DNA from: Chelydra serpentina | Lineage: Eukaryota > Chordata > Testudines > Chelydridae | Assembly: GCA_037349315.1 (NCBI GenBank) | Contig: JBAIAC010000059.1 | Coordinates: 25,142,501-25,206,500 of the forward strand | DNA: 64,000 nucleotides | Reading direction: 5' to 3' | Shown here: piece after piece, positions 1 through 64,000 of the stretch | Layout of the letters: every line of letters starts with the position of its first letter | Numbering within the stretch: position 1 is the stretch's first letter | Made by a program: the position numbers and the translations under genes | The notes under the pieces: model-generated | Seen by the model: the letters and a program-made list of their open reading frames with translations, nothing else | What the model was told of the DNA's origin: nothing | Databases searched by the model: none

Positions 1-287
1 GGAGGAGGGGAGATCGATCTAAGATATGCAACTTCAGCTACGTGAATAACGTAGCTGAAGTCACCGTACTTAGATCTACTCACCGCAGTGTCTTCACTGC
101 AGTGAGTCGACTGCTGACGCTCCCCTGTCAACTCCGCCTGCGCCTCTCGCTGAGGTAGAGTACCAGCGTCAATGGGAGAGCGCTCGGAGGTCAATTTATC
201 GCATCAAGTCTAGACACGATAAATCAACCCCTGCTGGATCGATTTGCTGCCCGGCGATCCAGCGGGTAGTATAGACATACAACTGGA
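1..287. mobile_element. Partial hAT-like inverted-repeat element (MITE), cut by the window edge
   Basis: The stretch is built from nested inverted repeats. Perfect 13-base arms at 31-43 and 49-61 enclose a 5-base loop, and the pairing continues imperfectly outward to about 19 and 73. Another self-complementary block lies around 100-125. The right end reads like the terminal 'agtatagac' motif of non-autonomous hAT elements that are frequent in turtle genomes (recalled, not searched). The left end is outside the window. It lies in an ANO9 intron. Confidence 0.5.
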
Positions 288-842
288 ACTCTAAGGGTAT
301 CTCTTTTCAGACTGAGCCCCTGTCTCAGTCTGGACCCACCCCCTCCCCTGCCCTTCCCTTCAGGTGTCTTTAGCTGTCTTTCTTCTTGGGCAGGCAAGTC
401 ATGGAGTAGAGTCCCGTTTGCTTTCCTCCCCACCATTAAAAGATTCCTGCCTTATATAAATCTTATTTGTTTCCCAAACTTGACCCCCCCCCCACCCCCA
501 CTCCTTTTAGTGGAAAATTACAAGAAGTCCAAGATAATGTTTAGTATCAGGTGACAGGACCACCTGACCTAGTAGTGTCTCTCAGGAAGGAGAGAGATTA
601 GTATCTTCACAGTCTTGTTGTTTCTTCCTAATGGCCCATCAAGTCTGATGGCCTGTTTTCTGGTGGATGTCTCCCAAATACACACCCAGTTGTAATTGTT
701 ACATAGTCCATAGTCCTAACGTTAGATACAAAACTGATACATGCATACACATTGGATAATCACATTCAGTAAATCATAACCTTTCCAATGATCTCTCACA
801 TGACCCATCTTGCATAAAACATCTTAATTATGCCATATTCAT
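288..842. other. ANO9 intron, no gene seen
   Basis: Intronic sequence upstream of the first visible ANO9 exon. It contains a C-run near 484-497 and otherwise nothing I can name. Short open frames here lack any recognisable protein character. Confidence 0.5.
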
Positions 843-1140
843 ATCATAACAATATTTCTATGAAGAATATGGGGCACTTTAACTTAAATAACTCCTTTGC
901 CTCCCTGGTCTGTATCCCTCTGATGTGTTTATAGAGAGCAATCATATCTCCCCTCAGCCTTCTTTTGGTTAGACTAAACAAGCCAAGCTCTTTGAGTCTC
1001 TTCTCATAAGGTAGGTTTTCCATTCCCTGGATCATCCTAGTGGCCCTTCTCTGCATCTGTTCCAGTTTGAATTCATCTTTCTTAACCATGGGAGACCAGA
1101 CCTGTGCACAGTAAACTTCACTCCCTCCCGGTGCCATTGT
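843..1140 (-). mobile_element. CR1 LINE fragment (C-terminal part of the reverse-transcriptase ORF)
   Basis: The minus-strand translation contains the well-known CR1 ORF2 C-terminal pattern: a 'W.P' segment, then [13 protein letters not shown], then '[13 protein letters not shown]' followed by RRLRGDMI. The copy is 5'-truncated and also lacks the CR1 3' tail. It is a dead fragment in an ANO9 intron. Confidence 0.85.
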
Positions 1141-1510
1141 CTGTGCATTAATCACAGCACAGGAACTACTGTCACTCCTGTTTATAAAGACTGGGGTCAA
1201 TCAGATCAGTCTGCAACATACCTGTATGCATGATATAACCCACAGCCATTTCTAGGAATGTCCAATCCAGGCCGAGTTATGGAGATCCTGTGCTAGCCAG
1301 TCTGGGAGATTTTAGGCTTTGACATGCAGGCTACATGAAGAAATACCTTAGGATCTGCTAGAAGTCCTGTCCCTCTTCTGCCCTGCCAGAACATATCATG
1401 TTCATCGCATGCTTCCATCTCATTGACACATGCGATGCACTATACTGCCCCTTGGCTTGCTTTTCCCTAGTGTATGGCTCTGATGCATATTCTTTTTCCC
1501 CCATCCCCAG

Positions 1511-1615
1511 GAGGAGCTGGCCTTGCAGCTGATCAATAATCCCGAGTATGACCTCAAGATGTACCGGCACTCTTATATCCGCAGCACTATCCTGCTTCTC
1601 TTAGTCCTGCTTATG
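1511..1615 (+). CDS. ANO9: ANO9 exon a (first in window)
   Basis: Acceptor 'ccccag' before GAG, donor 'gtacgt'. 35 codons, phase 0 at both ends. It ends in a leucine-rich hydrophobic run that continues in the next exon as one membrane helix. Confidence 0.93.
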
Positions 1616-4600
1616 GTACGTGCTATTGGCTCAGACACCTCCATGGGCTTGGGGATTTCTACAGCATTGAGCTATAGGCGCATGTGGTTGTGAAGTGAAT
1701 GACACCGAAAGGTGTTTGATGGGGGACAGGACACGGAATAGCTTCGGGGGTTGGGGATGGGCTGCAGAGCCTTTCAGCTCTAAGATGCCAAGTGGATTCT
1801 GGCCCAGGGTGGTGGAGATTCCAAGTCATCACCGTTGTATGGCTGCTTGGTGGCCTGTGTAGTGATCTCAGACCATACATGCAAGCGCTCGCTCCTCCAC
1901 CGCTGGTCAATGTCTGTATTTAACCACTTCACTACTCCCAGAAACTGTGCTGGGCTCAGGCATTCCACCCTGCAGGCTGGGGGTGGGCGCTAGGGGCCTG
2001 GATCTTGACCTGCAGCTGTTAAGTACACAGAACCCATCATCTAGCTGCATTTAAGTCTGTCGTATCCCCCTCCACCTTCATTACCTGCCTCCCCTGCTCC
2101 TCCCGTCTCTAATCCCCGCAAGAGCTCTGACGACACGCTGCCTTCCTAGATCACCGTGCTCATTGGCATCGCCCACGCTCTCGTCATCTACCGGGTGGTG
2201 GCGACTGTCGTGTTCACCCAAAGTGACTTCGAGTTCATCCAAGAACGGGCCAGCACCGTGGCGGTGATGACGGGGGCCGTGCTGCATTACATCACCATCA
2301 TCGTCATGACCAAGGTACGGAGCCCTCCTTGTTCTCCCACAATCAAACACCCTACCCGTCCCTTCTCTCCTTTCACCCTCCCTCTCCTGTGTTGCAGGTG
2401 AACAGGCGTGTGGCGCTGTTTCTCTGTGACCTGGGTAAGGCAAAGCGCATGCTGTATTCACCCTGCATCTAGCATCCTCTAGTGCAGCCAGCTGGATTCA
2501 TCCTGAATGTTGTTGGTGGAGCACTAAAAGGGCTCCCTCCAGGGCCGAGTCTTTCCACTGATATCAACGGGCTTTTTTGCTTTGGCCCTCGCAGCTGCTC
2601 CTACAGAACATATTGAAATATGCTAACGCCACCTATCTCCTGGATGGCCGAAGTTCTCAACCTTTTTCTTTCTGAGGTCCCCCCCACCCACAACATGCTA
2701 TAAAAATTCCATGGCCCACCTGTGCCACAATCACAGTTTTCTGCATATAAAAGCCGGGGATGGCGTTAGGGGGTAGCAAGCAGGGGAATTACCTGGGGCC
2801 CCATGCCACAGGGGCCCCCACAAAGTTACATTGCTCAGGCTTCACCTTTAGCTCTGAGTGGTGGGGCTCAGAGACCTGGGCTTCAGCCCCATGCGGTGGG
2901 GCTTTGGCTTTCTGCCCTGGGCCCCAGGGAGTCTAATGCTGACCCTGCTTGGCTCCTGAAACCTGTTGGAGGCCCCCTGGTTGAGAACCACTGCTGTGTG
3001 GCCCAGCAAAGGGAAGGGTATTGCCACTGCCACCTCCTCCATCCCCTAGGCAAATGAATGAGCCCTGCCCAGAGCTCTAATGATCACAGCAGTCTGAGAG
3101 CAATTCCAGAGTCAAGGGTATTCCTTGGGAGGCCAATAGCCTCCGATAGTTAAATAGAGGGACTCTCTGCTCCAGCCCCCCATTCTGAGCTCAGCTGCTA
3201 CCGAGGCTCATGTAAGGAGAGGTGAGTCTGGCAGAGAGCCAGCACCCCAGCCAGGGCTTCAGAGAACCAAGTCAGAATGTCGGATTGCACCCGGCCGTTA
3301 ACAGGAAGCCAGTGCCGCTGCTGGAGTGCTGGTGAAATCGGTGCCTATCCTGCCCCAGCTCTAGTTTGAGTGTAGCCCCGGGCACAGCTGATTGCCGTAA
3401 CAGAAGCCACAAGTACATGGATCACTGTGTCAAAGGCCTGGGACTGCTGAGGCTCACTAGAACCGGGGCTACACACCCAGGGGATCTGGTTCAGGTCCAG
3501 GGGATTCTGGGTCAGTAAAAGGCTTGAGCACTTTGGAATGAAAGCACGACGGGCTGAAGGTGCCTGTCCAGGATGGAGGGGGCACTCCTGCTGCCGTGAC
3601 TAACCCACCCACCTGTGCTCCTGTTCCCAGAGACGCCACGGACATTCGCGGAGCGTGAGAACATCTTCACTGTGAAAATCTTCACCTTCCAGTTCTTCAC
3701 CTACTTCTCCTCGCTGATCTACATCGCCTTCTTCCTGGGAAGGTGAGCGCGACTATGCCCCGGCCAGGTCCCCAGCTGGGGTCGTTCGGCACAGAAGGAG
3801 CTGTACCCATTACCCGGGCGGAGGCCTGCATTAGTACTGTAACACACACCCAGGGCCAATCACCCTAGGCAGGCCCATAAACCCAGTCAGGTTTGCCTGG
3901 TGCTTCTAACCATTGGTTACAGGAGCGGGGGAAGGGATTGGCTGCTCTGGTGGCGGGGATAAAGAAAGCTGGTGCCGCTAGTGAGTGAGAGAAAGCTCCT
4001 GCAGCCTGGCTTCCTGGATATTGATTCTGTGGGTGAAATCTTGGCCCCCCGGAGGTCACTGGGAATTTTGCCATTGATTTCAATGGGGCCAGGATTTCAC
4101 CCTTGTTTTGGGGGATGGGGGTGTAGTTCTCCACCTCTCTCTGCTTGTCTTTCTCTCGGTTTCTGTCTGTCCCGCTCTTGCTGGGTTGGTGTGTTTGACT
4201 CCGCCTGTGTTTGTCTCCCACCCCCCTCTCTCTTTCAGTCTCTGCACCTGCCTCTCTCTCTCTCCCCTTTGGTGGCTGGGTCTCTGTCTCAGGGGGAGTC
4301 CTTACCCTCCCAGCTCCCTGGCAGGGGCTGGGAGCACCAGCGTCAAGCCTATTTAACTCTGCACTCTCCTGGTCAGGATTAACGGCCGTCCTGGGAACTA
4401 TGTGCGTGTAGCTGGCAAGTGGAGGTTGGAGGAGGTGAGTAAATTGTCCCTAGCAGCTCTAATGCCCTCTCTGCACCACTCCTGCTCCCTGTCACACCTC
4501 TCTGCCCCTTCCCCACCCGCATCCCTGGCACGGTCTCTGTTATAACCGTTGCTTCCTTCTACCCAGGACAACCCTTCCAATCACTCCAGGTTCTTCCTGG

Positions 4601-7600
4601 CCCATGTATCTAGCACCCAGCCCTTTGTCCCAAAGCCAGCCCATCTGTTCTGCACCGTTTAACTCTCTTCTCTTTGCAGTGCCACCCCAGTGGCTGCATC
4701 ACTGATCTCTTTATCCAGATGGCCATCATAATGACCCTGAAGCAGACCCTGAGTAACTTCGTGGAGTACCTCACCCCGTAAGTCAGCGCTCCCTAGGCAC
4801 TCAGGCCAGTAGGATGCACTCACATGTCTGAGCTGTATGTTTCTGCTTGCGGAAGCACTCTGCTCTTATTACAAACTTTAACTGGGATTCCCCCAGGCAG
4901 TGTCTGGGGAAGGCGAGTGTGCGGCCAGTTGCTGAGATAAGTTCAGTCAGCAAATCCTCTTCAGGATACAATGAAATCTGTCGCTGGAGAAAGCAGAAGT
5001 AGATCCGGCCAGGGGACAGGAACAATACCATGCGACACCGTGACAAATCACAGAGCCAGAGCAGTGCATTCCAAATACAGAACAATGGACGGGAAGGTCT
5101 GTACGCAGCGTTCAGCCCAGACCTTGTCACAAAAACGATTTGAGAAAAGAACAAATAAATCAAATGGGGCTTTGCTCCAGGACAAGTCAGACAGAAAAAG
5201 GGCTGAACTCACTCAATACATTATTCCCCGTGAACAGCTTGTCCTAGCTCTAACTGGCACCTTGACCCGGCACTAAAAATTCACTCCGTTTTTCTTTTTA
5301 AATTAATTTTCTTTGACATTTGGAATGGCCCTCCTCGCTATTTAGTATGTTTGCCACCTCCTGAATTTTTAGGCCCCAACTTTACTTGCCTTGGGGAGCA
5401 GTTGCACCAAAATCGCCCTGTTGATTTTTAGTGGGATTACTCACATGAGTACGTGCTCGTCAGTGTCAGAATGGGATTCACAGTCAGGCCGTAGGTAAAC
5501 TACAACTATTGGGCCATCTTATAGATGGAACCTGCCTTCTGCTATCGGTAAGAATTCCCTCAATAACACCAGCAGAAGGTGATATGTTAGAGAGAGAGGA
5601 AGGGGGAGAGTATGTGTGAGACCTTACAACAGAACCAACCCACTGCTCAAGTCTCCATGTCGGTGTTCCAGAGGTGTTACCGTTGGCCCAGTGCAGGGAG
5701 CTGCTCTGGTAGCCCCCACACTTGGCTCTTTAGTATATATCCCTCACCCTTCTGCCCTTGTGTTACTGTCTCTGCAGCTGGGTAAAATTAAAGTTCCGAA
5801 AGTCACCTGCCAACCCAAAGGACAAAGACAAGGCTCACATGGAGAAAAAAACCCAGGACCTCTACAAGAACTACCAACTCAACGAGGTCAACGTCTTCAG
5901 CTTGTTTGACGAGTTCTTGGAAATGAGTATGTGGCACTCTGGGGTCATGGGTGTAACTAGTGGGCAGCAGGGGACGCCTGGTTCTCAGGTGCTGTGTTCT
6001 GGGCACATGCCTGCCCATTCCCATTGCCTCTTCTCTTTGGGTCAGTTTTTCTCCACGGGCAGCAGGTTTTAGCTGCTTGCTCAACCCAGGTTTCCTTGCG
6101 CCCAGTACACAAAGCGTGCTCTGAATGCCCTGGAGCTGGGTGTGACCATGCTCCAGGGGTCCAGTTCCTGATGTTGGGGCAAAAGGGGAGTCATACCCTT
6201 GCAGCTAGCAGGACTTGGGCCCCGTGAGAGAAACTGGCCACCCCTGTGTCAGAGCGGTAATACCAAACGCCCATTCACATCCCTGGGAGTGGGGGAAGGC
6301 CCTAGGTCTCCACATGTGGCTTGTGGAACGCGGTCAGGCTTGGTGACTCTGCATTCACCATTGAGGGGAAGGTGCGAGGGAACCAGCCCTGAAGCTCATC
6401 CAGTCTGTAGCCCATCCCTGAGCTAAGACTGCAGAGCCCAGGGAGAAATGGGCACAGACTGGGCAGATTCACCCACACACCTGCTAGGGGTCACTTGCAC
6501 ACATCCTGCCCTGAGCAAGACCTGGCAGGTAACTGTGCGGCCTGGGAAGGATTTGTGCCTCAGGGACGGCCAATTCCTTTCCTGCCCTGTCCCGCCCTTG
6601 CTTCTGGTAGCATTTGGGTAACCAGCCGTGTAGCCAGGTCCTTAGTACAGGGAGCTATAAAAAGGCGCCTCCCCCTGTGACACTCCAGCTGTTCGGCACT
6701 TCCATGGCAGGTCCTTCACTCGCTCTGGGTCTTCAGTGGTACCCGCCGCCAAAGTGCCACCGAACAGCTGGAGCGCCATCGGGTAAGTGCAAGAAGTGGC
6801 ACCTTTTTTTAGCTCCGCGGTGCCCTTTTTTAAAGGGGGAGTGGAGCTAAAAAAGGCGCTGCTTCCTATTTAAGGCGCCGCTTCTGCTCACAGGGCGGGA
6901 GTGGCCACTACCTCCGCTCCCACCCTGGCTATGCTACTGGCTGTAACCACTAGCTACTACTCTCCCCTCTCCTCCCTCTATCCCTGTTCAGCTGAGCCAG
7001 CCTGTACTTTGGGGAATCGGGGCAGAGTTAAGGTCCCACCCCTCTGTGATCACTCCTGCATGGATGGCGTTGGGGTAAGTAGAACTGGGCATGCAGCTCC
7101 TGATCTCCCCCACTTCTATGGCTATAGCCATGAAGCGAGCAGATCACATGGAGGGCTAGAGGGGGTGACTGACTCATCCTCTCACGCTCAGGGCCATGCC
7201 AACATCCGGCTCTGAGGCATCGCGTGTACAGTCAGTACTTGGGCCTATGGTCTAGCTGGATGTCCCCACAGCTCCCTCACGGTGCCTGTGCTTTGTCCTG
7301 TTCTCAGTGATCCAGTACAGCTTCACCACCATCTTTGTGGCTGCCTTCCCCCTCGCCCCGCTAATGGCCTTCATCAATAACCTCTTTGAGATCCGTCTGG
7401 ATGCCATCAAGATGGTGCAGCTGCAGAGGCGCATAGTGCCTAGGAAAGCCAATGACATCGGTGAGCGGGGGCCAAGGGGAGGGGCTCTCCATGAAGAGCA
7501 TGGGCCCAATAAAGAAGGCACTATGGGGGGAAGGGCTAATCTTACCCCAAGACTTAACAATGACACTCACTACTGCAACGGACTCTTTCCCGAAGTCATG

Positions 7601-10600
7601 GTGCCAGAACATTGTCTGCTCCCGTTTCTGCTACTCCAGTTAGGGATAGAGGGTGCATTTGAAGAGCTGGGGGAGGAGGGGGAAGGACTGGAACAGCAGG
7701 GGGCTGTAAGTCAGGACTGAGGCGCATTGATAGAGGCATGGATAGAATCTAGATACACTCTGCTTTGGCCTAGAACGCATTGCTAGTTCCTCACGTTCAT
7801 ACGCAGCCCGTCTGCCCACATCAATGGGTGTATACAGTACTGGATAAGGCTCATCACTGTAGTGCTCTTGCTCAGGCGAGGCTGCTGTGCTGGGCCCCAC
7901 AGAACACAACTCCAGAGATCAGCCTGGTCAAGCCCAATCCTCCTCCCATTCGTGGTAATGGCAAAGCTCGCAGGGCAGTGTCCTGGGCACCAAAGCGGCT
8001 GTGGGAGCACCTAGCTGGGCACGTCTCTGACTTCTATTCTCTTGCAGGCATCTGGCTGCAGGTTCTGGAGGCCATTGGTATTTTGGCCGTCATTGGCAAC
8101 GGCCTGGTGATCGCCATCACCTCCGACTTCATCCCCATGCAGGTCTACAAATACACGTACAGCCCGTGCATGCTGCAGAACCGCACCGATATCAAGTAAG
8201 TGTCACCCCACAACTGCCACAGCCTTTCCTGGACCGCAGCCACCTCGCTCGCTTCCTGTGTCTGTGAGCCTGTCCCCGCAGCGTGGGGAAAGCCATCTCT
8301 CCCAGCGCCACTGGGTGGCAAAGCCCAGCCAGGAACGCGGGAGCTTTGCTGAGACTCTATGTTCCCTCTCACTCCTTGTGGCTCCTGGAATGGGGGGACC
8401 AGTTCCGGGAGCTGCAGCTGCACCCAATGTTGAGGGTTCCCTGTAGGAGTGAGGCTGCATTGTGTTCTTCCCAGCAGTCCTTGCCCTAAGCCAGTTTTGG
8501 CATCAGGTGAGGTAGTGTCCTCTAGAGGGATGAGCAAGAACTGCAGCCAAAGTTATTTTCCACTCCCATTTGCACAGGGCAGAGCAGATCAGTTGACAAG
8601 TTGGTATCTGCTTTGTACACAAATAATGCAAACAGCTGCTAATTGTGCTCAGATGGCTACCAAAAAGATACCCGTGCGCTGGCTGTTCTGGCTATTCAAA
8701 CTAATTAATGCCTACTTTTGAAATAGACACTAAAGTAATCCACACAGAAATCCATAGGGAAGCTCTTACATTTTGTGTAAAAACAGCTGTTAACTGTGGC
8801 TGTTAGCACTGCAAGAGTGCACTTGGTCGTTTTTTTCAGTCTGTGCTACCCGGTTCCTACCATGTGATCTAATTCTCTACATGTGGAGTCAATAATTGAT
8901 TGATTGTTTTAATTGTGTATGGTTTGGTCAAGCCGTAAAAGAGTGGATTAGTTCCAGTCTGGAACCGTCTCTCAGCCCCTCTCTAAGAAGCACCCCACCC
9001 GCCTCCCCCCACTACAGAAAGGATGTGGACAAATTGGAGAGAGTCCAGTGGAAGGAAACGAAAATGATTAGGGGGCTGGGGCACATGACTTACGAGGAGA
9101 GGCTAAAGGAACGGCTTATTTAGTCTTCAGAAGAGAAGAGTGAGGGGGGATTTGATAGCAGCCTTCAACTACCTGAAGGGGTTAGGGTGACCAGAGAGCA
9201 AGTGTGAAAAATCGGGATGGGGGTGGGGGGTAATAGGAGCCTATATAGGAAAAAGACCCAAAAATCGGGATTATCCCTATAAAATCGGGACATCTGGTCA
9301 CCCTAGAAGGTGGGTTCCAAAGAGGATGGAGCTAGGCTGTTCTCAGCAGTGGCAGATGACAGAACAAGGAGTAGCGGTCTCAAGTTGCAGTGCGGGAGGT
9401 CTAGGTTGGATATTAGGAAAAACTATTTCACTAGGAGGGTGGTGAAGCACTGGAATGGGTTACCTAGGGAGGTGGTGGAATCTCCAGCCTTAGAGGTTTT
9501 TAAGGCCCGGCTTGACAAAGCCCTTGCTGGGAGGATTTAATTGGGGTTGGTCCTGCTTTGAGCAGGAGATTGGACTAGATGACCTCCTGAGGTCTCTTCC
9601 AACCCTAATATTCTATGATTATAAATCCCCTCCCCCCCACCTTAAATTGCACTGCTCCAAAAATCCATCCCCTCTCCCTTTTCACCAACAATCTCTCCTC
9701 CCTGTGCATTCCATGCCTTGTCTTGTCTCTGAGTTGGATCCTGCACAGGGTAGTGTGTCCTCTGTTCCCTTGACTTCACTGGGCATCATCCAGAATCAGC
9801 CCTTTACATTGCTTTCTAGGACGGGGAATGTTTCTTGAGCTATAGGCCCATTCATGCAGGGCCTGAGCACGTCCTGGGATTTAATAAGAGCCCCCACGGG
9901 AGTTGAAGGTGCTCAGACTTTGCAGAGACAATTCTTATGCTTAGGAAACACTATTAAAAATCATAAAATTATACAAACAGCTCTGAGGCTTTGTTCCTGC
10001 ACCATCAAAATCAATGAGGCTTTTGCCATTAATTTCAATAAGAGCAGGATCAGGTCTTAGATTCCCACCCTGAAAAGAACAACCTGGAAGAGAGCTAAAG
10101 ATGCCCATCTCTCCTAATCCTCACCTGGGTATCCTTGCCTGGACGACCCCACTGGGGCACTATGAAGCCACTGTCTAGTGCCACGTTTTCTCCCTATGCA
10201 GCTGTTTGACAGGTTACATCAACAACAGCCTCTCGGTGTTCCGTGTCCAGGACTTTGAGTGGCAGATGAAGCTGCCCGAAAAGCTTCCAGACTTTATGAG
10301 GAGTGAGATCACTGAATGCAGGTAAAAGGGGATAATAGCATGGATCCATCATCCAGTCTCACATGTCCATAGGTGCTGGAAATAGGGGTGCTGGAGGTGC
10401 TGCCATGCCCCCTGTCTTAAAATGGTTTCCATTGTGTACAGGGTGTACCGTTTGGGTCAATGGTTCTCAGCACCCCCACTATACAAATTGTTTTCAGCGC
10501 CCCTGTACACATCCTCCCACCCATCCCCAACAAATATTGCAAATATTGTCACCTTAAAACAGTCAAGATATTTTTTGTAAACACTGGCATGCCTCCCTTC

Positions 10601-13600
10601 CGCTCTCCCAGTAAGTGGGGGGGCTGAAGACAAGATTTTAGCTGATGTAAATCAGTTTGGATCCCCCCTGAAGTCAATGGATCTATGCTGCTTTACACCA
10701 GCTGGGGATTTGTGAGTGGATAACGGGAAGGTCAGCTGGAGGAAGCCCTATTGCCTCAGTCGTCTATAACTGAACAAGGCTTCCCTGGGCCAAGCAGGAG
10801 AGGGAGGGTCACAGTTGCGGAGGTGGGTCGGGTGGGTGCAGAGAGATGGACTGTGACCAGTGGGGGATGGGATTTGTTGGGACGTGCACACAGTGCTGAT
10901 GGGTGTTGTCCTGTAGGTATCGGGATTACAGGAACTCCGATGACTACAATTACTCTGTCCAGTTCTGGCACGTTTTCGCAGCCCGGCTCGCCTTCCTTAT
11001 TTTATTTGAGGTGAGTGCTGTGGACGGTGGCTCTGGAGTCAGCAATGTCCGGGCTGCATGGGGAGCCTCGTGCGGCATGGGGAAGGAGACGGAGGCGGTG
11101 GGGGAAAGAGAGTCGCACGTTCTTCCCTGGGGAGTGATCTGGCAGTGGAGGGTGTGAGCGTGCATGGCTGGGCACTCTTGAGGGTGCTGTTTCCGCACTG
11201 GCTTCCTTCTCTTGTCCCCAGCCTGACCCCTTCAGTGAGGCAATTAGCTCCTTTATCGTGGCACTGCCCCTTTGCATCAGCTCCCCGCTCCCTTCACCTG
11301 CCTTCAGACCCTCCCCTGTGTTCTCCTGCACTCACCCACACCTGTCATCGCTTTCCCTCTCCTCTACCCCTGTGCCCCTGCTGACCGTCACTCACTCCTG
11401 CTGTTAGTCCCTTGCTCACTTGCCATCTGCCCTTCAGGCCATGCCATGCACAGGTGACTAGCAGGAAAAACAGCCACTGCCCTTGGCTGGGGGCAAAGTC
11501 AGCTGTCCTGGCAGTGGTACCCAGGGCCGGTGCAAGGAAGTTTGGCACCCTAGGCGAAACTTCCTTGCACCAGCCCTGCACCGCCCACCCCTGCCCCCTG
11601 CTCCACCTGCCCCCAGTGGCAGCTAACCCCCCCCACCCCCCCGCAGCGGCAGCTCAGCCCCCCTGTGGGCCGCGGCAACCTCCCCACCCGCCCGTGGGCC
11701 TGGCGCCACGTGCCCCCACTGGGCTGCGGCGGGCTCAGCTCCACGCGCCCCGAGCCGAGGCGGGCTCAGCTCCCCGCGCCCCCCGCCCCAGCCGAGGCGG
11801 GCTTAGCTCCCTGCGCCCCCCGTCGGGCTCAGCTCCATGCGCCCCCCTGCCCCAGCTGGCCCGGCTCCCCGTGTCCCCCCGCGGGCGGCGGCGGGCTCGG
11901 CCCCCGCCGGGCTGCGACGTGCTCGGCTGCGGTGGGCCCAGCTCCCCGCGGACGGCGGCTGGCTCGGGCTGCGTTGGGTCCGGTTCCACGTGGCGGGGCT
12001 GGCTCCCCATGGCCCCCGTGGGCGGCGGCGGGCTCGGCCCCCGCCGTGCGCCGACGTGGTCAGCCGCGGTGGGCCCGGCTCCGCGCGCCCCCCGCCGGAC
12101 CGTGGCGGGCTCGGCCGCGGTGGGCCCGGCTCTGTGCGCCCCCCGCCGGACCGTGGCGGGCTCGGCCGCGGTGGGCCCGGCTCCGCGCGCCCCCCGCCGG
12201 ACCGTGGCGGGCTCGGCCGCGGTGGGCCCGGCTCCGCGCGCCCCCCGCCGGACCGTGGCAAGCTCGGCCACGGCGCCCCATTCCCCACCACGCCCCCGCC
12301 GCTTCGCGGCAGCTCACCTCCATCGGGCAGGGGCAGCAGGGACAGCAGCAGCTTCTGAGAAGCTGCGTTCTCGGCGGCGGTTTGAATCCCCGCCAGGAGT
12401 CTCCGCCCCCCAAATCCTGGCGCCCTAGGCGACCGCCTAGGGTCGCCTAGTGGGAGCGCCAGCCCTGGTGGTACCAGGGCAAAGCTGGCATTTCAAAAGG
12501 GAGTGTGGGGTGCAGCCAGAGCCAGACACAAAGCTAAGAGAAACCAGGGACTGTGGGTCCTCATGGATCTGCTACCCTCTCTGGCCCAGGTTTCCCAGGA
12601 CTAGAATGAGAAGGGGTTGATGTTTTGGGGGCCCCATAGTAGCCTCTATTTGGGGCCCTAAGGGGAGGCATTACCCCATAAATCATCCCTGGATGCCGCA
12701 CTGTGTGTGTATTTTATGACTCCGATCGAACTCCCACTGAAGTCAATGGGAGTCTTGATTGATTTCAGTGAGAGTTGGATTGGGCTCACGTACTTGGTAT
12801 ATGCCAACGTAGCAGCTGAGCATGGCCATGGAGTGAATTCCTTGCTAATTGCTGCTGGGTCACTGATCACAGCATGTCTCCCCTGAGAATGGGTTCTGAC
12901 TGCATGGTGGGCTCTGCTTGCTCGTTTCAGCACGTGGCTCTGTGCATCAAGTTGATTGCAGCCTGGTTTGTACCTGACATCCCCCAATCGGTTAAGAATA
13001 AGCACCTGATGACAAAATATGAAAATCTACAGAAAAACTCGGGGGGAAAACTCAGGTAGGTGTTGTGCTAGGAATAGTTGTGAAGGGTCCTGGAGTGCTC
13101 TCTCTCCTGGAGGGCAGTATGATCTAGAGCAGGAGACCTGGCTTTTTGTCCTGATTGGCTGTGTGACCTTGGGGTTACTCACTGCACCTCCTCTGCACAG
13201 ATATCATTAATATTAGCTGCCCTCCCTCAACCACCGCTCCACTCAGAGGGCTACTCTGAATAGGAGTGGGCAGAGCAGAATGGTCTATGTTGGGGCTTGA
13301 CAACAGCTTCCGTTCTGCCCAGGCTGGCATCAGTATAAGGGATAAAAAATGATCTGTGTTGGCCAAGTGTCATCTCTACTCCACTGGCAAAGCCTAGGCA
13401 TCGTAGGGTCTTAACTACCAATTCTACCACAGGTCAAGCTCCTGACATCTAACCTGCCTGTTCAGTAGGGGAAATGTGAGATGGAGGCTGGTGGCATGTG
13501 ACTTCTTAGAAGAGAGTCCTGCAAGCATTGGTTAGCCTCCCAAAGGAAGCAGTGGAAGCACTACCCCTGGTTTCACTTAAAACTAAACTGGGGGATAGAA

Positions 13601-14530
13601 GGAGCAATCCATCCTTGGCCCCTGGAGGCTGGATTAGCCCAGTGATTCTCCAGTTTTTTCATTCTGGAAACCGCCTCATACAAGAGACAGAGTGCACCTC
13701 TGAGGGACCTGCTTGCCCTCCCAATCCCCAAGTGCTTGGCTAGCCATATTCCTCATTCTACAGAGCATGAGGGAGGGCTCCACAGCCCTTTACTAATCCA
13801 TAGACCACATCTTGAGAACGCTGGATTAGATGACTCAAAACTAAAGCTGGTCAGAAAATGAGGGTTGGGGTTTTTTTGCGGGGGGAGGGCGGGCTTCCAC
13901 AGAAATGAAAATGTCTCAACTTTCCGTGGAAAAAATTAGACTTTTTTTTTTTTGGTGAAAAGTCAAAATTTAAATATATCAGCTGAAAACTGAAGAAATG
14001 CTGCTGTAATGCCTTATGGGAGTTGTAGTTCAGATGCTTCATGCTGCCATTCTCCTTTGTAGGTTGAACTATATTTCACATGACGCACCACAGTCTCCCT
14101 CTATTAACAAAGGGAAGTGGTACATCATGGGAGTCCCTGATCATGTTGCGTTAGGGGAGATGTCGCCCAGCTAGGAAACCCAGCCTGCAGAGGAGAATGG
14201 GGACATGAGGGAACTGAACTACAAGTTCCAGGAGACAGTGTGATGGTATATCCAAATCAAGATACGTTGGCTTTGCACCATTTGGGGTTTTTTCCAATAT
14301 AATCTAAATTTGCTGAGATTAGCAGACTTGTTCCCCAAAAAGCCTTTTCATGGAAACCCTACTTGCCATAGTAAAATAGCTTTGCTAGAACATTTTCGAC
14401 CAGCCCTTCTCACTAGCTCTTACTCATCTCCATTTTGATTGTTCTGTTCAATAGCTCTGCTGGTGTCACTGGAACTACCTGTATTGTTTCTGCATCTTCC
14501 AGAGAAATGGCTCGCTCTACAGACGTGTAG
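1511..14530 (+). CDS. ANO9: Anoctamin-9 (TMEM16J), C-terminal 463 aa in 13 exons; 5' part off-window
   Basis: Membrane protein of the TMEM16/anoctamin family; members are Ca2+-activated phospholipid scramblases or channels, and ANO9 is usually regarded as a scramblase or cation-channel-type member. Exons: 1511-1615, 2150-2314, 2398-2434, 3631-3742, 4377-4434, 4680-4777, 5778-5926, 7308-7460, 8048-8195, 10202-10321, 10917-11010, 12931-13055, 14503-14530. All junctions are GT/AG and phases agree; the summed length is 1392 nt (463 codons plus stop). Visible are successive hydrophobic helices, the family-typical [19 protein letters not shown] stretch carrying acidic positions that bind Ca2+ in relatives, a luminal NNS sequon, and the SDFIP motif. 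The ANO9 call over other anoctamins rests partly on adjacency to SIGIRR and PKP3. The short last exon is the least certain. Confidence 0.93.
2150..2314 (+). CDS. ANO9: ANO9 exon b
   Basis: 55 codons, phase 0/0, acceptor 'ttcctag', donor 'gtacgg'. It completes one helix ([17 protein letters not shown]), has a short polar loop, then begins another helix. Confidence 0.95.
2398..2434 (+). CDS. ANO9: ANO9 exon c (37 nt)
   Basis: A 37-nt micro-exon, phase 0 in and 1 out, encoding [12 protein letters not shown]. Acceptor 'gttgcag' and donor 'gtaagg' are strong. The segment matches the conserved 'L' loop before the ENxFTVKxFxFQF block of anoctamins. Confidence 0.93.
2649..2993. mobile_element. hAT-Charlie-like MITE
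   Basis: The left end reads GTTCTCAACC and the right end GGTTGAGAACCACTG, the inverted termini typical of Charlie-type hAT non-autonomous elements. Interior is low-coding with GGGGCTC-type motifs. About 345 bp; the outer bases of the left terminus have diverged and I did not find a clean target duplication. Confidence 0.7.
2994..3630. other. ANO9 intron, nothing recognised
   Basis: No exon, RNA gene or clear repeat could be supported. The open frames here do not match the flanking exons in phase. Confidence 0.4.
3631..3742 (+). CDS. ANO9: ANO9 exon d
   Basis: Phase 1 in, 2 out. Encodes [20 protein letters not shown] followed by an aromatic-rich helix. ENxFTVKxFxFQF is one of the most conserved anoctamin segments. 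Confidence 0.96.
4031..4102. mobile_element. 72-bp hairpin element centred on a CCATTGATTTCAATGG core
   Basis: The ends GGGTGAAATCTTGGCCCC and GGGGCCAGGATTTCACCC are inverted repeats with one mismatch, and the centre is itself palindromic. It belongs with other short hairpins in this window that share a 'gaagtcaatgg' core. Confidence 0.75.
4377..4434 (+). CDS. ANO9: ANO9 exon e
   Basis: 58 nt, phase 2 in and 0 out. Encodes an extracellular-loop segment [19 protein letters not shown], with GRPG typical of this family's loop after the FFLGR helix end. Confidence 0.95.
4680..4777 (+). CDS. ANO9: ANO9 exon f
   Basis: 98 nt, phase 0 in, 2 out. Begins [10 protein letters not shown], two loop cysteines likely disulfide-bonded by family analogy, then the helix containing [14 protein letters not shown], the family's first Ca2+-site helix. 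By my alignment this helix has one residue fewer than TMEM16A between KQ and the next proline. Confidence 0.94.
4778..5777. other. ANO9 intron, nothing recognised
   Basis: About 1 kb without exon-like sequence or an element I can name. Confidence 0.4.
5778..5926 (+). CDS. ANO9: ANO9 exon g
   Basis: 149 nt, phase 2 in, 1 out. Encodes a lysine-rich cytosolic stretch ([16 protein letters not shown]) and then [18 protein letters not shown], whose acidic residues align with the Ca2+-site helix 7 of anoctamins. Confidence 0.95.
6603..6948. mobile_element. Probable foldback MITE
   Basis: The motif 'agccgtgtagccagg' near 6622 recurs inverted as 'cctggctatgctactggct' near 6924. The internal 'gagctataaaaaggcgcc' recurs as 'gagctaaaaaaggcgc'. 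The region is not coding. Exact ends and family are uncertain. Confidence 0.35.
7308..7460 (+). CDS. ANO9: ANO9 exon h (Ca2+-site helices)
   Basis: 153 nt, phase 1/1. Encodes [20 protein letters not shown] followed by a helix with [10 protein letters not shown], in which Asn, Glu and Asp sit at the spacing of the family's Ca2+-coordinating residues, so the site looks retained here. Confidence 0.97.
7461..8047. other. ANO9 intron, nothing recognised
   Basis: No exon or clear repeat seen. Confidence 0.4.
8048..8195 (+). CDS. ANO9: ANO9 exon i
   Basis: 148 nt, phase 1 in, 2 out. Encodes a helix ([20 protein letters not shown]) and the [11 protein letters not shown] motif conserved in the family. 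Confidence 0.97.
9010..9622 (+). mobile_element. CR1 LINE 3' end, interrupted by a younger MITE
   Basis: Two blocks translate as the CR1 ORF2 C-terminus: [19 protein letters not shown] near 9022-9115, and [20 protein letters not shown] through a '[13 protein letters not shown]' block at 9313-9537. The copy ends in the CR1 3' motif 'attctatgatt'. A 123-bp element splits it at 9183-9305. The copy is dead (internal stops). Confidence 0.88.
9183..9305. mobile_element. 123-bp MITE inserted in CR1, with 8-bp target duplication
   Basis: Termini TAGGGTGACCAGA and TCTGGTCACCCTA are inverted repeats. Flanks gaaggggt (9175-9182) and gaaggtgg (9306-9313) are a diverged 8-bp target duplication, typical of hAT transposition. 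The interior has inverted 'aaatcggga' motifs. Confidence 0.85.
10202..10321 (+). CDS. ANO9: ANO9 exon j
   Basis: 120 nt, phase 2/2. Encodes [20 protein letters not shown] and a polar loop ending in C. NNS is a potential N-glycosylation site in the luminal loop. Confidence 0.95.
10365..10510. repeat. Interspersed repeat, family member A
   Basis: The string around 'ttccattgtgtacagggtgtaccgtttgggtcaatggttctcagcac' is closely matched at 31445-31505, so this is a dispersed repeat with at least two copies in this window. The family was not identified. Confidence 0.55.
10917..11010 (+). CDS. ANO9: ANO9 exon k
   Basis: 94 nt, phase 2 in, 0 out. Encodes [20 protein letters not shown] and the first half of the last membrane helix. 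Confidence 0.96.
11522..12467. mobile_element. 946-bp hAT-type element with GC-rich interior and perfect 8-bp target duplication
   Basis: The ends CAGGGCCGGTGC and the inverted counterpart at 12446-12467 (ending GCGCCAGCCCTG) are flanked by identical gtggtacc copies at 11514-11521 and 12468-12475. The near-end 'gcaccctaggcga' is mirrored by 'cgccctaggcga' at the right end. The interior is very GC-rich and carries a 51-bp tandem array. No transposase is visible, so it is non-autonomous. Long open frames across it are composition artefacts. Confidence 0.88.
12058..12270. repeat. 51-bp tandem repeat, about 4 copies
   Basis: The unit beginning GCCGCGGTGGGCCCGGCTCC is repeated head to tail about four times with few differences. 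Because 51 is divisible by three, all six frames repeat a 17-residue pattern and stay open, making spurious ORFs on both strands. Confidence 0.9.
12931..13055 (+). CDS. ANO9: ANO9 exon l
   Basis: 125 nt, phase 0 in, 2 out. Encodes the rest of the final helix ([18 protein letters not shown]) and a basic cytosolic tail ([19 protein letters not shown]). Acceptor 'cgtttcag', donor 'gtaggt'. Confidence 0.95.
13105..13215 (+). repeat. MIR-like SINE fragment
   Basis: 'gagcaggagacctggctttttgtcctgattggctgtgtgaccttggg' matches the tRNA-related SINE core (acquired-drug motif 'gtgaccttggg'). Only the core is present. Confidence 0.5.
13845..14407. mobile_element. Inverted-repeat DNA element with ACTACAA-type motifs
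   Basis: 'agctggtcagaaaatg' at the left is matched by the inverted 'cattttcgaccagccc' at the right. Inside, the motif AACTACAACTCCCATAAGGC (minus strand, 14011-14030) and 'aactacaagttccagg' (14217-14232) form an inverted pair resembling ZNF143/SBS sites often found in hAT-type elements. No coding capacity. Confidence 0.6.
14503..14530 (+). CDS. ANO9: ANO9 candidate terminal exon
   Basis: Acceptor 'tgcatcttccag' after a pyrimidine tract. Entering in phase 2 it completes an arginine, then encodes EMARSTDV and TAG at 14528-14530. This is the first good phase-2-compatible acceptor with a short open tail after exon l, and it gives a plausible anoctamin C-terminus. The very short coding length makes it the weakest exon; a different 3' exon is possible. 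Confidence 0.6.
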
Positions 14531-15104
14531 CGAGTCGCTGAGCGCACGGTAGGGTCAGAAGCAGAGACCGCAGACCCAATATCCAGCAGGACAGTGCTGT
14601 GGGCTTTGGAGGCACTATACAGGCACTTCCCACAAACCCTGCAACTGCAGCTCATTCTTTCCTGTTGTTTTGGACTTTGCCTCTTAACTGGTGGGGAAAC
14701 AACACAATGGTAAACTTGCATGAGCAGATAATTTAGAATCTCACTGTGGCAGGGAAGATGATGGTATCACTATCTTTAAGAAATGCTGCATTTCAAAGGT
14801 GTCTCAGAGCTGGGGGGAAACATTTGCACTGTTGGCCCAACATAACATTTTGTCCGATTTCAAAGAAGGCTAAACATGGCTAGGTTTGTGCTACATTTGT
14901 CATGCTTTTCCACCATCAGTGGCAGACACGATTTTACCCCTGCACCCTCCTCCCACATCGCTAAGAGGAAATACCATACAAGGCCCGAGTCTACGGAGAT
15001 GGGTGGGGTTACCCTGTCTGCTGTACCAACATTGTCCCCAGTTTGGAGGGACAGTCTCTGTCCCAGCTGACTCTCTTTCCTACCCTACGTCTAAGACCTA
15101 GTTC

Positions 15105-15290
15105 TTGTCTAGATGGAATTGATCTCGAGAGACCGAATTCCTGACCACTCATCCCTGGTTCTTACTGTATCAATGTGTGACCTTGTACAAATTAACCTCT
15201 CGGTGCCTCGGTTTATGCAATGGGGCAAATACCTACCTCACCTGGATGCTTAAATAATTAATATTAGTAAATAATTAAGCACTTTGAGGC
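15105..15290 (+). repeat. MIR-like SINE fragment
   Basis: Contains 'gtgtgaccttgtacaaattaacctctcggtgcctcggtttatgcaatgggg', the SINE core seen in several places in the window ('gtgacctt...aagtca...ctcagtttccc'). Confidence 0.55.
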
Positions 15291-15514
15291 CTTGTCTACA
15301 TTGAGAATTTGCCCTCATGCCATTACTCAGGGACCAGCCACAGCAAATTCCAAATACCCACAAGGAATTCTGTGTTTGGCATGGATGGAGCTCACCTCCG
15401 TTTCAAACAGCGGTCAGTCCCACTGAAGCAGATTGGGGCTGTTCTCAGCTATAGGTGGGATTGGCTCTGGTGCAGCGAGCAACACCAATTGCTGGCCAAT
15501 GTAGACTAGCCCTT
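15291..15514. mobile_element. hAT-like MITE, about 224 bp
   Basis: The start 'aggccttgtctacattg' is mirrored by 'caatgtagactagccct' at the end. Such 'agggcttgtctaca' termini recur at 19057, 30899 and 46206. Confidence 0.65.
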
Positions 15515-15814
15515 GGATCCTTTCAGAGATCCTGTGTGCCCCTTGTGTTAGCCTTTCATCGAGTCAGGCAGTCTGATGCTAATCTACGGCAGGCGACCTG
15601 GCTTTATCTTCAGTAGTTCATTTTAATCCTTCACTTGTCATTAAACTGGGCTTTGCTGGCTGGGCTGTAGAGTAGATTGCTTGCTTTCTCTATCCCCTTT
15701 GTATTTCATATGTCTCACCAGTCCTCCTTCCAGTGTAGTCCCTCAATGCTCCTGTACACCTCCATCACCTGCTATTCTCTCTTTTACTAAAGTGATCAGA
15801 GTAGCTCCTCCTAT

Positions 15815-15900
15815 AGGTAAGGGTGCAGAGCAGGGCCTTACCCTAAATCTCCTACATCCCAAGCGAGTACCCTAACCACTGGACGGTAATGGGGTAGGGT
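15815..15900 (-). repeat. tRNA-derived SINE head (minus strand)
   Basis: On the minus strand 'ccagtggttagggtactcgc' matches a Pol III A-box head (TGGTTAGGGTACTCGCTTGG), followed by 'ggatgtaggagatttagg' where the B-box region has decayed. Confidence 0.5.
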
Positions 15901-17872
15901 GGCTCCCTCTTAAACCCTGCACTTGTTGGCACTTCACTCCTGGCTAGTTTAGGCCACTCCCCACTAAGCTGGCTGGCTTCAGAAGATCCCTTCCATAGGC
16001 ACCTAACTCTCCCCATGCCATGTCTGGGGATCCTGAGCACCTAGCTCAGGCTGATGATTCCACGAGGTGGCAGGCTGCCTGAGAGCTAGGCATTACCATG
16101 CTTAGCTACCTTTGTGGATTGGGCCCTTGTCGGCCGTCAATGAGGACTGACAGGTTTGCGAAACGTTAGTGTCAGAGTCACCGAGCTAAAGCCCAGTTGG
16201 AACGTGCACAGTAGAAAACACTCTTAAATCTGCAAATGCACAGGTAGACCCCAGTACTGTAGTGAATCCTGTGTGGGAAGATCCCTTCACACTAAGTGCC
16301 AGGGAAGGCTGGGGTCCACTGACTTGGAGCCTATTGTAGGATCGGGGTCTTTTAACGTGGGCCTTTTACCAGGGCCAAGCTAAACCTAAGCGAGACAGAT
16401 GTAAACTCCCGCAACGTTTTAGCGGTTTAGCTAAATTGGTTTAATTCACATGTAGGGTTTGTCCACATGAGTGGGCTTCAAATCACACTAACTTTAGCTA
16501 GTGAGCACTCAAATGACCTTCCCAGCCCACACATGGTGCAATTCTTCCAAGTGGACCAACTGGCCCAGAAATACTTATTCTACAATCCACTTTGCATATT
16601 GAGGTAGTGCAGACTACCATTGACATTCACGCACGGCTCATTTCACACGAGGCAGGCAGTACGCCAGCTTCTATCCCACTGTACTTTGCCAGGACCAGCC
16701 TGTCTGTTTACCTGGGTCCCCTCCACTGCTCTGGGGTCATGTTGCCCAGATGTCCCCTCCCTGTTCAAATGCTGGCAGGAGGCCAGGAACAGTCCATTTG
16801 TTCCTGGAGTACAGCCCTCAGGCCTTCCAGCCGTGCTATTACTGCCATCTAATGCCTTTGTGCAGCAGCATGGAAACATGCAGAGGTCTTTGATCGCCTT
16901 GCCATCTGGGGAGATACGAGGGTACAGGCAGCCCGTTTAAAAAAAAAAAATCATCAGACTAACTCAGTCTGTGAAGACATCTCTAAATAGATGGCCCCAA
17001 AGGGTCACAGTGGGACCCCATTCAATGCCACAGCACAAGCAAAGCACTCAACAGCCACTACAAGAAAACGAGGGACAAAAGCAGTGCTTTTGGACCTCTA
17101 GCAGTGCTCATATGACCTGTCTTTACTATGAGACGTTTCTGCTGGGAAGCCGCTGCTGGTGCAAATTCTGTCTTTAGACAAGTCCTCAATGTGTAGTTTA
17201 AGGATTAAACTGAGCCTTTTCTGGTTTTCTTAAATAATCAAGGCAATTAAATGCAAACCACTACCATCCCTACCACATTAAAGCTGAGCAACAAAGCACT
17301 CAGAGACAGGACATCCCAGACATTGATTCTTGTGGTCATCATTCCTGTTTTCCATGTTCAATGTCAGCTCTAAAAAAGTATGGATTTAATCTATGCCAGA
17401 AGTATACGGCTTGAGCAGTGACTGAATTAATCTTGCAGTCAAAAAAATCTTAGCTTTTCTAACACCCTAACTTGTGAATTTTTGATTTGTCAGCCATGTG
17501 TTAATGCTAGGTTTTACATTCGTTATTTACATCCAAGTGACTAGATTATGAAACACGGCAGGGGAATCAAGCCCTGATTCAGCCTAGCATGCAGGCACGT
17601 GTGTAGCTTTAAGCATGTGACTAATCCACAAGTCCAATGTGGCCACTCAAGGGCCCCCCCACTGGACTTCAGTGGACTAGCCATATGCTGCTACACATGT
17701 GCCTGTGTGCCATGCTGAATCAGGTAATTAATGCAGCCGTCGCCAGACTGATGTGGCATTTAAAATATTTTCCTGGCCTCCCTTATTTTGGATGCCAGGT
17801 ATGTTGTACATATTTTAAAATGCTCAGTAATGGTTGCTTGAAATATTGTGCAATAATATTGTAATTTTTTTT

Positions 17873-17897
17873 AATAAAGGCAATTTTATACAATAAA
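17873..17897 (+). terminator. Two AATAAA poly(A) signals (candidate ANO9 3' end)
   Basis: AATAAA at 17873-17878 and again at 17892-17897, followed by a T-run and the GT-rich 'gatgttggtttggtt', a plausible cleavage and downstream element. Assignment to ANO9 is by position and strand only. Confidence 0.5.
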
Positions 17898-18059
17898 CTT
17901 TTTTTTTTTTTAAAAAAGATGTTGGTTTGGTTTATTAAGCAAAGAGGTGGTCTGGGTTTGGATGGTAAAGAATTGAAATGTGAAGGCCATTTTAAATATT
18001 GGCTTGGGGGCAGGACTGTGAACTTGTTAGAGTTGTTAGTCGTTAAGGTATTGGCATGG

Positions 18060-18330
18060 GCCGCAGGCCATCTGGGTCAGTTTCTAGCTTTGACACAAAC
18101 TTCCTGTATGACTCGGGTGAGTAACTTCAGGAGAGATTTTCAAAGTTGCCACGAGCATTTGGATTCAGGGTGTCCAAATCTCTTAGCCAACTTTGGAAAG
18201 CTTAGCCTTAATCCTGGTGTCAGTTTACTCATCTGTAAATGGGGATACTACTTCCCGTAGTACTTAGGGGAGTTGTGACAATGTATGTGTTAGTGTCTGG
18301 GAAGAGTTCTGATGATTCAGTATGGGGTGG
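18060..18330 (+). repeat. MIR-like SINE, interrupted
   Basis: SINE-core pieces 'gggtcagtttctagctttgacac', 'tgactcgggtgagtaacttc' and 'cagtttactcatctgtaaatggggat' are separated by about 70 bp of unrelated sequence that itself has inverted ends (agagattttcaaag ... actttggaaagctt), suggesting a later insertion. Confidence 0.5.
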
Positions 18331-19056
18331 AAAATACATACATTGTGCTAGGCATTTACAAACTTTAGGGTAACATTTGCAAAAGCACTTGTGACTTAAG
18401 CCTGATTTACACACAGGTTTTGTACCAAGAATTATTTCAATGAGGCTTTAAAAAAAAAAATCCAGTGCTAAAAGGTGCTTATATCGGTATAGCTATTTCC
18501 ATATGGGAAAGGGAATAAGTTATCTCTGTATGAAACACTTTTATATCAATATAACTATGTCCCCATTAGGGCTGTTGCAACTGCTTTTTTATGTACATTT
18601 GCACACTGTATCCTACTGTAGTGGTATTTTTGGATTTGAAAAGGAACCCTGACACATTTTGCCCAGAGCCTTGAAATGCTCTTTCTGGCATTGGTGAAAG
18701 CTATTGTAAGTAGTTGTATTGAATTGGCTTAATACCATAAAGTGCATTATGTTGGCTACTAATACTAAACTCACATTTACAAGCAACTTTCATCTCAAAA
18801 CACCTTCACACAGGCAACCCTTCATGCATCACTGAAATGCAGCCACCTCTGAATTGCAACACCGTAAGCTAGACACAGTAATGCTACAAGCTTAGCACAG
18901 AAAGTAAGGAAGAATACAGTAGCAAATTGAGACTGCAGGGAGAATTTGAGCAGGAGGATGCAATTAGTCTGACTCCTGTCTCTTTAGAGATGGCACCTCT
19001 AACAGCACACTGGGCACGAAGCAGTACTGAGTGAGAGAGAAGCGTAATACGCACTG

Positions 19057-19794
19057 AGGGCTTGGCTGCACTTGCAAGTTAGAATGCACTAAAGCTGTCC
19101 AGTGTGCTCTAACTCACTCCCTGTCCACACTGGCGAGGCACATAGAGCGCTCCGACTCCGTGGCTAGAGCACTCCTGGTAATCCACCTTGGCGAGAGGAA
19201 TAATGTCTGATGTGTCTTGGCTGAGACGCCTCAGCATCAGTGGGAGGTGTTGCATTACTGTGCTCTGATTGACATCCGGAAACGTCCCATAATCCCCTTA
19301 AATCAAATGGCCACTCTCATCATTGTTTTGGAATCAGCTGTAGGAATGCGGATATGTCCTTTCAAAGCTCAGTTTCTGACAGCCAGCTGCTTATCTGATC
19401 CAGGGCAAAGCAACCATTACTGAGGAATGCTGCTTGCTTTGAGTGAGTGAGAGAGGCGGTGGGGGGGGAAGGGGGTCTGAACTTACAAGACAGCGTGCTG
19501 ACACACTCTCAGCACCCCACAAACTCACTCTCTCTCCCCCCACATACACACAACACACTCCCTGTCACACTCCACCCCACCCCCCGCATTTGAAAAGCAG
19601 GTTGCAGTCACTTGAACGCTGGGATAGCTGTCCATAATGCACCGCTCCCAATGCAGCTGCAAGTGCTGCAAATGTGGCCATGCCAGTGCACTTGCAGCTG
19701 TCAGTGTGGACAGACAGCAGCGCTTTCCCTACTGCGCTCTCCGAAGGCTGGTTTAACTCAAAGCGCTCTACATCTGCAAGTGTAGCCATGCCCT
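19057..19794. mobile_element. hAT-like inverted-repeat element, about 738 bp
   Basis: Terminal repeats AGGGCTTGGCTGCACTTGCA and the inverted copy at 19775-19794 match 18 of 20. Subterminal 'agagcgctc' motifs occur at both ends. The interior contains CA-rich sequence and no transposase. It sits between ANO9 and SIGIRR. Confidence 0.75.
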
Positions 19795-20227
19795 GAGTTA
19801 TCAACACCACTTTTTGCCATGGGTTTTCCTTGGAGGTATCCCTTTAATGTACAAATCAGGCCTAAGCCTGTTTAACTTGTAAAATCTGACAAACCCACAG
19901 CCAAACCCAGTACAGCTGTAGATCATACCCAACAATAAAAATAAAAAAGTTATTTATTGTCTCAGGGATCACAGCTTCTGGTTTGGCTTCTCCATCTAAA
20001 AGCCATGAAGCGCTGAAGGTTAACTCAGCAGTGAGAATGGCAAGGCAGGGTAATAAATAGAAACAACTCCTAAGTAAATAACAATTGCACAAGTGCACAG
20101 CTGGCTTATCTGAGCTTGCACAGCTTCAAAATACATTGCTCTGAGTCCACAGTGGTGCTTTTATTGTAGTTACTGGGAGTTGCATGTACAAATCAAGGGC
20201 TGTATCTGATCCTGAGGTCCATACTCT

Positions 20228-20318
20228 ACTCAGGGCCAGATTCTCAGTTGCTGTAAATCAATGTAGCTCTGCTGAAGTCAACAGAGTTACTGATTTACAC
20301 GAGTGAATATATGACCCC
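20228..20318. mobile_element. Hairpin MITE with a 'ctgaagtcaacagag' core
   Basis: 'gggccagattctcagttgctgtaaatca' pairs with 'tgatttacacgagtgaatatatgaccc'. The central 'agctctgctgaagtcaacagagtt' is palindromic. Same family as the hairpins at 4031 and 10630. Confidence 0.6.
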
Positions 20319-21239
20319 TCTCATCATCATGCAACCTTGGGGGTTTCAATGGAATTGCTTAGGAGAGCAAAATTTGTCCCTAAAAGTTTTTTTCTTTTCA
20401 TTAGTCTAAGCTGATGGAAAGGACTTAAGTATCTCATTCCCTCCTTTAGGGAACATTATGATGCAGGGTGAGATGCTGGCACCAAGCACTTTAGAGGAGT
20501 CCATCAGTTGGAGCGGGGAGGGAAGGGGGTGGATCTGGCATTAACTGCTCGTTCTTTGCTCTCCACGCTTATGGCTGGAAGTACCTCCTCCTGGCTGAAT
20601 TCCACTCTCCTAATCAGGTGACACGGAGAATACAGCAGCTATTAAAGAACCCATCTCACACAGCTAGAATTTTAGTTGATCCCATTCAGCAGGCAGAACA
20701 TCCCACCGCACCGGCTGCTCAAAGAGACACATGCTGCTTTGTGTCCTCTGATGTTCTCTGTGGTGCTGACAACTTCGCACAATAGGAGTGGTTGATTTTG
20801 GAAGACAAGGCTTTCAGTGTTGCAGCGAATTGTCTCTGCGCACAGGATGGGTTTAGTTATCGTGCTCAGGAGCATGGAGCAGTAAAAGGAAAGTTACACA
20901 GACCCAGGATGCTGGTTCAGAACCTTGTCTCCTGTCATCTGGCGCTTCCTTTCCTGCTTTAACTCAGCCCAGCGGGGTTCCCATGTTCATTTCCCCCCTG
21001 CAGATCAGTGCCTCTTGGGAGCAGAGAGGCTCACTTTATATCAGGCGGGTACCCCCCTAACAGTTAAATGCTGGTGGTTTTTCCTCACCATACAATGCAA
21101 GGCTGATGCTGACCATTATTTAAGGGCATCTTTTTAAGCAAAAAAGGGGGATCCTGCTCCAGCACCCCCTGAATTCAGTGGCCCGAGTCCTGCCCCTCTA
21201 CTCCTGCAGCCCGGGGGCTCCTTAGTCCTGCGTAGCTAG

Positions 21240-21720
21240 GCTTTTAGACCATGCCCATCCCCGTGGTCTCTGGGACCGAGGCCGGAGGGTCCTGACCCGC
21301 CCTGCTGCCAGGGGGTCCCAGGGCAGAGCGCAGGGGGGTGATGTCGGTCACAGGGAACCCCGGGGTACAGTGGATGAGTCTCCTCCCACCTGCAGCCTCC
21401 CTAATCCCCCCCGCCAGGGCCCCGCCTCCTTCGCTGCAGGCTGAGCCCAGCCCGGCACCTGCCGCGCCGCGCCGCCCCGCCCCGCCCCGCCAGGTGAGCG
21501 CGGCCTGCGTCATGGGCTGGGCGGGGCCAAGGCTGAACCCCAGCCCGGTGCATACTGGGAGCTGGAGTCCTCTCTCCCGGGGACTCTCAGCCTCGGGGCC
21601 GCCGCGGGACTAATAGCCCAGAATGCGCCGCGCGGGGCGGTGGCTCCTGGGAGGCGAGGAACCGCCCCGCCGCCTACCTGGGCGCAGGTTCCCATGGCAA
21701 CTGGGCGGTGCCTGGGTGCA
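21240..21720 (+). promoter_or_regulatory. SIGIRR: CpG-rich block: candidate SIGIRR promoter and 5' non-coding exon
   Basis: Dense CpG and GC-box-like GGGCGGGG motifs, strikingly unlike the surrounding AT-richer sequence. A strong splice donor (CCGCCAG|gtgagcg) lies at 21493/21494, so an untranslated first exon may end there. It is the only CpG block between ANO9 and SIGIRR outside a transposon. Strand and gene assignment are inferred from position. Confidence 0.5.
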
Positions 21721-21879
21721 GGTGCCAAGAAGCCTCCCTGCCCCCACCCACGGCACAGGCTGACCCCCGGGGTGGGGGCCCCTGGACGGAGATAGGTAGG
21801 TGTCACCCCGGACACTGCCCTGTCCCCAGCCAGCCAAGCTCCCCAACAACTCCTTAGTCACCTCAGCTTCCCACAACCC

Positions 21880-22745
21880 CCCCAGTGCCAACTGCAGCCC
21901 CCCCAGTGTCATCTGTAACCAGCCCAGCCCCCCAACACTTCCACAGCCAGCCCAGCTTCCCACAGACCCCCAGTGTCATCTGTAGTCAGCCCAGCCCCCC
22001 AACACCTCCCCATAGCCCCCAACACCCCCACAGCCCCCACAGCTTCCCACAAACCCCCCAGTGCCAAGTGCAGCCCCCCCCAGGGTCATCTGTAACCAGC
22101 CCAGCCCCCCAACACCTCCCCATAGCCCCCAACACCCTCACAGCCAGCCCAGCTTCCCACAGACCCCCAGTGCCACCTGTAGCCCCCCAGTGTCATCTGT
22201 AGTCAGCCCTCCAGCCACCCCCAATATCACCCACAGCGCCCAACAGCCCCCCACAGCCAGCCCAGCTTCCCACAGACCCCCCTGTGCCAACTGCAGCCCC
22301 CCAGTGTCATCTGTAGCCACCCCAGCCCCCCCAGCCACCCCCAATATCACCCACAGCCAGCCCAGCCCACCCCACCCCATAGCCACTCACAGCCAGACCA
22401 GCTTCCCCACCCCCCCTACAGCCAGACCAGCTTCCCCACCCCCAACACCCCCCACAGCCAGACCAACCCCCCCACCCCTAAGCCACCCACAGCCAGCCCA
22501 GCCACCCCACCCCCAACACCCCCCCCAGCCAGCCCAGCTCCATACAGCCCCCCGTGCCACCCGCAGCCACATCAGTGTCATCTGTCGCCAGCCCAGCTCC
22601 TCCACAGCTCCCAAAAGCCACCCTCAGCCTCTTGTCACAAGCCCCCAACACCCACTACAGCCAGCCCAGCTCCCCACAGCCCCCTGTGCCATCTGCAGCC
22701 CCCCAGCTCCCCAAGGCCACCCACAGCTGGCCCAGCCCCTGCCCC
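21880..22745. repeat. C-rich degenerate tandem repeat (minisatellite)
   Basis: Variants of 'cagcccagcttcccacagac', 'cccccagtgtcatctgtag' and 'ccccaacacc' alternate for about 860 bp. G is rare on the plus strand, and the minus strand has many runs of four or more G. Composition leaves long open frames (up to 238 codons) that are not genes. Confidence 0.85.
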
Positions 22746-22789
22746 CAGATATACTGAGACCAGTGGCAACCCTGTGATGCCAGTCCCAA

Positions 22790-22834
22790 CATGCTATGCT
22801 CCACTAGCAGCTGATCGAGGTGGAGCATAGCATG
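22790..22834. repeat. Perfect 15-bp inverted repeat, 15-nt loop
   Basis: CATGCTATGCTCCAC at 22790-22804 is exactly mirrored by GTGGAGCATAGCATG at 22820-22834. Function unknown; it may be the core of a decayed element. Confidence 0.8.
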
Positions 22835-22840
22835 CTAGAA

Positions 22841-25800
22841 GGTGATGGTGGCACAATCTATGGTCTATGGTTTGGAGCAGCTCTGGTGTTCCTTGCAATG
22901 TTTGGTGATTAAAAGTATAAATAGTAATTAGAGATGAGCTTGATCCAAAACTCACACTTCAAATGGTCCAGATGTTGGGAAAATTTGGACCTGGATCCAA
23001 ACATCACATCTGGATTCATTATGTTTTATTTCTAACTGTGGAAGCTGAGAGCTTATATCCTGGCATCAGTGTTTTAAATAGAAAGCTGATGAGCAAGTGG
23101 CTCTGTAGTAGAGAATGAACAGGCTATACAGAGAGATGGGAAGGACTGAGGTTCACCTTTCATATTTTGCTTTGGAAAAAAATTGAAAGATTTTAAAAAG
23201 TTTCATTATTTCTCTTTGTTAAAGGGGAAAAGTTACTGGCAGTACTAAAAAATTTGGAAAAAAAATCACCCATTGAAACTAGAGTGTTAGGGTATTATTA
23301 TGCGCTTGGTAGTAAATGCTTAATGCTGACTTTTTAATGTGGAAACTGGTTTCTTTTAAATTGAATTTCAGTGTAAGTTTCTATAAAGTGAAAGATCGGA
23401 AATGAACATGCTCGGAGGAGGATTGGTCAGTGAGGAAAGTGCAGAATCGAAATGCAGCTAAATTGCAGGAGGGCAGGATAGTGTGGTCAGGTTTCTTAGA
23501 AAATGGGTTTGCCTGGTGGCTAGCCAACATGGTGAGCTTTGTGAATGAATCCATGCATATAGACAAAGTGCACAATCAGTTATGAGGATGCCACCCACCA
23601 TTTTTAAATGCCGTGTGTTGCTAAAAGCAACATTTGTCAGGGAGCTTTAGAGGAGCAAAGAGCAGTTCTTTAAAAATCCTGCCTTTGAAAAGCTAGGTGT
23701 GTACTCACCACCCATTCCATTCCTGCCATACCAGATATTTTAATCTCTGAAATTCCCTAAGATTTACTCTCTTGAGTTTCTCTGTGTTTCATTCTTCAGG
23801 GATTCATTTGTCTTTTCAAAAAACAGAAATACTGGTTACAGAGACACAGTGAACTCAGATTTTTGTAAAAACTTGTTTTACAATTTTTTGCTAACTCAAT
23901 ACCAACAAAAATGCACTGCTTGGAACCTGTGGCAATTGGCAGCCACTATATGTAGCTGCCAGGTTTTATGCAGTTCCACATTTTATACTAAATGTAATGA
24001 GCTAATTAGCATATTTACAAACAGTTTGCATATGACTCTAGCTTATGATCAATACATCCTGCCCCAAGCAGTGGAGCTGCACAAAACTTGACAACTATGA
24101 GAGCTGACATAAGGACTCTATGCTAGCCACTTGTAACCCCCTGCCTAGTGGTCATGTCAAGGAGGGAGGGGTTTGGCCAGGTAGGGGACATGGCTTGAGT
24201 GCAGCATGCTACAGATATAGGGGACATGGGAAGCTGAGCTCTCTAGTTTTCATCATACTCAGATCCCCAGATGCTCTAGAGCAGGGATCTCATCACTGGT
24301 CATTACAAAATATCCAAGGGCACTTTTTTGCAAGAGGAGGGGTGTTACCCTGGTGTATTAACAAAGTTCAGTTGGAATAGTTACAATCTGCCTTCGTGAA
24401 TCCCCCTCGTTTCACTTGGACACAGTATCTTCCTTACTTCCTGCCCGTAACTGTTGGGTAGGGCTGCTGTGTGCTGTTAAACACCTGCTATTTTTAACCC
24501 CAGTGATGGCTGCATTTCATTAGTGAATGGAGGGACATGTAAATAGGGTATGATCCTGCAAGATTCTGAGCACCTCCCATGAGATGCTGAGTGCACTCAA
24601 TTCCCATTGACTTCATTGAGAGAAGAGTATTTAGCTCTTTGCAGAATTGAAAAGTGGATTGGGATGTAAGACACTGTGTACAAATTTAGATCTAGGGCTA
24701 CATTCTCTGTTGGTACACCAGAGAATCTGGCCCCTCATTTTAAAATTTATGTTAACCACCTACAGTTTCTTCAGAAGTTCCCTCCTCCCGAGAATCGGAG
24801 ACTTCAGGAAGGGACATCCAGTTTTGTGGTTGGAGAGAAAAGCTGGCATGTAGCATTGCTGAAGCAATTAGCTGAAGCCATGCTGTGCCATCCCATACTT
24901 ATGAGAGAAGACACAATGTAGGCTGCAAACAGAAAAGAACAGTAGGTGTGACATGTTTGACCCTGAGGCTCAGAGCTCTGCAAAAAGCCAGTCACAAAGT
25001 TGCCTTTGAAAAGGCCGGTAAAGGCATGAGAGCTGCAGTGTCATCTTTAATCCTTTTTTATTGGATTATTTTTGACAGGTGTGTAACTCACCTGCTTATT
25101 GTTTAACAAATCCCATCACGTTTTGTACAGTGATGCAGGATATAGCCACATGCGCATGCCTAGGGCTGCTTGTGGAGATCACAGGCTGTCTACATAATAT
25201 CAGTGTTCCAGAATAAGAGATAGGACAGAAGAAATTTCACTCAGGATAGACCCCAGGCAGTGCGGAAGGGTACACAGCATTAAAGCCACCAGCATGATTG
25301 GCCTTAATTGGCCCCCTCAGCAGAGGGCAGTGACTAGTGAGCCATGGACACTCAACTCCGCTCCCACTCTAGAAGTGAACCCTACATATGAGGGTTGAGG
25401 CCCAGTGTGCGGGAAGCTTGCACTGCTGCTGCCTTGGCCAGACGAGACATCAGTCTCCTGAGCTGTCAATCTGGCAGCATTCACCAACACTAAATTCACA
25501 TGGACAAAATCTTTTAACCAGGAGTGGAGTTCTTCCCCTACCAGCTGCTCTCCACTTTCCTTACTTCCCTGTCATGTTGCCTTCCAGAGCATAGCAAAGG
25601 GTCAAACTGACAGACCACCTCTCCCCAGGACAGAACCTATCACCTTCTTCCACTCCTTGCTTACACCCAGATTTGTGCTCATTCAATGTGCCTTTGTTTT
25701 AAAGTACCCAACTTAACACCTAGGGCCCAGTTCCCATCCATCGTCGCCAACAACCACTAGTGGCTGGTCTCTGTTAGCATTCCCACCAGTGGGAGGCCAA

Positions 25801-26600
25801 AACATGCTTCTAGAGGACTGTACTTATCTGGCTGTACTAGCCTGATGCTTTTCTGAATGCCAAAGTCATCCAACTTTTTTTTAAAAAGAAAAATGATTTT
25901 GCACCATTAGTGTCATTCCATAACCCTGCATATTAAAAGATTCATGGATTTAGCTAACCCCGATCTGTATTGCTTGCTTCCCAGTAGAGCTGTAATATCT
26001 GTGACACACTTTGTAGTCAAGTGGGATGGAAAAAATATCCCCTTAATAACCCGTTTTATTGCTTGGCCATAAATGCTTTGTCTCTGCATGGGTAGGGAGT
26101 TGGAGCCCAGGGAATAGATTATTTTCTCATTATTCAATTCACTGTGTTGAATAACTGAGAATAGCAAATGCGGATGTAGGAGAGAGAGTAACACATTTTG
26201 CAAGCCAAGGAGCATAGTGCAATGAAGCAGAAGCTTCTGTTATAGAAGCTAAAATACCATACAAGACACACACATCCCTGACTAAAGCCTGGCAGGCCCT
26301 TGGAATGCAAAGACACTATGTAGGCTACCTTTTGTTCTCAAATACACTGAAAGCAGGGGTCAGCTGAACCTGTTTGCTGCAGGTTGGAAAGATAGAAGCC
26401 ACCAGGGAAATATGCTATCTCGTGCTTCAAAGTCCAACCAATAGGTTGTTTTGTTTTTTTTAATTAAAAAGGTGGGATTTTAGAGATTTTTTTTCAGTAT
26501 TGGCCCAACTATTCCCACTGAAGTCAGTGGAAGTTTTACCAAAGACTGCATTTAGACCAATGATGGGCATTTTTGAAAATGCCATCCTTAATCTCTGTTT
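22841..26600. other. Spacer / putative 5' intron of SIGIRR, no gene seen
   Basis: AT-richer sequence without exon-like open frames. A short hairpin-like 'cccattgacttcattgag' lies near 24602-24620. Nothing else could be named. Confidence 0.4.
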
Positions 26601-26604
26601 GCAG

Positions 26605-26815
26605 TGTTGTTGTAGCCGTGTTGGTCCCAGGATATTAGCGAGCCAGAGTGGGTGAGGAAATATCTTTTATTGGACCAACTTCTGTTGATGAAAGAGACAA
26701 GCTTTCGAGCTCACACAGACTTGAAGAATTGCTCAGTGTAAACTCAAAAGCTTGTCTCTTTCACCAACAGAAATGGGTCCAATAAAAGATATCTCATCCA
26801 CCTTGTATTGTTAAT
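26605..26815. mobile_element. Foldback remnant, possible Penelope-like element terminus (copy 1)
   Basis: 'aaatatcttttattggaccaacttctgttgatgaaagagacaagct' is followed 50 bases later by its inverted counterpart ending 'aataaaagatatctcatccacctt'. A second foldback copy is at 42783-42950. The sequence resembles the ends of Penelope-like retroelements in reptile genomes; that name is recalled and unverified. Confidence 0.5.
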
Positions 26816-27626
26816 TTCTATCTGCTTTTATGGTTGCAAAGATAACCTTCAAAATGTGACGTACTTGTAACCAACACAGTAGTGTCTGTCTGAGTCTGCA
26901 GAGAGCCTGAAGCGATAACTTTGAGAAGCTACAGCACTGGGCTTAGGCGATAATGTTACCGATCACATCACGTGCTGTATACAGGTTTAGTCTTGTCTTG
27001 ATATCTCCATTTACTGCTTCTGCATTGGAAAGCAGCAGGGCTCCTTGGGGTATTTTTTCTTCTTCCCCAGTGGTGGCAGCTTGACGCTAGCGAGTGCTGG
27101 AGTATCATGCGAGTCTGGGATAACTGGCCGAGCTCCACAAAGCAGCTATATTCCCACCGTGCCAGAGCCGTTGGAGAGAGTTCTTTTTCAACCTGCCTCC
27201 CAGCTTTGCACGCAGCAAATTCCTAGTCGTCTATTTTTCTGCCAACAGGTTGGGTGGGTTTTGTTTTATTCAGTGTGTGTAGGTTTCCTTTTCCCCATAG
27301 CGTTCAGGTGGAAAGGTAGGAGGAGCAATAGTAGCAGGTGGGAGGGGACTGGCTGTCCCTAGTGCAAGCCTGGAGGCTTGTGATTGGGGGGGAGAGTGGA
27401 ACGAGCCCTTCAAGCACAAAATGAAGGGCATGGGTTGAACAATGAAAAAAATTACTTAACCGGCAGAGCCAGCCTGTTGGATGGTCACATGAGCAAGGTG
27501 GCTGGGATCAGGGAGTGCGCAGCATGTGCAGTGCCCCTGGTTGTGGGTCTGGAGACCTCTGCCTGAAGCTGGAAGAGGGTTGCTCCAAAAGGTAATCCTT
27601 TCCCCCTGTACTTATCTTCTTTGCAG

Positions 27627-27759
27627 AGTACTGCATGAGAGTGAGCCAAGGTGGAGGGGAGACTGGCCTCTGTTCTGTCCGTAACAGCTGTGCTGTTAGC
27701 CCTCTGCCTTCCCAAGGCTGCCGCAGGGAGTGAGCAGGAAAGGACGACAGCCCCACCAG
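27627..27759 (+). pseudogene. Relic signal-peptide exon of an ancestral SIGIRR, start codon missing
   Basis: Acceptor 'ttatcttctttgcag' and donor CACCAG|gtgagg bracket a 133-nt exon that ends in phase 1, the same phase in which the SIGIRR Ig exon begins. From 27651 the frame encodes a short charged start, a hydrophobic core (LASVLSVTAVLLALCLP), small residues AAAG at a likely signal-peptidase site, then SEQERTTAPPG. An in-frame TGA at 27642-27644 excludes entry from upstream, and there is no ATG in frame: the position with ideal initiation context (gccaag-GTG-G) reads GTG. The only ATG (27635) is in another frame and stops at 27731. It may survive as 5' UTR, use a non-AUG start, or be dead. 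Confidence 0.7.
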
Positions 27760-30700
27760 GTGAGGATCAAATAGAGGTGACGTGGAGTAAAGTGGGAGCT
27801 CAGGGCTGGGGGTCGCGGTGTATGGTGCTTGATGATAAAGGCAGACTTGCTCCTTTAGAAAAGGAAACAGGGACTGTTGGATCCACAGGCTCTCCCCTTT
27901 CCCCTGGGTTCCCCAGCCCCACTGGTCCCTGCTGCTCCCCTTTAACCTGCTTGGCCCTGTGGCCTCTCTTCCATCCCTGCTGTGAAAACCCACCGGTTCT
28001 TCTGTTACTCCTCTTATACCCGTGAGCTCTGCTCTATCTCTAATCTCTATTGTTTGACCTTGAGGGGGTTCCCCTCCTTACCCTCTCCCGTCCCTGCTGT
28101 TTGATCCTATGGGCTCCTTTCTATCTGTCTTCCCTGTTGCTTGATCTTGTGGGCTCTGAGTCTGGGATCCCCACTGGATGATACTGCAGGCCTCCATTAT
28201 TCTCCTGACCCACAGGCTTCCCATTAATCCCTTGCTTCTTGACACCCTGGCCCCCCTCCTTGCGCTGACCCTGTCAACTGCCTTTCTCCCTGCTTCCTGC
28301 CTCTCTGAAGTGGCAGCTCACCATCGTAGTAAATGGCACTATCTTTCCAAACTTCAGCAGTGCCACCTTAATTGTAACATGCAATACTGGATTTAACTCA
28401 TCTCAACAGAGTATGAAACTATAGAATAGCTCAATAAAATTGCTTCTGCACCATGGACTTCCCCAAGAACTCTGGCCCTTGAAACTACTGAGAGGAAAAC
28501 AGAGGCTGAGCTGTAATTCTGGGGAACACACTGAAATACCCCCTCGTCTGGCTTATGCAGGTTTGGAGACCCTGGGAGTGGGCCAGAGGCAGCAGCAGAT
28601 CAGTGATTCTCTTGGGGTTACCTTCTCTCCCCAGATTCAGGAGGTAGGGGCCTTGCTCCCTGCCTAGCAGCAGATTGCTATGTTATAAAAATATATAACA
28701 CCAATGTGTGTGTTCTCGCTTCAGAAAAATCCAGCTGTCGCCATCTGCACCTTGGACTTTACCTCTTTGTAGGTTCCTACTACATGAGCTGATCTGACTG
28801 TCCTAAACTCTTGCCTAGTGCCCTGCTTGTTCCCCCCTGAACATTGTGGGGGGCACTCCGTGCCTTTGTTAGCTCAGGATCACATGTTGTATCTGTCCCA
28901 CTTCTTGTCTGACAAGAGGGGCATCTCTAGAAAGCCAAGGCTGCTTCTGGCTTGACATTGTTGGTCTCCAGCAAAACTGAGCTGTGAGCATTTCTGATTG
29001 GGATGGAGGGGGCAGAGGGAAGGGTTCTGACTGGCTTACGAGGGGGCAGCATCTGCTGAAGGTTGGAGTACTTTGCCCAAGTCTAGCAGCTCAGAACTCT
29101 GTCACCTGTCAGCTCTGGCCTTCCACACATCGCAGGGTGGTGGTGGGTAGGAGTTATAAGGAGAGATATTCACAAGGTAGGGATTGGCCTCCTCCTCTTA
29201 CACATCCTTCAGCTTGGACTTTGTGCCAGCCATATTTCTTGCTCACTGTGAGATAGGAGCAAGAGGGCCCTGGTAGTGACTCTGAGGGATGAGGCCTGGA
29301 GGGATAGAAGGTCCCTCCTCCACCCGGTCTGAATGATCGAATACTGGCTTTTAGGAAGAGTCTGAGCTCTCAGAAGAGGCTGTAACTTTCATAGACTTCC
29401 TCATTCTGACCTACTGGAACAAAGCGGTGTTAGTCATCAACTCCTCTACCAGACATGGCTGGACTGAGTCTGAACACCCGCAGCCGTTTAGAAAAAGGGT
29501 TCCAAACCTTGGATTTACCCTGCATCAGCAATACACCCCTCCCCCCCCAACACATGCCCCCTCCTGAGTTACAGCCAATTAAGTTGCTGTTTCAGCACTT
29601 TCCCTCCTGGTGTCTTGCTATCCCAAAGCCCCCTCACCCAATCACAGTGGATTTGTGAAGAGATTTGTTACAGGGGCACGGGGCTCTGTCCTGTCTGCTA
29701 TGAGCAGGTGAAAGAGGAGTGTGTTTAACTTATTTCTTTGGAATTTACTTTTTGGTTGATAAAGCTGCACCTATTATAAGTGTCTCTTGGGTGTCTCTTG
29801 ACCCATAATCTGGTCCCCATTGGAGAGCCCTGCAGAGAGAGCTGTAGCTGCTGTTCCAGCCAGATGAAAGCCTTAGGCCCCCAGACCTTGACCTTCGTAA
29901 ACAACAGATCCTTTCACTTCCCATCTCATAAGAAAGGGAAACTGTTTCTTCAGGGAAAGGTTCAGCTTTGTTGAGACGTTTGTGGGCCCAGACACAGTTC
30001 AATCCTGGAAAACCTGCACTATCTAGGAGCCATCACAGCCCCAAACTGTAATTTCAGAAGCAGTTTGCATCAAGAGTGTCAAGGTGTGGGGCCCATTGGA
30101 AGGAAACTGAGATAAGGGTTATCTCTCTGCCCCTCCCTGGTATGCAGAATGTGTTTATGGTGGTATTGGCCCTGGGAAAATCATTGACAATGTCAACAGT
30201 TTATTTGTTGGTCCACTATTACCCTGTAATCTACAAGCTTTTGCATTAAGAAGGTTCTTCAGGTATATCAGTACAGATCAACTACCCCACCTTGCCTAGA
30301 CTGGTTTCATAGAAACTGTTCACACTTTGCAGACCATTTGGGCCTGAAACTGTGTATACGTTGTCTAATTTGTTGATCCACTAAAAGTGTCAATGCCTCT
30401 CTTGCCCACCTTTAGCGTAGTGTAACTTCCCTCTTCACTCACACATGACGATCAGGTCACTGACTTAATGGAGCTGGGTTGATTTTCACCATCTAAAGAT
30501 CTGTCCCAGTGGTTTTTGGAACACACCCCTCTTTGCTGTTTGCGTGGCTGGACTCCTTTGCATGTCCGCTCTCGCACCTCTTTCCTCTGCAGCCTGGCTG
30601 TAAGTTAGCATGCGGATGCGCACACACCCTTCGCAGTGTCTTTCCTTGAAGGGAAAGCTGCACCCACTTTGCTTTGCTCAACAGTATGAAAGGTCACCGG

Positions 30701-30898
30701 GTATGCGGCACTTGTTACTATAAATAGATTGCACACCGTTTAATTAACGACTTCAATTACAAATGGCAAGTCAAAGCTCCGTGCCGGAGGCAGTTGTCTG
30801 GCTGGAAAGTGCTGTCGTTTGTGACGCTGGAAGTGCCAACAGGGCAGCTGTCAATCACTTTACTTTAAGGCTGATCTAGCCATCAGAAGGAACTCTGG

Positions 30899-31149
30899 TC
30901 AGCTCTACACTAAAAAGTTACGTCAACCCAGCTATGTTGTCCAGGGGTGTGGAAAATCCACCCCCTTGAGCAATGTAGTTAAACCGACCTAACCCCTGAT
31001 GAGGGCAGCACTAATTCTTCCATAGATCTAGCTACAGCCTCTCGGGGAGGTGGATTAAGAACAGCAACAGGAGACCCTCCCATCACTGTAGTGAGTGCCT
31101 TCACCGAAGCGCTCCAGCAGCTCTAGCATTTTAAGTGTAGACACAGCCT
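30899..31149. mobile_element. hAT-like MITE, about 251 bp
   Basis: The start 'agctctacactaaaaagtta' is mirrored by 'ttttaagtgtagacacagcct' at the end. 'aggggtgtggaaaatccaccccc' is a subterminal hairpin known from this element style. Confidence 0.65.
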
Positions 31150-31419
31150 GCGTATGGTTTAACAGTGAAGCATTTTGTGTCAAGATTAGTGATCCGAGAT
31201 TATGAGGTGGGAAAATAATATGGATAATTATGATTCTCTGCTGGGCACCATTATTAACTTGTGACGTCACAGTGCTTTGTCCTGTAGCCACATTTTAAAC
31301 CATGACAGTTCCGGTTGGATATTGTCATCCACCTGCTAACTTACTGAAAAGGAAAGGAGGGTGAGATTTAGTGTGCTAAAGGAGGGGGGTGCATCCCTGG
31401 CAGTTCTCCCTCTGTGCTG

Positions 31420-31510
31420 GGGGAGCTGCCCCATCCCCTGGCTTGCAGTGGTTTCCATCATATATACAGGGTTTACAGTGTGGTTCAATGGCTGTCAGCA
31501 CCCCTGCCCT
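31420..31510. repeat. Interspersed repeat, family member B
   Basis: Matches 10385-10480 over 'gtggtttccat...tacagggt.tac.gt.tggttcaatgg.t.tcagcacccc', so this is the second copy of that unnamed repeat. Confidence 0.55.
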
Positions 31511-33239
31511 CATCTTCACACCTGGTGGCCAATCCTTTGAGCTGGCGGTTGCAGAGGAGATGCAGGAGGGAAAACCTGTGCTGAACTGCCTGGGTGTGTA
31601 TAGCATCACCGGCAGGGGAGGAGGGTTTGCAGCATCTGGGTTTAATACCACACTTTCTTCTCTCCTGCAAGCAGAGATGATACTGTTAGGAGTCAGCAGC
31701 ATAGGACTGGCTGGTGAAAGGTCAGGGCAGGAGGGGGCTTGTCCCAAGCTACGAGGGGAGTTAGAGCTTGCTTAAGTCAGCTGAATAGGGAAGCCTCCAG
31801 CCTCATCTCCTTCTCCTGCACTGCTGATCGGATATGGAGGGCCATAGCTGGCAATTAATTGCATAGCCCACAATGATGAGAGAGAGGGAGAGAGAGAACC
31901 TGAATGTGCAGCTGTTACCCACAAATGCAGTGAGCTGATAGTTCTCCCATCTATTGTAATCCTAGCACACACAGGGATTCCCCACAGTTTCATTAAGGGG
32001 GGAGAAGGGGTAGCAGTGATTAAAATACTTAAAGGTCTGAAAGAACCGATTTATGTAAGAAGATGGCGAACTAGGGAGATTTGGTTGGATTACAGAGAGA
32101 ACTCATGCTGGCTGGACAGGGGGCAGTCTATTAGGATCTGAAGGGTACAAAGGCCCAGGGGGAAGTGAAACGGTTTTGGGTGGTCTGGGAGGGAGGGGTG
32201 TAGAAGTAAGAGTGATGAGCTGGAACTGAGCAAAGGAACGTTTCAGCTGAAGGGCAGCCAGGATGTCCTTCCACTGAGATCCATTTGAGCCTGGTGCAGC
32301 CACCTAGGAGGGGGAGTGGTGAAAGCCTCATTGTTTGAGTTATTAAAAGTGGCTTGGCCAGAGCCCTGGAGAAGACATCGCAGGGGATGACTCCATGTTT
32401 GCCTCAAGGGCAGTGGGATTTGTTCCTTGCCCTCATCTGATTTCTAGGATTGATCAGTCCCCAGAATCTTAGAAAGCTGAAGCAATACAGCTGAGGTTGG
32501 CCTAGGTTAAATGAGGAATGAGGGGTGCAGGCAGGAAACCCATGGGGAAAAGAAACTCCCTTTGGGGAAACCCTGCATTGAATTGAATGACTGTGTGGCT
32601 GAAATCCACATGGCTGTACTGTAAAAGGAGGAGAGGGTGTCCTCAGCCCTGCCCTGCAGCAGCAGCACTGCGACTCCAAACCTGCTCTGCTCAGTTTGCT
32701 CTCCCTCCACCTCCAGGCAGGCTGGGTGTGTGCTCAGCCCCTTTGGGGAGTAGCAACACTTTCTCCTGCAGGCTCTAGGTAGATCCTGGCTCCACAGTGT
32801 TTGCACAGCAAGCAAAGCCAGCATGTTTACATACCAGCAGCAGATACCCAGCCCTGCCTCGGAAACCTGCCCCAGCTAGTGCTGCTTTGGAAGTGTGGTG
32901 GGGGTTTTACTACGGAGGGAGACAAGGCAGAGGGCTTGAAGGTCAGCTAGAAGATATGGGTCTGACAGAACTTCCATAGAATAAACCTGGCTGTGCCAGA
33001 GACTGGGTTAGCAAGGGCATTAAGAGCTATTGTGTAACCTCCGGTGTCTTTGAGAAGTCAGTAGGTCTAGGATTAGAAGCATCCTGTTAGCAATTGTACT
33101 TGCAAAGCCTTTACCTGCCAGCCATGCCCTTGATTCCTTCTCATGGCACCTGCCTGATTGCCTGCCGGGTGAAAATTTGTTCTCCACTCTCTGCTGTTCT
33201 GATGTCAGCCAGTCCATGCTTATTCCAGGGAGGAATTAA

Positions 33240-33513
33240 GTCCCTGGATGGGAACTCAGGACAGGTGGGCTCTGTTCCCTACTCTGCCACAGGCTTCCTG
33301 CATGAACTTGGGCAAGTCACTTAGTTCCTGAGCCTCAGTTTCCCCATCTGTAAAATGGGGATAATAACCCTTCCTTTGTCTGGCTTATCTGTTTGGAATC
33401 TGTGCTCTCTGCAGCGCGTCTGTCTCTTCCTGTATGTACAGCACCTAGCGCCGTCTTTCTTGGGACCTCTAGGTACTACTATAAATACAAACTACTTATA
33501 ATACAAATAACTA
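33240..33513 (+). repeat. MIR-like SINE
   Basis: Contains 'gaacttgggcaagtcactta', 'cctcagtttccccatctgta', 'aaatggggataataa' and a 3' end 'gtacagcacctagcgccgtc' with an ATACAAAT-type tail, the typical vertebrate CORE-SINE layout. It lies 180 bp before the relic Ig exon. Confidence 0.75.
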
Positions 33514-33689
33514 GTTTATTTCAGCCGGCCCAGCAGACATTTGTCATCTCTGCAGTACGCCTGGTAGTGGGGAACATTGATTGCCTGTGTGCGTGCAGTG
33601 TGCGTGCAGCATGCTACTAACTGTGCAAGCTGTTACATTTTAACCTGGTGTATTTCATTTCTAACTTATTCCTGTGTCATTCCCGCCAG

Positions 33690-34012
33690 CCTTGGATCTG
33701 TCCTGCCAGGACCTCGACCGCTTCTATGACCACAATGTGTGGAGGCAGCAGGAGCCTGGTAATCATTTGTTCCGTCCACTGGACGAGCTGAGCCTCTAGC
33801 TCCTCCGGTCCAGCTCAGACTTTAACCTCCTGTGGTGCAAAGACTGCGATCCGCTGAACCCCTCCGCACAGAGCCACTTGCGCTGCATGCCAACGGGACC
33901 GCTTACCTCACCTGCCAGCGCCTGCAGGCTGGCGATGCCAGGAACTACACCTCCCTGCTCTACCTGAACAGCCACAGAAACGTCACCTTCACCATCAGGC
34001 TGGCCATGGCAG
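33690..34012 (+). pseudogene. Relic first Ig-domain (D1) exon; its last 7 nt carry the SIGIRR start
   Basis: Acceptor 'cattcccgccag', donor GGCAG|gtaggg. Entering in phase 1 it reads ALDLSCQDLDRFYDHNVW..., then TAG in frame at 33797-33799, then FNLLWCKDCDPLNPS, the Cys/Trp core of an IL-1R-type Ig domain. The frame then shifts by one base to LTCQRLQAGDARNYTSLLYL and [10 protein letters not shown], an Ig F/G-strand region in which the usual Y-x-C cysteine is serine. Length is 323 nt; a phase 1-1 exon should be a multiple of three, so one base is missing, in agreement with the translation. The exon probably persists as 5' UTR because the live ATG (34006) is inside it. Confidence 0.78.
34006..34012 (+). 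CDS. SIGIRR: SIGIRR start-codon exon (7 coding nt)
   Basis: ATG GCA G followed by the donor gtaggg. Spliced to 35471 it gives [12 protein letters not shown]. The start context GGCCATGGC is near-optimal. It is the 3' edge of the relic Ig exon. An unseen alternative first exon could supply another start. Confidence 0.7.
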
Positions 34013-37000
34013 GTAGGGCTTGGGGACGTCACCCACAAATATAGCTGTAGAGCCAAGATTAAATACCTGGCTTGAAACACTGATGCCTCCTGCTGGCTGA
34101 TACAGGGAGTAACATTGCTGCGCTTCAGGAAAGGCCGCTTGATTGCTTGTGCTACTTCTGGCTTATTAGACATACACACAAAGTGTCCCATTCTGCGCCT
34201 CTGACGCTCAGCAAGCAAACCTCCATGAGTGCAGGAGGGGGGAATTGCAGGAATAAGTGCCCGTGTATAGGTAGCTTTGCTTTGACAGGAAATATTAAAA
34301 CAATACTTGTAGTGTAATGTAATCCACCTCCCCCACTAAACACTCCCCCATTTCTGAGCATCTGTTCACTGCATTTAAAAAGAAACAAGGGCCGCAGCAG
34401 GGACCAAAATAAACCCTAAATGGTGGTGGTAGAGAGCAAGTATACACAGTCCCCTGACTACTCACTAGTATGACAACATACCTGAGGGGGGAAGCAAAGG
34501 CTGCGATCCTCACGAGCTGAGCTTTGACAGAATGAAATAGGGAATGAGCAGCCACAGGAGAGGGGGCCAGGGGAGTAAAGTGGTTTGCGACACAGATTTG
34601 ACGAGGTGGAGAGGTACAGGAAGCTGTTACAGATGGCGTACAATGCAGAAGAAAAGGCTCTCACACCAGCTGGGAAGGGTCAAAAGCCTCAACTCCCATT
34701 GAAATATTACTCTTGACTGCGGTGGGAGTTGAGTCAGGCACGGAGAGGAGGCTGCTGCTTCCAATAGGAAAAGCAGCAGCCATGTGGAGATAGGGCACAG
34801 TGCTGCCCGCCCACTGCTCAGCTCCTAAGACATTACCTCGTTAGGATGGCAAGTAGCTCTTTGCCATGGGTCTGTACTAGTCCTTAGCGCTGGAGGGAAA
34901 AAGGCAAATATGGGTGCAAATGTGAGTGAAAGTCACTTGCTCTGTATGTATCATTGTCATTTTAGAAGTGACACACTTTAACCAACTTTCACTAACAAAG
35001 GTGCACACACAGCCTAGACACCTTAGTTGTCTGTAGGGGAACCTTCAACACAAGCCCCTATGCCTTGTGCTATAGGAGGAATTTTGTTAGCAAGTAGGAG
35101 GCTGTTAGAGTCATTGGGGACCAGGTGCTGGGGGGAAAACATGGCCACGCACACTACACCAGTGTGTTACAAACAGACTGTATGGCTGGGCCGTTGGGGC
35201 ATTTTGCATGTCTGTATTATCTGCAGTGTGGCTCTGTTACTCATTTTACTAACCATGTGATCAATTTCTTCGTTGGGGGTGCAGAACTGACTGACTTTAG
35301 AGAGTGCTGTCAGAGGCACAAAGGAAGACAGGAAAAAACAGATGTCGCTCTACTATAAAGGAAAGGATTTAATATTAGGTGTAAACTGAAGAGATTTGAG
35401 ACTTATTTTTAAATGGATGCTGTCCCTTTAAAGAGTCTCTCTTTGAGCATTTCCTTCCCCTCCCGTGTAGATCTGTGCAGTGTGCCTCCCGAAGTCCTCT
35501 TCCCATCCAGCAACCAGACTTTGGAGCCTGCCTTGGGAAGCCAGATAACACTGAACTGCACCGTGCGGCTGCCCGTTCAGCAGCACTGCAACCCCGTCCT
35601 GCGCTGGATGAAAGATGGCCACTGGCTAGGCAATGAGAGCAGCCAATACCCCAGCGAGGAAAAAGACTGGTAAGGAGTCTGACCTAGCTATAAATAGAAA
35701 GAGGCACTGAGGTGGCTACTGACAGGCAGGGCAAATTGCTTCAATCGTTGCTTAAATAGCATTCATGCACCCAGTGAGCCACAGTTCAGTGGGAGTTCTG
35801 GACCCACAATCAATAACACAGTCTCCACTGAGCAGTACCCCAAATCCCAGTGTTTCCTATTGATAAACTCAACTTCACATGAGTCCTGGACCACAGTGTG
35901 CCAGTGCTCAAACCTCCAGCAAGACATCCGCTCAGCCAAAGTGCTGATCTACACCACCTCCCTTCTAGCCCTGGCTTCCCCACACAGCTCTGCTAGTGCA
36001 CCTCAGACCTCATCTGCAGCACCTCAGTTCTTCTAGCACCACACACAGCTCTGCCAGGGCACTTGAGTCCTGACTAGAACACCCCGTTAGTCTTGTCCAC
36101 AGCTCAGACAATGCACCTGAGGGCAAGTCTACACCACAGCGCTACATTGGCGCAGCTGCTGCACATCTGCTACAACAGGAGAGCACTCTTCCGTCGGCAT
36201 AATTACTCTTCCTTGGCGAGAAGCGGAAGTGCTGGTGTGGACAGTGCAAAACTTGCATCGCTTGGGGGGGTGTGTGTGCTTTTTCACACCCCTGAGTTGA
36301 TCAGTCTTGATCTGCAGCACCCTTGCTATTCCAGTCCTAGCCTTCCCTCTACATCTGAGGGCACTTCTGTCCTGACTCTCACTCATAGGCGCCACCTCCG
36401 TGGGTGCTCCGGGGCTGGAGCACCCACAGGGAAATATTGGTGGGTGCAGAGCACCCACCGGCAGCTCCCCGCCATTCCCGGGGCCCGCACCCAGCTCCCC
36501 GCCAGTCCCGGGACCGCGTCAAGCTTACCTCTGCACCGGGAGACGTTGCGGGGCCCCGCCCCCGACGCCGGGTGATATTGCGTCAGGGGCAGGGCCCCGC
36601 AACGTCACCCGGCGTCGGGGACGGGGCCCCGCAATGTCACCTGGCGTCGGGGGTAGGGCCCCGCCACGTCGCTCGGGGGCAGGGGCCCGGCATCAGCCCC
36701 CACCGGCGCCACCGGAAGTCAGTGCCTATGCTCTCACTTCCCATCCTGGGCCTCTTGAGGAAATGTGCCAGTGATGTCCGCTTTTTAGGTGGAGGTTGGG
36801 TACAATTGAGAAGTGGCCACGATCACCCAACATCTATTAATTTGTGACTGACACAGGATCTGAACTCATGTCTCTGGAATATAAGCACAAGCACACTGTC
36901 CTTTTTATCCTCTTTCTCTAAGGTATGTTTTAAAAACTCATAATTCCACAGACACACAGATAAACAATGAAGCACAGTGTGTGTGGGGGGGTGGGGAACA

Positions 37001-40000
37001 AACCAACCAAAGCCCCACAAAGCACGTAGGCCAGCTGACGTTTCTGCCCGTTTTATATTATGGCTCAGTGAACTAAACACAGGACTGTCTGCAGCACAAA
37101 GTGAGGGGTCCAAGGGCTGCTCCATGCTCTGGCTCAGATTCTGATGTCAGTGCCACCAGAGTAAAGCCACTGTGATCGGTGAAGCTCCATTGAGTCGGCC
37201 ACTAGAGTGTGTGTGTGTGAGCACATTTATCCATCCCCTGTGTTGGCCAGGCAATGGGGACTCCAGCAAAGCAACTCCTACCTTTTTGAAGGCTTTCCTG
37301 CCACTGAAAGTTAGATTCTAATGATAGATTTAGGAACCCGACTTTAGGATGCTATTTTTGAAAATCTTGGCTAAGTGCAAGGTGGATTCCCGCTGAACTG
37401 GAACCGGGCTAATGATTTATTGTGTAAAGGAACAAAAGGCTAACTCTAAAGTAAAGACATTCAAGTAGATCATAGGATTCTATCAGAGCTTCGAGGTGGC
37501 TAGCACTATCCTTCTATCCAGTCCTTCTCCCTTTCCAGGCTGAATCGTTCCCCACCGTACAGCAGAATGACAAAACAGAATTCCTTTAGGCTACATGTAG
37601 AACTCTAACTAGAAGCTCCTTCTTCTTCTCTTCCATCTCCTAGTTTAAATAGGAATCCATTTCCCTGAAAGTGTACCCTGTAGCACTGCACTGATGCTAG
37701 CCTCTTTTGTCCCTCAGGCTCGGTGATAACGCAACAGAGACGTTCATGTCCAGCCTTCTGGGGGTGAACCTGACAAGTGACGAGGACTACGGCGTGTTTG
37801 CCTGCTGGGTTAGGAATACCACAGCCACTTTCACACTACAGAGATCAGGTAGCTCTTTGGGCATTTACAGCACACTGAGACTGGGGCAGGGAAGGGGTTA
37901 CTATACCATTTGTGGTGGTGTCTTCTGGATACGGCCTTTCAACAAGGTTTGGCCAGTCTATGGAGGCTCTCCAGGTGGAAAGAGAATCCCACAGGTATTT
38001 CTGAGATGAGTTGGGAGTAACTTGAAGATCCTGACTAACACTTTCCCAGTAACTAGCTCTAATATTGCTATACTGTGTGTGGGAGATGCTGAGTGCCTCA
38101 CAGACTGTCCAGAGTAAAAAATGCCCCCCATAAAAATAAATTCCAATGGAATCTAGAGAGCTCTTGACCTCAGACGCACAGATCATAGTTATGGCTCCAG
38201 ATTTTCATGGTGGGAAGAACCTCTTGGATACTGTGATTTTCCTGTTTGTCTCCGACTTCTCTTTCTGTCTGTGATTTTAATAAACTCACCCTGCAGCGGT
38301 AGCTGCTGCAGCTGGGCCCTGCTCCACATCCTGGACATTGCAACCTGGCACACAGGGTGCACAGTACTGCACAGGTGTACCCAGGCTGCCCCTCCATCAT
38401 GCCAAGGGGCATCCAGATCACATCTGATTGAGTGGCATTGTAACTTGACAAGGGGGGGCAAGGGTCACAGAGCCCAGAGCCAGGCCCAGCCCTGAAGGAC
38501 ATGAGCTGCTGTTGTAGGGTTAGTGTGGGGCTGGCTCACTCTCTAGCTCCCCACACCCCAGTCCCTCCTCCTTTGTTGCAGCATTTTTTACCCAAGTCAC
38601 AAGCCCCATGACTTTTACTAACTTTACCATGCCTGCTTCATGAGTTTTGATTTAAAAACTGTTATGACAAGTCTGCAGCCCTAATCATAGTCCATAAACC
38701 CGCGGTTGCGTCGCGCTCACACCACACCTGTTAAACCGGGAAGGACGGCCCGGGGATTGCTGCAGGGCTGAGGCTGACTAGTTCCCGGGCAGCACGGTTG
38801 TACAGTGAAGAGGCTGCTGTCTTGGCATTAATTAAATAACCAGAGCATGAAGTCAGTTTAGCAGTGAGACATTCACGGTGGGCTTGTCAAGACTCCCTTT
38901 GATCTCTGCCCAGTGAGCAAGAGGATACTTTGAAACCCCCCTTCTGGAGCCGTCCTGCTTGCCATGCTGAGTAGTCACACAGGCACTGTGTATGTGGACA
39001 TTGAGTGGCAGGGCCTACTTTGATTAGCTCTTGGATTTAAAGGAACATGCAGTGCGCGTTAACCCTTCCAGTGACCTGCTGAGGCAAGTCCTGAACTTAT
39101 TGCCAAATTTTCTCAGCTATTGCTCTTTTGAAAGTAAACCCTCCAGCAACGAGACACTATTGGGATAAAGGGGGTGTGGGGGGGGGGGGCAAAGGAGGCT
39201 TTATTATGTAAAGATGCTCTCTTTCCATATGCTGACAGAATATGGTGCCGTGGAGTGCTGGAGATGGGCCTGCCTCCAGGAGGCTAGTCACCTAGGTCAA
39301 GACTTCTTTGTTTGAAAGAACCGTGCGAAGGAGTTGATGATGGGGACTCTCTGGATTCAGCCCAACTGAACATAGCCTCTCCCTCTGTGTGTGCGTGTGT
39401 GTGTGTGTGTGCACGCGCCCTAGTCAAGGGATTCATTAGTCCCGTTCTGAAGAAGGAGAATTCAGCTCTGACACTATGGCTGGTCGTAGCCAGGAAGCAC
39501 CAAATACCCTGGACCCCAAACCCTCTCATCTGTTTCTAGGCTGCTGTCACAGAATTTGGGGGCCCCTTTAGATCACGGAGCCTATATCACCTGATCTGTG
39601 TGATCCTTCTTTAAGCTGATGCAGCTGAGCCACTCTTCACACTGGTGGCTAGAGCTATAAAAAGCCCAGTAGATCAGAGTCCATCCCCTGTACATGCATG
39701 ACAGCATCCACAGGCAGATGCTGCAACTGTTTTACTAGATTGTAATCTGACAGAGCTTTGAGGCCAGTAACCTCTGCTCAGTTCTTCCCTCTGCAGACCA
39801 TAACCTACCCCAAGCCCCTTATTCACCAAGGTATAAATTCCTTTAGTTCAAATGCTAAATGTACTGAAAATGCCCTTCTCTGTAATTGCAGAAGCTGCTG
39901 GACATGTGAATGCAGTGCTGGCAGCCCTCCTCGTCCTGGGGCTGCTGCTGCTCATGGCTGTGATCTATGTGAAGTGCCGCTTGAATATGCGGCTCTGGTA

Positions 40001-43000
40001 CAAGAACCGTTACGGGGAGCTAGAGATCAATGGTAACCCTTAAGGCTTTTGTGAATCTGGTTTTCAGTGCCATTTGCACATTGGGTTTGAGGGAGACGGG
40101 GAAAGACTCAATGATCCAGACATTCCGGGCTTCTGCTGCTTCTCTAAAGGCTTCATGAGAAAGGGATGGGAAAGCAGAAGTGAACTAGAATTCCCCCGGA
40201 CCCAGGGGGTCTTCCTGCCTCCACCTGCCCACAGGGTGACTCCCACCCAAGGGCCAGCCTGCCTCCTCCTAGTTTGCCCAGGGTGCTCCATGTAGCAGAG
40301 ACTTTTTTAAAGATAATCACTAATGTGTCTGGATTGTGACTCCTTGTTCCTCTAATAGAGTCTCTCTCCTCTTGGTTCAGTATGTGTGAAGGGAGGCTAC
40401 TCCCTATGTTGGGTTAAGGTTGAAGCTAGCTTCCTCTTAAAAGCCTGGTTTGTCAATCCACTCCACCAAAGCCAAACCAATCAACTTGAAACTTCTCATA
40501 CCACATCTCATCCGGAGGCTCAGTTCTTCAAAAAAGTTTGCAGCGAATCACTCAGGGAGTTTCAGAAATGACATTCTTCTTCGAGTGCTTGTTCATGTCT
40601 ATTCCAATCAGGTGTGTGCGTGCTGCGTGCATGGTCGTCGGAAACTTTTCCCCTCAGCAACTCCCATCGGGTCGGCTAGGGAGCCCCCTGAAGTGGTGCC
40701 CTCGTGGCGCTCAATATATGACCCTGCCGCCCCGACCCACCTTCAGTTCCTTCTTACTGTCCGTGGCGGCGTTGGAACTGCATTTTGGAGAGTGCATTTT
40801 GCTTGCTTGCAAGTGTTCCCTTAGCCTACCTGGTTTCTTAGGTAGTTTGTGTATTGTTGTTTGTAGTTAGTATAGAATTGGGGAGTGGGATGCTTCCCAT
40901 CCCCTCACCCCACCTTGGGCTTCGGGGCATGCCTCAAGCCCAAGGGATTTAAGTATTGCGGTGTATGCCGAAAGCCTATGCCCAATAGTGATCCCCACGA
41001 CTTGTGCCTGAGGTGTCTAGGGGAAGCACATCAGTCTGAGTGCTGCAAAATTTGTAAGGCTTTCAAGCCTAGAACTAGAAAGGAGCATGACTTCCATTTA
41101 AAAGAGTTGCTAATGGAAGCCGCACTCCGTCCAGCAGCACCTGACTACCAAGGCCCAGGCCCGAGCTCAGTGCGGAGCGCCCTGGCATCGGTCTGCATAT
41201 CGGTGCTGAGGAAGGACTCTGGTGCAAGAGACCCTCGGCACTGAAGATCCCTGCCACCACAGCAAGGAGCACTGCCCTGGCACTGATCCACATCTCCGGT
41301 GCCCCACAAGCACCATAAGAAGGTGGACAGAGGGCGCTCTCCTCAGCTGCGAGACCATCAGGGGAGATTTTGCTGCTCCAGAGGAAGGACTTGGCTCCCA
41401 AGGAGCAGGGGCTCATGCCGTTGACTCCGGTGCCCCAGATGGCACCGTTGAGCCCGGCGCTTAGTGACTCTCTGGCAGGGCAGTGCCTGGTGGAGGTGTT
41501 GGAGTTCCCCCTCCACTCCGACACTTTTGAGGCTGCTAAGGAACTTATCGACATCACTGCGTCTCAGCCCCTGGCCATTAGAGAGAAGCCTCCAACACCA
41601 CCTAGACAGGTCCTGTCTAGAGGCAAGCCTGTGATGATGAGGTTCTCCTCGTCGCTGGGCCGGCACCGTTCCAGGTCCCCATCGCTGCCACACTCCCCGG
41701 CACCGGCCTCGGTACAAGATCACATGGCCCCAGGAGCATGATGATCTATGTTGTTGGCACCGATCTCGAACACCCTTGCAGGGCCGACACACGACACCGG
41801 AGCACAGCAGCCGTTCCCCAGCACTGGACACGTGGCACCGGTCTCGGTCCTGGTACAGTCGGCACTGATCCTCAACGCGATCATCGCAGCACCAATCCCC
41901 GACCTCCTCTTCATGGCACCGACTGCCGGCGCAGGGGTCATCGGCACTGCCGTAGTCATCGCCCTCGGAATCTTCGGACTCAGAGGCCGACTCATATTAC
42001 TCAAGGCGCAGTAGACATAGGTCCGGTAAGCACCAAAGAGACGTAGAAGCGGCCTAGGAGCTGCGGTGGCCACCCGCCGCACAATGGCCCTTCTGGACCC
42101 TCTGGGCTTACCATCAGGCCCAGGTATCCCTTCAAGGGCTTCTAGGTTGGTGGCCTCGGGAAGTCACCCTTCCTGGTCACCGATGGATAGATCTGCCCCT
42201 CGGGTTACAGAAGCGACCCTCTCCAGACCACCGCCTCACACTACAGAGGAGTTGGCAGAACCGGCTCCAGAACCACCCATAGCCCAGGACACATCCGACC
42301 GGGTCGGACCACTGGAGAAGTCCAGTGCAACCCAGGAACAACCTGGGCAGATAGAGAGCCATGAGGATCCTGTACCCCCACTTGCTTCCTCGTCATCCTC
42401 ACCTGATAGGGCGGTGGCAGGAGTGTCTGCTTCAGGAATTCCACTCTCCAAAGCACCTAAACATTGGAAAGTAGGCAAATACATAAGTCACCTAGACATC
42501 CTTAACTCTTCCCCATTGTGCCATCAGAACACAGATAACCTTTGCAGTCCGTCACAAAAGTTCGGTATGATTTTTTTTGCAGTCATTAATTAGATGTCCC
42601 TGAGTAAAGGACGAATAAAGTGTTCTCCAAGTTTCTGGTTGTTGGTGTGGTGGGGCAGAGTTAAGATTGTTTGAGTGACCTTAATTCTGTATTATTCACT
42701 GTCTTGGCTAACTTTTATTTAGGACTTTTGCTCAAAATATATCATGGATTCTTTTAACATTTAACTCAAATTATGGTTGTTTGTAAGGTTGCCGTAGTCA
42801 TATTTGGTCCCAGGATATGAAACACAGACAAGGTAGGTGAGATGATGTCTTTTATTAGACCATCGTCTGTTGGTGAAAGGTACAAGCTTGTACCTTCCAC
42901 CAACAGAAGTTGGGCCAATAAAAGATATTACCTCACCTACCTTGTCTCTCTAATTATGGTGTCTTTTTAAAATCTGGGAATACTAGGAGTATGTGCGTGT

Positions 43001-46000
43001 GTATTTTATCTCCTATTTCTGCATATTAAAAAATACATCAGTATAGAGATGGTGAGAACTGATGAAGACAGATACTTGGGACCATTGCCAGGGTTGCTGT
43101 GGGATTTGTATTATTACTTGTATTACAGTTGCACCCACCATCTGCTTGGTGCTCTTCAAAGCATCTACGAAGAGATAGTTCTTGTCCCCCCAAAAACATG
43201 CAGTCTGCTAGCACAAGTGGTTATAACAAGTGGTAACTACCAGTGGTAATGACAAGTACAGTCCTCTTTGGGGAAAGAATTCTGATGATGTCACCAGGAC
43301 ACTGGGGTGTAAGATCAGGTCCCGCTCCAATTCCTGCCTTGCTGCTCTCAGGGGGACAGGAACATTTTAAAGTCCACCCTGGAGCTCTCTGGTCCATGTG
43401 GCTGGGATGTTAGGTTTCCTACATGGTGAGTTTTTCAGTGTCATTAAAAATCCTGGAAATAGCACCATCTAGTTACACAGCAATTCATATGCAAGTTAAC
43501 ACAGGTGCCCTGCCCCAAAGAGATTCCAGCCTGAGGTGTCAGAGCAATGCCTTCCCCAGTTGGGAAGCTTATAGGAAGCTGGCTGTCAGTGCTGACAAAC
43601 TGAGCACTGTATCTGCCATTCTGTAATGTTAAGTGTGTCTTTTGCCACCCCCATTCTCCCTGGCCCTGCTGGGCACTTTTCACAGATGGGAAGCTGTATG
43701 ATGCATACGTGTCTTATGCAAACTCCCCGGACGACAGCAAGTTTGTGAACTTCATTATGAAGCCACAGCTGGAGAACCGTCATGGCTACAAACTCTTCCT
43801 GGATGATAAGACCATCCTGCCCAACTCAGGTATGCACCATCCCAGACGCTGCCAGGCTCAGGTTAGATGGGCATGCTCCCCCTGCTGGAAAGTCAGCCTT
43901 AACCTTAGGTTAATGAACCTGCTCTTTAGTACCCAGGAAGCCTCACCTGGCATAGCAGGTCTGCTCTCTGGTGTGACACTTCCCTTTGCTCTTCCACACA
44001 CCTTGCAATCAAAGATTACAAACACTAACTGATTAAGAATGCTGTGATGTCAATAGCCGAGTGTTTTAGAGATGGGAAAAGAGAGGCACTGAAAGGTTAA
44101 GTGTTCCCTCCAACTTCACATAACAATTCAGTGAGAGAGTTGGGGATGGAACCCAGGAGTCCTGACACCTGGTCCTCTGCTGTAATCACTGGAAAACACT
44201 TTCATCAGATCCGGTAGTGTAACCTGAGTCTGGGAGAAGAGCACGTTACTCTCTAAGACAGGCTGGGTTATGAATTCAACTGTTTGAGAGACTGTGGGTC
44301 TCTCTGTGAGGACACCCTGTTGCCCTCAGTTTGGGTTTGTATGCTAAGGCAGCGCATTCCTGGAAGAGGAATAGTGAAGTGCTGGTGAACCATTCCGGCT
44401 CTGCTTAGTCTTTGCCCTGGCTGTAAATCTCATTTCTATCCTACTCGCCTAGAGCCTTCAGCAGACCTGATTATGAACGTGAGCCGGTGCCGGCGTCTCA
44501 TTGTGGTCCTCTCGTATGCATACCTGGAGCAAGACTGGTGCATCAACAACTTCAGGTAACTGGCTGGTCACTGAGCAGGGTTCTAGGCTGCTGCTTTGCT
44601 CCCCTAGTAGCACAGAGGTAGTGCTCACTAGATTGTCAGAGTGACTGCATGGGAAACTGCACCCTGTTCTTCTCCCACCTCTGCAATCCAGTCATGTTAT
44701 TCCTCCTCCTCCTCCACACTGCTGGGGTGCCCAGCAGTGGAGTCACTGAGAGCACAGGAGCGACAGTCTCTCTGCTCTCAGTTCCTATGTCTGGTACCAC
44801 AGCAGCTTGTGATGGCTGCGAGGAGCAATTGCAAGTAAGTCCTGCTTGGTGACCTAGAGCATGCTCAGTGCAGACAGTATCTTCAGAGCATTTAGCAACC
44901 AAACTCTAACAAGTCTCTACTGAGCATGTGCAAACTGCAATTTTTCACAGGCCAGATTCGGGTGTATTTTCCTAGGGGCCGCAAAAGGCACATCTTGGGC
45001 ACCATGGTGACCTCCTTCCCAGCCCACCAAATTTCAAGTCTCTTGTTCCAATGCCAAAGCTTCTGAATGAAACTATTGTAAGATATTATTTTTTAAAAAG
45101 TTAAAAAAAAAATTCTTCCTTAATCTTGTTCTCTGACATGGTTCAATTTTTTCAGCTCAAATTTTCTAAAACATTTGCTAGACACCTGGCATGGAAAATT
45201 CCAGTCCAAACTGTGAAAGTTTGCCAAAGTTAGAAGCCAATGAATGCAATCTTATCATAGACAGTATTGGGCAATCTTAACTAAAGGCATCTCTTCCAGC
45301 TCCACCTATAATGTGGTTACAAGCCCTAAAAATCTTGCCTCTGTTCTCCTTATTCCAACTTCCAAAGCAGTTAGCTCCCAAGCCAATGCTCATTGAAGTC
45401 AATGGGAGTCTTTCCATTGCTTTGCAGTTGGTCAGGGCAATGAAGAGATGGGTTAGCTGAACAGGCATGATTCATTGCACTCCTGGGAATGGTTGCCTTG
45501 TATTGCAGGGAAGGTCTGTTGAGACTGTTGGAACTGTCCCAAAGACCCATCTTTGTCGTCTTTGAAAGCCAGTATCGGGAGATAGAGCATCTGGCCATTA
45601 ATCTGCTGAAGCAGCACAAGAATGCCGTGACCGTACTGCTCTGGCGGGCTGGCTCAATGGTAAGCTGTGGCTGGGGTGGGAGCGGAAGGTTCCGGTCAGT
45701 GAGGTTTCTCAGCACTGCTGAAAGGCTCTGGGTACCACTCTCCTTGACAAAGCAGCATTTCAAACTCTGCAAGAAGCACTGAGGTGCAGATGTGGTGGAG
45801 GGCCTGAGACGCTCCCTCTGCTCACTGACCCCACAATGGTGTGTGTCGAGGCTGCTCTGCTACTCCAGAGCTGGAAAAATAGAGCGAGATAGGCTGAGTG
45901 GGGTCTTCAGGATTTTCCCTACTAAACCCTTCTGGGGACACTTCACTGTCCTGCCCCTATACATCCCTCCTCTTGGCATCTGCTATGGCTACTCTAGCCC

Positions 46001-49000
46001 TATGACTGGGAAGGCAGACCAGCTCCAATCAGTTGTCAGTTCCTGAGCTGGCCACTAAGAGATGCTGCAGCCTCCCTTTCTGGAGGCAGTGAGCACCACT
46101 TCAACCCTTCGGAGGTAACAGAGAAACCAGAGCTTCTCCCAAACCCACACAGACTGAATCCTTCTGCAAGGACAGGTGCTGAACTGTCAGGCCAAGCCTG
46201 TTGCTACTCAGGGCTAGTCTACGTTAGAAGCGCTACAGTGTCGCAGCTGCAGCGCATCTGGTGACGATGCTCTGTGCCGACGGGCGAGAGCTCTCCTGTC
46301 GGCATAATAAAACTACCTCCATGAGAGGCAGTAGCTCTGTTGGCTGAAGACGCTCTCCCGCCGACAGAGCTCTGTCCACGCCGGTGTAACTCACGTCGCT
46401 CAACAGGGTGGTGTATTCACACCCTGAGCGATATAAGTTATACCGACATCAGTGGTAGTGTGTACAAGCCCTTAGGCAGCCCCTGCTGGAAGTGTCCTGC
46501 AATACCAGAACTAGAGGACAGTGACCTTTGAACAGCCTGCACTGCAGCTCTCCCCAAAAGGACTCTTGGCAGCTGCCCTGGGCTCCCTGCACTGCAGCTC
46601 TCCTTGAGAAGCCCTCTGGCCACTGACACATTATCCACATTAATTGCTGGCTGGGGTTGTTCACAAAGAACAGTAAATCCTGTAATCCACATAATCCTCC
46701 CTCGCCTGAAAGCTCAGAGGCAAAGGAGCATGGAGTTTCGTAGAAGTGCTGTAGCTCCAGGTAGTGACCCAGATGGCCACGTGGTGGCACCATAACCTGA
46801 GAGATGACAATGGGCAGCAGGTTAAGAGACGTCTCAGCATGCTACAATGCTGGGGAAGAATCTTCATCCCCAAAGAGACACGGAGGCGACGAGACAGATT
46901 TTCAGAAGTGCCCAGCTCCCATTGAGATCAACGAGAGCTGCTGGGTGCTGAGGACTTTTGAAACTCGGGCTGTAAATGACTTGCCCAGAGACACCCATCA
47001 AATCAGTGGCAGAGCTGGAACAGAGCCCCAGTCTCCTGTCTGTGCGCAGGAATGACCACACTTACCCAGGCTGCCTTTGTGGATGTGGTAATGGGATAGA
47101 GAAGTTAGATGCACAATTGTGCAGGAGATTGGATGTCTGTCTGCGTAAAAAGCGAGGCCCACAGTGATAGTAGAGCATTTTTAAACCACTCCCTACAATT
47201 AACAACGTTCCCTCTTCGGTCGTGTTCTAGAAACCTACATTCCCAGCGGTGCTACTCTTCAGAGATCAGCATGGACTCCCCTGGTAGAGCTGAGCTCCCC
47301 TGGTGCCACTCACGTGGCTGTAGCCTCCTCTCCGGTTCTCGGACAGAGGTTGGGTGTACAGTGTTTGGGCTCTCTCATTAGACTAGCCACAGTCCCCTGT
47401 GTACCTGACACAGGATGACTCAGCATGGAGCCAGCCATTTAAACCCTTTGGTTCATTACGTTCATGGGAACACGCTGCCTTTCTCACCTGGCCTTGACAT
47501 GTGCAACAAAAGCCAAGTTTAATGCTGTCTTTCACTACCAAGAGCATTTTAGGGCTGGCTTGTCCCGGGCCCTTGCGCACCCCACTCATGGCACAGGAAC
47601 AGCTAATCCCCACATTTGGGGAAAATGCTGAAATTACTTCTCTGCACTACTGGGGGCACAGCTTGAAGGGGGGGGGCAAAGAGCGGCAGCATCATGTCCT
47701 CGCCTACCTCTCCCACCGCCCCACTGTGCATGTTCCCTGGAGCTCTGGGTGGATCAAGTCTCTGATTTCAGACTAGAAATGCTCAGTTCACAAGTCAAAT
47801 GTGAATTCTAACAGCCAACCCCAAACTCTCACTGGGCGCTTTCCCTCCCTGCACCATCACCATCACCAGGGGCTCTGCAGGCCTAATTCTGCCCTCAGTG
47901 CGGCTGGTGCAACCCCCGTCTTCCTCTCCTCGGCTATGCCAGTGCCAGCCACGGCAGGCTAATGGGTTTGCACAGATGTAAGCAGGGGAGGCATCATGCA
48001 GAATCGTTATTCCTGGTGACGATGCAGAAGGAGGAAAGACTCTGCTGTCAAATCCCAGAGCCTAGGGTCTGGCAGTTACAAGAGGCAGGACCTTGGCTTT
48101 GAACTCAGCGACACACACGGGAGCCCCATTCTGCCCAGGGGAGACCTGCACTTTAACTCTCTCCAGAGCAGAGGGTTTGGGACTAGAAAGTTAGCTTGGA
48201 AATCTGGACAGAAGCTTTCTCCTGGGTCTAAAAGGAAGTCCTACCGCTTCCTACCGTTTGAAAAGCTGTTTCTTTTTCAAACCCAAGCCTAGACCTGCAG
48301 CTTCTAGCCTCCACACAGTCTCAGCAGTTCTGCAGGGATCTCCACACAGGTTCTGCTAGTTTTTCCTGATCCCAGCTTGGCGAGAGGCCATCTTCTGAGT
48401 ACAGCCTTTGCCAGAGCTCTCTTCCTGGGGCTTCAGACATGTGCAGGGACCTGCCCTTGCTGACACCAGGGAGATGTGCTGCTAGAGCAGCCCTGCCAGA
48501 GGGAAGCAGCACTGAACAAATGCAAGGCCCTCCTCCAGCTTCAAGAAGAAAGCATTGCGCATGCCAGACTGTCAGTGTCCGAGATGGCGGGCCCCATCCA
48601 CACTTGCCCCTGACTGAAGGGGATTGGAAGCTTCTTGTAGCTGGATTGGTCAGATCTCAGGAGCTTCCGTACAGCATTAACTCCTCCAGAATTGATCCTG
48701 GTACTGCAGATGAGGTAGCACCGAATCCTTCTTGGTTCAGATAATGTGAAATTCCCAGTGAAGAGACAGGATTACACCGTTCCCCTGCTCTCTGTGGGAC
48801 CCAGGAGTGGGGAATGCCACAGAAGGGGCAGAAGTTTGCAGGAGGAACATGCTCTGGTGGATAGAGCACGTGACTTCTAGTCAGGGGACCTGGGTTTCAT
48901 TCCCAGCTCTCAGTTGCACCATTGACCTGCTGGGTGCCTTCTCTGGGGACGGGACTTCCCCTCTGTGCCTCGTTTCCCCTTCCACCCTTCGTCTGTCTTG

Positions 49001-51342
49001 TGTGTATGCTCGGTGGGGTAAGGACCGTCCCTTCCTGCAGCTACAGATAGGGCTAACACAATGGGGTCTTGGGCGCGGCTGGGGCCTCTAGGCTCGACAG
49101 AATACAAATAAAAAAAAGTTCCGTTTTCCTCTGAGTTTTGGCTGAGTTTCCAGCTCCCTCTGCAGCAAAAGGAGTTCTGTCTCCATAAACTTGTCAGGAG
49201 CCAGCCCTGCTGCATGTGTCACAGCTCACATGCCCCAAGGATGCTCTCAGCGAGTAGGTGCTGAAACTTGTCCAGAGACGTGTCAGGGGATGCGGGGCTT
49301 TGCACTTGGCGAAGGATATGGCTTCAACAGAGCTCGGAGGAGAATGCTACCAGGGTTCTCCCTCTTCCTTACAGACCCCGTCGTCAGATTTCTGGAAGGA
49401 GCTGTGCCTGGCTCTGCCACGGAAGGTGTCCTACCAGGGGATCATGGCGGACCCTCAGACCCAGCTCCAGGAGGACAAGGACCCCATGTTGATTCTCCAC
49501 AGCAGCTACCTGGAGTACCGAGGAGACCCCCATCCTGAGGGAGACCTGGGTACCGTAACCATCTGTCTGCATTTTTATATGGCTCCCATTGCCATAGCTT
49601 CTGCGCCCCATTCTATAAAGGGGGATGTCACAGCAAACTGGCTGGGCTGCAGCCACTTATTCCATGAACACCTAGTGTCTAGGAACGTGCACCCATAGGG
49701 CCAGGCTTCCCTGTGGTGTGTGCCCTGCCCGTTGGTGTTCCCCACATGGAGCTGGGAGCGAGTAGGAGCAAAATTCACCCCTCAGAGCACCATTTCCAAG
49801 GGAGAAAACCCTCACGGCTGAGGTTACAGCCAAGATTAGTGGGATGAGCAATGACAAAGAGCCATTGATAGCCATCTCAAGGTTTCCTCCTTCCGTGGCT
49901 CTCTGCAGCTGTCTGCCTGAGCCTTGCACTCTGACCATCCCCTCCCAAAGAGATGGCTGTGAGTTTCCTTCCCATGCCCCCAGGGTTGTCCCTGCCATTG
50001 ACTTTGGATTGGGTTTGATGTGCTCAAATCCTGATCGGCTAACCATTTCGAACACAAGATATTCATGCCAGGCAGTAACTAAATCACCCTGGACGGCCAC
50101 CAACCCCAGCTCCTCCCCATTACCCCCAACACACACAAGTGCCACCTTCCCTTCCCTGCCCTTTCAGCCTCTTGGGGAGCCCCGCAGTTTACTAGGGCTC
50201 TGAGAAGTGCAGAGTAATTGGAGGCCCCACCCCTTTCTCTGCGCAGGCTGAAGCAGTCTAATATCCTCCAAGTCAACACCTTGAGAGCACCGGCTAAATA
50301 GAAGGGAAGGATTAGACCAGTGGCCATTTGCTTCCTTCAGAGGCTGAAAAGACAGTGATGATTGCTGAGTCTCGTCTCTTCCCAAGCCTCTGGAACAGCT
50401 GCTGTTGGCTGGAGTAGTGGGAGGGAGGGGCGCTTACTGGTATCTGCCCCAAAGGTCTTGGAGAGGGAGTCCAGGATTTGTTAACACATGCTGAGTTGCC
50501 GGGAAATATATTTTAATTTTAGTAACAGGATTCAAATCAGTCTTGTGCTTATAAAAGATTTACAAGCAGCTGGCAGCACAGAGCTCAGCTTGCTTGTGCC
50601 CAGTGATTGTCTTGTTAGGAGGAGAAAGGAGAAACGATGAGCTTGGCACAGCTGGCTGGAGTTCGGACGGGAGCGTGGCGGTTATTCTGCCAGGTGTTCT
50701 TTGCAGCCTGACAGCACCTTGGCAGGCCTCAGGCACCCACCTGTCAGGAACAGGAGTTACTAGTTGTGTGCTGCATCCCAGCACAGTGCACGGCAAAGCG
50801 TCCCTTCTTCGGCTAGTGCAGCACTACAGCCGTGTGCTGGGATCCTGGGGCAGCCTTGTTCTCTAGCTTTGCAGGGCACTGGCAGGGAGTTTGGGAAGAC
50901 AGTGTGACCAGGAGACACGGCCACAGCTCTTCACTAGGAGGAACAGTTCCTGGTTTTTTACTTCCTGTTCTTCCTCTGTTGGCTGCTATGGCTTGACCCT
51001 AGAATTGTTATTCTCTGTTAGGAAAGCCCTGTAGTCTCTATCCCCAGAGCAAGCCAGAACTCCTGGGATTCCCACAGAACAGGAGCTGCTGGGGGTCCTG
51101 TCCCCCCTGCCCCCACCAATCTGTACTCTCTCCATCCAGGTGCCCGTGGGTCCATTTTAAGGGGCCCTCCGCCCCCTCGAATGACTGGCCCTGATGGGCC
51201 ACCAGCACTAGCCACTGGCATCATGGAAGAAGTGCAGCTGGAAGAGAGCCAGAGGAGCGAAATAGACATCTCTGACCTGGGGTCACGCAATTACGGCGCA
51301 AGGACAGACTTCTACTGCCTCGTGACAGAAGACGACCTCTGA
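34006..51342 (+). CDS. SIGIRR: SIGIRR (IL-1R8), single-Ig IL-1-related receptor, complete, 417 aa
   Basis: Negative regulator of IL-1R/TLR signalling and IL-37 co-receptor (family knowledge); plasma membrane. Exons: 34006-34012, 35471-35669, 37718-37848, 39892-40032, 43686-43829, 44453-44555, 45509-45659, 49375-49549, 51140-51342; all GT/AG, phases agree, 1254 nt. Residues 1-112 form one Ig domain (Cys32-Cys98, Trp48, DxDYGVFxC) with six N-glycosylation sequons. About 118-139 is the membrane helix; the TIR domain starts near 160 (YDAYVSY box 1; FWK box 3), then a tail ends in [11 protein letters not shown]. The TIR carries Cys220 in SRCRR, where signalling IL-1R members have serine, a known SIGIRR mark. 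No signal peptide, as in the human protein. The start ATG has context gccATGg and aligns with the human N-terminus. Length is close to the human 410 aa. Confidence 0.96.
35471..35669 (+). CDS. SIGIRR: SIGIRR exon 2: N-terminal half of Ig domain
   Basis: 199 nt, phase 1 in, 2 out. Encodes [13 protein letters not shown] and the LRWMKDG core tryptophan of the Ig fold. Acceptor 'tcccgtgtag', donor 'gtaagg'. Confidence 0.97.
36121..36290. mobile_element. hAT-like MITE, one end only
   Basis: 'gggcaagtctacaccacagcgctacattggcgcagctgc' is the head of the same element type as 46206 ('ctacagtgtcgcagctgc'). The far end is not clear. Confidence 0.5.
36384..36730. mobile_element. 347-bp hAT-type element with perfect 8-bp target duplication
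   Basis: CATAGGCGCC at the start and GGCACTGACTTCC...CATAGGC-type inverted end are flanked by identical ctctcact copies at 36376-36383 and 36731-36738. The interior has GC-rich inverted repeats built on 'gacgccgggtg' and 'cacccggcgtc'. Non-autonomous; sits in SIGIRR intron 2. Confidence 0.85.
37718..37848 (+). CDS. SIGIRR: SIGIRR exon 3: C-terminal half of Ig domain
   Basis: 131 nt, phase 2 in, 1 out. Encodes [20 protein letters not shown] with the second Ig cysteine, and FTLQRS before the membrane exon. Confidence 0.97.
37849..39891. other. SIGIRR intron 3
   Basis: 2 kb. Contains a 12-base G run at 39178-39189 and a GT/CG dinucleotide repeat at 39386-39412. No gene seen. Confidence 0.5.
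39386..39412. repeat. (TG)n microsatellite
   Basis: Alternating TG with one CG interruption, about 13 units. Confidence 0.9.
39892..40032 (+). CDS. SIGIRR: SIGIRR exon 4: transmembrane helix
   Basis: 141 nt, phase 1/1. Encodes a leucine-rich helix ([20 protein letters not shown]) then [20 protein letters not shown], the juxtamembrane motif shared by IL-1R-family members. Confidence 0.98.
40572..42465 (+). mobile_element. Degraded retrotransposon with gag-like ORF
   Basis: Starts with an LTR/leader-like block ('cttcttcgagtgcttgttcatg'). A cysteine-rich region at about 40960-41100 has the spacing C-x2-C ... H-x3-C-x2-C-x5-H ... C-x2-C, typical of nucleic-acid-binding fingers in reptile and amphibian DIRS/Gypsy-type gag proteins. 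Proline/serine-rich reading continues in shifted frames (41370-41741 and 42066-42450), so the ORF is broken several times. No reverse transcriptase is visible. The class (DIRS or Gypsy) is uncertain. Lies in SIGIRR intron 4. Confidence 0.65.
42783..42950. mobile_element. Foldback remnant, possible Penelope-like terminus (copy 2)
   Basis: 'gacaaggtaggtgagatgatgtcttttatta' through 'gtacaagcttgtacc' to 'ccaataaaagatattacctcacctaccttgtc' is an almost perfect palindrome about 125 bp long. Same family as 26605-26815. Confidence 0.55.
43686..43829 (+). CDS. SIGIRR: SIGIRR exon 5: TIR box 1 and following
   Basis: 144 nt, phase 1/1. Encodes [17 protein letters not shown] (TIR box 1), then [12 protein letters not shown] and [13 protein letters not shown]. 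Confidence 0.98.
44050..44195 (-). repeat. MIR-like SINE fragment (minus)
   Basis: 'agagaggcactgaaaggttaag' and 'gggatggaacccaggagtcctgac' are the reverse complement of the SINE core and B-box region. Confidence 0.55.
44453..44555 (+). CDS. SIGIRR: SIGIRR exon 6: TIR centre
   Basis: 103 nt, phase 1 in, 2 out. Encodes [20 protein letters not shown] and [11 protein letters not shown]. The cysteine in SRCRR replaces the serine of signalling-competent IL-1R relatives. Confidence 0.98.
45509..45659 (+). CDS. SIGIRR: SIGIRR exon 7
   Basis: 151 nt, phase 2 in, 0 out. Encodes [20 protein letters not shown] and [14 protein letters not shown] of the TIR fold. Confidence 0.98.
46206..46477. mobile_element. 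hAT-like MITE, about 272 bp
   Basis: 'agggctagtctac' and inverted 'gtgtacaagccct' ends; internal inverted 'agctctcctgtcggcataa' and 'cgccgacagagctctgtcc'. Confidence 0.7.
46896..46972. mobile_element. Hairpin MITE with 'cccattgagatcaacgag' core
   Basis: 'agattttcagaagtgcccagc' pairs with 'tgctgggtgctgaggacttttgaaa' around a palindromic centre. Confidence 0.6.
48849..49120 (+). repeat. tRNA-derived SINE with A and B boxes
   Basis: Head 'gctctggtggatagagcacg' (A box) and 'gggtttcattcccag' (B box), then 'cttcccctctgtgcctcgtttcccc', a 'gggtcttgggcgcggctggggcctctagg' block, and an 'aatacaaataaaaaaaa' tail. The most complete SINE copy in the window. Confidence 0.85.
49375..49549 (+). CDS. SIGIRR: SIGIRR exon 8: TIR box 3
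   Basis: 175 nt, phase 0 in, 1 out. Encodes [18 protein letters not shown] (box 3), [16 protein letters not shown], and an acidic start of the tail ending DPHPEGDL. Confidence 0.98.
51140..51342 (+). CDS. SIGIRR: SIGIRR exon 9: C-terminal tail and stop
   Basis: 203 nt incl. TGA at 51340-51342, phase 1 in. Proline-rich then acidic, ending [20 protein letters not shown] followed by LVTEDDL, a strongly conserved SIGIRR terminus. Confidence 0.98.
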
Positions 51343-52420
51343 GAGGGAGAGCAGAGACAGTGGGATTATTGCTCCCATGGGACTGGCCATCTTGGTGTCC
51401 CTTTAGAAGGAAATGCTCAGCTACTTTGTTTAACCCAGAGGCCTGGGCAGGTGGTCAGCACTCCCATTCCTGGTGTTCTCTATGGGGAAGTCCAGGCAGG
51501 GAAAAGGACTGGTTTTTCACCTGCCCACTGAAGCCTTACAGTCCCACTTAAATGCTGGGGATCTTAGTTTTTGCAACTGTTCAGGACCAAGGGAAATTGT
51601 TAGGAAAGAAGAATTCAGCCTTTTGCCTGGAACTTGCTGAAAGAGACCGGGGTGGTGGAGAGGAAAGCTGGTGCTGTGAGGTAGGCCATGGCCTTGCAGA
51701 TTGTGAGGGCTGTCTCTGTGACGGCTAGAACCACTAGGGGAGCATTGCAGTAACAGATCTCGTTGGGTACCGAGATGCTGCATCGTGTGGTGACTGGCAA
51801 GTACCGAGTCCCTGGCTATACCAAGGCACCAGGTCTTGCTGTGACTGGGTTGAGGGAACGCCACCAGCAGGGCTAAGGATGGGGTCACCTTGAAAGGTGA
51901 CTGGGATTTTTAATGATAAATTTAGAGCCATAATACAGTGTAACACCGTTGCAGCAAATGCACATGAAGGCCTCAGCCATCAGCTGGAGCTAGTGTGTGG
52001 ATAAGAGGCCAGACAGCGCAGAGGTCTGATGGGAGTTAGGGAGGAACCTAACTCAGCCTTCTGACTGAAGAATAGAGAGAGTCAGGGACGTTAAAGCAGC
52101 TTGAAGGCAGACACGCCAGAAAAACCCAGGGGACTGAAAGCAGAGGCCGATCCTCCCCTGCTGCACTATTTGTTACTTTGGGGTTCTAGTACCACCAGCA
52201 CTTTGGCAGGGGCCATTTCCTGTGAAGGAGCAGGAGCAGGGACGTGTCGCTCTCTCTGGGAAGTGCCCTGTAACGGCATCACTCACCGGCAGGCTTTACA
52301 GCCCTGCTCCTCAGGGACCAACAGGACAGCTTTGGAAAGTGCGTTTCCTTGATTCACAGAGCAGCTTTGCTCTTTCCTCTTTTTGAAATACAATTAAAAT
52401 AACTGTTGTTTTAAGCAGGT
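51343..52420 (+). other. SIGIRR: SIGIRR 3' UTR (proposed)
   Basis: From the stop codon to just past the ATTAAA at 52392. No repeat recognised. A longer form could reach the AATAAA at 55075. Confidence 0.55.
52392..52397 (+). terminator. ATTAAA poly(A) signal candidate (SIGIRR)
   Basis: First good signal after the stop, followed by GT-rich 'ctgttgttttaagcaggtcttgg'. Confidence 0.5.
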
Positions 52421-54144
52421 CTTGGCCTTTCCCCTCCACCAGGAGTTTTAGGAGAGGATGGAGGTTGTGAGCTTGTAAGGAGGGCTGGGATCTCACGTTC
52501 TTCCCTGTTTGGGCAGTGACACGCAGCACCAGGGAGAGCGACTCCTAGGCCAAGGGCTTGTAGTAGCAGGAAAGGGGGCAGAGCTTAGTGGGGATTTAGG
52601 ACTGGAATAGCAGGGGGGATGCAGGTCAGGATTGAGGTGTGTTGGCAAAGGCCTCTGATCTTGATTGCAAAGTGCACAGCACAACTTCATGCCAGTGCTC
52701 CCTCACCCGTGGGAACGCTCGTATTTACCACAATCACGGCCCCAGACACTACTTCTCCCAGGTTGGCTGTACGACGCACGGAAGTGAACAAGAGGCCCCA
52801 GAGGCCAGTGCAAGACACAGATGCAGCACAGACAATGGGGACTAGCAGGAGATGCCCCCCCCCCCATTCATTTTCAGTTAGGACGTTAGCATGCATGAGC
52901 ACCGACCCTAGCTACAGTACTATGGTCCTGCACTACCTCTTGTGTTCTGACAGCAGCTGCTGCCACTCTCAAAGTGGTTTAGAGACGGGTCAAGCCAGCC
53001 AAGAGATGGGGGGTGGGCCTGGCCGCCACTTCCAGGGGACTCTAGATCCTCAGAACTGCTCGCTCCAGCTCCATCCTCCAAAGGGAAAGTTACAACATAG
53101 ACTTAAGACAAAGCAAAAAGCTGACAACTTCTGTGCTCTGCTTGGGGAGCGTGCAGAGCGCTGTCCATGGGCCTGGTAATGTTTAATGATTCATAGTCGG
53201 CCTGGCTGGAAGGTAGAGCGTGAAGGGTGCTCTTACAGGGAGTCTTTGCATGAGATTCCTCGGCCTGCTCATTCACTGCTCCACAAGGGCTTGCAGTTGA
53301 ATTTGCAAGTTGCAGCCACCAACACGGCTAAGCCCAGGGGCTGCCTGCGTGAGCGAGCTGTGGCTATGCAGGGAGCGTGACTAACAGTCCCGACAGTGCC
53401 TTTCCTGCTAGGCCAGCAGGGCTTCCTCAGCCCCCGAAATGCAGCTGAGAGGATGGAGCCCGGCAGCTTGGGACACCATCACCGGTGGAGATTGCCAAAG
53501 TGTTTTGTGCAGACAGAATGTGATTAGCCACTGCAAAGTCAGTCTGGGCTTGGGGCTAACATCCCTCCTTGCAAAACACTGGGGCACCTTTCATTATCAC
53601 ATGATCCAAGCAAAAGTCAGCAGCAGCATCCCCAGGGCCAGGCTAGGGCATTGGCTCTGGAGGAGTGTCATCTACCGCCTCACCAGTGTTCCCCAGCTTT
53701 CCTTAAGTAGTGACCAGCCCAGGCCTGCTCAGCATGTGCAAGCCAAGAAGCTCACAACCCCAGTGGTCTGACTCCAGAACTGTGGCAGGTTACTTGCACT
53801 CATTACAAAGCCCTCCTTAAAAGCAATTCACTTTAGTATCAGGAAACTTTAGTCAGATGGGCAGTAAGGAAGGGTTGGCTGGCAGGGCTCCTCTGGGGGT
53901 TACCTCATCTGAGCCAGACCTAGCTGGGAGGGGACCTTCAGAACAGCAGAAGCTGGACGTTACCTTGCTGTGGCTAGGAGGGGCTGCACTCAGGCTACTG
54001 CTGGTCTTTTGCTGCTGGCCCCTGCTCTCCTGCCCATGAGTAGCAGGCTGGGTTCAAATGGAGAGGGAGCATTAACCTGACAGCAGCATCCTTGCCCTTC
54101 CCCCTCTTCCTTCTCGTAAACACACCAGAAAGAACTCAGAGCCA
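52421..54144. other. Spacer between convergent SIGIRR and PKP3
   Basis: 1.7 kb. No gene recognised; the longest open frame (about 186 codons at 52619-53179) shows no family features. Confidence 0.45.
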
Positions 54145-54160
54145 CTCACTGGTCAAGGCC

Positions 54161-54166
54161 TTTATT
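54161..54166 (-). terminator. AATAAA poly(A) signal candidate (PKP3, minus strand)
   Basis: Minus strand AATAAAGGCCTTGACCAG followed by GT-rich 'tctggtgtg'. Good signal layout; would give PKP3 a 3.4-kb 3' UTR. Confidence 0.45.
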
Positions 54167-55074
54167 TAGGGAACACAAATGACTCCACTCCTGGCTGGGG
54201 AAGACAAACACACCGAGAGATGCCGGCCTCACCTGGGAACCCTGCTTGGCATCAGTCAAGGGCTTGGAGGCCAGACTCTGCTACCTGCTACGCTGGGGTC
54301 AAACCAAAGTCACTCCACAGCAGCAGTACCCTGGTGTCACTGGGAGTAGCATCTGGCCTCAAGTTTCTGTCCCAAGCACTGAACCATCTCCTCTGATGCA
54401 GTTTGCTCCTGTTGCTGAAGCTACGTCTCATCAGAATTACCCAGACTCCCCTGATCCATTCTGCTGCTACCCCATCCCCTGGACTCTGCTTATCTATTGA
54501 CTTGCTTTCTATAGGGAAACACCAGAGAGGCAGCATGGTACAGCACTTATACAGCGTCTCATGTCCACTGGTCAGAGCCTCATGCCCTCAGAAGGGAAAA
54601 CCGAACTGCTACAATAGCGAGTGGATCCCAGCCTGGGCCCCCTCTAACGAAGGCGAGGTCTAGGTGGGAAGAGAGATTAGGTGATCCAGTCCCACCGCTG
54701 TGGGGGTCAGACCTCCAGTGTTTTCTCCAGTTGCATTTTAAATGGCTCAGGCAGCGGGGCTGCCAGCCTGTCCCTTGGTCCCCAGAGGGAACCCTCGCTA
54801 GGAGATGCTGCCCGATGTTCAGCCTATGTCTTCCATGCCAGCAGCTCCCTCTAGCCAACTCCTCTCCCTGGTGCGTGTCGGGAAATACACTTTACGTGCC
54901 TCACTGCAAGCCCCCTGAGCCCACCCGTGGTTGGGTAGCCACATGAGCGGCAGTGGGGATCCGAAGAACTCCCAATGCTCCCTGGGAATCCTTCCCCACC
55001 CCACAGGGCAGGGGAGCAAAGGGCAGCTGCCCCCCCCCCCCAACCAGGATGGGGGCACATGTTTAATTCAGGCA

Positions 55075-55080
55075 AATAAA
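55075..55080 (+). terminator. AATAAA poly(A) signal candidate (plus)
   Basis: Followed by 'gctcagctctgcctgttgtc'. If used by SIGIRR it would make the two convergent transcripts overlap. Confidence 0.3.
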
Positions 55081-57594
55081 GCTTCCAGAGTGACCCTAAG
55101 GGCTCAGCTCTGCCTGTTGTCACCCAGCTCTCGCCGCGGGGAAGCCCTGCCCCGTGTGACCAAGGGCAGGCCTGAGCCCCAAGGATTTAAAATAGCAGAG
55201 GGGAAAAAAAGACCAACCCCACTTTGTAAAAACCCACCCACCTCTACTTCACATCTGTGCCAGGGAGCTTCCTAGCTACAGCACGTACAGGTACAATGGG
55301 CACGTGGCTGGAGCAAGGCCCCGTAGCTACCGCAGGACTGACCAGTACAGTCCCAGCGACACCAGAGACAAGACCAGTCAGTGCCTCCCCGTTTGTGTCA
55401 CAGGCCAGGCCAGAGGGGAGCAGCTGAATCATCTCAGGGGGGCTACCAGAAGCACTGGGTCTGATGCCAGGCACCCCTTCTGCTGCAGCCATGAGCCCCT
55501 GAGCTAGTGTGGGAGACAAGGCACAGGAGGCGGGAGGGACTCCTCCAAAGAGCCAGCCCCTGCAGTTCAAGGGCAGGCCTGCCGGTGAACAGCAGCTCAA
55601 GGTGTGAGAGCTGCTTGTGTTACAGCTACCCAGAGGGCCCTTTGGCTCTGTGCCTCGGATCAGCACTTGCTTCCAAAGCAGTGAGCAGCTCCCAGTCAGG
55701 AGCCCCGAAACCAGCCTAATTCCCATCACACAGGGCAGGTGTGGGAGCCAGGAGGGCTGTTTAAAGCTACAGTAATCAACCACACATAGTGCACAGGCCA
55801 AGCCAGGAGTTTAATCATGATCGTGTTGCTCAGCTTTCATCCCAAAGTGCTTCAGACTGTACAGCTACTACAAGACCTACCTCCCCACCCACTGACATGC
55901 CCACGCTGCGGGGGAACACAGACGCTGTTCTAGGCCAGCAATGCGCCAGCTTTTAGAGAGACAAATGAAGCTGAATCTGGGCAGAATTTCATTATTCGAT
56001 TTGGCATATGGGCAGGGCACCCGACTGGGGCACGCCTGCAGCAGAGGCTTCAATGAACAAGAAAGTTCAGCCCATCATCATACAGGCGTGTCCAGTTTTC
56101 CATGCGAGCGCAAGCAATTTAGGGCCATGTAATTCAGATGCAAGGCTAATCGTCCCAGGCAGCTCAGACTGACTCCCTTTAGCCACTGGCTGGGCCCTTC
56201 CCTATTACATTAGGGAGACAGGTCACAAGTGCTCAGACACTGAAGTTTCCCCACAGTGTTTGGTTTGTTCCTGCAGCAACCACTTTCCCCGGCTGTTTGT
56301 ATTAGGCTTTTGTTAGTGCAGAGCTAAACAGGCAGCACTACCCCACCCGCCAACACAGCCTGCCTCTGAACAGCGATGCAGCCAGGAAAGGGAACACGGG
56401 GCACAAACCCCAGCCTGCACGGAGTGCCTTGGCCCGGCAGCCCAGAACATACCTTCTCTGGAATCTGCTTTTAATCCACCACACGCAAACGACCTCTAGC
56501 AACTCTGTTAATGAGCCCAAGTCTCCTAGAGAGCTGGGGCCCTGCCATAGGCACATGCGCCGGGGAGTAACAAGGCCAGGGTCACTGTCAGCACATACCA
56601 GGCATTCCCGCTAGCTAACAGAGCACACGCTTCCCTGCACAGGGAGCTGAGGAAGTGCTGCTGCACCCAGGGAGCGGGTGGAGAAAGCTAGAGCACGGCT
56701 GGCCCTGGAGCAGCTTTAGGAAGGGAGCTGCCCTCTGATTGGCATAGGGCTGGCCAGCTCACCCTCTGACAAGCACCAGAGGGGAAGCGGCACTGGGCTG
56801 AGGGTCTAGCTGCAGTTGGGACCCAGGTGTACAGGGTAACGAGCGCTAAAGGAGTTGGGGTGAATAACACTCCTGGGTAGCTCTGAAAGCTCTGTCCTGT
56901 GTTTGTCTTGCCTTATTCCTTTCAACCCAGATGCACAAGCCCACAACAGAGCCGTGCCACCCCCCCTGCTTCCCAGTACGTTGTGAGCATGAGACAGGCC
57001 CCAGACACCCACCACGACTAGACAAATATGGCCCCCCCACTAGCCCCAGGAAGCCAGGGGCTCCTGACACCAATGTCCCACTCTGTGCACGCCTTCCCCT
57101 TTAAATCCCACAGACCCCAGAACAGCGCTGAGATCCTCCTTAATTTAAAAAAATACAAGTCCCTGGGGAGGTGGGTGTGCGCGGGGAATAATACCCAGAG
57201 AGACATACTGCGTTAGGAGTAATCCAGAGGGCCAAGAAGACCTTGCAAAGATCCCTTAGTGTCCTTACAGGTGCTGGCAGGACTCTGACATCTGCAGGGC
57301 CTGCCAAGCGGAGTCCTCTGCATGCTCCCTGGGGCATGCCCGGAGCAGTGCCGCTGGAGCGAAGGCTGCCCCTGAGGTCACCAGGGGAGGAGAGGCTCCC
57401 AATATGCTTGAAGAAGAAGCTGTAATGAATGCAAAAATGAGGCAGGCCAGCCGAGCTGCTGCTGGGCTAGATGGAGGAGAACGGGAGCTGCAGCAAGGGG
57501 GGTTCCTGGGGCAGCGCCACAGTCCGTGCTGCTGTGAGGACAATTTTCATCGGGCTGGTCAGTCCCGTCTCTGCTGCGCCGGGGATGCTCGTCC

Positions 57595-57630
57595 TTACAG
57601 AGCTAGGAAATCCTCCTTCCGGTAGCCCTT
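57595..57630 (-). CDS. PKP3: PKP3 last coding exon
   Basis: 36 nt: KGYRKEDFLAL and TAA (57597-57595). Acceptor 'gtgtcttgcag' on the minus strand; phase 0. Confidence 0.9.
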   Translation of the reverse strand, partial: KGYRKEDFLAL

Positions 57631-60600
57631 CTGCAAGACACAAACAGACTGGTCCTAAGGAGAGAGATTGCCACTGAGGAGCCCCAGCGCCGCAGCCCAG
57701 GGGGGAAAGTCACACGTGCGGGCCTGTGTTCTCTACCCTCTGAAAGTCAGGCCCCTGTGAGGGGCTCTCAGGTTGGGTCCCCCCAAATCACTCATCACTC
57801 TTAAAAATACGGGCCACAGAAAACATCGCTCCTTCCTGGGCCCCCCGGGGTCGCGCAGCACGAGGCGGGTCACACCCAGGCAAGGCTGTAACCAGACTGA
57901 GGGCCGATAGGACAAGTTGTCCCCTTCCTTGGGTCCCCCAAGGCCATTTTTCCCTGGTGGGCGTTGAATGGCCATCGCCGGCCTGTCATTTCTGAGCAAA
58001 GTGCCATCGAGCTACAGAGCCAAGGAAATCAAAGAGGCGAGCGGAAGATGCCGTAGCGAAGCCAGGACCAGGAGTGGTGAGGAAGAATGAGGCTCCTGCC
58101 TATTTCCCATTAATAGGCTGCTTCTGAATTTCCTAGGCATCCCCCTCAGCCAACTGGTGCGTCAATCCCTGGGGCACCCAAACTTTGCCCAACCCAGGGC
58201 TACATTGGCATCTCCCCAGGACCCCGAGGGCACATCTAGTTTGCATAAAACGGAGCAGGTGGCCTCACCTTAGTACCAAGGACTCTCCTGCAAGAGGTGA
58301 CAGGCCCCAGCCCACCAGGCTCCATCTTAGCACCTCCGATCAAGATGGAGCAGGCGATGATGGGACCCATAGTTTCCATGGGCTGCAATGGGAGCCGTGG
58401 CTCCCAGCTGAGCCTCACTTAGGTGACCTGGAGCTTCCCCAGCAGTCCCTGTGCCGTGTCCTGGGGACATCCCCTCCAGAGTCTCGATCGGGAATTGGGG
58501 CAAGCGAGGAAGAGGCTGCCCCCTGGGGAATTCACCCCGGGTTTCATGCTGAGCCCAGGAAATGTAGGGAGTGCTGTGCGGAGGCCCCTGCAGCACAGGC
58601 CCTAGCAGCTGACTGTGCTCCAGGAGCGGCTCTAACAATTTTGCCGCCCCAAGCAGTCGCCGCTGAATTGCCACCGCGGCGGGCGAGAATGGGGCGGCAG
58701 TCTGAGCCCCACGGCAGCAATGCGGCGGCGGGAAAAGCAGCGGACCTGCCGCCGAATTGCCGCCGCGGGACTCAAACTGCTGCCCCATTCTCGATGCCAC
58801 CCCAAGCACCAGCTTGGAAAGCTGGTGCCTGGAGCTGGCCCTGCGGTGCTCACTGCGTGGATGCAAGACGAAGCCCCCCGTCACCTGGGATGTCACTCCC
58901 TGAGCCCGCCCCAAAGCTCTCGGCAAGCCTAGGGTTAAAGAGATCATTGGGTGTGTCACTCTCCCTCCCTGCGGCGGGTGACTGGCCACACCCTGACTCG
59001 GAAGATGAGATGGTTTTAAAATCCCCAGGAGGAAGAGAACTGAAAACCAATAAGGTGGTCATAGCTCCCAATTGCCTTGCCAACGTACTCCTGTACCAGG
59101 GTGGGGTGGTCCTTTAAGGGTGAGGGGGAGAACTGGGCTTAGCCCCCACCGGTCACTAACCAGCTGGTGAGATAACAGGCCAACCAGCGGCTCACTTAAG
59201 CGGGAAAGCCATGGGAAGGCTGCTTGAGGGGACCTTGCCATTCTGCTAGGGGAAAGGGTTGGCTGGGGAGCCTTGCTGGGTGGGCAGCAGCAGAAGCAGC
59301 CCTGCAGGGCCCAGGGCTGGCAGCAGGGCCTGGGTTTTCCCGTTGGGATCGAAGCTGAATTGTGTCTGCACCATGCAGCCCTGGGAAACGCCAGCGAAGT
59401 AGTGACCGTGGTGGGAGGTTCACTGATGCACTGGCTAGTGAGTGGGTCTCCCAGCTTACGCAGGAGTGGGGAAACCAAGGCCGGGTTTGGGGAGACCCTG
59501 TTACACCCCCTCTCCAGGCTGACTGAACTCCCAGTTCTTAAAGTGATGGCCCTTGAACACCAGCCTCTTCCCGCCCACCGCCGCCATCTGCTGGACCCCA
59601 GGCCGTTTGTCCGTGTGTCTTCCTGGGTGTGAGTTATTCCCCGTAAGGTGCCTGGGCTCGGGCTGCCTCCTCCTCACTGCTCAAACAAGAATGTAAGGCG
59701 GATCCCCAGTCCACACAGGCCTTGCCTCGACTCGGATTCAATGGGGTCATGTTAGCTGACACATCTAGACACGGCTCAGTGCCTTTAGTGCACACAGAGC
59801 TGGTCAAGTATGAGCTCCAACAAACCCAGCTACAGATGGATTAGCCTGCATCCTGATGGGGCTCTGCAGTTCGGTTGAGCTAACTCAACTGAGCTACCAC
59901 GAATGAAGCACGCACGCTCCCTGCCTGTCACCACCGAGCCTTCGCACAGGTGAGTTACTAGGGCAGTTGGAAAACCCGGCGGGAAAACCGACATTTGGAA
60001 CAAAAACAAATTTTGAAACCGGAGTGAAAAGTCCACATTGTCCACGGAGCACAACTGAAAAGTTTGGATTCAAAACCGTTGACATTTTTGACAATGCTGA
60101 AACCGTACAAAACACGATATGTACTCTAAAGTACATAAAGATAATACTGAAATTCTAATATACATCAAAATGAAATGAAAACGATGAAGTCGAAGTGAAA
60201 CACTTTGACTTTATCGAAACAAAACCCTTTGACACTTTCCCACCGAGATCAGCACGCGCCCATGGAATGTGCGGATTTCGACAAAACCGCATTTCCCCAT
60301 GGAAAACAGTTGCGTTGAAAAGTTTTTGACCAGCTCTCTTGGTTACCCTACGGCTGCTAACGCACGCTAATGACACACCTTTGTCCTAATCTAGACAATG
60401 CCTTCAGGGAGAGTCCCACCATGTGCAAGCCAACCCAAAAGAGAGCATTGGTTCCCCCCCCGAGCGGAGCCACCCAGCCAAAGGCTCAGCCGAGCTAATG
60501 CCGAGCGCGCCGGCTCAGGGAGGAGCGTACCATCTTGTAGTCCCGGTGCAGCTTGGTGTACTGCCACATGTTGGCCAGGAGGCTGGACGCAGCTCTGGAG

Positions 60601-63534
60601 GACTTCTCGCTGTCCGAGCTAGGGCAAAAACACAGAGGACACAATGTTCCTCTCCCATAAGTGTCTGTCTGGCACGGGCTCAGGAAACACAAGCGGGGTT
60701 GGAGGGCGCCATGTGAGAGGCACTCTGAACAAAGGGTGAGGATTTGGCGGCGGGGGGAGAGCAGGAGAGGCGAAGCCATGGAGTACACCGGGACCAGATG
60801 GTCACTGCTGCACTCAGGCCTGAGGGCTCCTCACCACGACCGGCATGCTGGGTGTGGCTGGAGAAGTTACTGACACATGGGCCAGCTGACTCCTGGGAAG
60901 GTGACGCTGGGTGGCTAGGAGTGCCCCATAAACACCTCAGGGTGAGAGGATTATTCCTCAAGATGCGCTCCCTTAGGGTAAGGACCTGGGACAACTCATG
61001 GGAGGGATTCCTGGCGAGATGACTCTCTCGGTGGTCCTGGGACAGCTCTCGGAGTGTGCATCAGGGGGCTCGGACCAGCCCAAGCTCTGAGCGGGGTGGG
61101 GGCTGCAGACTGGCCAGGAAGTCCCCTGTCTCCCACCACACTGATCTGGGAACGCAAGCCAGGAAGAGGCTCTCAGACGTTGACCTGAGCTGAGCTCCTG
61201 TGCCCAAGGAGCGGAGGGGCAGGGCTGAGGGCTGGGTAACTGGGCTGGCAGGGGAGACCCACAGGCTCCCATCAGCGCCCACCTGTCCCTTTTCTTCTTG
61301 ATGTAGAAGAGCTTCCGGAGGCCATCGAAGTAGACAATGTCGCGGGCGGCGATGGGGCTCTCCACCGCCAGGTTGTTCAGCACGGCGACGATGTTCACGA
61401 TGACGTCAGTCGGGGGCTCCTTGTCGCCAACGCCCCCTGGGAGCTTCTCAATCAGGTGGCTCACCACCTTGGTTGCTGCCGAGGCAAACGCACCGGGGTC
61501 AAGGGCCGGCTCTACGGGCTGGAGCAAAGCACCAGGATCGGTGCCGCCACAGTGTCACCCAGGCCACCCAGCAGCTTGGAGAGGAGATGGCCAGCGGCCT
61601 GGGTGACGGGGTAGCAACACGCGCAATGGGGAGAGAGGCCTAGTGGGTGCAGCAAAGGCCAGGACTCCCTGGGTCTCCCTGAATCAGCAGCACAGCCACG
61701 CAATTCTCAGGCGGCACTAAACTGAGGGGAAGTGCAAAAGCTAGCGAGGACCGAGAGATCGCTATGCATCCACCTGCGGTATTTTAATAGCCCAAAAGGT
61801 GCTTAGACGCACGGGCAGAAAATAAATCGGGATTCAGCTTGGAAAAGGCTGTTAAAACGCCTGGGGCCTTGGAAATGCTGTGAGCGTCCGAGGGGGAGAC
61901 GGGTGGCTTAGACGGGAGTGTGCCGTGCGCTGTTTAATCTTTTGCAATGTAGATTACACCCATCACTGCCATCTCTGGGCACCTGGCAAATGGCTGCCAG
62001 TGCTCCAGCTGTGTGCGCAGAGGGGTCGTGCCATCCGCCAAGGTAGGGACGGGCCCATCTGTGCAGAGATCTACTGGGGTGTTTGGGCCCCTCTAGGCCC
62101 AAAAGGCATTGATGTGCCCAGGGGCGTGAGAACAAGCTAAATAGGCCTGGTTGGTCCCAGGGACGATGGTGGGGAAGCTCCCCCCGAAGCACAGGCAGTA
62201 GGAGGAGCTGGGAAGGTCTCTCAGAAGAGCGGCCCATTGCTAACCCCTGCTGCCATTGAGGGCCGCTGTCAGCCCTGCGCTCGAGGGCCCTGGGCTCTCC
62301 CTGCAGCCCCCGCCCGCAGCACTCACACATCTCGTCCTTGTTGCGCGCGTTGCGGGACAGATTGCGGATCAGCCCCGTCAGGGAGCGCAGCTGGTGATGG
62401 TCGGCCGTGCGGACTCGGTCCAGCACGGGGTTCAGGATCCTCTCCTGCTCCAAAGCCACCCTGCTCAGCACGCCGGCCCACTGGGCATGGGGACAGAGAA
62501 AGGGAGCGTTACACTCTGGGCCTTTCAATACCGACCCACCCCACCCTCACCCCAGTCCCTTCCACCCCAGCCCGTGTATCCCCCCCATCCCCACCACTCC
62601 ATGCAACCACCTGATCCCTGCCACTCCCACTTCCCGCCCACACATCTCCCCCTCCCACATCAACCACCCCATTCTCCGGCCCCTTTCTCAGTGTGGGGGG
62701 CCCACTCCATCCCTCTGGCGCTGCCTTCCCTAGCCCCCTCACACCCGTATTTCACCCTCCCCCGCTGCCCCGGAGACAACTCTGCTGCAGGAAGAAGGGC
62801 TGGAGGCATCACTGCTCCCAGCCTGCCCTTGAATGCTGCCAGCTAATGGTGGGCACAGGGGGAGGAGACCAGGGCAGGTGGCATCACTTCCTGGAGGGCG
62901 GGTACAGAGGCTCGGCTCAGCCTGATCCCTCTGGGCCTTGGTGTGCAGGCCGCTGCTGGGACTTGGCAGCCCTGGGCCGTGGAGCGTCAGGGCGCTGGGG
63001 TGGGCAAGGCAGAGGTGGGATGCCAGCGCCGGGGGGACCCGCTCAGCCGTGCCACAGCCCTGAGAAATGCCCACTTGGCCCTGGGCACCAGTCACCTCGC
63101 CCTCAGCAGCTGGGCAGAGGTGACCAGAAGCCCTGGGGCCCACAGCACAGCCAGCCTCCCTGCACTGCCCCACCGCGGAGTCCAGCCTCCGGGGCTGATC
63201 CGGGCTGGGCCTCTCCACAGTGGTGGCTCCAGGCTGGGCCAGGCTGGGGGATGGGTGGGCTGTGGGCACCCGTCTTCCAGCTAGTCTGTCAGAGGCCACC
63301 CCGGCCACGGGGAAGGACCCAGCCTGGGCGGGATGGGCCCAACCTCACCCTCCGGTCGCCGGCGGTGATGTTCTGCAGCGCCCCCGAGGCCGCCTCCGTG
63401 GTGTGCTTGTTCAGCTCGCAGCGCTGCAGCAGCCGGTTGTAGATGCCCACGATCTGCGGGTTCCAGAGCCACTCCATCCCCTTGGGGTCCTTGGAGACCT
63501 CGGTGAAGGTCACCATGTCGGTGTTCATGTGGTG
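57595..63534 (-). CDS. PKP3: Plakophilin-3, C-terminal part in 5 exons; 5' part off-window
   Basis: Desmosomal armadillo-repeat protein that links desmoplakin and cadherins at cell junctions; also nuclear. Exons in transcript order: 63534-63349, 62480-62327, 61475-61283, 60618-60531, 57630-57595. All GT/AG, phases agree (0/0, 0/1, 1/2, 2/0, 0), 657 nt, 218 codons plus stop. Arm-repeat helices are visible, e.g. LRSLTGLIRNLSRNARNKDE and VNIVAVLNNLAVESPIAARD; the end is RAASSLLANMWQYTKLHRDY then KM|KGYRKEDFLAL. This matches the plakophilin-3 C-terminus rather than PKP1/2/4. Converges on SIGIRR. Confidence 0.96.
58621..58843. mobile_element. 223-bp hAT-type MITE with 8-bp target duplication
   Basis: Ends CAGGAGCGGCTCTAA and the inverted CTGGAGCTGGCCCTG; flanks ctgtgctc (58613-58620) and cggtgctc (58844-58851) differ at one base. 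GC-rich interior with inverted 'gccgccgaattgccgccgcgg' pieces. Confidence 0.8.
59955..60338. mobile_element. AT-rich inverted-repeat element
   Basis: The right end 'gaaaagtttttgaccagctctc' is the reverse of 'gagctggtcaaaaact', the terminus style also seen at 13845. Left end near 'agggcagttggaaaacc'. A-rich interior without coding capacity. Confidence 0.5.
60531..60618 (-). CDS. PKP3: PKP3 penultimate exon
   Basis: 88 nt, phase 2 in, 0 out. Encodes SDSEKSSRAASSLLANMWQY and TKLHRDYKM. Confidence 0.96.
61283..61475 (-). CDS. PKP3: PKP3 exon (arm repeat)
   Basis: 193 nt, phase 1 in, 2 out. Joins the previous exon as DEM|S-TKVVSHLIEKLPGGVGD, which reads as continuous plakophilin-3 sequence and fixes the acceptor at 'gcctcggcag'. 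A decayed duplicate of its first half lies just upstream (61540-61598). Confidence 0.95.
61540..61598 (-). pseudogene. Partial duplicate of the PKP3 61283-61475 exon start
   Basis: Minus strand: acceptor-like 'cccgtcacccag' then AAGHLLSKLLGGLGD, which matches T-x4-HL-x2-KL-x-GG-x-GD of the live exon (VSHLIEKLPGGVGD), including similar DNA. Read on, it stops (TAG) before the live exon, and joining it would break phase. Probably an exon-start duplication; chance similarity cannot be excluded. Confidence 0.45.
62327..62480 (-). CDS. PKP3: PKP3 exon (arm repeat)
   Basis: 154 nt, phase 0 in, 1 out. Encodes WAGVLSRVALEQERILNPVL, DRVRTADHHQLRSLTGLIRN and LSRNARNKDEM. Acceptor 'catgcccag', donor 'gtgagt'. 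Confidence 0.97.
62481..63348. other. PKP3 intron
   Basis: GC-rich; long open frames on both strands reflect composition. Nothing else recognised. Confidence 0.5.
63349..63534 (-). CDS. PKP3: PKP3 exon (first in window)
   Basis: 186 nt, phase 0/0. Encodes HHMNTDMVTFTEVSKDPKGM, WLWNPQIVGIYNRLLQRCEL and NKHTTEAASGALQNITAGDR R. The internal Met is not a start: the frame enters through an acceptor 'gccccccccag'. Confidence 0.97.
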
Positions 63535-64000
63535 CTGGGGGGGCCGAGGAGAGAGACCAGCCCGTCAACAAAGAAACACAGCCCGACGGGGACCCTGCGG
63601 ACATGGGGCAGCCCCACTTCCCTCTCACCTCCGGCCCCATCCCCATGGGCCCCCATCTCTACGCCCAGGAGCAACGCAACCTCCCTAAAAGTGCGGGGGT
63701 CCCGGCACCCAAACAATGGCCCCGCCCCCATGCCACCCCTTCCCCACCCCCAACCCCCACCTTTGCAGTGCTCATTCCCCCGAAGCCCCGCCCCGCCTCT
63801 TCCCCTCAAAACCCCGCCCCCACTCACTCCTCTCCACCCCCCCCCCTTCACTCACCCTTATGGCCACCAGTGGGGGGGGCACAGCCCTTCCAGCTACATT
63901 TTTAAAAGTGACGGGGCCATGGCCTCTTGGTCCCCCCATCCCCTTGGCCCCCATTCTCTTCCCTATCACCCGTGCCCCTATGAGAACCGGCTCCATCCCT
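63535..64000. other. PKP3 intron, C-rich, runs off the window
   Basis: C-rich low-complexity sequence. No exon I can support. Confidence 0.5.

Follow-up and report, generated by a model that had tools for sequence, protein, structure and literature searches.

SIGIRR (IL-1R8) restrains IL-1 and Toll-like receptor signalling. The mammalian protein, also called TIR8, contains a single Ig domain of the D3 type, a transmembrane segment, a TIR domain and a C-terminal tail (PMC3482685), and the SIGIRR proteins of zebrafish and grass carp are reported to be single-Ig as well (PMC9448908). Fish also possess a second architecture termed DIGIRR, described by Gu et al. in 2011 (via PMC3705552, PMC9020223) and later in golden pompano (PMC9448908), which combines a signal peptide, two extracellular Ig domains, a transmembrane segment and a SIGIRR-type TIR domain. 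DIGIRR is reported at the chromosomal place of SIGIRR, as an alternative to it (PMC9020223), and was proposed to be an evolutionary intermediate (PMC3705552, PMC9020223, PMC9448908, PMC7144542, PMC3482685). The origin of SIGIRR is disputed: the DIGIRR intermediate (PMC3705552, PMC9020223) stands against a 2018 study that reports no evidence of an IL-1R family ancestry for SIGIRR (PMC5861070). A review from 2012 called the evolution of SIGIRR little known (PMC3482685), and a survey of over 400 species from 2025 lists SIGIRR-like proteins that are mostly single-Ig or Ig-less (PMC12108812); all of these statements are taken from the accessible parts of the papers. In its accessible part, a comparison of anole, softshell turtle and chicken receptors (PMC4090809) does not mention a two-Ig SIGIRR, and among the papers listed by a literature search that covered few subscription journals, none concerns a two-Ig SIGIRR in reptiles by its title or the start of its abstract.

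Here we analysed a window of 64,000 nucleotides, the whole stretch of DNA presented above, which carries the SIGIRR gene of the snapping turtle Chelydra serpentina. The live gene is composed of the following parts:

35471 to 35669, plus strand: first exon of the live Ig domain, equivalent to IL-1R D3 (tblastn with gharial protein P0001, 80.9% identity, E 4.5e-33; profile comparison)
37718 to 37848, plus strand: second exon of the live Ig domain (tblastn and alignment)
39892 to 51342, plus strand: rest of live SIGIRR with the transmembrane exon, the TIR exons, the tail and the introns (tblastn matches)

The first of these exons had been predicted together with its upstream phase-1 junction, and both were found again by reading and translation. 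The matches that cover the rest of the gene lie at 39888-40031, 43685-43828, 44452-44556, 45507-45659, 49375-49551 and 51136-51339, followed by the stop codon TGA at 51340-51342; the tblastn queries for the live exons between 35471 and 51342 were gharial P0001 and a human SIGIRR sequence. All live exons match without stops, the profile of the live Ig matches D3 of the IL-1R family, and among the 32 proteins compared the spliced live protein comes closest to a record of the box turtle Terrapene (P0004), with 93.8% identity. As far as it was examined, the live gene shows no damage, and with one D3-type Ig, a transmembrane segment, a SIGIRR-type TIR domain and a tail it corresponds to SIGIRR as defined and to the architecture of the mammalian protein. 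A SIGIRR intron contains, at 40876-42593 on the plus strand, open frames with a Cys-rich stretch that resembles a retrotransposon protein, the tested piece having no Pfam match.

In the turtle, the ancestral signal-peptide exon and the exon of a second Ig domain are still recognisable upstream of the live gene. Both had been predicted from the DNA letters, on the plus strand and joined by phase-1 boundaries, and reading and translation bear this out. They carry the following features:

27627 to 27759, plus strand: exon that formerly encoded a signal peptide and has lost its start codon (tblastn with gharial P0001, shuffles, donor rank)
27651 to 27653, plus strand: lost start codon, GTG opposite gharial Met1 (tblastn alignment)
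33690 to 34012, plus strand: decayed Ig-domain exon of 323 nt, probably the equivalent of IL-1R D2, with a phase-1 boundary on either side; it probably still serves as 5' leader and start exon
33773 to 33775, plus strand: B-strand Cys replaced by Arg (CGT), the Cys being invariant in the 13 functional rows of the alignment described below (alignment)
33797 to 33799, plus strand: in-frame TAG (translation, tblastn)
33881 to 33885, plus strand: frameshift site, 5 nt where the gharial protein needs 12 (gap between two tblastn segments)
33952 to 33954, plus strand: F-strand Cys replaced by Ser (TCC), the Cys again being invariant in the 13 functional rows (alignment)

The best evidence for the identity of these exons comes from Gavialis. 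A search with the read-through protein, in which residues 30-260 were scored, returned 17 proteins at E <= 1 among 1002 candidates, including the gharial record P0001, a 'single Ig IL-1-related receptor isoform X1' of 561 aa, which despite its name carries two Ig domains behind a signal peptide (P0001 represents a 90% cluster of 11 members, the representative alone having been seen). This protein spans the searched read-through from end to end, that is the end of the signal peptide, the first Ig and the second Ig, and aligns in order to the signal-peptide, Ig and live exons of the turtle. In tblastn searches against the raw, unpatched window, its residues 1-34 match 27651-27752 with 64.7% identity (E 1.1e-5), residues 39-100 match 33695-33880 (67.7%) and residues 105-145 match 33886-34008 (58.5%), the latter two with a joint E of 5e-29. 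The signal-peptide piece scores 39.7 bits against 27.3 for the best of 200 shuffles, and the Ig piece 87.8 and 50.4 bits against 28.5, so that the match of the turtle exons to the gharial two-Ig protein exceeds chance. The Ig exon is also matched by the two-Ig proteins of Anolis (3e-23), newt (9e-24) and sturgeon (3e-21), while the match of the signal-peptide exon depends on the gharial: Anolis matches it weakly (E 0.56), and the newt and sturgeon queries gave no separate match to it in the raw window.

The lesions that had been read from the letters were largely recovered. The TAG was confirmed by translation and the exchange of the F-strand Cys for Ser by its codon; of the claimed one-base deletion the frameshift stood, as the tblastn gap shows, and the size did not, the net loss being 7 nt, which equals 1 modulo 3 (with the same boundaries assumed, the gharial equivalent of the 323-nt exon would be about 330 nt long). 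Moreover, an in-frame TGA at 27642 lies just 5' of the GTG opposite gharial Met1, and the signal-peptide exon has no in-frame start. Compared with the DIGIRR type, a signal-peptide exon that enters the first Ig in phase 1 is thus present as a remnant orthologous to that of the gharial, non-functional by the loss of its start, and an open-frame distal Ig with paired core cysteines is absent. The TAG, the frameshift and the replacement of both core cysteines remove the turtle gene from the working members of the two-Ig SIGIRR (DIGIRR) type.

The DIGIRR type also adjoins an anoctamin gene, and this trait is present here: an anoctamin exon lies at 7256-7720 on the plus strand, upstream of SIGIRR (Pfam E 2.3e-21), and the sturgeon gene model P0031 fuses anoctamin to a two-Ig SIGIRR. 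Since anoctamin stands beside SIGIRR in turtle and sturgeon, the neighbourhood is old. Elsewhere in the window, the interval 11501-12500 has 78-85% GC, a CpG observed/expected ratio of up to 0.93 and long open frames on both strands, and an open frame at 60973-61554 on the minus strand resembles an armadillo-repeat protein; its tested piece had no Pfam match, and from the human gene order plakophilin 3 is presumably to be expected here.

Further two-Ig proteins, all comparison proteins being gene models, were collected by searching with residues 1-150 of P0001, which returned 15 proteins at E <= 10 among 383 candidates: the gharial itself, ten named squamate records (P0018-P0026 and P0028, from Hemicordylus, Elgaria, Eublepharis, Sceloporus, Anolis, Python, Lacerta, Varanus, Sphaerodactylus and Rhineura), P0027, the newt Lissotriton (P0029) and two sturgeon records. 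A query with residues 15-150 of sturgeon P0030, which returned 12 proteins among 290 candidates, yielded one more sturgeon record and thereby completed P0030-P0032; among these, P0031 and P0032 are damaged models. The sturgeon is the sole fish DIGIRR-type receptor compared by sequence, other fish DIGIRR being compared by description. The source-named two-Ig receptors (P0001, P0018-P0032) are all called 'single Ig IL-1-related receptor', except P0031, which is a hypothetical protein. These records do not support the statement that the SIGIRR of tetrapods is limited to one Ig domain and lacks a signal peptide, as the gharial, squamate and newt models contain two Ig domains, most of them with a signal-peptide stretch (none is recognisable in three squamate models, P0019, P0025 and P0028).

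Judged from these gene models, the two-Ig form is not confined to fish: the architecture described for DIGIRR in fish is seen in gharial, squamates and newt, and in decayed form in the turtle. Since gharial, squamates and newt all carry two-Ig models, the amniote common ancestor was most simply two-Ig as well, and this form is probably ancestral for amniotes. Turtles are placed as the sister group of birds and crocodiles in the accessible part of a phylogenetic study (PMC3473239), and with a two-Ig ancestor the turtle loss would therefore have occurred after the split from archosaurs; the single-Ig states of mammals and of zebrafish and grass carp would be separate losses. The proposal that SIGIRR descends from a two-Ig receptor with a signal peptide, of which this genome keeps the broken head, is thereby upheld by the exon-by-exon orthology to the gharial and by the two-Ig models of other vertebrates. 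The decayed Ig exon resembles an Ig domain of the IL-1R family, and conservation in related genomes is seen at the protein level.

In order to measure the decay, the turtle was compared with 13 of the 16 two-Ig models (functional rows), P0027, P0031 and P0032 being left out. Of the positions invariant in these rows, the turtle has lost 6 of 31 in the first Ig, with the truncated row P0028 excused for its first-Ig gaps, whereas all 21 of the live Ig are kept. The lost positions are Cys65 (Arg), Ser102 (in the gap), Phe114 (Cys), Gly123 (Arg), Cys127 (Ser) and Ser138 (Thr). For control, 12 functional rows (P0028 out) were compared one by one with the positions invariant in the remaining 11. A row then lacked 0-4 of 32-36 such positions in its first Ig and 0-4 of 21-25 in its second; most of these changes were conservative, and none affected a core Cys. 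Against all 12 of these rows, the turtle has lost 6 of 32 and 0 of 21 positions, respectively. The contrast shrinks when nine squamates serve as the reference: the first Ig of the turtle (12 of 47 positions lost) is just slightly worse than that of sturgeon (10) and newt (9), with 6 lost in the gharial; in the second Ig, the turtle has lost 5 of 42 positions, the sturgeon 15, the newt 17 and the gharial 7. Gharial and turtle are identical at 64 of 102 positions in the first Ig and at 89 of 111 in the live Ig, while the identity between gharial and squamates amounts to 61-69% in the first and 54-60% in the second Ig. The first Ig is thus the better conserved one between gharial and squamates and the second between gharial and turtle, so the order is reversed. 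Polarised with 12 outgroups, which are not independent, and resting on one turtle sequence and small counts, the dead Ig shows 11-18 changes in the turtle window only versus 6-9 in the gharial only, and the live Ig 1-6 versus 3-8.

These counts also bear on the explanation that the two-Ig gene is intact in the turtle and its lesions are assembly or sequencing errors. The stop and the frameshift alone could be read errors, but they are accompanied by the loss of the start codon, the replacement of two core cysteines and the loss of further invariant residues, all in the first two exons, while the live Ig has no such lesions and the live exons are stop-free. Besides, the read-through protein search named 11 turtle species, and a two-Ig representative record was present for none of them. 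An error of this kind is very improbable.

Which domain of an IL-1 receptor was lost is less clear. The family ectodomains, such as those of IL1R1 and IL1RAPL1 (PDB 1ira, 4yh6), contain three Ig domains, and the two-Ig SIGIRR is without the third. The original prediction had spoken of a D1 domain, a label that most comparisons do not support, although the results are mixed. It is favoured by the profile of the lost Ig, which matches residues 52-97 of IL1RAP, that is D1 (PDB 4yfd, E 0.023), and by a comparison with human sequences, in which D1 of IL1RAP outscores D2 of IL1RAP; yet the best single match in that same comparison is D2 of IL1R1, and among the 60 matches listed those of IL1R2, IL1RL1, IL1RL2, IL1R1 and IL1RAPL1 lie at residues 126-204, corresponding to D2. 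The predicted model of the two-Ig form falls on D2-D3 of IL1R1 and IL1RAPL1, a placement which the tandem order alone favours, and the cysteine pattern C..CPL..WxKDC..NYTC is that of IL1R1 D2. Thus, the lost Ig probably corresponds better to D2, with the live Ig on D3. That it represents D1 is doubtful, and this would be a matter of labelling compatible with the decay of a two-Ig gene in place.

The decayed Ig exon contains a further element:

34006 to 34008, plus strand: ATG proposed to start translation of the live single-Ig protein, lying within the final 7 nt of the decayed exon (context CTGGCCATGG)

The exon ends in CTG GCC ATG GCA G, followed by gt. The ATG at 34006 is the first one in the receptor frame, the nearest upstream in-frame stop being at 33823 with no in-frame ATG between them; the following in-frame ATG, at 35608, falls in the middle of the live Ig. 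Human and mouse SIGIRR begin with M-P-G-V-C and M-A-G-V-C, and the spacing from Met to Cys is the same as in M-A-D-L-C of the turtle. Among the 16 single-Ig models returned by the read-through protein search, eight (6 turtles, 2 squamates) start exactly at the residue of ATG 34006 with M-A-D-L-C or M-E-D-L-C, and those of Emydura (P0002) and Pelodiscus (P0006) start slightly upstream inside the same exon and read ...FTIRLAM-E/S-D-L-C across the junction to the live Ig. The other six (P0007, P0008, P0012, P0013, P0015 and P0016), which include two crocodile models lacking the first Ig, have other starts. Splice sites were scored by site frequencies: between 27.0 and 38.5 kb, the donor of the signal-peptide exon (CAG/GTGAGG) ranks 1 and that of the decayed Ig exon (CAG/GTAGGG) 4 of 639 GT sites, and the acceptors rank 46 and 6 of 887, with the middling rank 46 belonging to the decayed Ig exon.

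Taken together, we read the two exons as the orthologous signal-peptide and distal Ig exons of an ancestral two-Ig SIGIRR that decayed in place and serve as leader exons with the start at 34006, a reading to which we assign a probability of roughly 0.85. The orthology to the gharial exons, the lesions, the larger loss in the dead than in the live Ig and the two-Ig models in four groups are direct observations; the leader and start-exon part we infer from the protein models of other turtles, the strength of the splice sites and the need for a start codon. An ancestral SIGIRR of the DIGIRR type would have suffered decay of its signal-peptide and membrane-distal Ig exons in the turtle lineage, while both exons would have stayed spliced and become a 5' leader. 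Several short upstream ORFs would be bypassed by the ribosomes or translated to their stops, and initiation would take place at ATG 34006, formerly the codon for the final Met of the lost domain, so that a 7-nt coding remnant (M-A-D) would join the live Ig. The cleavable signal peptide and one Ig domain would be lost together, and the signal-less protein would depend on its transmembrane segment for delivery to the membrane, just like SIGIRR of mammals. The domain would not have been cut from the gene; rather, the start of translation would have shifted past it. Of the original 'dead' head, the coding meaning is indeed dead, as the lesions indicate, but the Ig exon probably continues to be spliced in and to provide the start codon, as suggested by the donor rank, the turtle models and the GCCATGG context.

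The leader function has its weak points, which are the five other ATGs in the two exons, opening ORFs of 10 to 32 codons, each of which terminates ahead of 34006, and making a poor leader, and the middling acceptor of the decayed exon. The same ATGs would fit a true fossil, in which the exons are neither transcribed nor spliced and an unrelated alternative first exon or later promoter splices to 35471. The six single-Ig models with other starts point in this direction too, as does the CpG-island cut, which was passed by no segment scored between 12.5 and 36.2 kb. Yet a fossil would hardly be expected to keep donors that are among the strongest of the region in both exons, nor a 7-nt remnant that is in frame within a GCCATGG context, and two other turtle models read the decayed exon into the live Ig while six start at its Met. 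We consider the fossil unlikely, though less so than sequencing error, and prefer the spliced leader.

The Met equivalent to 34006 is kept in 15 of the 16 two-Ig models, and the 16th, P0032, is without the whole strand. It may tentatively be proposed that this Met at the end of the lost Ig was a built-in alternative start, kept since before ray-finned fishes and tetrapods parted, a split that lies over 400 million years back. In favour of it, the Met recurs from sturgeon to gharial amid variable neighbours, and short squamate models start there. Against it, the Met occupies a hydrophobic position of a strand, where the fold itself may demand it, and the short models may be prediction artefacts. 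Two squamate records, P0014 and P0017, are such short single-Ig models beginning with M-A-D-L-C, in a group that also has two-Ig genes, a hint that one gene could give two products.

For the biology of this receptor family, the findings offer the two-Ig form in gene models of gharial, squamates and newt, with an Ig pair resembling D2-D3, and the same form in the middle of its decay in the turtle. They suggest a testable route from a receptor with a signal peptide to one without, in which the start codon shifts to the end of the lost domain; this path of decay is absent from the accessible parts of the DIGIRR literature examined (PMC3705552, PMC9020223, PMC9448908). Separate losses would be implied in turtles, in mammals and in zebrafish and carp, the last two being taken from the literature, and many reptile SIGIRR records are misnamed. 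Lizards and turtles side by side offer a natural experiment on the role of the second Ig domain. If the alternative start were ancient, the ancestral locus would have made two products, a two-Ig receptor with a signal peptide and a single-Ig receptor without one, and the long form would have been dropped independently in turtles, in mammals and in some fish by decay of the upstream exons.
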